DNA of 64,000 nt, taken from NCBI GenBank assembly GCA_021234155.1, contig JAJEKV010000525.1:94940-158939 (forward strand). The letters run 5' to 3'. The translations under genes and the position numbers were made by a program. Positions 1 to 64,000 of the stretch are shown piece by piece. The DNA comes from Isoetes taiwanensis (lineage: Eukaryota; Streptophyta; Lycopodiopsida; Isoetales; Isoetaceae). A model generated the notes under the pieces. The model saw only the letters and a program-made list of their open reading frames with translations. It ran no database searches and had not been told where the DNA came from. Numbering within the stretch: position 1 is the first letter of the stretch; each line of letters opens with the position of its first letter.

Positions 1-1018
1 GAGGCAAGTATGAATTTAGAATCTCATCTTGAGGATCACTCATGAAAGTAGGCACCATGATGGAGGTAAATGGTGGGGACATAAAAGTCTTGTACACTTC
101 ATCATCTGCAAGAATTACATTATTTCCATACTGTGGAAAGCTTCATACACTTTATGGAGTGGCTTCCTGAAAACAGGGTTTGCAAATTCTAGAGGCCATT
201 TGAAAGGCATCTCATCACAATATTTTTGGTCCCAAACAAATACAAAATCTTTTTTGTTCATGGGACATAGAATATCAATAACTTCATGAACATTGAAGTT
301 GTTCATGGAGGACCAAACTGCTAGGTCAAACAACATGGAAGCTTCTTGCAAGAACCTATGCACACCTGGCCTCAACACAACCATTTTGTTAGTTGTAGAT
401 GATCTCAATAACTGAGAGCTCAGCCTTCTTAGGTCTTCTCTTAATTGATTGGTTCTTCTATAAGTCTTTACGAGCACGCCATTCAGATCTAGTATTAATA
501 GTTTCTTTTTCATAGGTACAGCTTGCAATTCAGTACACCTATTAAGTAAAAGAACATTCAATTCAATCAATGAATCAAAAGAAGATTACAAGTGAAATGT
601 AGAATTATTAACCTCGAAGTTACATACTTTGCAACTCGATAGACCTAACAGTCATAAAATTAATTAAGTGAATACAGCTTCAATGGTTCCACAAATATTG
701 AATTCAAATTAAAAAGTCATAAACCTGTAAGTTAAATTGGAAACATCTAAGTCCTCATCACTTGGGACTACTTTCTTAAACCCTGAACATTAACATCATT
801 TATGAATTAGTGCTCTCAAAGAGATGTTTGAATTTCCTCTAAGAGCATTCATAATTGCTGCAAAATCAGTATTTATACCTTCATTGTGTACAGATTGTGC
901 TGCAGTATTAGGCTCCTGTACTTCACCTGTTTCTACTCCAGTCAATATTAGCAAGGGTTGACATTATATTTTCCATAATGTCCTTTTCAACATCCTTTTT
1001 ATTCACCTGCAAGTTTTC
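1..1018 (-). pseudogene. 3' part of interrupted RING/NIF-phosphatase gene: FCP1/NIF-like phosphatase domain
   Basis: Minus-strand continuation of the gene whose upstream parts lie at 19432-20814 and 26130-26338. From 1014 down, an open frame starts NLQVNKKDVEKDIMENIM, followed after an apparent one-base slip near 930 by TGVETGEVQEPNTAAQ. A good 3' splice site (ACTTAATAG) precedes an exon at about 545, which holds the start of an FCP1/NIF (SCP-like, HAD superfamily) domain: KKLLILDLNGVLVKT, then VVLRPGVHRFLQEA, then LAVWSSM. A one-base slip near 158 moves the frame; the domain then continues NNVILADDEVYKTFMSPPF, the late conserved block of the family. The gene runs off the left edge. The nucleophile block is DLNG rather than the DxDxT of FCP1; plant relatives with DLNG exist, so catalysis is uncertain. 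Read as a pseudogene because it is severed from its 5' half. Confidence 0.75.
1015..1018. repeat. Left target-site duplication (TTTC) of the 18.4-kb element
   Basis: TTTC lies directly before the left terminal inverted repeat and again directly after the right one (19432-19435). Four bases could match by chance, but joining the flanks with a single TTTC restores an open frame between the two halves of the interrupted gene. Confidence 0.65.
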
Positions 1019-1042
1019 GGGTAAAAGAAAGCTAGGGTGTCT
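1019..1042 (+). repeat. Left terminal inverted repeat of the 18.4-kb element
   Basis: 24 bp, GGGTAAAAG...GGTGTCT, an exact reverse complement of 19408-19431. The flanking bases outside the two copies differ apart from the TTTC duplication, as expected for element ends. Confidence 0.8.
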
Positions 1043-1060
1043 TACATTTGGCCAAATGTA
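1043..1060. repeat. 18-bp perfect palindrome just inside the left TIR
   Basis: TACATTTGG followed at once by CCAAATGTA. The right end has a counterpart in the same position relative to the TIR (19371-19399), so the palindrome probably belongs to the terminal structure. Confidence 0.75.
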
Positions 1061-1414
1061 GAGTAAGAGATGTATCACATTTCAAATACATAACCGTTTT
1101 TTCAGTATGTATATAATAGCTATATTATGGAATCTTTTTTTTCGGAACTACTTGCCACGTCAATTAAAACGCAATCATGAAGCGATTTCAATTCCGCACG
1201 CTCTAACCACTCCAAGAAGCTTTGAGCGTTAGGAGAATTTCCCACTTTACGGCTAAAACTTCGCCAAACTCGGGATTTCCCTCCTTCTTGCGGGAATTCC
1301 TCCGGCTAACCCTAAACCACGCAAGAACCATGATGAACAATGAAGGAAGCGAAATGGTGCAAGAAGATTGCAATATCGTAAAGGACAAATTTATATATGA
1401 ATGCGGGTCCAAAT
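1061..1414. other. Subterminal segment; possible first exon of the transposase gene
   Basis: No clear gene. A short plus-strand frame from about 1330 (MMNNEGSEMVQEDC...) precedes the T/G-rich array and could be a 5' exon of the gene continuing at 12118, but no splice junction can be shown. GCCACGTCA at about 1153 is echoed on the opposite strand near the right end (about 19298). Confidence 0.3.
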
Positions 1415-2210
1415 GTTGTTTTTTTATACATGTAGTTGTTTTTTGTTAAAAGTCTACATGTAGTTTTTTGTTAACGTAGAGTTTTGTCAAAATTATCTAC
1501 ATCGTAGGAATTACACGATGTCTACATGTTGTTTTTTAGAAGTAGATGTGGTTTTCGAGTGTTGCTTTTTCTAAAATAGACATGTGGTTTTTAATAAAAC
1601 CTAAAAGGTCCACATGTAGTTTTTAACTATTGTTTTGTATGAAAAAAAACACTAAAAAACTACGTATAGAATTTTGTCCGATTTTGCTAGAAACTACACG
1701 TAGTTTCTTTGTTTTTTCTTTTAACTATGTTGTTTCTAAATGTTGTTTTCTTAAAAAGGTGATATGTGTTTTTTAGGAAGAATGTGGTTTTTGTAAACTC
1801 GTTGTTTCTAATTGTTGTTTTCTTAATAAAATTATATGTGTTTTTTAAGAAGAATGTGGTTTTTTTTAACTCTGTTGTTTCTAAGTGTTGTTTTCTTAAC
1901 AAAATGACGGGTGCTTTTTAAAAAAAAATGTGGTTTTTTTTTTTAACTATGTTGTTTCTAAGTGTTGTTTTCTTAGGAAAATGATATGTGATTTTTAAAA
2001 AATAACTGTTGTTTTCAAGTATTCTTTTTCTCGTAAAGAAGAATTTTGATATATAGGTTTATATAAAATCAACATGTGGTTGTATAAAATAAGCAAGTGT
2101 GGTTTGAATTGAAAAATATGCAAAGTGTTATTTTTGTTTGTTTTTCTAAAACAAAGACGTGGTTTTGAATTGAAGATCTAGAAACCATTGGAAAATATAT
2201 ACCTTTATTT
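1415..2210 (+). repeat. T/G-rich degenerate tandem array
   Basis: About 800 bp of diverged units built on TGTTGTTTCTAAGTGTTGTT, ATGTGGTTTTT and CTACATGTAGTTTTT. Its complement-like counterpart is the A/C-rich array at 9820-11110. Short frames here are by-products of the repeat. Confidence 0.8.
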
Positions 2211-4335
2211 TTCAAGATTGCAGTTACAATTCACAATCAGAACAAAGATATTTTCAAAGAAAACTTGCTTGTCGCCATTAACTGCGGAAACAAATTTAGA
2301 AATACAATCATTCTAAAACAAGATTTAAACATCTTCATGCATAGAGCCATAGGTAGAGCCACCATAGGTGTTTTGCGGCGTGCCAGAGTACAAGATTTGG
2401 CAAAGCAAAACTTGCCCACATATCACCATAACCCTCTCAAGGCGCTTCTCGCCTTGTAAGGCAAAAAATTGCCATATTCTTGAAGAAGGCAAGCAAAGAA
2501 AACGTTGAACGTAAAATGCCTGCTATATCAAGATGGGGAATAACATCAAGCCCCCGCTTAATCAACAAATCTATTGTCCGGCTGCTTTTGTCACTGTGAA
2601 GACATGATTTCATTCCTATTGTAGAGTTGAAAAATAATCGAGATGGCTCGTGGAAAGCCGAAAGCAGACAACATACAAGTTAATAGAAGCTTTGCGTAAA
2701 CCCTTAAATCTCCTCTTCTCAAGATAAGAAAGATCGGGACCTATCTTAGAAAGAAAAAAATAGGTAGAACATAATTAGTAATCGCTATCCATGCCCACGA
2801 TTGAAGAAAGGGCGTGAGCTCTGACTTGAAGTGGTAAAGCCTATATTTCGAGGTCGATGCCTCTCGTGGCCTCCTAAGTGATCACAACCCCGCAAATCAC
2901 CCACCACTTAATTCGCTTTGAAACAGCCTTTTAAGAAAAAAAAAGGGTTTGGAAGATGACCTCCTACCTTCATACATGTCGATTGGTAGCCATTTTTCCC
3001 GAGAACGAAACCTTCTTCCCCTGTTTTAAAATAGATTCTGAAGACAGGTTCCTAAGACGTAAACCTTCTTCCTGTTCCTAAGCCAAATTTAAAAAGCTTC
3101 TAGTGGGGTAGAAACAATAGCCGCAGAGATGGTTAACTAGAGGCAAAAGAAAATTCCCACAACCGTGATGAATTGTTACCGTAATCCTTTGTAGGTCGTG
3201 GGTCCTTAGAATTCGCTGCCATGGGCGGAATGAAGTCGTATGAGTGTTGCAAATGTAAGCTAGAAGCCGGAACAGCTTCGACATTTTTCAAGGCCATGCA
3301 TCAGGCCGCTTAAGAGATCACGCCCTGGCTAAGGAGGGCGCAGTTTATTGCCACCGAAAACTCGTTAATGTATTGTGCCATCGCTGGCCGGGCCGATGCC
3401 GCCATGAAGATAGATCGTAACCAATGGTCGCATAGATGGCGCACAGAGATGGAGTGGAGCAACAGAGAAGGAGGCGAAGAAAGATGGAGGCCACAGAGAT
3501 GGCTTGAATTTTGGCGGCAAGCCGAAGGCAACAAAAGAAGAAAAGGGATGCACGAATTAGGGTTAAAAACGAGATTTGCAAGCGGTGGATAAACGGCCAA
3601 TCAAATTTCTCTTCTTGGATCGATGACCTGGATTATGTGTGAACCGTCCATACTTTGAAAAGTTTCCCGCCATTGATTGTTCCTTTTCATCGCTGGCATA
3701 TTTAATCTGGTGTTACCTATGGAAGCCCCGCAGGCATATCTAATCTGGACATAGATAGGCCCTTGCTTTGCAAATATTCAGTTTGGATGGGTGTTGTGTT
3801 TTTATACTTTCAGGATTTTCTATTCGATAGGGTTGTATTATTAAGTTCCTCACTCATTAGATCATTGGTCTACTCAAGATCATTATCGCCCAAGAAATTG
3901 ATTGTGGTCGCACATTTTTTTCGACCGACTCCCTTATTGGTTTGCATTGTGACCATCAGGAAGGACATCGGGTATGAAACATACTGGATTCTAGAGAGGC
4001 TCTAAAGAGAACGTTGTGAGGGACACTTGGTTGGTATCGAACATACCCTCCAAAAGAGTACCATGTGCTCTACAATATAATAACATCTAGTGAGAAATAT
4101 ACCCAGTTCTAGAGAGGAGGACCAATGTTTGAATCTAGACTTCGGGAACGACCTCAAGCAACTGTTTCAATATTGTACATTTCATAAGCATTAGAATCTG
4201 ATGGCTATGAACATTCCAACTCAATAATCCAACATATGAAAAATCTGATGGAGCACTCACGATAAATGCATGGATTAACCGCCAGGCAACAAACAATTTC
4301 ACTACATTATTCCTTGCCCCATGCATTGTTAATGT
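2211..4335. other. No recognisable gene
   Basis: Non-repetitive AT-rich DNA with somewhat higher GC around 3300-3600. Short open frames occur on both strands at 3310-3600 but overlap one another and resemble nothing I know. Probably old element sequence. Confidence 0.5.
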
Positions 4336-4780
4336 ACTTTATTTTCCCTCTTGTTTCTTGAGAAGCATCGAAGTTCTACCCATAACATAGTTACAATTTA
4401 AAAAAATGGAATGGTCCAGACTAAGTGGCATGTTTAAGCCTATGTGGCATGTCTGAACCATGTGTTTCAGCCTATGTGGCATGTTACAACCTATATCGCT
4501 AGGAAACATATTGTTAAGAAACATGTTGTAGAAATAGTTGTGACGTAATAGTTTCACGCTAATGTGTAAGATAGGGATGGAGGTCTAAAATCATTTGCTA
4601 CATAGAGCAATTTGGCAATCGATAGCTCACCACCGAGGTTCATCTCGCACGGATCGGGCATGTATCCACCCATCAATTCAAACCTACAAATCTTGGCAGA
4701 TTAACAAATACCATACCCAATTCCGAATCTCTCTACAATGCGATCGTTGCAAGAATGGGAGGCGCTTGCGAATGCGTTAG
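4336..4780. repeat. Decayed patch of the GGCATGTT minisatellite, then unassigned DNA
   Basis: Between about 4420 and 4500, TGGCATGTTTAAGCCTATG, GTGGCATGTCTGAACC and GTGGCATGTTACAACC are diverged monomers of the array at 9005-9735. The remainder holds nothing I recognise. Confidence 0.6.
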
Positions 4781-4789
4781 TCATATAAT

Positions 4790-5330
4790 GTGGTGTGCCA
4801 CATCTTTCAAAGAAATGCCATGTCATTATAGTGAATATGCTTCTTCTAAGAAGTTGCACTAGGCAAATTCTTCATTTTTCTATCCCTTCATCTTTTGCCA
4901 TGTCATCACTCATATGCTCATGCCATGTCATCACCCATATTTGCTGTAAAAGTCACATGTTCAAAAGAAAGGAAGTTTGGTTTCTCTTTATTATAACACC
5001 TCATCATTTCAATCACCTTGTTTGCCACTATAACCTACTTATCTTTTAATCCCCTTTTTTTTTAATTGGCCTAGTCATTTCCTATTTAAAATGCATTGTC
5101 TAAGCAAATTTTGCATTTTTCCACCACTCTCATCTTTGACAAATTTCACCATAGTTGTCATATACTCATGCCATGTCATCTCCCATAGTTTTGGCAAATA
5201 AAGAAGTTTTCTTGCTCTTTTGATGCCACCTCATTATTTCTAGGGCCATATCATTGCCATATTACCTTATGCGCCACTATCCTACTCATGCATTGCCACT
5301 CGCCTAATAAAGCGTGATTTCAACCACAAC
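4790..5330 (+). repeat. CATGCCATGTCATC repeat family, copy 1
   Basis: Contains ATGCTTCTTCTAAGAAGTTGCA, GGCAAATTCTTCATTTTTC and several CTCATGCCATGTCATCACCC motifs. The same order recurs inverted at 5820-6110 and directly at 8040-8460, so this is a dispersed repeat, possibly arms of a foldback-like element of about 1.3 kb (4790-6110). Confidence 0.65.
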
Positions 5331-5819
5331 CCAGAAACTTAAGGCAAACTTGAAACTATGCTCAAGTTGGAGTTAGAGCCTTCAGATCACTTTTGTCGAT
5401 CAACTGCAGACGAGAAAAGATTGATAGAATAACTCAAAAAGCTCAAAAGTTCATGTGTTCATACCTTTCCCATTTCCATAAAATGGTACCAGTACTCAAA
5501 TCGAGATGGCAGAGTGGTGCCTAAGCCAACCTATACTAGATAAAGACGAGTGGCAAACATGCCTTATACTAGACAAAGGCGCATGCATGAAAATCAAGCA
5601 TGGTAAACGTAAATATGGAAAAAAAAAAACCCCTTTTCTTTAAGTAAGAGGAAGTAGGAACCAAATTGCATACCTTATATTTAGTCAAACGCCTTGTAAC
5701 TTCTCATGTTTCTAAATATTGCACCGATTTGTTATGCCATGTACCTGTGGTGCTCCATATTCTAGATTGCCCGTGAGGGGGGTATTTGGCAAAATTGAGG
5801 TGCACTATTTCACTTATAC
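5331..5819. other. No recognisable gene
   Basis: Interior between the two inverted CATGCCATGTCATC-type arms. Contains an A-tract near 5620. No coding frame of note. Confidence 0.5.
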
Positions 5820-6110
5820 AATCGTGGCTTCAACATGATTCAATGCGTGTGACATGTGTGCAAAGTGGGGGTCATCCATTGCAAGGTGGAAAAAAATGGT
5901 GAGGTGGCCAAGATGAGCAATGAGGTGGAAAAAATGAGTTATGATGTGGCAAAATATGGATGGATGGAAGAATGAAGAATTTGCCTAGCCTATTTTGCAA
6001 TTTTTTAGAAGAAGCATATTTTACCATGATGACATGGTATTTTTTAGATGATGTGCCATTTCACGTGATGATTAAGCATTTTAGGCACTTTTGGTAGAAA
6101 ATGACTAGAC
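5820..6110 (-). repeat. CATGCCATGTCATC repeat family, inverted copy 2
   Basis: Read on the minus strand it gives ATGCTTCTTCTAAAAAATTG, GGCAAATTCTTCATTCTTCC and GCCACATCATAACTC in the order seen at 4790-5330. The two form imperfect inverted arms. Confidence 0.65.
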
Positions 6111-8035
6111 CATTCTAGACCAGGAGGTGCTTAAAGTAGAGATGCCAATGAATCAGATTGTCGTGAAACTTGGTCCCATATGGGGTAATATCAATACTCA
6201 ATATTGTGGAACATTCAATTTGTCGCTCCGAGTATTCAAGTGTGATTTTTTTTTTTTTTTTTTTTTTTTTGAAGATAAAGAGGTGCCATTTTTATTTTTG
6301 AAAATAAAAAGGATATACATTAGTTCTGGATGAGGGACTACTACTGTGTTCACACCTTCTTCGCCTCCCAACGCATAATGCTTATTCAGATTCCTAAGAG
6401 TCATATAGAAAGAAGTAGTACAAAGAAAGCTAGGACAAGGAGTGGTAAAAGATAAACAACGATTTTGGCTGAGGAATTGTGTTTGTGCAGTAGCGGTGCT
6501 CGAGAAAGGACAGCTTCTCTCCTACCATAGCAGCCCTAACCCTAACCACGCTTCCCAAGAAGCAAAGATCTAGGAGGTCGCCTTTGTGACAGCAAGAATT
6601 TATCAATCTAAGAAAAGTTTAATATCTAGTCAAGGTCCCAAGTGCAAAGGACCTAAACTCGACCTCCAAAACATAAACCCTTCAATAACCTACCAAAGAT
6701 ACATGGTTTATGTTGATTGTTTTTGCAAATCAAGGCAATCTAAAAAATACTTCTTGTAATCCAAATTCCGCTTTGACCAGCTTTTCCCATATCACAACTC
6801 CTTTTGGCACACCTCGTTTTGGAATTTCTCAAAACTTCATTGGCAACTCAAAATCCTCATTTCTGATCACGCTTGCGCTTGACTTTCATTGACCTTTTGA
6901 CCCGACTTTGAACTCGAATATCCCATGATCCGAGATCCAAGTCAATAATTCCAACTCACAAACGTAATGTGGACAAATTCATACATTTGCCCTCTACAAT
7001 TCACGCTTACCCTCTATTCGTTGTCGAATGCATTTTGTTTTCATTCTTTCACGTGCTTGGGAGCGGCCGGAAGTCCGCATTTGCCATTAACATGGTTAAG
7101 TGATTGATGAGTATTTAATGTACATGTTATTTAAGATTATTTGTTACCTGTGATAAAACCGTTTGTGCACCTTCTAGGGTATACATGATTTGCTATTGTT
7201 GCAGATTCTATTCGAATGATCATCGAATGATGATCATTGATATAATTTTAAGAGGTCTTTTTTAGAATTATATTCAGAGTTTAACTAGATAGAAACCCAA
7301 GAACTGGCAAACAGCCTAAACTCCAAAGAAATACACACGCCGCTACAATTAGTGTAATGACATCCCCAAATCAAAAACACAACAAAAAAACTTCTCATGT
7401 ACAACATAAAAGATAACTTCTACCATTAACTAGAAGACAAAAAAAGCAACGGACGCAATGTGAAACACAAACTAAAGCTCGATGCCTTATGATGTCTATT
7501 TAAAAGAACATTGTCCACATTTGACCATAGCTCCCTCCCTCCCTCCCTCCCTCCCTCCCATCCCATCGCTCCCTCCCTCTCAAATGGCAAATTATTAGAT
7601 TGCATTGGTTTAATGTTTAAGGTTGATTACCCTAGATTCCATGTAGTCTATTATATCTACCCATTCTATCCAACACTATGTTACTACCCATTCCATGTGC
7701 ATATGGCTAATGCAATGCATCCGGGCAATACCTACGTAACATCTACAAATACATCTACATTTATAGCTTATTATTCTGTCTACAAAATCCATCACTTCTA
7801 CTCATTCTAAACGCCCACAGCCTAATGCCCCAAGATCGTCGGGCACACATTTCTAGTTCTTCTATAAATCATTTGGCGATCATAAGCTACTTATAGGATT
7901 AGCATGTTTTTAGAAGCTCAAAGGGCAAAAGATGATTATCTTACCTCAATGAGTATCAATATCAATATTGTTATAGTATTTGGCACATCACATATTGACA
8001 CCTCAATTTGGCCTATTCAGTCTGCCATACCAAAT
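6111..8035. other. No recognisable gene; poly-T tract and CCCT microsatellite
   Basis: A run of about 25 T lies at 6246-6270 and a short CCCTAACCCTAACC motif near 6535, too short to be telomeric. A CCCT microsatellite lies at about 7532-7577. No convincing coding frame. Confidence 0.6.
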
Positions 8036-8460
8036 GTGTTAGTCATAATGCGACTTATGGAAATATGCTTCCAAAAGTTGCAAATTGGCTAGACAAAGTT
8101 TGAATTTTTCTATTCCTTCATGTTTTGCCACGCCATCATTATATTTGCCACCTCACATGCTCATGCCATGTCATCACCAATATTTTTTGCAAATAGTCAC
8201 CTTTTCATAAAGGAACTTTTTATAAAGGAAGAAGTTTGGTTTCTTTTTCTTATGATACCTCATCATTTTCCAGGCCACGCCACCTTGCTTGCACCGATTT
8301 GCCACACCATCAAAGAAATGGGCCATGTCACCATGGAGAAATATGCTTTTATAAAAGGTTGCAAAATTGTTCACTTAAATTCTCCACTTTTCCAACCCCT
8401 CATGTTTTTCCACCTCACCACTCATGCCATGTCATCTCCCATATTTTTGCAAATTGAGTT
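8036..8460 (+). repeat. CATGCCATGTCATC repeat family, copies 3 and 4 in tandem
   Basis: Two successive degenerate copies, beginning near 8040 (ATATGCTTCCAAAAGTTGC) and near 8290 (AAGAAATGGGCCATGTCACC). Both share with 4790-5330 the order ATGCTT..., TTTTTC..., CTCATGCCATGTCATC. Confidence 0.65.
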
Positions 8461-9004
8461 TGGATCTATCCTCCTCCCGATGTGGCAATTAGAGGCGCAG
8501 AGCCGCTTTTGCAAGAGAGCAAGATATTATTTTTGATCATTCTCGTTGTTATGACTCGATGATATTAGTTTAGAGACGGCACTGTTAACCATAAAACGAA
8601 TGATGGTATCAACCTTCCAAAGCAAAACCCTACAAGAACCTAGTAACTCATAGGGTTTACATTTCTGAGGTTGAGACGGGTCGCTTGCATGGATAACTTG
8701 ATGCACCATCTCTAGACATGCATGTAGAGACATGACCACCTAAAAATGGAGTTTCACCACCGCCATCCCTAATTGTCCCAAACATGATTGCTACCGCAAA
8801 AACCGCTATTGAATTCTAAATCACGATCGGGAAGAGAATAAATCCAAAATCAATTTTGTTAGTTGCCCCTCTTTGCTCCACATTACCAATTGCAACTCCC
8901 CGCCCAAATCCCTGGCTCAAGTGATGAAAACTCAAGTTTCAAAACGTAAAACCCCTTCAAGAACCTAGTAACTCACTGTGGTTTACATTTCGTGAGTCTA
9001 TATC
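8455..9004. repeat. Satellite-related fragment and a short direct duplication
   Basis: 8455-8530 (GAGTTTGGATC... TTTTGCAAGAGAGCAAGA) matches the end of the 1.11-kb tandem unit at 51681-54897. AAGAACCTAGTAACTCA is followed by GGTTTACATTT at about 8635 and again at about 8963, a local direct duplication. No gene. Confidence 0.6.
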
Positions 9005-9735
9005 CTAGCTCAAGGTGGCATGTTTGAGCCACCTTGGCATGTTGGAGCCCACGTCAAGATGTATGAGCCACCTTGGCATGTTGGAGCCTATGTGGCATGT
9101 TGAGCTCATGCTGCCTAGGCGGCATGCTTTGAGCCACCTTGGCGTGTTGGAGCCCAGGTGGCACGCTGGAGCCCACATGGCATGTTTGAGCCACCTTGGC
9201 ATGTTGGAGCCTAGATGGCATGTTTGAGGCATGTTGGCATGTTGGAGCCCACGGGCATGTTTGAGCCACCTTGGCATGTTTGAGCCTAGGTGTTATGTTG
9301 GAGCCCACGACATATTTGAGCCACCTTGGCATGTTGGAGCCTAGGTGGCATGTTGGAGCTGTGGAATTTTCGAGCCACCTTGGCATGTTTGAGTCTAGGT
9401 GACATGTTGGAGCCTAGGTGGCATGTTTGAGCCACCTTGGCATGTTCTAGCCTAGGTGGCATGTTGGAGCCCATATGGCATGTTTGAGCCACCTTGGCAT
9501 GTTGGATCCTAGGTGGCATGTTGGAGCCTAGATGGCATGTTTGTGGCACGCTGGCATGTTGGAGCCTAGGTGGCATGTTGGAGCCCATAGGTGGCATGTA
9601 GGAGCCTCGCGTGGCATGTTTGGGCCATCTTGGTATGTTTGACCCTGTGTGGCATGCTTGAGCCACCTTGGCATGTTGGAGGCCATGTGGCATGTTGGAG
9701 CCCGCTGTGGCATGCTTGAGCCACCTTTGATCTAA
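9005..9735 (+). repeat. 19-bp minisatellite, about 37 monomers
   Basis: Monomers of the form GGCATGTTGGAGCCTAGGT and GGCATGTTTGAGCCACCTT alternate, giving a higher-order period near 38 bp. Long frames that read MPRWLKHA or GSNMPRWLKHA are translations of the repeat. Confidence 0.9.
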
Positions 9736-9819
9736 CCGCTGAAGGTATTTTTCACTTAATGTAAAACAATACGATACATTTCCAAATTTGAGCACACAAA
9801 CAATATTCCGTGGTGGTGG

Positions 9820-11110
9820 TTTTGCTTAAGAAATAGCCTCAAAAACACCTCAAAAAAACTATACTTCCTTAAGAAATAGCTATGTAAAAACTACACCTTG
9901 TTATAAACCACACCACTTCGTAAAACCACACTTTTTAGAAAAAAAAGCCACTTAAAAAACTACACCTACTTAAAAACCACACCTAAAAAAACCATACTTA
10001 CTTTAAAAAAAAGCTACTTAAAAACTACACCTAGTTATATAAACCACACCTAAAAAAATCATACTTCCTTAAAAATAGCTTCTTAAAAACTACACCACTT
10101 CAGAAAATCGGCCACTTAAAAACTACACCCGCTTTTATAAACCACACTTCAAAAAACCATACTTATTTAAAAAACAGCCATTTAAAAACTACACCCACTT
10201 ATAAACCACACCTCAAAAAACAACATCTCAATTAAAAAATCACACACCTTCGTAAAACCATACTTCCTTAAAAAACAACCACTTAAAAACTACACGCCAC
10301 TATAAACCACACTTCTAAAAAATTATACTTCCATATAAAACAACTACTTAAAACTACACCTAGTTATATAAACAAATTATTTGAGCTACTTTGGCATGGT
10401 CAAGCCTCAAAACCATACTTCCTTTAAAAAAAAAAGCTACTTAGAAACTACCCCTAGTTATAAATCACACCTCAAAAACCAAACTTCCTTAATAAATAGC
10501 TACTTAAAAACTACACCTAGTTATAAACCACACCACTTCAGAAAACCACACTTCTTAAAAAAACAACCACTTAAAAACTACATCTAAACTTCAGAAAACC
10601 ATACTTCATTAAAAAAAAAAACCCACTTAAAAAACTACACCCACTTATAAACCACACTTTTAAAACCATACTTTTTAAAAAAAACAGCTATTTAAAAACT
10701 ACACTTGCTTATAAACCACACCTCAAAAACAACACCTCGATTAAAAAAAAATCACACCACTCGTAAAACTATACTTCCTTAAAAAATAACAACTTTAAAA
10801 CTACACCTCCTTATAAACCACACCTCAAGAAACTACACTTCCATAAAAAACAACTACTTAAAAACTACACCTAGTTATAAACAACACCTCAAAAAACAAC
10901 GCCTTCTTAAAAACAACACCCTTTAAAAAAAAAACAACACTTCCTTTAAAAAACCACACCTTAAAAAAAGACCACATCTTCAAAAAAAAAAAAAAACTAT
11001 AGCTCCTTAAAAAACTACACCGCTTCTTAATAAACCACACCTCCACATAACCACATGTAGATTTTTTGAACAACGACATGTGGTCTTTTTTAACCGTTGT
11101 TTTAAGTGTG
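9820..11110 (+). repeat. A/C-rich degenerate tandem array
   Basis: About 1.3 kb of units such as ACTTAAAAACTACACC, TAGTTATAAACCACACC and AAACCATACTTCCTTAAA. It reads as the complementary strand of the T/G-rich array at 1415-2210, and near 11050 it shares the ACATGTAG/CATGTGGT words with it. Confidence 0.85.
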
Positions 11111-12117
11111 GTCCTGCACTGGGGTGGTTGTGATAGCAATGATAAATTAGCGCCTAAGCATTCCTTTATCAATGATTGTTGGTGAGAATGGAAAACTCAG
11201 CAAAAAGGAGTAGCCTCCGCATTCTTCAAGTGCAAGCAAGAAACCTCACAAAAGCCGCAATTAGAAGAAAGCGGATGTCATTATCGTGCTAATATGTGGG
11301 CAATCGGCAGAAGGCAACCTGTGGCGCAGACATGCTTCCGGAATCAACCAAACAGCTTGGTAAATGAGTTTTGTTAACCCACACAAAACTTCTCCAAAGT
11401 ACGTGGATGTCAGAAGAAAAGGACACTTCCAATCCAGCTTTTGGACATGCCCTGTGTCAGTTTTAAGTCTTTTAATCCTCTTTTTGCAAGCTTGATAGAA
11501 GCTAGCTTCAGGCATCCCCGATAAGTTTAGTAATCCTATTTGCATTCCATGCAAGGGACGATATGATATACATTGAAGTACATCCAACTACAAAGAATTT
11601 ATTTTTACACTTGAGGTACCGAATGAGCTATGTTTAACAAAGAAAAGTACTTGGATGTACTTCCACTTACATCCAATGTGGCATAAGGCGTAAAATGTGT
11701 TGAAAGTCGCCGCGGTGATTATAGTCTTGATTTTTGTAGTTCCCAAGTACATTATAGTACATTTTAAGCTTTCCGATCTCAAGATAGTTTTGAAAGATAG
11801 GGTGATATATAAAAGTATTTAAATGTACTTCCTTCCATAAGAAAAGTATGAAATACATACATCCAGAATACAGATGACACTGTCTGCGGACGGGGTTACA
11901 TATTGAGTTTTTATGTACATCCGAACTCTTTGAGTACATTATTTATACATTTATACATATCATTTACATGGTATGTACTATGTTGTGGTATAGTAGTTGA
12001 ATGTATATCAAATCATGATTCAAGTGCCATAGAACTAATGCAATGTCCGCAACATCTTTGAATTCGTAAGTAGTTCTAATTTATATCTTACTTATACATG
12101 CCGCTTTTTTCTTTTGC
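11111..12117. other. No recognisable gene; cluster of ATGTACAT motifs
   Basis: A 108-codon minus-strand frame at 11261-11587 has no recognisable domain. From about 11580 to 12010 the DNA is rich in GTACAT, ATGTACTT and TGTACATC words. A similar cluster lies at 17440-17720, near the accessory gene of the same element. Confidence 0.5.
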
Positions 12118-13960
12118 AGAGTGAATTGTATGAGATGTTCAAAGATGAACATCCCGAAGTGAAGATTAGCATCGAAAGTTCGAGCCGCTTAAGCCCACGC
12201 GGTGTGAGAAGGTTGAAAGAGAGGAACACATGCCGCAAGCAAGGAAGCATGAACAAGCTGATCTATACGTAAAAGCTTTTAGCGCCCGAGGAGCAAATTT
12301 CATGCCAATTGTACATGTTCTTGTGGTGTTTGTGCAGCAGATGAGAACAATGGCGCCCCGCCAAGCTCCTTCTAAAACATTTTCAAAATGTTGGTGCTAT
12401 GTGGAGAGCTACGGCCCGTGACAAGGAAGGCTTAAGAGTGGCATAGTTTGGATCTGCGGTCAAGGGAGAGTGCCGAATCGCGGGCAATCAAAATATTCAA
12501 ATCTGCCCTAAGGAAAAAGAGTCGCAGAATGAGAACATTGAATGGCAAGTTTACAAGCACGCGGAACGAACCTTCCAAAGTCGGGCACTTCAAGGAGGTT
12601 GAAGCTTGTTATCGAAAGCGGACTCCGTGTACATTGCTTGACAAGATGTTTCAAAGACCTTACAAAGTTCACTATTCACAACTTTTCAAAGCAAGTTGGC
12701 AGAGCAAACAACGTGAAATCAAAGGCAAAAATTGAGGGATGATTCTATTTTGTCAAGAATGGACTTTGTAGAGAACTACACTTTGCACCATTCGTGGAGG
12801 TTCAAACCGAAAGCATTGGAACAATGACCGATAACTATTCTCGTGCATATAACCATGATGAAAGTCAATGGCGAGCTGAAAAAAACTGTTCATTTGTATG
12901 TTTCCGATGTTATGAAGCATGATGCTTTCTTTGTTCAAAGGCTGCACTCAAGAAGCACCATATTTGGATGATGCAAAAGGTTTTGGCCACATCAAATACC
13001 ATGTCATGTGATCCGATGGGTGTGCTGCTCCGGCTTTAAGTGTTCTCGAGCCTTTATTTGAATGTGGCCCAATATTATAACAGTATAAAATTAGGATGCA
13101 AGTGGAATTATTTTGGCTCGTGCCATGGAAAAGGAGAACATGATGGGCAGTGTTTTGGAGAAAAGGGTTCCCAGCGACGAGCAAAGGAAAGAGAATGGTG
13201 TTCCGATTTTGGGTGCCAACTCGCTTTGCACTTTGTCGAGACAAAAGAAGTGCAAAATGGACAGAGTCATATGGGAGGTGATGGCGTAAGACATTAACAG
13301 GGACCCTCGCTCGATTGTGAGACATTGCCCGGTACTCTAGCTATACATTGTGTGTTCGCTATTAATCCAAATTTGACCCAACACTTGTCATGTATAGATC
13401 CCCGCCATGTTTTTGCAATGGTTGCTTGAATTTCAGATGGGGAGAATGTGAGAATCTCGAGCATTGTGGTGCGTGGAAGCCGCGACAACCGGAGCCTAGT
13501 TCGCCCGTGTCGCATCTAACAAGAAGAGCTAGTTGGTTTTATGCAGGTGATGAGCAAGAACTATCCGATGTACTCCAAATTGGAGACATATTTGCATCTT
13601 TTGCTGCCTCCGTGGAATCATGAAAATGTTCCATACTTCGCCCCTCCTATGAAGGAGATGCATATTCTTCAGAAGATGTGATTGACCCACTATGGAAATA
13701 GAATGCTTGCTGGTGAGGGTGGTTATAGCTGGTCATTACTATCAACTCGCTACAAGGCACAAAGCACAAGTACAAGTTGTTGGATGACAAAATAGTATTG
13801 GTACCAAACCGAATCAGAATTGGAGCAAAGTTCACGATGCAAAGCAGGTCAAGCATAAGTTGAAGGGGCACGCATAAACATATATGATGATCACGAGAGG
13901 TGCATGACATGCTTATATCAAGCCTACCTGAGATTGTTGAGTGCACATGACTAAGTTCTA
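12118..13960 (+). pseudogene. Decayed transposase-like gene (SDGCAA...HGKGEHDG type)
   Basis: Adding frameshifts, the plus strand reads ELYEMFKDEHPEVKISIE, then a Cys-rich block (about 12225-12350, with paired TC and C-x-C type cysteines). After a decayed stretch come HDAFFVQRL, GFGHIKYHVMWSDGCAA (about 12978-13031) and KLGCKWNYFGSCHGKGEHDG (about 13093-13152). Later pieces read YPMYSKLETYLHLLLPPWN (about 13565-13625). From memory, a family of transposon-type proteins in plants and animals has a Cys-rich N-terminal half and an SDG...Q(Y/F)K...HGKG..DG core; I cannot name its superfamily. At least ten stops or frameshifts are evident. It converges on the minus-strand gene of the element. Confidence 0.55.
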
Positions 13961-13995
13961 TACAAATGAACTTTCATATTTGCCATCATCTTCTG

Positions 13996-14361
13996 TTATG
14001 TTGAGAAAACTAGTCGATTGCTGTAAGTTTTTTTGTTATTTACTTATTTTTAATCGGGGTGCATTTTGATACTTCAATTTTCAAGATCACGTATATCTTC
14101 TCGTGATCAAGCAAAATGTATATCGAAAAGTACAAAATGTTTATCAATTGTTGCATGAAGAAGTTAAACTAGTCTGTGTTATGTTGAGAAAACTAGTCGA
14201 TTGCTGCAAGTTTTTTCTTATTTACTTATTTTTTAATCTGAAGTGCATTTTGATACTTAAATTTCAGTATCACACAATATCTTCTGTTTCCAAGCACAAT
14301 GTATATCAGAAAGTACAAAATGTTCATCAATTGTTGCATGAAGAAGTTAAACTAGTCTGTG
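13996..14361 (+). repeat. 183-bp tandem duplication between the convergent genes
   Basis: TTATGTTGAGAAAACTAGTCG begins at 13996 and again at 14179, and the following sequence (TATATC..AAAGTACAAAATGTT.ATCAATTGTTGCATGAAGAAG) is repeated with few changes. It lies in the intergenic 3' region of both genes. Confidence 0.85.
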
Positions 14362-14639
14362 AACTTGTTCTGTTATAATGGATATCAATAGCTTTTCTTT
14401 TGATTCATGAAACAAAGCAGAAAGTGGAACATGTATGGAGACAAAACTTTGTATTACATATCACAAGATATACAACCGGTCATATCGATATGATGCCAAT
14501 ATATACAAGTCTGTTGTTCATATTTTATATTAACATTAATTTACATTCAAAATCTGGTCACAGCCGATGTGAAGCCAGTACATACTATTCTGCTGTTTCA
14601 ATATATTACTTTCTTGCAGCTTGCCAATAGCCCTGACAT

Positions 14640-15290
14640 GCCATCTCTCGGCCCTTGTAGCCCCTCGAAAGCATTTGCCTCCAAACAATTGTGGTTAGTA
14701 CATCGGTTGGATTGCGTGAAAGGATTTCGGCTTCACATATTTGCTGTGTCCGGTGCTATCAACAAACCCTCTAGCCATGGTTTCGAAGTGTCAAGAGACC
14801 GTGTCTTCAACATCACTTTCCCTCGCCATGAAGGTGGGCATATGCAATTTTCGTTGGGATTGAAGAGCATCTTGTACTCGAGTCGCCTACTATTAGTGTG
14901 TTGCTGTCATTCCTGTCTGGATACTTCTCATATATGAACTCAATTGGCTTCAGATACAAAGGTTTATCTTCACATGGTGCAATCCGGAAAGGCAGCTCCA
15001 AACAGTGGCTTCCATCAAAGGTGAACCTTAAGTCCCTTATATCAAGGCCATTGTGAAGATTTTATCCACTACTCTTGATAGGTTCCATGGAGCTATTGAT
15101 GACCATATTCCTACTTCAAAGTGTTCAAATACAAATTCCGTGAATTCGCCTAGGTGGGGCCTTAAAAACAACACTTTCTTGCCTATTATGTCATAATTTC
15201 CAACTAGTCGATCATCCGATACCAAAGTCCTATGTATTTGTTTTGCCAAAACATTATTGATATCAAACACTATCAACCTTTTCGGTACAC
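14640..15290 (-). pseudogene. FCP1/NIF-like phosphatase domain of the element's accessory gene
   Basis: From 15276 down the minus strand encodes MIVFDINNVLAKQ (nucleophile block, DINN), VLFLRPHLGEFTEFVFEHF, then VGIWSSIAPWN and RVVDKIF. After a break it continues at 15001-14815 with KPLYLKPIEFIYEKYPDR and NDSNTLIVGDSSTRCSSIP, the late HAD block. Beyond a stop near 14790, ARGFVDSTGHSKYVKPKSF fits the C-terminal end of the plant family. The order matches plant FCP1-like proteins with a DLNG block. Several stops and frameshifts interrupt it. It is a diverged paralogue of the domain at 1-570. Confidence 0.7.
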
Positions 15291-15899
15291 CTGATATGAA
15301 AGAACATGCAATTTATCAATAAAGTATGGTGGAGTTAAATAAAAAGAGATTTTATTCATTAAAATTCAATGAAAAAATGTGTATTTTATAATCAAATAGT
15401 GTTCAGCATTGACAATAGGGATAGGTTGTTTCTCAGCCACATTTATTAGTACCAGGTGGTCTAATAGTTTCGGGTGCGATGTGAATGTGGTCTAACTCCT
15501 GAAGTAGTGCTCGGGTGAGAACATCACGACGATCCTCCGCATACTTTGGCAAGAACCAGCTTCGGGTAATCTGCAAATGTGACAACAATACTTACATAAT
15601 AAGTATTAAAAACCATTTGTTTGCAAGACAAAAGAAGTGAGACACTCACATTGGTAGTTTTACCACACATAACCATTGTGTCTACAAACTGTGATATAAG
15701 CCGCAACATAGAGGCCACATGAATCCCCATCTTTTCGGCTGTGGACACTTATGAATCTTCACAACCGGTGAAGGATTTTGTCCATGCTTCAAAAAGTGGG
15801 GCACTCGACACAACAACCGCGTGCCATAGTGAGGATGTGGAGCCGCAAAAGACCGCGGATCTATTTTGTAGCAAATGAATGAAAAAAGCTGCTAACATG
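15291..15899. other. Linker between protease-like and phosphatase-like segments; no clear domain
   Basis: Minus-strand frames here (for example 15524-15748) are short and unrecognised. The position suggests decayed coding sequence or introns of the accessory gene. Confidence 0.35.
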
Positions 15900-16560
15900 G
15901 TATCCAATCTACTCAATATTAATAAAAGGAGATGTGAAATACAAAATACCTCTTAAGTGCAAGCATGTCAACGCCAATGTCCCGGCAGAATTGAAGATCC
16001 GAATGTTGATGGTGTTCTTACTCTTAGTAAGTGCCATGTTGAAGATGGCCAAAGTGTGATGTTCAGTAACTCTACATAGCATTGGAATCATGATCCATCT
16101 GCACTTCAGCCAATTTATCCCTGTAAGAGCTACCTTTACAATATCTCTTCCACGCTCGGAGGCTGCCATAGATTTATCTTTTTTCGCTTGCCTTGGCCCA
16201 TGCCGCAAATTCCATGAAGTCCGTCGGTGGGAAGAACCAGACGTCGGCCTTCTTATCATCTGGAACACAGAGCTGCAGGTACCTATAACAAGTTGAAAAG
16301 GATAAAATTACTAACTTGACTTACACATACAAATGAACAAGTTCAAAGTCCAGTACCTTGCATACATATCCACATGCGGTTGGAAAATTTTCCCACATCC
16401 ATGTCCAAAGACATCTTGTTCAAATAAATAACACTCCATTTCGTGCAAAGATCACGGGAAAATCCTTGCCTTCTTGAGCTTCATCATTCGGTTCAGCAAG
16501 GCATCGTATGGCTGATTGAATCGCAGCCCCGGGTTCAATGACCAGTACATTTACACAAAT
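15900..16560 (-). pseudogene. Ulp1/C48-like cysteine protease segment of the accessory gene
   Basis: Minus-strand frames give PGLRFNQPYDALLNRMMKL (about 16545-16490), ADVWFFPTDFMEFAAWA (about 16240) and, after a frame change, NWLKCRWIMIPMLCRVTEHH directly followed by TLAIFNMALTKSK and INIRIFNSAG. The W-x-x-I/P ... HH-T-L-A-I-F-N-M ... I-F-N-S pattern resembles the core of Ulp1-type deSUMOylating proteases (W.fiPin...HW.l.vi....i.v.DS), which other plant DNA transposons are known to carry. The catalytic His fits the HH pair and the Asp position reads Asn. The Cys region was not identified. Inactive, with stops and frameshifts. Confidence 0.45.
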
Positions 16561-17440
16561 CATCTACATTCGCCTACTACTATCCATATTATTTTACGTT
16601 TTTAACTTGGATACTAGATGTAAAAAAAAAAAAAATGTAAGATATGTAGATCAAGTTACCCTCAGAGATCATTCTTACGCTTCTCACGACATCGTTTTCT
16701 GAGTCAAGATCCATTTCCTTCCCTTCTTTTTGGTTTCCTCACTCAGATTCTTATTAGGTCGAGAATCCTCGTCTTCAACCTCTCCCCGATTTCTCATTGT
16801 GATGAAATTCGGCCCTTTGCTATGTCAAGCAATATTTGACACAAACTTAAAAGTATCCCCGCTCTACATGTTGATGCTCGGAAGATTCCTTTTCATTAGG
16901 ACTGTAAACATAGGATGTCATGGATTTCAGCTGCCGTATTAATCGAAATAAAATGCTTTCTTACCGCTTTCTACTTGCTTTAATTGTCTTCTTTCGTGGG
17001 CTTTTTAGGCGTGGACTTCTTCTTTGGAGTCGGTTTAGGCTGCTTTGCCTTTACTTTTTTTGAAGATGTGGCCTTAGCCTCGCTCCCTCAATCTCTCGAA
17101 GTTCCTCGCCATAACTGGAATGTCACCATGCGGCACTGGTGCCGACCTCCTCAACTCAGACACCGCTAGAATAGTGATTTTGCTTTTTCCTTCAATCACT
17201 GCTTTCTTTCCCTCGGCTACATCTTGCACCTCAATTTTCTTTGGAACCTCCAAAACTGTGAAAACCGAACCAAGAATAAGAAATTGCTTCCTCTGACACA
17301 ATGCAAATTGAATTTGAAAACAAGCGCACCTGATCTGTGGTGTAATTTCTGCTCAGTAGTTTTTTTGGCACTTTGAAGCTCTGAAAATAAATCACATAAC
17401 AGTCAGATATCAGTCTCAAACTAATCAGTCTCTAACTGTT
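16561..17440 (-). pseudogene. Basic linker of the accessory gene
   Basis: Minus-strand pieces are Lys/Arg rich with repeated KVPKK and RRSPRLKSPRKK words, like the KSPRLNK start of the same gene at about 19080. Probably nuclear-localising or DNA-binding linker sequence. No fold is recognisable and stops are frequent. Confidence 0.4.
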
Positions 17441-17868
17441 CTGTACATATCAATAGCTGTACATATTACTAGAACTGATCTACATTGAAGTACTTTGAGT
17501 ACATACACATGTAAACAGCTATTTATCTAGATGGAATGTACATGTAATGTACATGAATGTGCTCCAATGTATGCACATGTACACATCAGACATTACATAA
17601 AATACCTCTAAATGTTCTGCCACAAAACTCAGTACACAACTCCTAATTTTATGTATTTAAGTTCTACATTTAGGACCCTACACTGTGAATGTACAACATG
17701 TATGTAAGAAACACATATATGTATGACATGCAAGCCAAGGAACTATAAGTATAAAATAACCAGTACACTCCTACATGCTGTAGCAAAACCTTAAGTGCAA
17801 AGAATCTACATGTAAATGGATTCTACATTAAATGGATTCTACCGGTGCAAAGACAAATTGAACATAAA
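17441..17868. other. ATGTACAT-rich intergenic or intronic segment
   Basis: Dense in TGTACAT, ATGTACATG and ACATGTA words. No coding frame of note. Confidence 0.6.
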
Positions 17869-18425
17869 TCATGAAATATCGCTTACCTCAAGTGTACACA
17901 CCCAAGATCTTTGAAATGTTTTCATCCCATTTGCATGCTCTTTAAGGTGATAGTCCAACAGTAAATAGAATATGAGAAAATGTAAGATATGAAATGAATG
18001 CTCGCATGGAGCAACTAGGATAGGTTCATTATTAGCAAAGCCATTACTACAAAACACACATCCATGCACGATATGAATTTTTCTTCAGCCGGAGAGATCA
18101 CTAAGCTTGTTTTGGGCTGAAGGAGAATCATTGCGAGAATGCATCATGTACTTATGCATATCATCAAGCCGTCCAAAGATTCAAACCGAACTTTGTGAGC
18201 CTCCTCAAGTCTCCGCAATCCTCTTTTCACATAACTCCTTCTCCCGAATGGCTTTCTCCAATGGCTCCTCGAATTCTCTTCAAACATTTCTTCCTTCCCT
18301 GGTTCTATCCCTCATCAAAAGGTCAACCTCCGCCGCGACAGTCTTGATGTCTCTCTTATTCTCATGAAGCGTCGCCGAGAACACTATTGATGTCTTCTTG
18401 TATGCGTGCTAGGTCCTCTTCATGT
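17869..18425 (-). pseudogene. Coiled coil plus RING-type half-finger of the accessory gene
   Basis: From 18425 down: EDLARIQEDINSVLGDAS, ENKRDIKTVAAEVDLLMRD and REFEEPLEKAIREKELCEKR, charged and heptad-like. Then comes CVFCSNGFANN followed by PCEHSFH, that is C-x2-C-x14-C-x-H-x2-H. This matches the first five ligands of the RING-H2 finger in the interrupted gene at 19985-20105; the last three ligands are lost. The order (N-domain, coiled coil, RING) is the same in both genes. Stops and frameshifts are present. Confidence 0.6.
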
Positions 18426-19100
18426 GCATCCTTTCTTCCCGAAATCTTATTTATATTGTCGTAATGCACATGCCTCGCTGAATTTTTCGGTTCTTCAACC
18501 TTATGTGCCGCTAATTAACTCTCCATGACACCGCCGCAATGAGTTTCGCAAATTCAAGCTCTTCCTTAGGGTAAAATCCTTGCTGAAATTTAGGAACCTT
18601 GGATGTGGATTTAGAGGTCCCAATTTCTTCTTCGTAATAGCAGATTCTTTTGCTCCTCCCTTTGCCAAATCTTTGGCCAAAACTTTAAAAGTATCCCAAT
18701 CTACTTTTACCTGTCACAATTGAAGGGCAAATGCACGAGCAAAGTACTCGTGTACATGGCGATTTGTGACCTCCCGCTTACCAAAAACAATTTCATAATG
18801 TTTGTAGAAGTTCTCGCCCACTCGGCTTCACGCTAGATTCTTTGAACCCCCGTGATGTCTTTGGGCCCCACCGCTTTCGTCCATTATCTGTTGTAAATCT
18901 GGAAAAATTTCATCTGCATTGACACATCTTACATGCTTTGCTTCCACAACAGTGGGTTCTTCACAAATAAGCCTTCTTTTTGGCCCTGGTTCCTCAGAAG
19001 TTTGAACCTTCCTCTTGTTCTTTTCGGCTTTCTTGCTAGAATCGGCTATTTTCAAAATTTTGTTTAATCTGGGTGACTTCCGGGAGGCAAAGGCGTCCAT
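18426..19100 (-). pseudogene. N-terminal part of the accessory gene
   Basis: An open frame starts at 19100 (MDAFASRKSPRLNKILKIAD), basic with KNKRK and PKRR words suggesting nuclear localisation. After frameshifts near 18840 it continues GENFYKHYEIVFGKREVTNR, HVHEYFARAFALQL, VKVDWDTFKVLAKDLAKGG. This aligns with the interrupted gene: VFYPDGVSN, NEVRKQLVLAFAWENCPEG, INWASYGAQVMMYKKC. The shared domain has no name I know. The start lies 330 bp inside the right TIR. Confidence 0.6.
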
Positions 19101-19370
19101 TGCTTGGATTTGGGCAAGGATTTCGAGGAAGAAGAATAGTTACAGTCGAATTACTTTGTTGATCACTCACAAACACAAAAAATTGGAACGGCGGCAAATT
19201 TTTTTTGGCAACAGGAAACACTTCGCAATCTCCCTCCGAAAAATTGCAATGAAGGTCCGTTCTGGTTGCCACTGCCACTCATAATTTTGAATTGCTGACG
19301 TGGCTACTCCTAATCATTACATATCCCAACTAACTAAAATTCAAAAAAATAACAAAAATGGGTGCCTACA

Positions 19371-19399
19371 TGCCCTACATTATACATAATGTAAGGGCA
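19371..19399. repeat. Palindrome just inside the right TIR
   Basis: TGCCCTACATTAT, a 2-base spacer, then ATAATGTAAGGGCA: a stem of 13 pairs with one bulge. Counterpart of the palindrome at 1043-1060. Confidence 0.75.
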
Positions 19400-19407
19400 T
19401 TTTTTTT

Positions 19408-19431
19408 AGACACCCTAGCTTTCTTTTACCC
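19408..19431 (-). repeat. Right terminal inverted repeat of the 18.4-kb element
   Basis: Exact reverse complement of 1019-1042. It is read through by the interrupted gene, adding VKES and a stop after the native codons. Confidence 0.8.
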
Positions 19432-20814
19432 TTTCCTCCCCTTCTTCATTCAAATCAATGTGCATTATTTTTCTCAGTGGATACTTTCTAGCCTCCACAA
19501 CTTTTTTCTTGTTAGTTCTCTCAACCCCTTTCTTCTTGCTGGTCCCAACTTCAGTGACCTTCTTGCTACTTGAGTTCCCTTTCTTTTTGCTAATTAACTC
19601 ATCCTTCTTTGGCATATCCTGTTTTTGTTTTCTCTTGGCTGGAGTGTCTAATATTTGACACTCAACTTCACTAGTGTTTAGACCTGCCTCTGAATCCTCT
19701 CCAATTTTACCATTGCTTCTCAAGTGTCTTGGGCTTACCATCTTAGATTGATCCTGGACAATTTCTGGCTCGTCCCTTGCATATCTCAACCTTCTCTTTG
19801 TGCTAAAGAAGGGGACTTCAACTGCTCAGGCAAAACATCTTCAACATCAAGCCGAGTATTTGATCCCAAATCTGGCCGAGCTTTCTGAGTTACTTTAGGA
19901 TCAAAAGAAGCAACCTGCTCAATTCCTGTTGGAGTACTCGTACCAAGTTCAATATAAAGGTCTTCAGGAATGTTACATTCACATTTCAAACATCTGCCCT
20001 CTTTGAACAATGAAGCACACATTACATGATATTCATGTTCACATTCAAGAACTACAGACATCTTGTAGTTATTATGAAAACTTAAACCACAAGCACTACA
20101 ATAACTTTGCAAAAAACCTGGAAGCCTTCTTTTGATGGTGTTGATGCAGAAAGGAGAGCTGGTGATTTGCCTCAGAATTTGAAGGTTACTTGCATGTTTT
20201 CCTGCATTTATCTCAACATCCAATTGAATTAATTCAGCTTCCAATGCCTCCTTCTTCACAAGAAGATCGGGATCTCCAGGTTTGCAAACAGACTCCAAGG
20301 ACTCACATGCATATTCTTCAAACATTAATTTCTTTTCTAAATCTGTGATTTCTAACTCCACTTCCTTTGTAATAACCACAGCTCTCTTCTCGGCAATAGT
20401 GGACTTTAGCTTTTCCATACTGCTTCTTTTTTCAGACAAGGTTTTAAATATTTTATCATTGGATTTCTCATCAGCAGCCAGACTAACAACAATATCTTAC
20501 ATTTCCTTTCCCATCTCTGCCTTTTTATTCTCAAGCTTCCCTAAGTTTTCTGTCACTAACTGCAGGTTATGCTTCAAATTAGTCTGATCAAGAGTAGGCT
20601 TAGGAATACCTTTTGCAGAAATAGCAGGCTTTGAATCAATTTCAGCTTTTGCTTTTTGAACATTTTTTTTCGGCCTGCATTTCTTGTACATCATAACCTG
20701 TGCCCCATATGAAGCCCAATTTATCTGATGACCTTCAGGATCAAGCAGTCCTTCAGGGCAATTTTCCCATGCAAAGGCAAGAACCAATTGTTTTCTTACT
20801 TCATTATTAGAAAC
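19432..20814 (-). pseudogene. Middle part of the interrupted gene: N-domain, coiled coil, RING-H2, basic region
   Basis: From 20814 down: VSNNEVRKQLVLAFAWENC and a GHQINWASYGAQVMMYKK block, then KKNVQKAKAE. A TAA interrupts the frame at 20497-20499, but the same frame continues DIVVSLAADEKSNDKIF. A charged, coiled-coil-like stretch follows (about 20460-20190). The RING-H2 finger at about 20105-19985 has all eight ligands, C-x2-C-x15-C-x-H-x2-H-x2-C-x8-C-x2-C. After a one-base slip near 19810 comes FFSTKRRLRYARDEPE and a Lys-rich tail (KKKGNSSSKK). It ends at the 18.4-kb insertion; the frame resumes at 1014. RING-H2 proteins usually act as ubiquitin or SUMO ligases. Expected nuclear from its basic tracts. 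Either a host gene or the accessory gene of a second, outer element. Confidence 0.75.
20807..20814. repeat. Left target-site duplication of the hAT element (TTAGAAAC)
   Basis: Exactly repeated at 26130-26137. Eight bases is the standard hAT duplication length. Confidence 0.95.
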
Positions 20815-21594
20815 CAGGGTGTTTTTTAGTGGCCCCGGCGGGCCAGTTGGCCACACATTCACATTTTTCAAAAAATAGTCGGCCACACCTGAGTAGGATG
20901 CATTCTCGCCATGAGCAAAGGGTGGTGGCCAGTTCACAACACCAAATTATTAAATTCATTTCATAAGTGGCCAATTTATCATTTGCCCCATCTTCATAAC
21001 CATAGGGCGTGGCCATTTCAAAATATATCCGCACTAAAAAACCTGCTGGGGTGGCCATTTAAACCATGGAATAATTGTAAATTTCTAGGATTGTGGCCAG
21101 GCCCTACATTGGCCAATTGTAGAGTCACAATTTCGCCACTTGTAGGGGCTAAATCTTGTTTGAGTTTTTAGACTTAAATTCCCAAAGTATTTTTTAATAA
21201 TATATTATTTTTTCAAATTTTGTGGATTCGAATTTGCAATTGCCCTATTCTGCTCCAGTCCCGCTCGAATCCTCTCTTCGTTGTCTCGGCTCAAATCAAA
21301 GGTTAGTTTTCATTCTCCAAGTATCTGCAATAAGTGTTTTTGTTAGATTCATGCTATCGAATGAATCCAGTTGTGCTTATGTCTACAATCAATTAATCTC
21401 TTAGTAATCCTAGTTAAAGAATGAAGCACGAATTTGTTTTTTACAATTGCATCAAGATCATACAAACTAAAGGCCTACTCTGCCCAGCAAAGAAACGGAT
21501 GTTAGATTGTATTGTTCTGATATTGTTATGTTTTTGCTTCCTTAATTTGTAGAGAAATTCTTGTAACTAATTTTTATATGTTGATACAGCTATA

Positions 21595-24257
21595 ATGGAG
21601 GGAACTTCACAGAAGAGAATAAGTGAATTCTTGAGAGATGCGGCATGCAGGACTAAACGACGGATTACGGTATCATCTGCTACCTCCACCTTCATAGACC
21701 AAATTGAAATAGTTAATGAAGGCTACACATCTGCGGACGACAAGGACTATGATCCTGCCGAGTTGATAGAAGACTCACTCAATGAGATAGAATCGTCAGA
21801 AGATGAATTGCATGGTGTAGACGATGCTAGAGAGAATCATATGCATCTACATAGTGATGAAGAAGTAGTCCATATGCGAGGACCATACAAGGAAAGGAAG
21901 GCTAGCCGATGGGATGCAAATAGAACCTTCAAGAATGATTGGCTTAGAGAGTATCCTTTCATCGAGCCAGTGGAGGTGGATGGGCGCAAAATGGTAAAGT
22001 GTACAATCTGTTCTTGGAAGAACAAGACAGAGAAACTATTACAGCCAAAGAAGAACAATATTGATCGGCATGTTGGTAAGTTAAAGAAGAAGATCATAGA
22101 GGAAGGAGTTAGTAAATATGTTTTTGCTGGTTGGGAAAGTGCTGAGAAGAATGTGCATGCACGTAATGCACAATTATACTATAGGCACGAGCATCAAATG
22201 AAGGAAAAGAAGAACCGGACAACCAGGATGCATTGTATGTTTGAAAAGGCAGAGATATTAGAGTTTGAGGCCAAATGCATTCAAATGAGAGTTGTGCTTC
22301 ATTTGCTCCAGCAAGGGCGACCAATGAAAGATTTTCCAGAGCATGAGATGTTGAATGTAGCACACAGGCTGCCAAACACTCCAAGGTGCCACTGGTCTGA
22401 AAATTCAGGTTGGGAATTTGCAACACATATGTCCTTCGTTGCGCTCGAGGATCTACGTGAAGTGATTAAAGGTAATGGCTGATTGGAGATCATTTATGTT
22501 GCAACATATTAATTGCTTGTTGTGTATTTGATTATGTTGCAGGATCCATGTTTTTAGCGTTGTCCTTGGACGAAGTTACGGCTAATGACAATACATCATG
22601 GCTATGTATGCACCTTTATAATGTTATAGATTTTCGTAGGAAATCTTATTTTTTGAGCATCTCAAAGCTACGTTTAGATTCTACAGCTGAAACCCTTTTT
22701 CGAGTTGTACAAGAGAAATTGAAAGAGGTTGTGGATCTGAGTTTCAGTGATTGCGCAAGAAAGATGGTTTGTTTTGGTACAGATGGAGCTAGCGTTATGA
22801 CAGGTTGCAGGAATGGATTAGCAATTAAGTTGCAGACTAGTTTCATGCCTTATACGGTGGCTATTCATTGTATGGCGCATCGCACGAATCTAGCTTTTAA
22901 AATTATTTCAGATTTTGCTTGTGTTCAAAAAGTTGAGAATCTTGTACGCGCTGTCAACCAATTTTATTGCCGCAGTCCACAAAGGTTTGCTCATTTCCAG
23001 CAATTTTCAATTGGATTATCTGAGGGACTGAGATTGCTAAAGGATGTGGAAACTCGTTGGATCTCTATAGCCTTGCCTGTTCGTAGATTATGCAATGAAT
23101 ATGTGTCTGTTGTAGGAGCTTGTGCAGAGTTAGCTGATCAGAATGAAGCAGCAGCAACAGAGTTGTTTGTACTTCTTACAGATGTTGAGACATTATTATC
23201 TCTCTATGCTCTTACTCCGTTGCTCAGGGAGTTAACCTTTTTGATTAAACAGGCTCAGGATCAGACCATTTATATCCCAGAGTATTCGATTGCAAGAAAG
23301 GTAGCATGCACGAAGCTTGATAAAATGTATGTTGGAGAAGATTGCTTTGACAAAGACGAGGCATTTTATAGATGGCAGAATTTAGTTTCCTTGCAGGAAG
23401 GAAGGAGTTTCTTGGCATACAATGGGAGTGGAGCCTTATGCATACATGTAAATGAACAATACTATCCTGTGCATTATAGGCGGAGAGGTGGACGAAATAA
23501 TCATATGCGGAGGATGGAAGTGCAAGAAGCAGATTTTAATTCACTTATTTCAGCCACAAGAATAGAGATGAATTCTGTGGCAACATGTCTATCCTCTGAG
23601 CTAAGATCAAGGTTTCCACGTGATGAACTCTTGGATGCTTTAGGTATTGTGTTTCCTAATTTCTGGAACAATATTACAGCACATGAGGTACTTTTTCGCA
23701 GATTTACCACTAACTTAGGAGTCTTGCGTGATCACTTTTGTGTTAAGCATGTAGTTGAAGGAGTAGAAATTGATGGAATATTAAATCTAGAATCATTGAA
23801 AGAACAATCAGGATTATTTGGGTCTACTATGTATGCTCAATTTGGCCTGTTAGAAAAGCCACTGGAGCAGGGTGCAGTTACAAGATTATGGGTCAAATTA
23901 ACCACTCATCAATATCTAAAGGCTGCTATAAGCGAGTATATTAAGTTGGCAAATCTAGTTTTGACGATGATTCTTGGTAGCGTGGAAGATGAGCGAGCTT
24001 TCAGCTCACTTTCGTTTATAAAGAATAAGTTGCGCAACAGATTGGATGCAAATTTAGATGTCACCCTGCGTTTATTCAAATGTGAACACTCTTTGGAAAC
24101 TTTTCCATTTGATCGAGCTTTTCAAATGTGGAAGGATGCAACGAGTAGAAGAGGAACTACCGCTGTGCATGAGATACGGCGTGATGATGATAATGTTCCA
24201 AACATTCAAGATCAGCCAGAGTTAGATGTCAATGCATGGCATGTTGGAAACTTATAG
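21595..24257 (+). CDS. hAT family transposase, BED-type N-terminus (863 residues, two exons)
   Basis: Exon 1 is 21595-22471 and exon 2 is 22543-24257, joined across a 71-bp GT-AG intron (AAAG|GTAATG and GTTGCAG|GATCC). The junction codon is GGA and the frame continues into SMFLALSLDEVT. The protein has an acidic N-terminus (about 45-95), a BED/TTF-type segment at about 113-166 (WLREYPFIEP, CTIC at 136-139, DRHVGK), the transposase core (LSLDEVT near 302, VCFGTDGASVMTG near 369-381, HCMAHRTNLAF after it) and the hAT dimerisation region (SVEDERAFSSLSFIKNKLRN) near the C-terminus. It resembles the KIAA1586/ZNF862-like hAT branch. No stop or frameshift was found. It binds element ends and catalyses cut-and-paste transposition in the nucleus. 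Confidence 0.92.
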
Positions 24258-25085
24258 AAAAGGTACTTTTCTGATTTCTGTTTTTGCATTTACTAAATAA
24301 TGCATTCTTCAATATTTATAATTATATTGTACTGCACAGAAAAGCTTGTAACAGGTTTTTGTATTGTCACGCTACATGGCAAAAGCATATCAGCATGTAT
24401 CTCTGATCTATTCTCTGTTATTTTCCAGATATGCAGATAATGCGCATTCTTACTGGACATGATATGGTTGAAGAGAGCTGCCAAACAATCATAAAGTAAG
24501 CAGTTTAACATGTATATTTCAACGAGCTTTTAGTATTACATATCGAATCTTGCCATATGATTGTCAAAATTTCTTGTAATGCTAGCATCTAGTAGTATGA
24601 GATAATGTGAATCTTGCTTCTGATGTTTCTGATATCAGATATTTCTGAGTATTTCTGAGTATTTATGATTTTTGTTTTCTGGCATGCACTGCAGGACACA
24701 TGATATTTGCATTTCTGCCATGCAGGAAACATTCAAGTTTTGAAAACAAGAACAAAACCAAAATCCACATTTTTGTTGGAACCTGTTTGTTTTTTTGTTG
24801 GAACATTTTTGTTGGAACCTGTTTGTTGGAACATGTTTCTTTTTGTGGTTCATAAATGGTCGAACCTGTTTTTTAATGTATTTAAAGCACAGATATATTT
24901 CTTTAGAAACTCAGAATGGGCCAGGTGTGATTTACATTTTTATCTTTGGATTTCTGATCAGCACTGAAATGGGAACTGGAAGGCTCTGTGAAATGCTTGA
25001 AGCCTGTGCTTTTCTGTGATCCAATCTACAGCTACAGCCGATGCTACTGATCTTCTAATGATCGAATCAAAGAGCCTTGTTTTAC
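24258..25085. other. hAT 3' region, no further gene
   Basis: AT-rich. Short direct repeats occur at 24770-24840 (TTGTTGGAACCTGTTTG copies) and 24637-24665. No coding frame of note. Confidence 0.6.
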
Positions 25086-25590
25086 CTTGTTCAGAGCATC
25101 GGCCATATTCGACCATACCTTATTCGACCTATTTGATTGCGATAAGGCCCTATTCGACCTGTTTGATTTCTACCTGTTCAACCTTAATGGTATTTCGACT
25201 ACATATTCGACCATATATTTCGACCATCGACGCTGTCTTACAATTTATTCACAGGAAATATTTCGTTTATACAAGGCATGCCATTGCGGCGTCTGTGGCT
25301 TAACGGAAATAGTTTCAAAGGAAAAATTCCAAATGTTTCCCTTGCCCAATTCGACCTTATACCTTATACCTTGTTGGAATATATTCGACCTTGTTGGAAT
25401 ATATTCGACAATATATTCGACCTTATACCTTATATCTTATTGGACCATACCTTATATTCGACCATACCTTACCATATAAGGCATATTCGACCATACCTTA
25501 TACCACATATAGGTGAATGGTTGAATGGGTGAACTTGAATGGGTGAATGGGTAATAGGTGAACTTGTATACCATAATGGGTGAATAGGTG
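25086..25590 (+). repeat. TATTCGACC(A/T)TACC simple-repeat tract in the hAT 3' region
   Basis: Irregular copies of ATTCGACC, CCTTATACC and ATATTCGACC from about 25105 to 25500, then GAATGGGTGAATGGG-type repeats to about 25590. Frames here are repeat artefacts. Confidence 0.8.
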
Positions 25591-26129
25591 ACTTGAAGAC
25601 CTTTGCATATATTGCTAACTTGATAGGAAGAACAAAATAAAACTACCGACATTAGCATACTATAGTATAGAATGGGAAAAATAGAGTTGATGTGATTTAC
25701 ACATACTACTACCACTCCAACCATCCATGTATTTACATATCATAATATTATTGTGTGTAGATAGGGGAGTTTGGGTTTATTAAGTTTAGCATAGGTTTTT
25801 TTTTCTAATTGCAGAAAACTAATGGTGCAAAACAAGTTCAACAAGGGTCTAAAATGACAAGCAAGCTATCGCGACCTCATTGATCAAGGGGGGCACCTTG
25901 ACAAATATTGACGTGGCTACCATCCTTAGATGTTACCTGGATAGAAGTGGCCAATTCAAATTTTTGGCGAAAAAGCAATTTCCACCGTTTCGCCATTTAA
26001 GTTACACCCCCTTGGTATAACAATATAAAAAATGGCCAGGCCAAACTATGCTCGACAAATTATCCAAGGTAAGTGGTGGCCATTTGTTTATGCCCCATCA
26101 AATATATAGGGAGGTTAAAAAATACCCTG
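25591..26129. other. hAT right subterminal region
   Basis: No gene. From about 25910 on it carries GTGGCTACC, GTGGCCAATTC, ATGGCCAGGCC and GGTGGCCATTTG, mirroring the GGCCA motifs of the left end. Confidence 0.75.
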
Positions 26130-26338
26130 TTAGAAACACCATCTGGGTAAAACACATTCAATAAGCTTTCCAATTTTCTCCTCAAATGTGGTTGAACAAA
26201 GGCAACCTTGATTGCAGACTTCGACTTTGAATTAAAACTTTCCTGCCAAACGGATTCCCATTGTTCGTTTGTGATTTGGGTTGCTAGCCAATTGAATTTC
26301 ATATGGGGCTGCAGACCCTCATTTGGCAAGCCGTGCAT
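26130..26338 (-). pseudogene. 5' part of the interrupted RING/NIF gene
   Basis: Reads MHGLPNEGLQPHMKFNWL, then ITNEQWESVWQESF, RRKLESLLNVFYPDG and VSN at the hAT junction. With one copy of the duplication removed it continues in frame at 20814. In-frame codons (KSITSEDFVE) precede the Met at 26338, up to a stop near 26385, so the true start may lie upstream or in another exon. The VFYPDGVSN part aligns with IVFGKREVTN in the element's accessory gene. Read through the insertion, the frame runs on into hAT sequence. Confidence 0.65.
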
Positions 26339-26484
26339 CTCAACAAAATCCTCCGATGTTATGCTTTTTCTACCATGTTGCTTGATTCACGACGATTAAT
26401 TCCGGATAAACAATCTATATTGTGCGCCGGAAAGAAATTTGAAACTCTGCTAAAGAATTTCAAACTTTGCAAAAGGAATGAAAC

Positions 26485-26766
26485 ATGACATTGAGGGGAA
26501 GCTTCGGGCGCGGGAAGCGAGGTGCTTTAGGTGCTAAGTGCTTTCGCGTTTTTTTGGGTAGCATTACCATATTTACACCTAATTGTGGGATTGTTCGTCG
26601 ACCACAATGTGGAGTAAAGAATATCTTCATCAAGAATATACATGAGGCCTTGGAGGTGATAGAAGGATTTCAAGAAGAACAGATATGTTTGGTAGATGAT
26701 GACCCCATCAAGTGTTGCTTGAACGTAGACAACAGCATAAAATCCTCCAACATGGTACCCAAATAA
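26485..26766 (+). pseudogene. Possible NIF/HAD phosphatase fragment, opposite orientation
   Basis: Plus-strand frame with HEALEVIEGFQEEQICLVDD followed by DPIKCCLNVDNSI, resembling the late HAD block of the FCP1/NIF family ((V/I)DDSPxKxxxNPxNxI) seen twice elsewhere in this window. The upstream half (RGSFGRGKRGALGAK) is not recognisable. It lies head to head with the interrupted gene. Identification rests on one short motif. Confidence 0.35.
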
Positions 26767-26941
26767 TGTAAATGAAGAGAATTGGATGTCAGCAAAAACA
26801 CTACAGATGTTTGACTCTCTGATATCAGCCCCTACAGGGCCTGCTTTCCTAAGTAGTAGACCAGATTTGCAAGGAAAAGCGAATCCTACAAACTATGATC
26901 TGGTTGTAAAAAATTATTGCCAATGAAAATGTACTCATATT

Positions 26942-27375
26942 CATAACAACACATAATATTAATGCAAACATAAACCATTGCATTCCAACACATTTAAATT
27001 AAATTCCCCCTAAAACCCCCTTTGGTTTGGGTGCATATTCACACGGGGGGTGACTCCGGGCAACGAGAGCTGTTGGATAGGCATATTCACCCCTTATTCC
27101 TTAATCTACACCGTACGTAAAGTTCCTCGTTTGTGGGGTATGCAAGTACAAAATTTGCTATATCAGATAACAAGATTCACAAAATACTATAAGATTTTTA
27201 AATACTATATGGTGTTGATTTTGTACGTGCAAAAATACAATTATGAGGGAGGGCTCACGCCCTCGCACCCCCGTGTGAATATGCACCAAAACCAAAGGGG
27301 GTTTTAGGGGGAATTTAATTTAAATGTGTTGGAATGCAATGGTTTATGTTTGCATTAATATTATGTGTTGTTATG
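26942..27375. mobile_element. MITE or foldback element with about 108-bp inverted arms
   Basis: 26942-27049 (CATAACAACACATAATATT ... CACACGGGGG) is matched almost base for base by the reverse complement of 27268-27375; I see one clear mismatch (GGTTTGGG against GGTTTTGG). The 220-bp loop has no coding potential. Flanks share only TT, so the duplication is unclear. Confidence 0.9.
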
Positions 27376-27795
27376 TTGGGCTTTGAGCACTAAGCAAGGC
27401 ATATATGCACAAAAAAGAACGACATGCAAGAGCAGAATTAAAACAATTTAAAAGTAGAATTAGGAAATGCTGAGTAATATATATTTTCGTGCTAGATATT
27501 TATCATATGTTATGAAGTTTCGCCAACCTTCAATTGCAGACCTTATCACATAATTATGAAATCTATTATCATCAGAGTAAGGAATTATATTATGTAATCA
27601 AATTCAATCATTCACCAAATTACAAGAAATAAAACTGTAGCCTAATGATAGCCTTATCAAGTTCTTATTTCATAACTGCCAGCCCTAGTGACTGCACAAA
27701 AACCCTTGTAAGCACGATATTCAACATTTTTGCATTCCATCTTATCTACTTTCAGGCCTGAAAGTGCAACTTCAAGAACCTTAAAGCCAACTAGT
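27376..27795. other. No recognisable gene
   Basis: AT-rich sequence next to the cryptochrome-like fragment. It may include its decayed 3' part, but I cannot show this. Confidence 0.4.
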
Positions 27796-27955
27796 AAGGT
27801 CTGTAGAAATTATGTGATGCCATGGTAAATTAATGACTATAGCATCCCCGTGATAAGCCCGGTAGGCAGCCTCTATAGCTCGGGCAGCCATTTCCTCACA
27901 TATTCTCTGGGATCAATCTCATAGCTTTCATCCTCACCATTCACATTCTATCTCA
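27796..27955 (-). pseudogene. Cryptochrome/photolyase-like fragment
   Basis: The minus strand reads NVNGEDESYEIDPREYVRKW then LPEL, a stop, then RLPTGLI. Plant cryptochromes carry a closely similar block near the end of the FAD-binding domain (EGYKFDP.GEYVRRWLPELSRLPTEWIHHPW). Only about 50 codons are recognisable, with at least one stop, so this is a relic. Confidence 0.45.
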
Positions 27956-28199
27956 TTGTCTACAATGGTGATATGCAACAAGCCTTGTCTTGCGCATGGC
28001 GATTCTCGCTAACAGATAAATACTCATGAAATAAGATCTGCCCGTAAAGGTATTGCCATTGCACCCTTTAACATGTGGCAATTGGCGCATCTCTTATTAT
28101 CGTATGCAAAATCCTTTCATATCCACTTCAAGTCGACTTCAACTAACAAGGATGCATTGTGTTGAGGCGGCCTAATATTGTAGCATAAGAAAACAAATG

Positions 28200-28445
28200 T
28201 TCAATTCCACGACCTGCCTTGCAAATTGAGCAAGCTCCACGACACGCGAAAAAGATAAACAACGGGATATGTAAAACAAATACAAGAACACGGTAATATT
28301 TTAATTATTCCCCGCCATTCGCGAATGCTTACAAAGCCGCTTTGTTCATAGCCTGAGCCGCCATGCAAAGGAGCAAGCTCCACGACCGCAAGAGAAGATA
28401 AACACCATGATATGTAAAAAAGGAATACAAGAACAAACAACAGTT
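28200..28445. repeat. Direct duplication of about 68 bp
   Basis: GCAAGCTCCACGAC...GATAAACA...GATATGTAAAA...AATACAAGAACA occurs at about 28225-28293 and again at 28371-28439. Confidence 0.8.
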
Positions 28446-28458
28446 TAGTTTAGGGGCG

Positions 28459-28815
28459 ATGGACAAACAAATGGTACAGACCGGGGAGGAGCAGCTAACG
28501 ACTTCAACCTCGGATTTGCATCCATATTTCGGCCCAAGCTACGCCCATCTGCACCGCTTTGAGGAGAAACATTGTGGAAAAAAAGAAGCCCTTTTACCGG
28601 ACCCAATGGCCGAGGCTTTCTTTTCAGATTGTGATGGTGGAGAGTCGTTATTCAACTTCTTGTTTCTGTTAAACCGAGCAGATGTAACCATGTGGGGGCA
28701 GACTCCGGCAAGGCAGAACTCTCTGTCCATTCATCTACTAAGGGAGAAACACTGTGGAAAAAAAAAGCCCTTAAAGCTAACCTTTTCGGGCGAAATATCA
28801 AGAATCGAGGAGTAG
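28459..28815 (+). other. Unrecognised 118-codon open frame
   Basis: MDKQMVQTGEEQLTTSTSDL... contains an internal duplication: KHCGKKEALLP and, about 70 residues later, KHCGKKKPLKL, mirrored by DNA repeats GAGAAACA(T/C)TGTGGAAAAAA. No known domain. It may be chance. Confidence 0.25.
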
Positions 28816-29459
28816 TAGAAGCCGGATTCGCCTTCTGAGCTTCACCGCTTCAAATCAAAGGACATACTTGTTCCTTCCTCTTTGAAGATTCAGAGAAGTA
28901 AAAGGATTTGCCTCACAACCCTAAAGTACAGGTTCTCGAGCCCTGCATGCCATTGGTTTTTTTGTTTTTTTTTAATTTATTTATTTATTTGTGGAGGGTA
29001 TGGGTAAACCATTGGTGATATGGAATTTAGACAATAAAATGTGGAGTGCACTCTAGATATACTGATTAGTATGCCTCATGCAATACGCCCATGAAATCAT
29101 ATGAAAACCATGCCAAAAAGCGTATAAAATCACAAAAAAAAACCCCCTGTTATAATGCTACATATTTGTAATATATCTTGTACATGTACATAACTTATAT
29201 GAATATACAAGATGTTTTTTCATGCAAACTAGTTTGGTCTTGGCTCTTTCTAGTCTACACTCTACTTTTTACCTTAGTTTTGTTATCACCAATTCCTAGC
29301 ACACTCAATAAATGGTGCAATTTTGCCACCAATTCATGTTAAAAAAAAAAAATACAGGATGTAATTTTTTGCTCAAAACATAGGGAAAAAATCTGAGGTA
29401 AAAAAAAAGAAGAAAAAAAAAGAAGAAGAGAGAGAACAGGAGTAATTTCAAAATAATGG
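28816..29459. other. No recognisable gene
   Basis: Low-complexity A/T tracts (28955-28990, 29340-29350, 29400-29430). Confidence 0.6.
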
Positions 29460-29757
29460 AACCGTGGTTATGTGCCCTTGTATCTTTTTCAGACCATTTG
29501 ATTTTTGCAGCTTCATCTGGACTGGGACCAGGCTTGGGCTCTGTCCCATCGATGAACTTCTAGAGACTTGCAGCATGCAATACTTCTAGATGTGGAATAT
29601 TTTTCCATTGAACCTTTCGATATTGAAGCGCTCCAGGCCCTTGATCGGATCCATTCCTTCAATAGAATTAAACTGCAACTGGAGTATTAGGGTTGGCCAT
29701 CTCTTGTTTTCGGAATTCTCTAGAATTAGCTTAGAGAGACCGGCTTTGATACCATGT
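29460..29757 (-). mobile_element. Ty1/copia remnant: primer-binding site and start of gag
   Basis: On the minus strand TGGTATCAAAGC (near 29752) follows CTTTACA and resembles the primer-binding site for initiator Met tRNA (TGGTATCAGAGC). About 100 bp on, the frames read ERFNIERFNGKIF and, shifted, KFIDGTEPKPGPSPDEAAK followed by W-S-E-K-D, resembling the N-terminal part of copia gag proteins (F.G.NF..WK...; DGTEP...W..KD.KA). The rest of the element is absent downstream. Confidence 0.5.
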
Positions 29758-30480
29758 AAAGACACATGAATCAAACAAGAATTGAAGATCAACTAGATGT
29801 CGATGATCATTGATGAAGAAAATGAACTGAGCACATTGATGAGATTCTAACCTATTGAATAATAGAAGGAAATACTGAAAATAGCAAAACAGTAAATCAA
29901 GGTATAGATTGTGCCTTAAATTAGATCGGCTACTCAAGTAACCATTTGCATGGCCACTTAGATAATGATCCTAATCATCCTGCATGGCCAACTGTCAAGT
30001 CACAAAATCATTCCTTATTGTAAAGGAAGCAAATTAGAGCCGTGGAATTCCTCTGCTTCCGGCCCAAACTGATCAAACGCTTCTTTATTTAAACAATCTT
30101 TCCAGAAATGGACGTATCCACAAAATGCTTCTGAAACAATTTGCTACTCCGCTCTAACCCCTTCTTGCTCGTGAATTGCTCCATAGCCAAGATTCCAAGA
30201 GTATGACACAGCAATCAAAGGCTTTACTGGAGTATTTTGGCAGAATTGGAAAACTCTGCAACCAAAAGATAGACGACAGAGCCTTCTAGACTAAAATATG
30301 GGCAATACGTGGTTATTTTACTAAAATGTCTATTATGCTTGATAATCTTTGGCTGGGGCCCCTCAAAAAATTTCGTCTGGCGGGCCTTTATGGGGCGTGT
30401 AGGTTTTCCAACGAAGAATCGAGACAGCGGATGGCACTTGCTTTTTGGCTGTAGGATTTTCGATATGATGTAGAACGGAA
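29758..30480. other. Possible copia LTR remnant and unassigned DNA
   Basis: If the primer-binding site is real, the adjoining LTR would start at about 29758 (TGTAAAGACACATG on the plus strand). I found no second LTR and cannot set its other boundary. Confidence 0.35.
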
Positions 30481-30488
30481 TGGGGGAA

Positions 30489-30555
30489 GCCATTCTTGCT
30501 TTCCCCTGACTGTAGGCGCGACCGGATTCTGCAGGTCAGGGGAAGCAAGAATGGC
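30489..30555. repeat. Hairpin-forming inverted repeat
   Basis: AGCCATTCTTGCTTTCCCCTGAC at about 30489 pairs with GTCAGGGGAAGCAAGAATGGC at about 30535, giving 21 pairs with one bulged T and a loop of about 23 bases. Confidence 0.85.
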
Positions 30556-32160
30556 TGACCACATTCGTTCTACGACGTCAAGGTAAGGTGCTTACCTGAT
30601 TCTACAGGTTTGTTGAAGCAATTTATCATTCTGCTTAAGAATGAATCAAGAAAAGGACGGAATGCTCATCCACTTACCTTGACGTGTTAGTAGAGACCCT
30701 ATTTTCCTTTTCTGGTTTGCTACGTGGTGTCGGAGGTTTCTCTCATTCCAATTTCAGCTACCCAGTAAAAACATGCCCCGATAAATGGCTTGGCGAGCTA
30801 GATTAAGGCTAGAAAATATAGAAAGGGGTTTAATTGGACTGGAAAATGCAGATTCAGAAAAGAATGGATGCACATGGTGGATTGGATGGATCACTGGTTG
30901 AGATCTGGATTAGACGTCTTGGTTGAAATTTGGGCTTCTGGAACAGGGCAGGATGCCTTCAGAACTATGGCTACCATGGAAACGGCCTCTCTTTGTGGGC
31001 TCTGTTTTATTGAACTTCTGGCAAGCATGATCAGCTTCTGGCAAGCATGAGCGTTCTGTTGCCTTTTTAATTTGGGCTAGAGCAGCAGAATGCTTTGGCT
31101 TTTAATTTGGGTCAGGGATCTTTAATCTGTGAGCTTGAATGAAATGCTTGAACCTGGGATCTGGGATCTTTAATTTGTGAAATTGAGACTGGGATCTTTA
31201 TGACAGGAACCAGTTCTGATAGCTTCGCCATAGAAACTGCATTTGAGTTGCAGCAGGTGAGTAGCTTCGCCGTAGAGCCCGGATTTACAAAAGTAGAGGT
31301 GGAATCTTGGACAGAAGTCTAGCTTTTGAGCAGAAGACCAAATTTGACAAAGCACAGTCTGGTTTTGGGCTGGATTTACAGTGCAGAGCTGAGCAACCCA
31401 GTTCAATTTGGCATGGCAGTCTTGAATTTGGGGCTAGTTTTATAGTCAAATCTCTAAAGTTATGAATAGATTGTTGCTTTGTGTGCGTGGTGGATCAGTG
31501 CCTTGCACAGTGCTTCATATTCTTTTGGGCTTGTTTTTTGTACTTCTGGGATTGTTTTTGGGTTGCCCCTAAGGGGGCAAACCCTTGTTGAGGTGGGTTA
31601 TTAGCATATTCCAAGGATATGCTGGTATATACCTAATATATTCGGAAAACTGCTCAAAACCTGCTACAGCCATTAAACTGGCGGTCATCCTGATGAGTGG
31701 GCGAGGTTCTTCTTTCCTTCTTTCCCTGTGTAGCCGGTAGCCCGTCTAGGATATGGCAGGGCAACTCTACTCGTCTCTTCGATCTTCAACTGCGGCAAAA
31801 GATGATTATATATGAGTTGTTTTAAGAAGCTGCAGACAAGAAATAACTCAGGAAGCAGAAGTACCGAGATGGTTTTGATGCAGGGCCTGTGAACAGCATG
31901 CAGGGCCGAGGTTTTGGATCATCCGGACAATATGGCCATAGCATTGCACCACAGCTCGTCGAATTTGAGTATTCTGCAAATGTCCAAGCTGTGGAGTTCT
32001 TAGATTAAAGGTAAACATAAATGAATATTTGTCTTTTGTAATTGAATTCATACTAATGGAGGGCACAGCAGATGGAAGGGGGAGAAAGTGAGGATCATCT
32101 AGGAGAACATTCTAGCATTTAGATATTTTCGTTGTTTCTTAATTTTTTTTCTCGTGGATG
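30556..32160. other. No recognisable gene
   Basis: Unique, moderately GC-balanced DNA. The lost 5' exons of the ACR pseudogene would be expected at 31.8-32.1 kb, but I could not identify them. Confidence 0.5.
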
Positions 32161-32165
32161 TGCAG

Positions 32166-33522
32166 TATTTCATGTTATTGATCGGCTAGGGCAGAAGCTC
32201 ACAAACGAGGAAATTATAGGCTGTATCAGAAAGGTAAACCTAGTATTTTTTTTTTATAGTGGGGTTTAGGGTTCGGTTTAGGATTCTTTGTATTTGTTGT
32301 GCAAAGTTTTGTTCTTGGATGCCTTTCTTTTCACAGGCCTTAGGAGCACAGCTTGAAGCTGAAAGGGAACAAACCATTATACAAGTAGAAACATGTTTAG
32401 GCCGAGTTGTAAATGTGCAGTCTACAGACGAACATACAGTTCTAGAGTTGACAGGAGGAGACCATCCAGGGCTTCTTTATGTTACTCGAGTTCTTGAAGA
32501 CTTAGAATGCAATGTATCATCTGCTGAGGTTTGGACACATAACAGAAGAATGGGTTATCTTGTTTATATCATAGATGGAAACAATGGTGGCCCTGTTAAA
32601 GATGTGAAAAAGCTTCAGAGGATGATGGAACAACTTACGTTGATCTTGAATGTAGTAGGTGATAGCAGAGCTTCTCTTTCCAGTGGCTCGATTTATACAG
32701 AACGAAGACTTCATCAAATGATGCTTGCTGATGGAGATTACAACCCTTTCACTTCAGGCTCAACAGAAGTAGAAAGACCATCAATTCTTGTTGAACAATG
32801 TCCAAAAAGACAATATACAGTTGTTACCCTCAAGTGTAAAGATCAGCCTAAACTTTGACTTGCAATATGTAATCTTCCATGCGGCCGTGTGCTCACATGC
32901 TTCTAATGCATTTCATGTACATTTGTGTTTTCTATGCATGTAAATGTTACTATCCCTTTTAGTTAGTTAGTTAGTAATTTTAACGTCACCTCACAGAGGT
33001 ATAATAGTTTTGCTTTTGACATTTGGTGATACAAGTTTTTTCTTGTTTATGTTGATTTGTGCTTAATGTTTTCAGGATTAATATATATGGGACAAGAAGG
33101 ATTTGGTATTTAAGTACAGAAGAAGAGGAACACATTGTCCGATGTTTAGAGGTAGCAATTGAACTACGTGTTTCCCCAGTAAGTAGTGCATGCCATCAAC
33201 TCAGACCTGTTCCTTGTGTTTTCTGAACTTGATATCAAGATTAAATATGATGTATCTTATATAGGGCTTCAGGCTTGAGATATATAAATTATAAAATTGG
33301 ATTGCTGTCTCATGTTACTCGAGTTTTTCGCGAGAGAGGCCTCTCTATAACGAGAAAAGATGTGGCCACACTGGGTAACAAAGCAAGAATGTGTTTTATT
33401 GTGACTGATGTTTCTGGTAAACCAGTTGGGATGGACGTGATAGACACCATTTGACAAGAGTTGGAACAAGCAAGGCTTGAATTAAAAAGCATACCTGAAC
33501 AACTACTAAGCCGCCAACTCCA
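32166..33522 (+). pseudogene. ACT-domain-repeat (ACR) protein pseudogene with introns
   Basis: Exon pieces are 32166-32233 (VFHVIDRLGQKLTNEEIIG, end of the first ACT domain), 32337 to about 32915 (second ACT: TVLELTGGDHPGLLYVTRVL, AEVWTHNRR, then TERRLHQMML and VVTLKCKDQPKL), about 33075-33178 and 33265-33522 (last ACT: GLLSHVTRVFRERGLSITR, FIVTDVSGKP). Introns have GT-AG borders (AAG|GTAAAC, TTCACAG|GCC, CCA|GTAAGT, ATATAG|GGC). ACR proteins are plant amino-acid-sensor-like regulators with four ACT domains. Lesions: a deletion and frameshift after DQPKL, a frameshift at about 33290, and a stop in DTI*QELE near 33450. No N-terminal exons were found. Retained introns point to a genomic duplication rather than a retrocopy. 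Confidence 0.85.
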
Positions 33523-34730
33523 GAGATAACTTTACCAAAATATTGGCTTGGGAGTTTTTTTACACAATCTGGCTGGTTGCTCTCTAATCTGGGCTTGATT
33601 AGATCTTCATAATGAAGCATTCCTTGTGCTCCAGATGAAACAGGGCATCTCTGCAATAAATCTCATTATGGGATAAACAAATACCTTAAGCAACATTTGG
33701 AGCTAAATTACATTCTTGATGTAAAGGGGCAAATACCAACTATCCAGTTAACCAACATAGCATACAGAAACTAGGATATAATGGGTTCAAGTCCAGTAAG
33801 TTGTCGATTTGCTCAGTTTTTTATCATGCTATGTTAGCCATACTGGTTTTTAAGCCTGGGTAAGGAAAATTTCTTCCTTTACGTGTTCACATTCTGTTTA
33901 TTACATGAGGAAAAGGCCCTGATGGCAACAAAGACTTCAGTTGCGAATTTGCATGCCACATCAAATTAAAATTTCGCCAGATGCTCTGTTTCTTATAGAA
34001 GTTGTGTTTGGAAGGCATCGATTTAGCCTAGACTTAAAAGTATAAGGGCAAACTTCTTTTTTTTTCTAGAGGAGCTGGAAGCATCGATTTTCAAAGGGGA
34101 ATCACCCAACATTGAGATCACTGAGCTCGCAAATGCCAAAGGGGACTTTGTAACTCTGCTTGAAAGAATGATGCCAAAACCGGGCGAAAATATTGAGGCC
34201 TGCCCAATTTCGACGCAATGCAGCCTTCAAAATTCCTGAACTCAGACCACAGACAGAAATGTCTGCTCTAACAAATGGGGGCAAGAAAATGGGGGCGAGA
34301 AAATAGCAGACAGAGGAAGCAGAATCTAGCAAATTTAGGACAAGATTCATCAAAGCAAGCAGCAATACAATGGAATCGAAACCCAAAATCGACAGATTAT
34401 TATTACTTGGGCAAATGCGGGTGTCAAATGCCAAATGCGTGGCCTGAGCTTGAAAGAGGCCGGCTATGGCGGATATGGAAACTTCCAAAATCCAGACATA
34501 GCCCAATATGGTTTTTCCTCATTTCGTGGAAACTTCCACAATCGACTTAACCTAACATGGTTTTTCTTATTAGGCCATTATCTTTCTTATAAAGTTTTAT
34601 TCTCTTTATAAATGGTTTCCCCATTTTATTTTCTTTGTCCATTGCCACGTTAGGCCGAAATTGATATTTTTTGTTATAAAAGCAGTGAGATGTCCAATGC
34701 CATCCAGAATGATGTATGCGAAAATGGCTA
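33523..34730. other. No recognisable gene
   Basis: A 134-codon minus-strand frame at 34102-34506 and a 91-codon plus frame overlap and match nothing I know. Confidence 0.5.
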
Positions 34731-34732
34731 TC

Positions 34733-35165
34733 AGTTAGGATTTGCATATATATAGTTCTGGTGGCCATATGGCTGATAATGACGCCAACAAACCAACCAA
34801 ATGCACTGTTGTGGATCAAAGTTTGAACATTTTCATAGATCAATGTTAACCTCATGATGTTTTACCAAATGCATGCTTTATTAGCAACAACTATGCAATC
34901 TTCCATTCTTAGGGGGCACAAGGCGTGACTCTGTCTAAAAGGGATGCATATATATAGTTTTAGTGGCCATATGGCTGATAATGACGCCAACAAACCAGCC
35001 AAATGCACTGTTGTGGATCAAAGTAACATTTTTCATAGATCAATGTTAACCTTATGATATTTTACCAAAGCCAAATGCACTGTTGTGGATCAAAGTTTGA
35101 ACATTTTCATAGATCAATGTTAACCTCATGATATTTTACCAAATGCATGCTCTATTAGCAACAAG
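34733..35165 (+). repeat. Three diverged direct repeats
   Basis: GCCAAATGCACTGTTGTGGA, with ATTTTCATAGATCAATGTTAACC following, occurs near 34800, 34998 and 35070. The first two also share the upstream GGCCATATGGCTGATAATGACG part. Confidence 0.85.
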
Positions 35166-36061
35166 TATGTATCTAAGCACTTCTTCTAAAATACATAATC
35201 CATATTTCCCCATCAATCAATTGGATCATTGGAAAATCGAATAAATCATAATTAACCAGAGGCATGTCCATGGTATATCCAAGCTTTTTCATGAGAAAAT
35301 CACATTTAAAAAACACACACACGGCATTTTTCTGGTTTCATATTCATTTGGAACGACCAAGTTGTACAAGTTCCTTCAGAATTCAAGAAATTTTGAATGA
35401 GCTCGTAGTTTATTTGATCTAACAATTGTTCTGGATATTTTTGTTTACTTAAGTTCCAAATATGATAGAATTTGAATCACCAAATGAAAGGGATATAAAC
35501 GTGAACTAACTGGTATTCTTGAGACAGTTAAACAGGGAAGAATCATCCCACGGGCATAACTTGAGATTTTGAAATACTCGTCAGTTGGTTAAAAAGGGAA
35601 AAAAGTATCCCACATGCATGATATAGGCCCACACCCCAATTCCCACATTTACTTTACATTATTACCCCACCAGTATAAGTACACACAATAATTCACAAAT
35701 ATACATAGAATACGATTCATCCTTTTTGCTACGATGAATTATTGTGTTGATGTAATTTGAATTAGTCCAAATAGGAAGAAGTGTGATGCCCAAAAATGAT
35801 TATTGTTAATCTAAAAAGAGAACATTCTAAGTATCATGGCATTGTCACATGGCACAATTATCCAATTATCCATTTCAAAGAAAAAGTGGCAGATTGTATT
35901 GTTGAACGATTATCAAGTTTTGAATCTTTATCATCTCTAGTTAGTGGCTACTCCATTAAGAGATCTTGCATTCAAGTCTCTAGGGATTTGTCATATCTCC
36001 TCATGGATGCAGCTTTAAAATCACTTTTTGTTGTAGCACAAGCGAAAAAATACTATTTACT
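35166..36061. other. No recognisable gene
   Basis: AT-rich. A 90-codon plus-strand frame at 35796-36068 (MIIVNLKREHSKYHG...) just upstream of the tubulin pseudogene is unrecognised. Confidence 0.5.
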
Positions 36062-37236
36062 TATCTGATCTGCAGTTGTAGCACAAGTGAACGCGTAAAT
36101 GTATATTATAACGAAGCCAACGGTGGCAGATACGTTCCTAGAATCGTTTTGGATCTAGAGCCCGGGACCATGGATAGTTTAAGATTTGGACCTTATGGCC
36201 AAATTTTCAGATCCAATATTTTTTGTATTTGGACAGACTTGTACTTGAAATAATTCGGCGAAAGGACATTAGATGGAAGGGGCAGAGCTGATTGATGCAG
36301 TTCTAGATGTTGTTCGTAAGAAAGCAGAAAGCTGCGATTGCTTGCAAGGATTTCAAGTTTGTCATTCTCTTGGGGGAACTGGTTCTGGCATAGGAAGGCT
36401 TCTAATATCGAAGATCAGAGAGGAATACCATGACAGAATGATGGTAACGTTCTTTAGTTTTCCATCTCCAAAGGTTTCTTATATTGTTGTTGAACTCTAC
36501 AATGCAACTCTTTCTGTTCATCAACTTGTGGAGAATGTAGACGAATGTATGGTATTGGATAACTAGGCTTTCTATGATATTCAAAACTCTCAAGCTGGTT
36601 ACTCCTATGTTTGGGAATTTAAATCATCTCATTTCTGCAACATTGAGTGGGATTACATGCTGCTTGAGGTTTCCATGCCAACTAAATTCCGGTCTTAGGA
36701 AGCTGGCAATAAACCTTGTTCCAATTCCAAGGCTTCATTTTTTCATGGTGGGGTTTGCACCTCTTACATGAAGACGCTCACAACAATATCGAGCTCTAAT
36801 AGTACTAGAACTAATAAAACAAATGTGGGATGCCAAAAACATGATGTGTACAGCTGATCTAAGGGATGGAAGATACTTGACAACATCAGCAATGTTCAGA
36901 GGTAAAGTGAGCACAAAAGAGGTGGATGAACAGATGACTAATGTGCGGAACAAAAATTCTTCATACTTTGTAGAGTGGATCCCAAAGAATGTGAAGTCTA
37001 GTGTGCATGATATTGCAATAACTGGGCTTAAAATATCTTCTACCTTTGTTGGCAATTCTACTTCAATACAGGATATGTTCAGAAGGGTTAGTGAGCAGTT
37101 GACTACTATGTTCAGAAGAAAAGCTTTCTTGCATTGGTATACTGGAGAGGGAATGGATGAGATGGAATTTACTGAAGCTAAAAGCAGAGGCTGCCTAAGA
37201 TTGCTGCTTGTTTTGGTAAAAAAAAATTGTCTATAA
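36062..37236 (+). pseudogene. Processed beta-tubulin pseudogene
   Basis: Starts at the SDLQL block, continues [18 protein letters not shown] and [20 protein letters not shown], skips the next block, then from 36273 reads [20 protein letters not shown] and [19 protein letters not shown], the tubulin GTP-binding loop with one Gly missing. Further on come [69 protein letters not shown] and [17 protein letters not shown]. It has stops, several frameshifts, no introns, a missing N-terminal region and a divergent C-terminus after EFTEA. Lack of introns suggests a retrocopy. Confidence 0.93.
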
Positions 37237-37985
37237 TTCTACTAGGATATTTTGCAAACCTTGATGAGTTTAGTTATTATTGAAGGTTCAGTACATTGCT
37301 GAGACTATTGTTGTCATATTTGCATAGGCTACCTACTTTCTATTCGCAAGTATTACAACTTTACTTATAGATCTAATGGCTACTTCAGTCCCATATTGCT
37401 AGACAAAAAAACATACATTTGTAGTGACAATGTACAGAGATTTTAAGCTTGCCTTTCTTATTATTTTTGCTAAAAATATCTCTTCCTCTAACAACACATG
37501 CTTTAGAGATTGCAAGACAAATTGCTACAAACCTAAAATTAAGAAAACGACATCCTATGTTCATAAATATTTACATGGCTTCACACAATCCAAAAAACAC
37601 CTAGCACGAAACAGCAAAACAGAACCCATGAAAATATATTTCTCTGGGCATCGAAGGGCAACCCCTCGTGCGTAGCACCTTGTTTGAGAATGTTTATGTG
37701 ATTCATATTCTTCTCTATGCCTGCAGCCCGCCATAGCTGTAAGTTCTCGATTCCGGCAGAACTGCAGTTGGTAGCAAAAAAAAATTCCCTTCTCTTCCTT
37801 GGCCGAGGCCGTGTACGGCACTAGCTTTTTGTTGGAACTCAATGGCTTTGTTGGATGGCCCTTATTTTTTTATCCCGTTAAAAAAAAACGAGTAGGAGAA
37901 AGGCCCCCATCCAAAGATTACTAGTACATAAACGCGATGGTTTTAAGTACGCCCGATTTGGGTTGGCCTCCCATGACAACCTTCT
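37237..37985. other. No recognisable gene
   Basis: AT-rich DNA. A 93-codon minus frame at 37561-37842 has no recognisable domain. Confidence 0.55.
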
Positions 37986-38570
37986 GATCGGAGGGTTTCC
38001 ACGGAAAATCGGAAGGGTTTCCATGGAAACCCTTCCAAATTTCTAATTTCTGAAATCAAGAAGGGTTTCCATGGAAATACGGAAAGGTTTCCATATTTGA
38101 AAATCGGAAGTGTTTCCGTGGAAAACAGGAAGGGTTTCCACAAAATTATTATTTTTTTAATAGTTACGCACGTGAGCCTTTATGGCTCACGCTTTTCGAC
38201 ACGGACGCCTGACATTAAGGCGCACCCATCCATCAAGGACTGTAAGTATCTTCAAGAACAAAATTCAAATTGCAGCAAGGAGATTTTTGCGCCAGATCGT
38301 ATTAGGCTAAGGAAGAAAAGATTTGACAATAGAACCAGAAGGATCCTATTGTGGATTTCGGACGCAGATTGGAACTGTAAATTGCAACCTATCTTAAAAA
38401 TTTCCCTTTGAACAATCTGGTATGAAATCGTAATCGGAATGGTCGTATTCGTATTCGGAAGAAATGGAAGGTCTGTGAGGATTAATCTTCTCAGAAGTAG
38501 AAGGGGAATGGATTGATCTGGCATTGTGCTGCTGATTTAGGAACTGAAATGCCGCTGTGGTTTTGGAAGG

Positions 38571-39002
38571 TCATGGAGATCTTAAGACAGGATTCTGATC
38601 CCCTTTTTTCCGAATCTGCAGAAATGGATCTGACAGATTCGAGGGCAAGGCCAAGTTCTGAACCTCTTCATAAGCATCATTTAAAATCCCTGTGTAGAGC
38701 GCAACAGATTTAGGGTATTCAAAGAACGGAACCACAGGGATTCTTTCATGCCTCTGTGCAAGAGGGTTTGCAGAGTGGATATCTTTATCGCAAGAAACAC
38801 AAAGAACTGCCGCATCCGCTTTGCAGGTTATAGCGGCAGGGGCATTTTCGCAAACCTCGCATAGCCATACCCTTTCATGCTTTGAAGCAAGCTTATTTGC
38901 TCCATGTACACCTTCGTCGCAGCTTGGACACAAATAAGCTGCATCTGCCCCACAAAATAACACGGCTCCACCCCCCTGACATCCGTCGCAAGGCCTTGGC
39001 AT
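38571..39002 (-). pseudogene. CONSTANS-like two-B-box protein, 5' fragment
   Basis: 143 codons from MPRPCDGC. B-box 1 spans residues 5-42 (C5, C8, C17, C25, C28, H33, H42) and B-box 2 spans 48-85 (C48, C51, C60, C68, C71, H76, H85), all ligands present, with the [17 protein letters not shown] and [15 protein letters not shown] blocks of the CONSTANS-like group. The protein stops after about 55 further residues. The C-terminal CCT domain is absent, so a photoperiod-type transcription factor activity is not expected. Its reading frame is clean, so it could make a microProtein-like B-box peptide. It lies downstream of the invertase fragment, same strand, inside the probable Pack element. Confidence 0.8.
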
Positions 39003-39169
39003 CTCTGTTTTGCTCTCAAATCCGCCCTAACATGCAGTTCAGAGCAGATTTCTCTAAGTGGGATTCAAATCCGGCAATCTCAAGCTTATTTAGCTTCAAA
39101 TTCAGCAAACCAAAGCAGACTCTTCTTCAAATCTTACACTTCAAAGCATGTCTAAGCTCAGGATAGGGA

Positions 39170-39659
39170 TTTTTGAGAAAAATTTACCTGCTAAAAGATA
39201 AATACATGGTGACAGATCCAGACTATACCCCGTGTATATCATACCATTCATCAGCCTGCAGAGCAGGGTTAAGGAAAAGCCAATTGATTAAATCCTCGAA
39301 AACGGCATGGCCCCAGCTTATAGTGCCCCAGATCGCTGCATGCTGGTTGTATTGGTAGAATGGTAAAATCCGCTGTAGAACAGTCCGTTTGGATCATTCA
39401 TCCAGTTTTTTGGGGGCTGGAAATGGAAGGCGGTACAGCCGGAACTGCCATGCTTGGATTCTTCAAAGTTTTCGGGGGCTGCGAGATTTCTTGGAGCGTT
39501 TTGGGCAGATCTGGCAAGGAATGAAGCCGTGAAGATTGCTGTTATCAACTCCAAAGCTGCGGAGAGAAATAATGTTGTAAGAGATCGCTTTTGTGCGGAT
39601 TTGTAATAGGAAATGCCAAAGCATGGCTTTCTCTCAACTTCCTGCTCTGCTGCTCCCAT
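39170..39659 (-). pseudogene. Acid invertase (GH32 beta-fructofuranosidase), 5' fragment
   Basis: From 39659: [19 protein letters not shown], a hydrophobic segment ([20 protein letters not shown]) fitting the signal-anchor of vacuolar invertases, then [20 protein letters not shown] with the NDPNG catalytic motif. A small deletion after GFYH shifts the frame; it continues [35 protein letters not shown], then a stop where Trp is expected (GV*SGSVT). Coding similarity ends near 39190 at an AG|GTAAAT donor-like site. The usual tiny DPN exon is fused to its neighbours without introns. A broken fragment, not an active sucrose-cleaving enzyme. Confidence 0.85.
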
Positions 39660-40259
39660 CGTTGTACCTGATTGCTCCTATAAAACACTTCCTCGATCGA
39701 CTGTAGGCCTTCCTCAATCGCCAAACGCAAAGAAAATCGCCAGAGGAAGAGCTAAAGAACAAAAAAAAAAAATCATTTTCTTAAAAAAAAAGCTCTTCAA
39801 TAATAACAGTCGTAAACAATTAATTCGAAGCATTAATTACCGGTGGATATCTTAGAAAACCAAAAAATTATATTCTTGTGGAAACCCTTCCGTGCTTCAA
39901 TGAGGAAACCCTTCCGGCTTTTAGGGAAATTTGGAAGGGTTTCATTTTTTTTTTTTTAATAACCCCAATCGAGGGAGATAGTGTGAGCGACATAAACTGC
40001 CATGTGAAGCGAACGTAACTAATAAACTATCTAATATCTGGTCAATGGCTATTTAAATTTTGCACCGTATTCATGCCAACGCATATGGTGAAAAAATGGT
40101 CGAATGAACAGCTCACACATACAAATATAATAAGTCAGAAAAACGTGCATTAATGGGTCGACGGCTGGGATGAGCTGGCAGGGCAATGAATACGCAGCAC
40201 TAAAAGTTCTAAGCATTTCCGAAAATTTCTTCCCTAGTATTCGCTTCCGACTTTCGGAC

Positions 40260-41531
40260 ATGGGCAATCCAGTAGGCTTGGCTGTTGTGCTCTCCATCGC
40301 CAGCATCATTGTCTCGGCTCTTCAATGGAAAATTGCACCAGACCAGATTCCCGTCTTCTGGAACTTGCACGGTTTGTTTCTGTCCAATTTTCCTATCTTT
40401 GCAGGGTTTGTTTCTTCCCAATTTTTCCTGTGTCAAAAATGGTTCTTCTTCATTTTGTTATTTCTCTGATATCATAAAGAGTATTTCTCTAATCTAGCAA
40501 TTCTTTCATTCTTAACAGAGCAGCCAATTCTTTTGGCCCCCAAATGGCTTGGCCTCTTTGCCTTGCCTCTTCTTGTTTTCATTGTTCCTTATATCATTTA
40601 TCAGTTCGCTGCTCGCGATGCCAAGCTAGAGAAACAAGGGTATGTTTTCTTTCAATCGATGTTTAAAATGTCAATTCAATGTTTTTGTTATTATTTTAAG
40701 TAAGTGTTGTTTATCACCAGACAAGCAGTAACATACTTCAACATGATACAAAAGTGCCAGGGAATAATAAAAGTCTCCATTCTTAAGATAGTATGCCCAA
40801 AAATTCTATGCAGGGAGAGTGATATGCAAGTTCTATGTCGAGATAGTAACAGTCTGCATTCTTAAAGATAAGGTGCACAAAAAGTCTATTTACTAATCCA
40901 ATGCTTTTACTTACCATAGGTCTGAAGCCAAACATGCAGCTGCTCATATCATTGTACTCCCAGGACTTTTCCTATTCTTTGTCCATATATTTATTGTCCT
41001 AGAAGCTGCAACAAGCCATACACAATATTTTAATTCGCGCATCTTCACTTCATCCATTGCTCTTTGGTTGTTTATTTGGCTCGGTTACAATGTCCAGGTA
41101 TGTAATCTTATATAAGGCAATTTGTAATTAGATATGGAGCCAAGGATATGACGAAGTTATGGATATGATGTCTATACTCAGTACGTACAATTGAACTCCA
41201 CCATTGGGATATTGACACCATGGACTGTCAGTGATGGAGGAGTGTGGAAACAAACTCAAACTCATGCAAGTAAGTTTGCTGTTCCAGTTACAAACGTTTT
41301 TCTTCTAATTATCTATTTTTGTTAATTACATGATTGTTTTATTTTGGTGCAGCTGGAGTGCTTATTCTATTTGGGCTGGTCTTATTGATAGTTTCTCTCG
41401 TCGTCCCATTGAGTCTCGCCTATTTCATTACCACTCTCATTCTATGTCTACTGCCCTATCCATATCTTTTCATCTATTCATATGCCATCAAGAGAAGTCC
41501 AGAAGAAATCACAGAGCCATTAGTAGCTTAG
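40260..41531 (+). CDS. DUF1648/SdpI-family integral membrane protein (225 residues, five exons)
   Basis: Exons 40260-40371, 40519-40639, 40920-41097, 41182-41269 and 41353-41531 have GT-AG borders and sum to 678 nt with no stop. DUF1648-like start: MGNPVGLAVVLSIASIIVSA, then PDQIPVFWNLH (about 27-37), like the P.iP.HWn block. About six hydrophobic spans follow. The SdpI signature is near 142-165: NSTIGILTPWTVSDGGVWKQ, matching the bacterial G.RTPWT...-.vW..T block with Leu in place of Arg. In bacteria, SdpI proteins protect cells from the SdpC toxin and signal through a repressor, and relatives are uncharacterised membrane proteins. The role here is unknown. An in-frame upstream Met at 40170 would add 30 residues; I prefer 40260 because the hydrophobic start follows it. 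Expression unproven. Confidence 0.82.
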
Positions 41532-42027
41532 AGCCACTAGTAGCTTAACCTTGTTTCTTGTTTTTCAATAGACCAGAAATGTTCTCCGTTGACTCTTGGC
41601 ATGTATGACGTGGTAATTGCCTTTTTTCATATCCTTGTACCATGGCCTTGCCTATAAGTGAACCTTCCTTGCAACTTGCACCCAAATTTAGCAATATTTT
41701 AATTTCAACCTGCGAATAATAACTAATTTAATATTCATGAAACTATGTTCAAAATTGATAAGCTATGGGATATGTGAAAAAGAAATCACGAGTATGATGA
41801 ATGTCCCTTTTTTATTGGATTGCTTATCTAAGGGTTTGGCATGGCATATTGAATTGAATACATTTTTTACGTTCGACAGGGTTGGTGTACTTTTAGAGTT
41901 GATGGTGTCTTTTGGCTAATTGGCATATTCTATTTGTATGTCAAAAAAAGAAACAATTGGGTTGTTATCTATCAAAAAGAGGTTTTTTAATCTTAGCCGT
42001 TAAAAGAATGTTATTTATTCTCTGTAT
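41532..42027. other. 3' flank of the SdpI-like gene
   Basis: AT-rich, no gene. No polyadenylation site can be assigned with confidence. Confidence 0.5.
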
Positions 42028-42146
42028 AGGGGAAGGGAAGTAGGAACTTCCCTTCTGCAAAATCGGCAAGGGCCCTGCGACCGGCGGCAGTCGGGAGCGG
42101 ATCTGCCGACTTTTGCTGAAGGGGAGCCCCTACTTCCCTTCCCCTA
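42028..42146. mobile_element. 119-bp TA-flanked MITE
   Basis: TAGGGGAAGGGAAGTAGG at 42028 is inverted at the end (CCTACTTCCCTTCCCCTA, ending 42146). The arms stay similar for about 45 bp (CTTC.GCAAAA.TCGGCA in both). TA at each end fits a Tc1/mariner-type duplication. Confidence 0.75.
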
Positions 42147-42547
42147 CAAAATAGAAGTAGGGGAGCTATTTTTTCGGATTTTTTTTACAGTTCACAGTGT
42201 TTTGAACAGATTTAAAGAGTTCTTCAGTAGATTTGAAGAGATCTGGCAAAGATTAGACATTCTTTGATTGTTCTATGACCAGATAAGGAAAAAAACTACC
42301 TACCCCTGCGAATATGCTGGTCCTGCGAAGATCCTGCCCCACGAAGTCTTTGCACTCTAAGATCTGGCGCCCGGCGAAGAACAGCTGAAGACCAACACAG
42401 ATTGGTGAAAGCCTTGCGAAGAAATTGTGCGAAGCCAGTCAGGCGCAATGAAGCAAACTAGCTTCCATTTTGCAATATTTGGCCATGCCACGCATCGCCT
42501 TATGATTGGGTGCCAGGGAATAAAAGCGACCCTACTTCTATTTTGTA
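42145..42547. mobile_element. 403-bp TA-flanked MITE adjoining the previous one
   Basis: Ends TACAAAATAGAAGTAGGG (42145-42162) and CCCTACTTCTATTTTGTA (42530-42547) are exact inverse copies. It shares the TA at 42145-42146 with the 119-bp element, as if that one inserted into this element's flanking TA. Confidence 0.75.
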
Positions 42548-43375
42548 TGGTGGTATGGAAACTGGGGAGCAGATTTTAAGGGCCCCACAATCGGCGGGAG
42601 CTGGGAGTGGGTCTAGAATCGCAACCCTATTCCAGGTCGCCACAACATGGCAAGTGGGTCGATTTACCTGCTAATCACCTGCACATAACTTTTTGAGCGG
42701 AATTGTTGAGCCCTTTTCCATTTCGAAGGCGGAAGAAGAGACCCAGTTGCCATGTTGTATATGTGCCGAAAACGTTTATATTCCAATTAGCTGGCCTCTA
42801 ACATGGACGTCATCTCATATGCATGTCTATTTTATTTTTTTATTTTTTTCTTTTGGGCTCTTGACATGCAAACTTTCAAATTTTAAAGGAAGCTTTTCTA
42901 CTCTGACTGTTTTTTCATTTCTGAGTTGAGAAGTGAATCAACGACTTCTTGCTGCATAAAAGTTTATAGACCTCAATTCCATTAACTTGAAATTCTTCCA
43001 TCAACTTGAAATGTAGAAATAATAACAATTTCAATTTCAATATATGTGGAATTGCATGCAAGTTAAAATACTATCTATCTATCTATTATCATTAATTCTA
43101 GCAAGTCTCACGAGTAGTTGTCCTACTTAACAAAGCGTGGACAACTCTCAAAGATTGATGAAATAAAGGCATTGTGCTACTTCAGTGAAATAGCGCCGCT
43201 GCGTGATTTCAAATGAATAGCGCAGTGGTGCCATTTGTATGCTTATTAAATGTCATGCTATTTGCTCATATGATTGAAACAATGTTGTTGTGCCAATTAA
43301 TCTGACATGATGCAGCCACATCATTCCCAGGGGGTCCAAACCATCATCCAATTAAATTGGGATTATGTCAACTCC
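42548..43375. other. No recognisable gene
   Basis: 42585-42640 (GGGCCCCACAATCGGCGGGAG...) echoes the interior of the 119-bp element. A TATC microsatellite lies at about 43072-43090. Confidence 0.6.
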
Positions 43376-43394
43376 CACTAATAGAATATAATAT

Positions 43395-43690
43395 AGTTTG
43401 TAACGTTTTTTGTAACAGAAAATACATTAATTAGTATTTTTTTATTTGCGTCACAAAAGGTGATTTGTGACGCGTTACCAACGAAGAACCACTTGTAACG
43501 CGTTACAAAATATTATTCTGTAACGCGTTACTATAATAATATTTGTGACGTGTAACAAATTCTAATCGTAATTGTCGCGCGTCACTAATTAATTTTTATA
43601 CCACGTGTATTTACATTTGTCACGCATCACGAGTGACTCCTAATTGTAACCATAGTTCGTTGTCACGGGTGTCAATTGCAAACGTATTGA
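43395..43690. repeat. Left subterminal repeats of the CACTA element
   Basis: TTTGTAACG, TGTGACGCGTTACC, TGTAACGCGTTAC (twice), TGTGACGTGTAAC and GTCGCGCGTCAC occur in both orientations, as in CACTA subterminal transposase-binding regions. Confidence 0.8.
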
Positions 43691-43819
43691 ATTAAAAAAA
43701 AGGGGGGAGGGAAGGGGAATGAGTATCCAAGAGTAAAAGAATACACTGAAAAATTGATTACATGATAGAAAATAATGTATACAAAAAAATATGGTTTAAA
43801 CTGTTTGAACAAGTTTATG

Positions 43820-45340
43820 CAAAGATAGCTACACGCCTCCCCGTCATCTCCATCAAAATAATCCCCGACGCATGCGATATCGTCACCCCCGCCAAGGGGA
43901 ATGCTATCGCTATGTAATCCACGTTAGGAGCATCAATATCGCCCCCTCCTTCATCGCCTAGTCGCGCCATAATTCTCTGCAAAAGAATTATGATTAATAA
44001 ACATCGAGGACCAATGTCATTGCATAAATAATATCATATGAACTTACTTCTTGATCAGCATGGTGCAGGGGCCATGTGTTATGGCGAGCAAGATAAAGCT
44101 CCAACTAAGCAAAAGACATTCTTTTAGCTAATTGGGCTTGATCAAATGTTGGCTCTTTCCCATATTTTTGGTACTAAAATGCAACAATATAAAAAATTTG
44201 TTAGCTTTTATTTATACTCAAATAATAGAACCCCCCTCCCCCAAAAAGCAAAAAATAAAATAAAAAGAAGAGAAGTTAGGAAACTTACAAATTTCGCGGG
44301 CAAACGAAGTTCACCACCGCTACCAAGTCGATGGGCCGCACCAGTATCTTCCTTTCTAGCACTGTAGCATAACCATTTCAATAAAGTTTTAATAATAGAC
44401 AAGATACATCAAGGAATTGTAGGACTTACGCAGCAGCTGCTTTTTGTTGTGCATGTCTCTGATCTCCTGCCTTATCCAACTGGGCTTCTTTAATAGCCCA
44501 CTCCCAAAACTCATCACTTGCTCGTTTAGGCTTTTGAGTATTCTTCTCCAAAGACACCATAGCTTTTTTCTTCATTCTATAACGTCGTGTCCTACAAAAC
44601 CATAGAATTGAAATGTGAGTTTCAACTCTAACAACGTATAAACACTTCCAAAAAATCAAATCATCTAAAGCATAATGCATCGGTATTCTATTTTGTATAT
44701 GATTACCTCAAAACGCCAGACATCTTGCGCTTCACTTCAGATTTATCAAATCCAACACCATGTCGAAGTCTCTAGGGTGTTCAATACCTAAGTCATTGAA
44801 AACTTAATTTATCATCATTAAATAATAATAACAAAAAAAAATCTAGTTACAAACTTCTTTAATATCACTAATAAATAACAATAAAACATCTAGTTACGAC
44901 TTCTTGAATATCATTAAATAACACTAAAAAATCTAGGTAGAAACTTCTTCAATATGCGATCTATTTTGTTGGTTCATGTGCTTATGTGGTTCTTCCAATA
45001 AAACAAATCGTCTATAAACCCTCTTTATAGATTTTGCAAAATCCTTGACCCTTGTTAGTTTTGGCTTTAAAATTGCTTATAGCCATTGGAGGAAGTTATT
45101 TTTGTACCTTGTATAACCTTTGTGCCGGTTCATACTTGAAGATTCCAATCTAGAAAGCAACCAACATGCAATATCATAAGAAAGGAACAAGAAATAAAGT
45201 ATAATAATTATACAAACATGAACAAGAATACAAAAAGTATAATAATTATACCGGGCCGAAGGATTGTCGCTTTTCCTCCTGGGATGAAGGTGGAGGTCCG
45301 GGGCCTCCCTCTACCTCTAGAATATGTGGAAGTCATAGGT
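43820..45340 (-). pseudogene. Second ORF of the CACTA element, decayed
   Basis: Minus-strand exon-like pieces: RGRGRPRTSTFIPGGKATIL near 45310, RRYRMKKKAMVSLEKNTQKP to KAGDQRHAQQKAAAA (44590-44430), ARKEDTGAAHRLGSGGELRL (about 44360-44300), FDQLAKRMSFAYLELYLARH (about 44135-44075) and an acidic tail (43980-43860). The H-LGS-G motif and the order fit the plant En/Spm-type second protein (putative TNPA-like or Ptta family), a DNA-binding partner of tnp2. Breaks between pieces are probably introns; integrity unproven. Confidence 0.45.
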
Positions 45341-46950
45341 GTAGATATATTTATAGGATCCGTCGATGTGGGACCATAGACCATGCCCCAGGGGACGGCA
45401 ATGGTGTCCGATGGGCAACATGTGTGATCATCTCCATCTAGTCACATTAGCTCCCGTGGTAGATTGATCCCTCATGAGTCGTCAAACCTTGGGTTCAACC
45501 TCCTTGCAAGTTGGATAGTACCAACGGTGTCCTGAGATCCACCCATTAATCCGTTCCTCTATCCCCCAATGCTTTGTATATTAGAGAGTATCCCCAGACC
45601 GCAACATTAAATGGGTCCCAAAATCTCATCCATCTATATTTGAACACATGTTAGCATATGCAAAATTAATAGAAATCCTTACTTCAAGTACTCTTAAAAT
45701 TAAAAAACGCTTACAATACTTATTCAAGCTCGGACAAACTCAAATATTTTATTATGACTTATTCATGTTTTGAACATAACAATTAATATGGAGAGAGAGT
45801 GAGATTTCTAGCATTCTTCAATGGGGGCAAACTATATAGTTTCTTCTAAATTTTTTTTTTTTTTTTTTCATTGGCATCACATTCAATTCTAACATTCATT
45901 TGTAATCGGTGGTCTCAAAAACGAAGTCTTTACACTATTTCTTTTTTACATGATGGTATTGATCATCACATTCAAGCTATAATAAACACTCATCTAGTCT
46001 TGATCGCAACATTTTTCATTGAAGATTGTCTTTCTTCAAAACGATTTACTCATCAATTGCCCATTTTTATACAAACCGCAACTAGTAGGCATAGTAGAAC
46101 CTTTATCTGGTATTAATCTTATGATAAGCTTATTTTGCGGATGAAGGTGGAAACCGTGAGCCATTTGAGCTATAGCATATCAGGAAGGCTTAGTTTATCC
46201 ATATATTTCAAAGGTTCCGGTTCCATAGTCTTCTTCCCATATGGGGCAACTATATGCTCTAGAACATTCACATCAATTTCCACTAGGGTGCTCATAGACA
46301 CTTCTTTTGTAGCCATATCCGCTGATTGTTTCTAGCACTCGCTAGAAACTTCATCAAAATCAAACCTTGAAACATGATGCTCTCATCAAGTTGATTACCA
46401 ACACCGAATCACCAAGTATTTCCACCGATAATATACTCTTTACTCTTAGGACCCCGACATGTTTCAAGAAGTGACCTTGCATTATCATCCGAGAGGTTCA
46501 GATCCAATCAAGGGATAACTCATCATACCATCCACTTCTTTTTGAAAACATGTTAGCATATGCCAATTTAATAGTTTTTCACGGACTTGCTTCAAGTACT
46601 TGTAAAATTAAAAACGCTTTTTCCACTTGATGGTATTATTCATTCTACAACGGACAAGCCAAAATATTTTATTATGAGCAAAATTCATGTTTTGCTCCAT
46701 AACAATTAATATGGAGAAATTTACACTGAGACCTTCCTAAAACCAAATGGGCAAATCGTTAATCCAATTGTTTGGCCTTATTTAAATGGCCATTCCCAAA
46801 TATATATATCTAAATGGGACAACCATAAAAGTCCACGATTGAGACACAATAAAAAAGTGCGAGAACTAGGCGAAAAAGAGATTTTTTGTCGCCTCCGGCA
46901 TGGATTTGCCCGTTAATGGCCTTCTTATTCATCCCATCTTCGGGCAATGC
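45341..46950. other. CACTA interior, no recognisable gene
   Basis: Includes a T-tract near 45850-45870 and a partial direct duplication (ACATGTTAGCATATGC... TTAATAG near 45648 and 46548). No domain recognised. Confidence 0.5.
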
Positions 46951-46957
46951 GTGTCAG

Positions 46958-47560
46958 CTAAAGCTTATCGACCTCTACTTTCTTAATCTGTTTCATTTCA
47001 TATTTTGTTGTATCACCTGAATTTCTAGTGTTAGTTTGCATTGAGTCGGGAGCCGGGTGCAATAACTGAGAAATTGTTTTGGAATCATAGTGTGCATCAA
47101 CAATGCTAACAAAAGTAACCTTGTTTGGGGGTATATTCTCCTGCAAAGATCGGGTAACGTAACTTGAATGGATTCTTCGCCACACGCTTAAAATACATGT
47201 CAATTAATGAGCCACACTTTTGATAAGAGGCGTGGTACGTTTCAAGCAATTTCTCGCCTTTAATCAAGTATCCTGATCGTGCATAATCAAGTATAGTGAT
47301 CTTCTGTGGGCATAATGCCATACCTCCTGCATTACTTTGAAATACTCATGACCCTTGACCACCAAACTTGCGCGGCCAGAGGCAGCAAGCAGACATGTGA
47401 ATGTTAGGATTTACACCATGTTCTTGCATGTCTTCAAAAAATTGGACAGCCATGCTCCCTGCAAAATTAAGGCCATGCCCTTTAATCATTGCATTTCAAG
47501 GAGCGACATCTTCAACCTGAAGAGCCTCTATAGATGAGCCACAGCTTAGAGCCATACTGA
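46958..47560 (-). pseudogene. Captured PPR protein fragment (minus strand)
   Basis: With frameshifts the minus strand reads APWNAMIKGHGLNFAGSMAV, QFFEDMQEHGVNPN, TFTCLLAASGRASLVVKGHE and YFKVMQ. This is the pattern of a plant E/DYW-type pentatricopeptide-repeat protein (SWNAMI.GYG..G....AL.LF..M...G..PN..TF..LLSAC...GLV..G..YF). Downstream, IPPNKVTFVSIVDAHYD is another PPR-like start. Such proteins edit organelle RNA; this copy is broken by stops. Confidence 0.65.
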
Positions 47561-47889
47561 ATCCACAAATTTGAGAAAAAAAAATCCTCTAAGACTAGAG
47601 ATTTTCCAGTGAGCTTTGCTTACGGTAGAACTCTTTTCCATAAACCCTCCTCCACAACTAACTTCCAAAAGTGTATTGTAACATGTCATAAAAGAATAGC
47701 ATTTTGGACTATGTCCAGCATATCCAAGCTTCCAGAATGCTATTTCAGAGAATTTCGACTACATAATGCTATATTCTTGATGTTCTGTTGCACCAAATTG
47801 ATGTACCTGCATTCCATGCATCTAAAACATTGCATGTCAGTGTACATTTGTGGACTAGTGCCATATGGCACCCCAAATCCATGACATGC

Positions 47890-48663
47890 TTCATATTGCT
47901 CCATATTACTTGGATGCATCGATTGTGCAAGTTTCGAATGTGCATCTAGTCAAAACTGAGCTATTGCTACCATGGGTGGTAAAATGAGTACACCCCAACA
48001 AAGAACAAGCCCAAGCTTTCTTGTCCTCCTCGCTTGTAACCACCAAGAGCTTGACAAGCTTTTCATAAGCTTCTAATTTGTCATTTCATTGATTATTAGG
48101 AGAAGAGCCCTTCTAGCAAGATCTGTTTGGTTTTCCATTGCCAAGGCAATCTGGTGATAACATGCAAAACCATCATAGCTACATGGTACCCTTAGACTCC
48201 ATAATATCCGGCACTAACATGATAAGACATACTTAGATCATCCAAATGCAAGAAAATACAAGATGCACCTTGATAATGAGCCTTGCAAAGAATTGCAATG
48301 CTTGCCAACCGCAGAAAATTTGCATGAGTATTTCAAGGGGAAATAAGTGGTCGCGAAACTCGTACTTTCTCATCCTCTCGTCCATTTGATCCTTCGAAAA
48401 GCTTCATCGCCATAGCTCTATGAAATCAGAATCATTAACAAGGCATAAACTTTGGAATCTTCGCTCTTGTCGCCTCCTTTTGATCTTAAAGCATTCCAAT
48501 CTTTTCCATAATGTAAGGATTTGACATAGACACAACCCAGTTCCATGCTCACCTCATGCTTTAGCACATTAGATCTTGCAAGCTCCAAGCTTTTCTCCAG
48601 CCAGCCTTTGGTTTTCGGCAAGCAAGCTTCTCTTTGCAGCTTAAATCGAGAATCCATCCACAA
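47890..48663 (-). pseudogene. Unidentified captured fragment, helical-repeat-like
   Basis: A clean 81-codon frame (48663-48418: KGWLEKSLELARSNVLKHEV, SMELGCVYVKSLHYGK) and downstream pieces in other frames (HQIALAMENQTDLARRALLL, KLVKLLVVTSEEDKKAWACS) suggest an alpha-helical repeat protein, perhaps TPR-like. I do not recognise the family. Confidence 0.3.
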
Positions 48664-50105
48664 AAGAATAGACCCTTTTGTGAAACGTTATATAGTCTAT
48701 AATCTTGAACGGCAAGGGAAAACAACCCTTCAAGATGTCTTCAATATGGGCAAAAAGTGTGATACCCTCTAGGATTCTCTATTGAGAAGATAAAGCCTCC
48801 CTCCAAGAATTTCTCATCTCTCGATGCACCATCTTTAGAAAGCGCGGCCGCAAAGATGCTTCACCGGGTTTGGCACGCTTTTTCAAACCGCAGGAGCCTA
48901 CCTACTTGTTAGTGTACTCTCACATCCTTGCTTTGCCGCCTATGTCAAGATATTCCCATCTTATTAGAGAGTGTGTGCTTCCCTATTTTGTGCACAAATG
49001 CGTATGTCCGTGGACCTCCCTTCAAGCATTTCTTCAAGAGTTCAAGAGTCGGAGTGTCCCGCCATTGATTTTCAAAAGCCTCATCCCTTTCTAGCATTTG
49101 TCAAACAGTTCCATTTAATCAAACAAGCTACCATGAGCTCTCACTTGAACATCCGCTCATACCGCTCCCTTCAACCTTCTCTTGTAACGTGGGCTCCTCT
49201 TCTTCATCAATAATTTTACTGGATGTCCAAATTGATGGAAACCGCTTTTTTTCTGAACACAAAATTGGTCTTGATGAGAAGAAACTAGCGATACAGATCA
49301 GCACCTATGCTCAAAGAGGATTCCACACAAAGCTTGTGCCTTCTAGGTTCTTAGATTGCCGTCATATGAAGAAGATGCACTCATTACAATAAAATTCACC
49401 ATTCTGTTTGAGTGTAGCTTAATATACGAGGCTTCCACATCAAAGCTTGCATATATGAGCCAACTCTATTCTTGCACATCAAAGCTTGCATACTCTATTA
49501 CAAATAAACGTATCTAATTTCTCGACTGGTTTTGCCTTCTTACTCAATTCCTTGAAAATAGCCCTTTGCTTCCCTCGAATTTTGCCCGCTTGAATTTGCC
49601 TCTCTACATCTAAGTGAAATTAAAACACAATGTTTGAGCATTCTTGCTACCTATGCATAAATTTTAAATTGAAAGTGAGGGATTTTAGATTGAAAGTGAG
49701 GGATAAAAAAATACCTGGAAGGATGATGAGTAGCGTCTACAGATCAACCTTCAGCACCGCAAGCACCGCAAACAAGATCGATTAGCAAGATTGGCGGGAA
49801 TCAAGAAATCACGTAAGAATTTGGGAATTTGGGAATAAGTTTGTAGACGATCCCCGCCACGGACTCGTTATAATGAAGAAGATGAAAAAATTTGTGACGA
49901 TTCCCCACCACCGTGACTCGTTACAACTTGTTACAAGATTGCATTGATAATTTCTCTTTTGAATTTATTTGTCCCTTATAAGCCATATATGTAAGCATAA
50001 GTGTTACATATCAATTGGAAGGTGTGTAGAGAGGGGCAAGAGAAATAGAATTGCAAATCTGTCTGCCAGACCATTTTATATTATGAATAGCCCTTGCTTC
50101 ATTAT
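48664..50105. other. CACTA interior, no recognisable gene
   Basis: 49190-49940 includes GTGACGATTCC and ACTCGTTACAA words like those at the element ends, hinting at another truncated CACTA end near 49850-49950. No gene seen. Confidence 0.45.
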
Positions 50106-50109
50106 TATA

Positions 50110-50995
50110 TGAAGAACTAGAGTAGAGCCAATTGTACTCTTTCCACAAAGCCAAAAAAAAAGGAATGCCGTTTCTTGACATCCATAGTAGCTGGCTATAC
50201 ACAAAATGCGCGAATTATTTTTCCTTTCTTTTCCAACAAATGCCTTTTCAGAATATATTATAGTGGACGCATTGTGATCGTTATTGTTAGTTATCTTTAG
50301 CATGGTTCCTTGATAAAGGCTTTTCAATATTTATCAGATGCTGAACTTAATTTACTCTTATGGAACACCATGCTAGCAGGTTATGTCCAACATGGGGGGA
50401 TCCAAACCTGGCCTAAATTTTTTTGCATGTATGTTCTATAACTAAGTTGTTTCATGGAACATCTTGATTTCAGGATATAGTCAAGATAGCAATCTTCATC
50501 AAAGCTTTTGAGCTGTTTCAGTAAATGCCTCAGAGAGACATTGTTTTTTGGAATATTGTGATTGCAGCCTATGCCTAATATGGGCTTGCAGAAGAGGCAT
50601 TTGGCTTCTTTGAGCAAATGTCAGAACGTAATGTGTCTTCATGGAATACTATGTGGACAGCATCCAACAAACTGTGTCAAATGTTGTAGGCAATGAAATT
50701 CTTTTTAAAGATATTGTCTCTTGGTTTAGCCTATTGTACAGATGGATCTCCAGCGCATGTATTATAGTTCTTTCACCAGATGCTACAACATGGTTTAGAT
50801 GCCACAACATGATTCAGTTTTCTGGACTGCCATGATTTCTACTTATCTAGTCTGTCGTGGTACGCTGAAGGAGTCCCTTCTTATGCATTGCATTATGCAT
50901 CAATGTCATAAAAAATCAAACCATCGACCATTTCTTTCTGCGAGAATACCATATGATAAATCCCTGCACTTAAATCTTATCTATGACCTAGGTTA
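50110..50995 (+). pseudogene. Captured PPR protein fragment (plus strand)
   Basis: Plus-strand pieces in several frames: NAVS...IVAGYTQNA (about 50165-50210), LLLWNTMLAGYVQHGG (about 50350-50397), GYSQDSNLHQ (about 50470), AYA*YGLAEEAFGFFEQMSE (about 50570-50628) and RNVSSWNTMW (about 50628-50657). These repeat the NVVSWNAMI.GY.QNG / LF.QMPERN pattern of PLS-type plant PPR proteins. The orientation is opposite to the fragment at 46958-47560, so it may be a separate capture. Many stops. Confidence 0.65.
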
Positions 50996-51625
50996 GATAT
51001 CTATGCAAATATCTAATTAATATTTTTTCACATTCACAACTTATGCATGTATCTTGTATAGGGCTAGGGAATGCTATTTGTTACAAAAGACTCTTTAGCT
51101 TAAAAAAGTTCAAATGTGGATATGCCACAAACCAATAAGCTAGATCTATTGAGGGTGGTTTATGACATACTAGCTTAGAGATGTTGAAGTAACAATATTG
51201 CCCATGAGATATATAATAGTATTTATTGCATGGCAAGTGCAATCAACTCACAAGGGACACCACTTAATATAAATTTCTTGATTTACGGTCCAACGATAAT
51301 CCCGACCCAAGTTCCATGTTATCCATGCAAATTTGTTGTAGGGGATTAGGTATTTTTTTAGGATAAACCGTAGTTCTTTAACATTCCTAAAGCTAAGAAA
51401 TGAGCTCCATGGTTTGTTGAACCATTTATAATTATTGGTCACGTTGGACCCAAGCTCATCGATTGAACTTGCCAAGTAGAGTGCATAATGAGTTTCAAAG
51501 TGCAGGACCATGGGGTCTATAGGTAGTTCTGGCCTATAGGTGGCACCCCTAATTTAAGTGTGCTCATCTTCTTGTACATCTACATATACAAAGTTTACTA
51601 TTTTTACCCATATGCATACAAGAGT
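50996..51625. other. CACTA interior, no recognisable gene
   Basis: AT-rich. An 87-codon minus frame at 51248-51511 is unrecognised. Confidence 0.5.
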
Positions 51626-51680
51626 CACTACAAGGGATAGTCGACCTTCAATGACGTCTAGAGGTCGTTGAACGACGTCT
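51626..51680 (+). repeat. Possible end of a second, nested CACTA-type element
   Basis: CACTACAAGGGATAGTCGACC followed by GACGTCTAGAGGTCGTTGAACGACGTC, that is, a CACTACA start plus a short inverted GACGTC pair. It lies directly before the large tandem array. I could not find the matching far end. Confidence 0.4.
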
Positions 51681-54600
51681 GATTTAAATTCTGATTTTTT
51701 GTCAGCTAGCTTCCTAAGTCATCGCCAACATACAGGCCAACTTTCAAAAATTTTGGATAAGGTTTAGATCAAATAGTTTGCATTAGAACGGTCCGGGTAG
51801 CCTGTTGTTGGGCAGTCGAGCTGGCACACTTGCCCAAGTCAAACAAGGCCAGGACCTTGCAAGCCTCCTCATTAGAGGGGGGAGTCCGAACCCCAGGAGG
51901 CGAGCCCCAAAGCTTCCCAGAGGCCTTTTCCGGGCCGGCTCACGGGGGAGGGGGCGACGCTAAAGACCACGCCCCCGGATCTTGCCCCGTGATCCGACCG
52001 TTGAATCCTTTGTTCAAGGAAACCGGTTCAAGAAGGTCCAAAAATCCAACATCCGTCCCGAGAACATATCAAATCGCTAAGCCGCCCCGCTGGGCATACA
52101 ATGTAGAAACCAAAGTGTTTTGTCGTCGGACATTGTGAGGTTCAAATGGCGATTCGACCGCCACATCGTCCGGAATGCCAAAATTACCCTAGGGACCAAG
52201 TTACACGGCCGTTTGGTAAAAGAAAGAAAACACTTACGCCTCTACATTGTAAAGATTTTGGCGTACCAACCTCCTAGGCCAATTGACTACGAAAGTGTGT
52301 TGCACATGAGATAGTTTGGCTTCTTCGGAAGGGATGGGCTTCGGGCCACAAAACTTGGTCCCTAGTGCAATGTCGATGTTCCGAGTCCATTGGCGTAGAC
52401 GCATCACGGTGCCCGAGAGGGGAAGTTGCCCGTCCGTCGCGTGGCCTTCTCTGGAGAGGACTTTGGGGCAAGTCGAGGCCCGTGGTTTTAGGGTCCGTGT
52501 CTCGCATCAACACCCCTCAACTAAGAAGACACGGGCGCAAGGTCCTAGTCGAACCGACAAGGATAGAGCCCAAACGAAACCCCATGAGTTGCCGTGTTCT
52601 AGTTGTGGTTTGCATTTTGGGTGCCGAAGTTTGGTCTTTGCTCTTTGGGACGGGCCGATCATATGCAATTGAGAACGCCAAGCAAGGGAACCGATGGAAT
52701 GGAGTTTGGACCTGCATCTCCGCTGTGGCGCTTAGAAGTCAAGGGCCGCATTTGCAGTAGCAAGACATTCAGAATTGAAATTAATGCATAGTACGGACTT
52801 AAATTTGATTTTTTGTCGCCTAGCTTCCTAAGTCATCGCCAACATATAGGCCAACCTTCAAAAATTTTGGATAAGGTTTAGATCAAATAGTTTGCATTAG
52901 AACGGTCCGGGCAGCTTTTGTTGTTGGGCAGCCGAATGACACACTTGCTCAAGTCAAACAAGGCCAGACCTTGCAAGGCCTCCTCATTAGAGGGGGAGAG
53001 TCCAACCCCGTGAGGCGAGCCCCAAAAGCTTCCCCGAGGCAGCCTTTTCTCGGCAAGCCTCACGGGGCGATGACGCTAAAGACCACACTCCCGATCTCTG
53101 CCTCCGATCCCAACCGCTGAATCCTTTGTTCAAGGAACCTGGTTCGAAGGTCCAAAAATCCAACATCCGGCCCAGAGAACATATCAAACCGCAAGCGCCC
53201 CGCTGGCTACGCTGTAGAAACCAAAGTGTTTTGTCGTTTGGACATTAAGTGGAGGTTTCAAATGGCGATTCGACTTACACATCGTCCTGAATGCCAAAAT
53301 TACCCTAGGGACCAAGTTACACGCCATCGGGCTTTGGTAAAAGAAAGAAACACTTACGCCTCTACATTGCAAGATTCAGCCAGCCCACCTCCTAGGCCAA
53401 TTGACTACGAGTGTGTTGCACATGAGATAGTTTACGCCGAAGGGTGGGCTTCGCCACAAAACTTGGTCCCTAGGGCAATGTCGACGTTCCGAGTCCATCG
53501 GCGCAGATGCATCACCTGCCCGAGAGGGGAAGTTGCCCGCCCGTCGCTGTGGCCTTCTGGAGAGGACTTTTGGGGCAAGCCGCCTCGGTGGTTTTAGGGT
53601 CCGCGGGCTCGTATCAACACCCCCTCACGGCAAGACACGCCGAAGGTCCTAGTCAATCCGACAAGGATAGAGCCTCAAACGTAAACCCTATGAGTTGCCG
53701 TGTTCAGTGTGGTTTGCATTTTGGGTGCCGAAGCTTTGGTCTTTTTTGCTCTGGGGGATGATCATATGCGCTGGAGAACTAAGCAAGGGGAACCGACTTT
53801 AATGGAGTTTGGACTCGCATCTCCCCGTTGTGGCGCTTAGTTAGAAGTCAAGGGTCGATTTTGCAAAAGAGCAAGACATTCAGAATTGTAAATTAATGCA
53901 TAGTACGGACTTAAATTCTGATTTTTGTCACTAGCTTCCTAAGTCATCGCCAACATATAGGCCAACTTTCAAAAATTTTGGATAAGGTTTAGATCAAATA
54001 GTTTGCATTAGAACGGTCCGGCAGCCTCGTTGGGCAGCCGAAAGCCGCACACTTGCCCAAGTCAAACAAGGCCGTGACCTTGCAAGGCCTCCCTCATTAG
54101 AGGGGAGAGTCCGAACCCCGTGAGGCGAGCCCCCAAAAAGCTTCCCCGAGGCAGCCTCTTTCTCCGGCAGCCTCACGGGGTGACGCTAAAGACCACACTC
54201 CCGGATCTCGCCCCCGTGATCCCACCGCTGAATCCTTTGTTCAAGGAACCTGGTTCGAGAAGGTCCAAAAATCCAACATCCGGCCCCGAGAACATATCAA
54301 ACCATGAAGGCGCCCCGGGCGGGCTGGCTAGAAACCAAAGTGTTTTGTCGTCGGGACATTGGGAGGTTCAAATGGCGATTCGACTTTTGCCACATCGTCC
54401 GAATGCCAAAATTACCCTAGGGACCAAGCTACATGGTCAGCTTTGCAAAAGAAAGAAACACTTACGCCTCTACATTGCAAAAAGATTTAGCCACCACCTC
54501 CAGGCCAATTGACTACGAAAGTGTGTTGCACATGAGATAGTTCCATGCTTCTTCGAGAAGGGGTGGGCTTCGCCACAAAACTTGGTCCCTAGGGCAATGT

Positions 54601-54897
54601 CGACGCTCAGTCCACCGGGCAGAGATGCATCACGGTGCCCGAGAGGGAAAGTTGCCCGTCCGCTGTGGCCTTCTGAGAGGACTTTGGGGCAAGCTACTTC
54701 CGGTGGTTTTAGGTCCGTGTCGGGCGCCAACACCCCCTTACGCCAAGACACTGCGGCTAAGGTCCTAGTTAACCGGACAAGGATAGAGCCTCCCAAACGT
54801 AAAACCCTATGAGCTGCCGTGTTCTAAAGTGGTTTTGCTTGGGTGCCGAAGTTTTGGTCTTTTGCACTTGGGACGGTATTTATCACATGCGCTGAGT
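51681..54897 (+). repeat. Tandem repeat, unit about 1.11 kb, 2.9 copies
   Basis: TTCCTAAGTCATCGCCAAC occurs at 51711, 52825 and 53936 (periods 1114 and 1111) and the whole unit follows with many small indels; the third copy lacks about 150 bp at its end. It is markedly more GC-rich than its surroundings. Frames of 120-130 codons shift from copy to copy, so I do not regard it as coding. The unit's end is also present at 8455-8530. Confidence 0.9.
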
Positions 54898-55949
54898 TAG
54901 ATATGAATCCTAAATGTTACCCCTACATCTACGCAATCTAAATTTTGAGCCAACAATCATTGTCAAGGCATTAATATTTGAAAAACATATTAAGAAGAAT
55001 ATTATCAATATTGTCTATTTGCCATCCGTGCTCCTATGAGTTCAATCATCGTTTTCACATTATCATTTTCATGCAATATTGCCCTGGCATTCTTCTCGGT
55101 TTACATATAAATCTTGACCAATACAAATTTCTTGCTCTAGAGTGCCATCATCCCCATCAATATCAAGGAAAACAAACACTCCACCATTATTTGTGTCCTT
55201 GCCCCCGTCGTCCTCTTCATTTGTCAATGTTTCTTCCATACTAATGCCTTCTTTTTACCAAGGGTACGCTTCTTCCATATCAATGCCTTCTACCTCAGCC
55301 ACCAAAGGTACCACTTCTTCTCGATGGTGTCTTCACTCTCATCCTCTATACCGGAGTATGATCATGCAATGCGAGAGAAGGAGGTTCGATAACGCTTTAT
55401 AATCTTCGCTTGTCGAGGATTGACCCGCATCACATATAGCCAATCTGATCATTAGGTGCCGGATGGTATACTTGTTCACACTCTCTCGGAAAAAATATAA
55501 GGTTCATTGTCTTCGAATCAACCGCCGAATTGATGAGCACTAAACCATTGGGACCTTGACAAAATGTGGCACCTTTGCCCCTCGTAGTTGTGCATCATAC
55601 CATCTATTCAAAACAAGACTTTAGTAAAATTTCTAAAGTCAAGCTCTAATATTTGTTGTATCTTTTCCGACATACCAATGTCACCAATCATATTTTTGTC
55701 TTTTGCACTTGCACTACTTTTCAACTATGAAAGTAGACATAATTCCACGCCAAAGGTAACACAAACTTCATCCTTTTTTCTGCAGACACCTAAAATGTCG
55801 CCTATTGCAAATGTATCCATTATATAGTGAAACCTACATATTGTACAAACCATGTTAAGTCATTTTAAAAAAGTATCTTAACAATATTACTATCTTACCC
55901 ATGCCGAAGGCCCATATGCACCGGCATTTTCCTCTAACTTCATCTTTCC
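54898..55949 (-). other. Region downstream of tnp2; acidic and possible C-terminal coding debris
   Basis: The minus strand encodes an acidic piece (EEDDGGKDTNNGGVFVFLDI) near 55200 and KTMNLIFFPRECEQVYHPAP near 55500, which may belong to the C-terminal DUF of plant CACTA transposases. Low certainty. Confidence 0.3.
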
Positions 55950-58900
55950 TTCACATCGAACCAACTTCATCTCCTCGCTCAAGTCAAGCCAATATTGTGT
56001 TTAATAGCCAATCTTCTGCACCGATCGGGTAGTCTTTCTAGCTCGAGGATATGGGGCTCGTGTCAAATAATTGCCGATCTAATTCCCTCGCTTGCTTCAA
56101 GTCATTGTACTTTTGCACCCATTTGACATGCATTGCTCATTTTATTCACTATATACAATTTGATCGCACTAAGCTCATGGGGTTTTAGTTTGTAAGTGCC
56201 TTTGCTATGTAACCTATCCAAGCCTTGTTCAGTTGCGTAAAACATCATTGCCTCTTTATCAACATTATTAAGATATGTTGATACAAAGAAACTTGCAATC
56301 TTCGCCAGCCACCCTCACACATGCTCCCCCCAAGTTTGGCAAATTGTCTCACAAAGTCTTTAAGAACTTTCATAAATCGCTCAAGAAAAACATCCAACGA
56401 TAAGAAACCGGTCCCGCCTAACATGTCATCCATTAAATGTACGCAGTAGGTGAACTCGTATGAGGGCCACAAAACATATATTACAAATATGATTGAAACC
56501 CAAGAAACTAATTAAGATGTTTGTATAACGATAGTTCTAGTATATCAAGATTTTGGAAGACTGACCAGATATCAAAGAAACTGGCTCTAAACACCTTCTC
56601 AAATAAGCATAAGACTTCAATAGATAACTCTTTTCATTTTTCGATGTCACTTTGTTTATCTCCTTCAATGATATCCATCCTAATGCATAAAACTATTTAA
56701 TATGGAATAAAACAATACACCAAGGGCTTACCAATGATATATTTGGATTTTACTCAAGCATAGCTTGGCCAATTTAAAAATAGGCTCACAAATTTTGGGA
56801 GGCAACCCTCCTCGGGTAGAACCATGGGCAAAATCTCCCACAAGAATGAGCATAATTGCATAAGTAATACAATATCTCCTATGTAAATGGACAAACATGC
56901 TTGACATGAATAAGAAGCACTAGGGCATAAAAATTGCAATACAATAACTTATCACAACAATTTGTGGTAGTCATGGGACTCTGAGTCCGCTAACTTACCA
57001 TCCTTTGTCCAACACCTTGAAAATGATGAGCAATACCCAAATGGGCATCCTCACACTTTCTTAATAGATTCTCGCACAATCTGGATGTCCCGACTTACTA
57101 TAACCCATGGTGGATTTAGATTTTGGTCCTTCAAGATAGCATTGCGACGGGGTACACCAGTAAACAATCATCTCGGTAGAACCAATTGTATCCTTCTCAC
57201 CCACTATATGCTTCCATATCGAATCCCAAACATTTTTATGATGTGCATAGGATCCAATAGAGATGTGTACTTCAACTCACCAATATGGTAGCTCATATAA
57301 TATGGAAAGATTTTCATACCATTAGAGTTTGATCTTGATGTCATCTGGGTCTTCGTGAGTAAATCACAAGCATCTTCGGCCTCACATGCCTTGTCCTCCT
57401 CAGACGCTCCCATTCATTGTGCCAATCTTTTGTGGTCATGCACTTTGGGATACAAGTTTTCGGTGTGCCCCTTTCAAGTGGATGATCCATAGGTAAAAAC
57501 TTCTCATGGCCCTCATATACCGCTTTTCTTTTTTTTCATAGATTTGGAATATCTTGAGGTGATTTGACCACCACAACGCACACAAGCATATTCCCTTTGT
57601 TTGCAAGCCTACAAATATAACAATATAATTACAAACCATTTTACAAGGAAACAAAAAAAAATCGCACTGACATATGTTAAGGCCGTGATAGTCATGCATG
57701 GTCCACATTAAGATAGCCTTTAATAAAAACTTTTGCTCCTTAGATTTGGTTTTAGAGATATCAACCATGGGGATCCCCTTCCATAATTGTTGCAATTCAT
57801 CAACTAGGGGCAAAAAAGATAGACATCAAACTCGCTTTGGTTGAGATGGACCTCAAGATACCAACATTCATAAGTCAATCATTGAAACATTTCATCATAT
57901 ATATGAGAGAAATTTAATAATAAGTGGAAAAGTGAAAACTGGAATAATCATGCTCAACATGATATGTCCCGCTTAATAGATTCCTCCGAGGTATATTGTA
58001 ATTTACAAGCATGACCGGGCAAGCAGACCATGAGGCAGTGAAAAGGGGTTAAAACCATCTCGTTGTAAAGACCAAAGTGAACACATGTCTAGGTTCCTTT
58101 TCAAATCGCCGCCATCTTTCATGAATAAATCTCCAAGCCTCGTAATCGCCAGGAATGCGCGATAACTCCATCTGAACTACACAAGCATTTGCATGCCATC
58201 CCATTAAGGCAAAGATTTTCCCTTTGTTCGAAAAGATGTGAGAAAGTCTAGGAATTATAGGAAAATAGCTACACCTTTGCGTGGGATGGCGTAGTCTTGG
58301 ACATCACTACTTTATACCTTGATTCATTGCATTTTAGGCATTTTACCATGTCTTTAGTGTCCTTATAGTACAAGGTACACTCATTTGGACATACATGAAT
58401 ACTTTCATACTCAAACCAAGTGCCTTTTATGAGTTTTCGCTTCATCACGCACTAGAAGGAACCTCGCTGCCGAGGGCAATATTTTGTTGATAAGTCCGCT
58501 ACAAAAATTGAGATAAAGTTAAGATTGATGTACAAAGTAAGAGATCATATAGGATTGCAAAACAAAATTAGGAGTTATGGAGGAGAGACAAACCTCAATA
58601 TTGCATCGATTGCCACATTTGATATCTTATATTGTCCTTTGTAAGTTGAGAATACATAGATTGAATGTCAACTCGATATCTTGCAACCCTTCATATAATT
58701 TTGTTTTAGCATCATGGATTATATGTTCATCAAAGTATCGAGTCGATCCACCTCAAAAGCTACTCCATCATCTTCTCGAAGTCATTCATATGTTGTGCAC
58801 CTACCTCATTATCAATATCTTCCATAAGACATTCAAATTGTGCATGCTCATATAGCAAATTGAAGTCATCTCATCATAAACATGGTTGTTTATTTGCTCC
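55950..58900 (-). pseudogene. CACTA tnp2-type transposase, decayed
   Basis: Ordered minus-strand blocks match the plant tnp2 family. DAKTKLYEGLQDIEL is near 58710. HVCPNECTLYYKDTKDMVKC is near 58385 (family: HaCpn.C.Ly). WRFIHERWRRFEKEPRHV is near 58130 (W..Fd..wp.Fa.epRNvrlgl), and PVMLVNYNIPRR near 58000. PLVDELQQLWKGIPMVDISK and LKAILMWTMHDYHGL are at 57810-57680. YHIGELKYTSLLDPMHIIK is near 57280 (LDvMHiekN). HLMDDMLGG then FMKVLKDFVRQ and GGSMCEGG are near 56430-56300. Stops, frameshifts and missing blocks show it is not functional as read, although some breaks may be introns. The enzyme would cut CACTA ends. Confidence 0.8.
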
Positions 58901-60560
58901 CACATTCCCGCTGATTACCGGATTTTCTCAGCTAGCTTTTCCATATCTTGAAGATGGAACCTTGACATCCGAGGAGCTCCTTCAACCCACATCATAATAA
59001 TAATATGTGAAATACAAACCAGCAGCATAAATAACAATTATAAGCTAAACATTTTACCAAACCATTTCTTACAAAAAAAAAAGTGCTTAAAGTGGAACTT
59101 GCAACTTATTAAAGTATCAATTTTCTTATTGTAAAGCGCATAAAGTTTAGGACAAATGCACCCCAATCGAATTGAAAATCAAAGGAGAGGCTAAAGAAGA
59201 TAAACAATAATGGTGGAACAAACATAATATGCATTTCAACATATTTTGAAATAATGGACATTGATTAATATCAAAAATGATCCTGTACATTGATGGCAAT
59301 TCATAGTCCAAAAATCAACTCATCACCCGCTTTGAGTGTTCTTATGGCCATTACCATGACAAAATGCTTAGATGCCTTTGCCATGAACTCCTCACTTATC
59401 ATTACTTCTTTCCTCAAATATACAATTGATTGAGTCTTTATTACTACCACAACTATTTATCAACCCCCGCTATATTGCCATGTTCTTCAACACCACCATC
59501 AATGAAGGTTCTATCCTCGCTATGTCCAACCTCATCTCCATGGTGTATGCATTGCTATTGCAGCCATAAAACCATCATGAACGAGTAATAAGTTAGTGCC
59601 TCCCACTCTAATGCATTATATTGGCCACCATAGATCATCAAAGGAATAAATGCGGTTTAAAGCGAACTTGAACATCTTGGGCAATGAATAACCCTCTTCC
59701 GCACTGTGGATCGTTGGATTGTTTTATTATATATCGACGGAATTTCAATAATTCCTCACCTAAACTTGGTAATGGACCAACAATAAAGACCCAATCTCTC
59801 TACCAACATGCCTTATTAATTTCTCAATGTCATGAGGCATAACTAGATCGGTATATCACAACCTATAGCATAATTTACTTCCACTAATAACATCCACATC
59901 GCTAACTTCTTTATGGGTCCTATAACGAGGAATTACCTGCGGCGTAATCCATCTCATCATCAACTCTATGTGCCTCCAAACTCCCCTCTTCGGTGAAAAA
60001 CTAAAATTGTGAAGCTTGTTGTGTTGAAGTCTAGAATACCAATAGATGTGTTTTTATAATACAAACAAGAAGTAATATGCATATTCTAATGGTTGATGCA
60101 TAATGGATTTACGTATTTACGCATTACACCAGCAAATAAACCAAACAAGGGGGTTTATTAAAATCGTACATTCCTGTGGAGCCGGAAAAGGTATACCAAA
60201 ACGAAAGTACAAAAAGTTCGTGAGTTTCCATTAGGCACCAAATGACTTAAGATGCCGCCAATCGCCGGAGGGTAATCGATTATGTTACCAATAACAAGAT
60301 GCACACCAACATACTTCAAACTCATCGTAGACAATGTCCCTTCTAGGAGCTCGTGGATATTGCACTTAGATCTATATACCTCGGCCAACAAGCTCTTTTT
60401 CAATCTTCTTCTCCTAGTGGTTGCGTGCAAATCAAGAACAGATCATCCATGGCTTCAGAAGAGAAGCCTTCAATGCCTGCTACTGTGGAAGCTCAAATGG
60501 GGCCATGGAAGCCTCAAATGGGTGCCTACAAGAACTCAAATTGCAAGTTTCCAACGGCTA
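58901..60560. other. CACTA interior 5' of tnp2, no recognisable gene
   Basis: Presumably promoter and leader of the transposase gene, plus a 90-codon minus frame at 60158-60430 (HATTRRRRLKKSLLAEVYRS) with no known domain. Confidence 0.4.
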
Positions 60561-60815
60561 TATTTACGGAATATCTTGTAACGGTTACAAAATAGTTATA
60601 TTTGTTACATCGCCATAATTGAAACCTTGTAACGCTGCTATAAATTTTAATGTTTGGTCGCATCGCTACAGCTTTAATTTGTAACCCATTACACAATTTA
60701 ATATTTGCCACACGCGCTACAAACAAGCTTATACAAATTTTAGTAACATCGCCATAATATAGGTAAAAGCCACACGTTACAAAATTACAATGTTATCTAT
60801 CACGGTGACAAATCA
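60561..60815. repeat. Right subterminal repeats of the CACTA element
   Basis: CTTGTAACGGTTACAAAATA, TTGTTACATCGCC, CTTGTAACGCTGC, TGTAACCCATTACAC and CACACGTTACAAAATTAC mirror the left-end words. Confidence 0.8.
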
Positions 60816-60882
60816 AAATCATAAGTAAATCAATATGCTATAAACCCATACTTTTATAAACCCCCATTAGCCCTTTGTAGTG

Positions 60883-63800
60883 TCCAAAAATCACGCAAAC
60901 CCGGGTTATTGTCTTCTAGGGGTTTTGTTTTTTTAATCTTTTTTTTTTGACTTCAAAAAAATGTAACATAAGGTTGCGCACTGCGGTAGACTTTTTCATA
61001 TGCGAATTTTGAAAAATATGCGAAAATGAAGAGTTAAGCTGCAACATAGATGAGACCAAAATTGTTTTGCTCGATAGATGATAATATTGGGATTGATAAT
61101 AACAGATTGCATTATTTATGGTGGCAATTGTGACTGGAATTTCCATACATGGCACAAATATCATAGAAAAATATCATATATTCCAATATAACATTAAGGA
61201 TCAATCCATATTTTTCCATCGTTTAACAAGGTGTGGTTCCATGTCAGCCGTTTCTATCCAGCCTGGTAATGTAATCTAACACTTCACCCAATCGCCATCC
61301 CCATAGCCAAATTATGCATATTAGACACAAACTTCACCAAAAAAATCATCCGTCAGAAAGTTTTTGGATCGTAAGATGGTGGATTCAAGGTCTGCGGTTT
61401 GATTGTAGAAGCATTTGAGAGCATCATCATCCACTCGCGATTATATCATCTCATTCTCGATACCAAGTTCGGCCCCATCATGTTACTCAAGTGTTTGATG
61501 AAGATAGTTTCTGTTCGTTGGATTCTTTTGGGATTAGTGAACTTCACACATTTGTTCCGGGATCCCAAAGGTCAAACCAATGTCTACGATTTCCAAAGGC
61601 TCCAAAGTATCCTTGATGTCTTAGTTCATGGATGACCAAATACCAACTCGAAATAACCGGAATGCCCTGCCTAGCATCCTTCTATGCGTCACGGGATAGA
61701 TCCACTTGGTGTTTGATTCTACCGGTGTCCGATGAAACCGTTTTCAGCCACTTTATTTTCGGAAAAGTCTTTGTAAAGGACTCCGCTTTAGGTCGAACAC
61801 CAACCTTCTTAGAAACGCAATGGAAGCTGAAACATCAAACATGTATCCGGTATTAAGATACTTATAACACAAACAATACAAACGCGCCAAGCGTGATTTG
61901 AATAGTCATAACCAAATCGCCGGCGTGATTTAGTTTGACAACTAGTGGCCAATCAAATCACCGGGCGCTGATGACCAAAGTAATTAAATTAAATCACGCG
62001 GTGGCGCGATTTTGGCAAGGCCATACTCTATCATCTTTCAGCTACGCCATCGATGTCATTCTCCTTCGCCAATTCCTTAATCTTCGCCTTCGATCATGGG
62101 AATTGTTATTTTCATTAGTTCCTTCACAAGGTCTTCACAACCTATACATTATTTTACTGATTTGGCAACCCGTGAATCACCAGAGTCACTGTCGCTGCTT
62201 CTATTTTCTGCTTTCCTCATACTAGTCTATCATAACTGTGAATCTACTCTATTGCATCACCATAATGTGGGCAAGGATATTCCTAAGTTCGCCATCACAA
62301 AGATTTTGAGCAACCAGCTTAGTGTTTCTATTTGTTCATTACCGCTTTCCTTATCGTGTCACAGGATTACTACCTCTCCGTAAGCAACATTCACATTTTC
62401 AATTGGACAAGTCTACTAGACTTTTGATTGCTGATGATTTCTGTGCTGCCATATGGGCCTTGTAGAGACTTGGACTCATGCATGAGGAATGGTTCAAGAA
62501 AGTCTTGGCCCTCGCTCATCACTACAAAGCAGTTGACATCTTGCACCCATAAGAGCCTCTCGGGCAATATAACTCCTAAACAGAAGCCCATGCAAAAATA
62601 ATTGGGAGCAAATGCCCCTCACGAGGTAAGCCATAGACTTCCGGGAAATCCATTTTTATTTAAGGCCCTTCTCCCCTCATTTGTAGCTCGTATCCTGATT
62701 TCCCCACTTAGGAGGGGGGGGGTCTGATCCTCATCCTCTTCTGACTCATCCTTGTTCTGACTGATCCTGATCCGTAGGAAAGAATATAGTTGTTAAGTCC
62801 GGATCATCTAGAAGAAAAACATTCCCACAAAAAACCCGCTATTGTCACCCTTGGCCTTAGCAATAATCATATTCCTCGCCCCGACAAAGATGGATATCAT
62901 AATAAAAGATCACATGTGCCATCTTCCGTCTCTCGTTTCAGAGCTCATTATCCTTAACATCATATGTAGTAAAATAATGTGGGGTTCCGGGATTTCCGGA
63001 CATAGATATAATTCTAAATCATAGACCATATCCCTAAACAATTCAATGGGTTATTATAAAAAACATAGATTTTAAGATAAAAAATAGTCACATTAGCCCA
63101 CCGTTAGATTGGTTAAAGTAGTCTTATTAGGACATTGAGTTATTTTGTAGAGGTTAAATGTTATTTTGGTAGAGGTTCGATCCTCGTAGATTTCATATCT
63201 CCTAAAGCTTTGCTTTAAACCGTGATAGAGGCTCGACATATACCATCAAAACCTTAGGCAAACCGTATTCGACATCTTAAAAATCATAGGCCCCCAAATC
63301 ATAATTGGGATATAATCGAATCGAGAGGTGTCCAGAGGCTCCGAACAGGAAGCAGCCTGGGCCGCCGGATTGACAGATCCGGGATACCTGCGGGTAGTCC
63401 GTGGTGCACCCTGCTTAGAATATGTAGGCATCCCTCCCAATAAATTTTGAGGCACTCTGTGATCATGAGCGTGCCAGAGCAGTGCAGATGTGACTCCACC
63501 AAGGACAAACGATGACACAATAGTGAAGACCCCTCAATAATAATCCTATATGTACCGTAAAGAAGCTACCGTAGTCCTTCCGGGTTCATGCCCATCTCCT
63601 CTCCCACCCCTCGTCGTCCAAATACAAAGAGTACATATATTTTTTAAGGCCGTGAAGTTGAACTGCAAGAGACCTTTGTACCCAATGGAGATCGACATCG
63701 GATGTTGTCGCTTTCTCCAGAATCTTCTTCACAAGGGCCACTTTTCTTCTCAACTCACCAAAGACTTTAGGGTAGAGTCTCCTTATGTTTTGTATTTTTA

Positions 63801-64000
63801 GCCTTCCAATCTTTTTAGGAAGTCCTTTGACCGTATCATAAACTTCTTGATGTCACTATTACCTAATTTTGTATTTGTCCACAAGAACCAATTTCGTGAT
63901 AATGCCACATCCTCTCGATAGCCTTTAAATCAAATTTTATGCTGACTTCATTGTGGTCGACATCCTTTACATGGTCATAAAGACTTCAACGAAGGACATC
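60883..64000. other. Flank right of the CACTA element, no recognisable gene
   Basis: No clear gene. Minus-strand pieces such as DLESTILRSKNFLTDDFFGE (about 61390-61330), WEGCLHILSRVHHGLPAGIP (about 63440-63385) and KVFGELRRKVALVKKILEKA (about 63770-63710) look once-coding but I cannot name them. They are probably relics of another element. A G-run lies at about 62713. Confidence 0.45.

Follow-up and report, generated by a model that had tools for sequence, protein, structure and literature searches.

DNA transposons carrying Ulp1-like domains are known from plants, KI-MULE and CACTA-ULP being the closest described systems, and in KI-MULE the Ulp1-like domain is reported to lie opposite to the transposase (PMC2528002, excerpted text). 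In the part of PMC2836005 available, Ginger1 is given a 4-bp target-site duplication (TSD) and Ulp1, OTU or PHD domains located on the transposase, with TG..CA-type ends and CCGG/CCGT targets. An excerpt on Sola elements (PMC10741241) lists a DDD transposase, a 4-bp TSD, terminal inverted repeats (TIRs) of 11–1124 bp, a size of 2–9 kb and more, and occurrence in a moss.

Here we analysed a 64,000-nucleotide stretch of Isoetes taiwanensis DNA (the window), in which a transposon present in dozens of copies in the genome (the inner element) is inserted within a second, distantly related one (the outer element). Both share a gene pair consisting of a similar transposase and a RING/FCP1/NIF phosphatase-like helper protein. 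The two elements probably represent families of the same type of cut-and-paste DNA transposon that have diverged from each other, one nested in the other at this locus; we give this reading a probability of about 0.75. Both families measure ~8–9 kb and have TIRs of about two dozen bp and two convergent genes; the ends, the gene order and the between-family homology of both genes were observed directly, as were 4-bp duplications in the inner family only. No paper describing such an element was found in the open-licence literature, where a search for a transposon combining Ulp1, RING and FCP1/NIF likewise yielded nothing relevant.

Ends and copies of the inner element

The inner element is bounded by a left TIR at 1019–1042 (+ strand) and a right TIR at 19408–19431 (− strand), matching 24/24 in inverted orientation, and a TTTC duplication lies beside both ends (1015–1018 and 19432–19435); both the perfect TIRs and the duplication were part of the original prediction. 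At up to 3 mismatches, the TIR sequence has just 2 matches across the 64 kb, and 0 in 100 shuffles. Terminal palindromes had also been proposed. The left one, TACATTTGGCCAAATGTA (1043–1060), is a perfect 18-bp palindrome, but its folding energy is unremarkable (z −1.3 and −0.7), whereas the right terminal hairpin (19370–19400) is stable compared with shuffled sequences (z −4.4, 0/200 shuffles as stable; z −2.8 for a longer stretch). A TIR-like site matching at 18/24 positions lies at 44552.

Across the 1.66-Gb genome, the inner left end was located at 40 or more sites (40 scored out of 297 candidates). Both 24-bp TIRs are perfect in eight of the nine further loci that were fetched; at the ninth (C974), no right TIR lies within 20 kb. 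The 4-bp duplication is exact in six of the eight two-ended copies (TTAA, ATAT, ATGA, TTCC, AGGT and TTGG) and imperfect in the other two (3/4 and 2/4 matching). Inverted ends with a target duplication, seen in the window copy and exactly in these six, place the element among TIR DNA transposons, with GGG..CCC termini and varied targets.

The window copy is 18,413 bp long, which agrees with the 18.4 kb first attributed to the element, but its natural size is ~9 kb. In the eight other copies (6.6–9.4 kb), the sequence of 1019–1389 is joined almost directly to that of 11133–19431, with ~0.2 kb of other sequence where the window copy has 1390–11132. None of the other fetched copies contains this stretch, so that foreign DNA makes up 9.7 kb of the window copy. 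The insert contains tandem arrays and smaller inverted repeats. The predicted element is a real transposon with TIRs and dispersed copies, although not one of 18.4 kb.

The transposase-like gene and the converging accessory gene are present in each of the eight two-ended copies. The genes of the window copy are heavily broken, and every inner copy fetched is gene-dead. The outermost 100 bp are nevertheless 99% alike among copies, compared with 90–95% inside, and such ends in gene-dead copies indicate that the inner copies were probably moved in trans.

Genes of the inner element

The inner transposase gene (12120–13506, + strand) is broken in the window and could not be assigned to any family in Pfam or NCBIfam. 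In other inner copies, open frames of this gene contain three Asp motifs, DFAENY, WSDG and HGKGEHDG. Its orientation, converging on the accessory gene, is as predicted, and it has a homolog in the outer element.

The accessory gene, on the − strand, begins at an ATG at 19100 with an N region and coiled-coil part (18088–19100), broken here but read in longer open frames in copies L013 and L027. It continues through the first half of a RING (17968–18060, zf-RING_11, with the same stretch in other copies), a basic linker (16983–17087), a C48 (Ulp1-like) region broken in the window copy (15472–16563) and, by its Pfam profile, a NIF domain containing FDINN (14704–15291). In a raw six-frame Pfam search of the element at E ≤ 0.1, NIF and RING were the only two families found. 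NIF reached 21.9 bits (cut-off 21.8) in the raw frames of the window copy, and 65.8 bits (E 4.6e-18) in an open frame of L013. The RING match has an E of 1.9e-4 raw and 6.6e-6 stitched, both below the cut-off. For C48, stitched frames of the window copy gave E values of 0.049 and 0.0059; the best value (E 4.2e-4), from an open frame in another inner copy, L025, was 20.6 bits, just short of the 20.7-bit cut-off. Of the His-Asp-Gln-Cys site of Peptidase C48, the His, Gln and Cys can be read in copies, with Asn in place of the Asp. A gene combining RING, C48 and NIF had been proposed: NIF is clear and the first half of the RING is present, but C48 lies at, not above, the cut-off. Comparison with the PDB by sequence returned nothing useful for C48, and UBLCP1 at E 0.076 for the stitched NIF.

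The outer element

The right TIR of the outer element lies at 26555–26578 (− strand), a boundary common to all three fetched copies, and the left TIR at C248:89478, beyond the window. They match at 23/24 positions in inverted orientation and differ in sequence from those of the inner family. They are 32,040 bp apart; subtracting the inner element and a hAT element (20815–26129, TSD TTAGAAAC, 8/8) leaves 8,300 bp. At this copy, no target duplication was recognised between the left flank (..TTTGG) and the right flank (CTAATT..). A 42-bp phased GTGGCCA array with a hairpin (20925–21150) was rejected as an end of the outer element, as locus alignment assigns it to the hAT element; a left end guessed from this array was not found in 40 kb, the true outer TIRs being elsewhere. 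The outer gene occurs in at least 40 places at 82–100% identity, a count taken from 237 candidates.

The outer accessory gene is also on the − strand. An N-region part past the hAT insertion (approximately 26138–26390, a 188-aa joined frame) is followed by the rest of the N region, the coiled coil and a complete RING-H2 (19789–20814, with one in-frame stop; the RING-H2 itself at 19981–20100), then by a lysine-rich linker (19436–19823) that is interrupted by the inner element, to the left of which the gene continues at 926–1018. The NIF exon, reading LDLNG, lies at 118–540 (PF03031, E 1.6e-13, 51.1 bits, cut-off 21.8), with a splice acceptor AG/GTGTAC at 540. All eight Cys/His ligands of the RING-H2 are present, as they are in two of three further outer copies, although the domain scores below every Pfam cut-off. 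One outer copy keeps a 606-aa open frame that includes the RING-H2. Among PDB sequences, FCP1 was reached by the outer NIF at E 0.48 only, behind unrelated matches. The outer transposase lies at C248:91194–92653.

Relationship between the two families

Open frames of the inner transposase align with this outer transposase at E 3.3e-40 and 34% identity, and with that of the outer copy C930 at E 2.2e-23; the three Asp motifs are common to both families. No intact transposase was seen in copies of either. The NIF domains match at E 1e-12 for the window pair and 8.3e-14 for the natural pair, and share the AG/GTGTAC acceptor. In both families the accessory protein starts with an N region and a coiled coil, followed by RING, basic linker and NIF, with a candidate C48 region between linker and NIF in the inner family only. 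The N region and coiled coil gave no significant between-family alignment (best E 0.66). Because the same transposase and RING-NIF plan recurs in a diverged second family, RING plus NIF is, as judged from sequence, inherited cargo and not a chance composite.

With stitched, broken and length-limited queries, no homologs were obtained at E 1e-3 (1603 candidates; 7996 scored) in a collection that included ferns; the second query was rich in lysine words, and we do not count this result as absence. Among viral contigs, neither a relative of the outer NIF or of the stitched transposase nor a TIR was found. Structure models made from single sequences were of poor quality (pLDDT 41 and 40). A third NIF-like remnant at 61.3–61.9 kb was dropped (E 0.94, no Pfam match).

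Classification and origin

MULEs have a MULE transposase and TSDs of 9–11 bp. The inner element differs from these in its 4-bp TSD and in giving no Pfam match to a MULE transposase or mudrA, and from CACTA elements, which have CACTA termini and Transposase_21, in its GGG..CCC ends and in giving no Transposase_21 match. The element resembles KI-MULE and CACTA-ULP in combining a DNA transposon with a putative Ulp1-like domain, and differs from them in its 4-bp TSD and in a single gene that includes both RING and NIF. The 4-bp TSD and the putative Ulp1-like domain are also points of resemblance to Ginger1, but its domain placement, ends and targets differ, and a Gypsy-like integrase is without match in the element.

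It is close to an even chance that a known superfamily, Sola being the best fit, accommodates both families and that only the cargo is unusual. The TSD, the size and TIR range and the occurrence of Sola in a moss are consistent with this, and the three Asp motifs common to both families may correspond to those of a Sola DDD transposase; the available description of Sola contains no RING/NIF gene. Somewhat more tentatively, we suggest a plant transposon group, perhaps a superfamily of its own, defined by a convergent three-Asp transposase and a RING-NIF accessory gene with an optional SUMO-type protease, in which the pair may have been kept over deep divergence because the accessory protein is needed for transposition, or for silencing escape, via ubiquitin/SUMO marks and phospho-protein binding.

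That RING-NIF is a host gene captured separately by each family (transduplication), with no role in transposition, appears unlikely. Plant transposons do take up gene pieces, ULP domains included (PMC2528002, excerpted text), and the accessory genes are very different between the families; but their position and orientation towards the homologous transposase are the same, as is the NIF splice acceptor, so that common inheritance is the simpler explanation. A chance composite of unrelated same-direction debris, to which the broken pieces and 9.7 kb of foreign DNA in the window copy might point, is hardly credible and for RING plus NIF is refuted by the same order in the fetched inner copies and in the second family.

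Proposed function

Active FCP/SCP enzymes have D-x-D at motif I. PF03031 is clear in both families, but the domain is fused to a RING and a basic linker and reads FDINN in the inner family (7/9 fetched loci, i.e., wherever the motif was found) and LDLNG in the outer one. Because motif I is D-x-N in both, a role in RNA polymerase II dephosphorylation, as originally suggested, is doubtful; otherwise, that interpretation is supported by further copies that have these ends and carry the RING and NIF parts, with corrections to the size and to the strength of C48. In the absence of the second catalytic Asp, NIF would serve as a phospho-protein binding module more than as a phosphatase. The transposase would make cuts staggered by 4 bp at the TIRs, and the accessory protein may bind nucleic acid through its basic linker and dimerise through its coiled coil. 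RING, with C48 in the inner family, could act on ubiquitin/SUMO marks, either those at the element or those on host proteins of silencing or repair. In the inner copies seen, only the ends are kept, which suggests mobilisation by proteins supplied from a different copy or from a different family.

Modifier proteases are frequent in plant transposons. Here, a natural copy encodes a protein open over most of its length, which makes effects on ubiquitin/SUMO marks, silencing and transposition testable. A second gene with a RING and an FCP1-like domain has persisted in two families whose transposases differ at about two thirds of their residues, suggesting a retained role.

A dispersed inner family with a short core

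The inner element (1019–19431) carries 24-bp perfect inverted ends and a TTTC duplication, as the original prediction had it. A palindrome or hairpin adjoins each end, also as predicted, but only the right hairpin is well above shuffle stability, the left one being not much stabler than shuffles. The window corresponds to C248:94940–158939 in a 1.66-Gb assembly. A search of that assembly with the left 182 bp gave 297 candidate places, the best 40 of which were scored and were all at least 98% identical. We compared nine further loci: 20 kb fetched at seven scored places, a copy at ~60–69 kb of the same contig (C248) and one on contig C1019. Both inverted ends were mismatch-free in eight of the nine, at a spacing of 6.6–9.4 kb, so that the genome search proposed with the prediction did yield further two-ended copies; in the ninth, on contig C974, the right end was not found within 20 kb. 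Exact 4-bp target duplications (TTAA, ATAT, ATGA, TTCC, AGGT and TTGG) flank six of the eight two-ended copies, the other two matching at 3/4 and 2/4 positions.

Aligned to the window copy, the other copies run from 1019–1389 through ~0.2 kb to 11133–19431. Because they join these parts nearly directly, 1390–11132, arrays and small inverted repeats included, is on this alignment a secondary insertion or replacement. The predicted 18.4-kb element thus keeps its ends, but has a core of 8.7 kb. A tandem array of 19/38/57-bp units lies within the foreign 9.7 kb (9013–9727), and related degenerate arrays in opposite orientation lie near its two edges (1411–2160 and 9845–11078); these last are perhaps subterminal repeats of a nested element.

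The transposase gene (plus strand) has open frames in three copies (L019, L027 and L015), which carry the motifs VMDFAENY or VMDFAKNY, MWSDGCAAQFK and HGKGEHDG. The accessory gene (minus strand), predicted to join RING, C48 and NIF domains, was followed in natural open frames of the copies. NIF is borne out (65.8 bits in L013), with motif I reading FDINN in 7/9 loci, those where the motif was found. The first half of the RING, GCVFC.NGFANNEPILVAPCEHSFH, recurs, its second half not being established in the inner copies; C48 stays just under its cut-off (20.6 bits in L025 vs 20.7).

A second, diverged element around the first

The window copy interrupts a minus-strand gene, the accessory gene of an outer element. 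When its flanks are joined at one TTTC, 161 aa stay open. This alone is modest evidence: no more than 30 codons extend past the junction, and the frame is kept equally well if 1 or 7 bases are removed. Further upstream the same gene is interrupted by a hAT element (20815–26129; ends CAGGG..CCCTG; duplication TTAGAAAC, 8/8), whose removal leaves a 188-aa frame. The hAT end is dispersed (40 of 278 candidate places scored). Its transposase has no Pfam match; its protein relatives include proteins named as hAT, and the 18 comprise Ceratopteris richardii (6), Adiantum (1), a moss (1) and Chlamydomonas (1), together with nine entries lacking a species name. Next to a hairpin in this element, the GTGGCCA site occurs five times, each exactly 42 bp from the next.

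The outer accessory gene is itself a dispersed repeat, with 40 places at 82–100% identity (best 40 of 237 candidates). In one outer copy (L041), a 606-aa open frame comprises the N region, coiled coil, a complete RING-H2 and basic linker, with the NIF exon (51.1 bits for the outer gene) next. The RING-H2 pattern occurs once among window open frames of at least 40 residues, in this gene; Pfam RING models all score below their cut-offs. The junction and the NIF exon are only ~480 bp apart, too short a distance for the inner family's 1.1-kb C48 stretch to fit between them. Directly upstream of the outer copy, an Ulp1-like stretch read by eye (HHILVPILENDHFVLAVF..ILNPLTG; L041 reverse strand, 388–783) probably comes from another mobile element. 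LINE-like endonuclease and reverse transcriptase pieces, also read by eye, lie beside or inside outer copies (upstream part of fetched sequences L040 and L042; L043, 2301–4600).

Homology of the window to three outer copies ends at 26578. The 24 bases at that point, GTGTAAATATGGTAATGCTACCCA, have an inverted counterpart at C248:89478 that agrees in 23/24 positions; 20 simple shuffles of the 40 kb gave 17/24 at best. The element spans 32,040 bp, or 8,300 bp minus the inner element and hAT; no target duplication was recognised at its ends.

Elsewhere in the window, an ACT-like domain under cut-off (32244–32855, plus strand) and a B-box zinc finger above cut-off (38574–39026, minus strand) likely mark host genes. 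A direct repeat of some 1.1 kb is present three times, its copies ~84% alike (51681–54876), and there are also a decayed CACTA transposase (Transposase_21; 56000–60000, minus strand) and a possible NIF-like remnant without a significant match (61320–61900, minus strand).

A gene pair common to both families

Left of the NIF exon lies the outer transposase gene (C248:91194–92653, plus strand), a homologue of the inner transposase gene (34% identity, E 3.3e-40) that carries VIDFAENY, FWSDGCSSQFK and SSHGKGEHDGAGA; the outer copy on contig C930 also has it (E 2.2e-23). Since the homologue is thus present in outer copies too, the convergent transposase and accessory pair is, judged by homology, common to both families. 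As signs of common descent, the NIF domains align at E 1e-12 (30% identity) in the window pair and 8.3e-14 (33%) in natural copies, and in both families the NIF exon starts at AG/GTGTAC, a word occurring three times in the 64 kb. The N region and coiled coil gave no significant inner–outer alignment (best E 0.66), nor did DNA of the inner element match its flanks at 1e-5.

Decayed genes between conserved ends

The outer gene is covered by 3 minimal open tiles in 1511 bp (shuffle mean 18.6). Segments of the inner window copy required 8 in 1140 bp (11.6), 2 in 370 (3.3), 6 in 901 (8.8), 4 in 592 (7.1) and 10 in 1391 (13.5). Among nine inner elements the longest frame is 375 aa, foreign sequence included; the column majority is not open either (longest frame 239 aa), and relative to it the copies show 79–159 length changes not divisible by three across the inner 8 kb, introns included. 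Pairwise identity among eight sequences, in whose choice the right end played no part, was 0.993 over the first 100 bp and 0.995 over the last, vs 0.90–0.95 between. The copies seen, dead in their genes and guarded at their ends, are consistent with movement in trans; none of them was recognised as an autonomous source.

Possible functions of the accessory protein

Passages of published accounts place Ulp1 domains in MULE, CACTA and Ginger1 elements (PMC2528002, PMC2836005) and describe 4-bp duplications for Sola, present in a moss (PMC10741241). No paper on a transposon with RING and NIF was found in the open-licence library searched. As the RING is complete in the outer gene, an E3 role for its protein is plausible. 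The D-x-N of the NIF domain would argue against the predicted action on RNA polymerase II phosphorylation, and would speak for binding rather than a polymerase II phosphatase.
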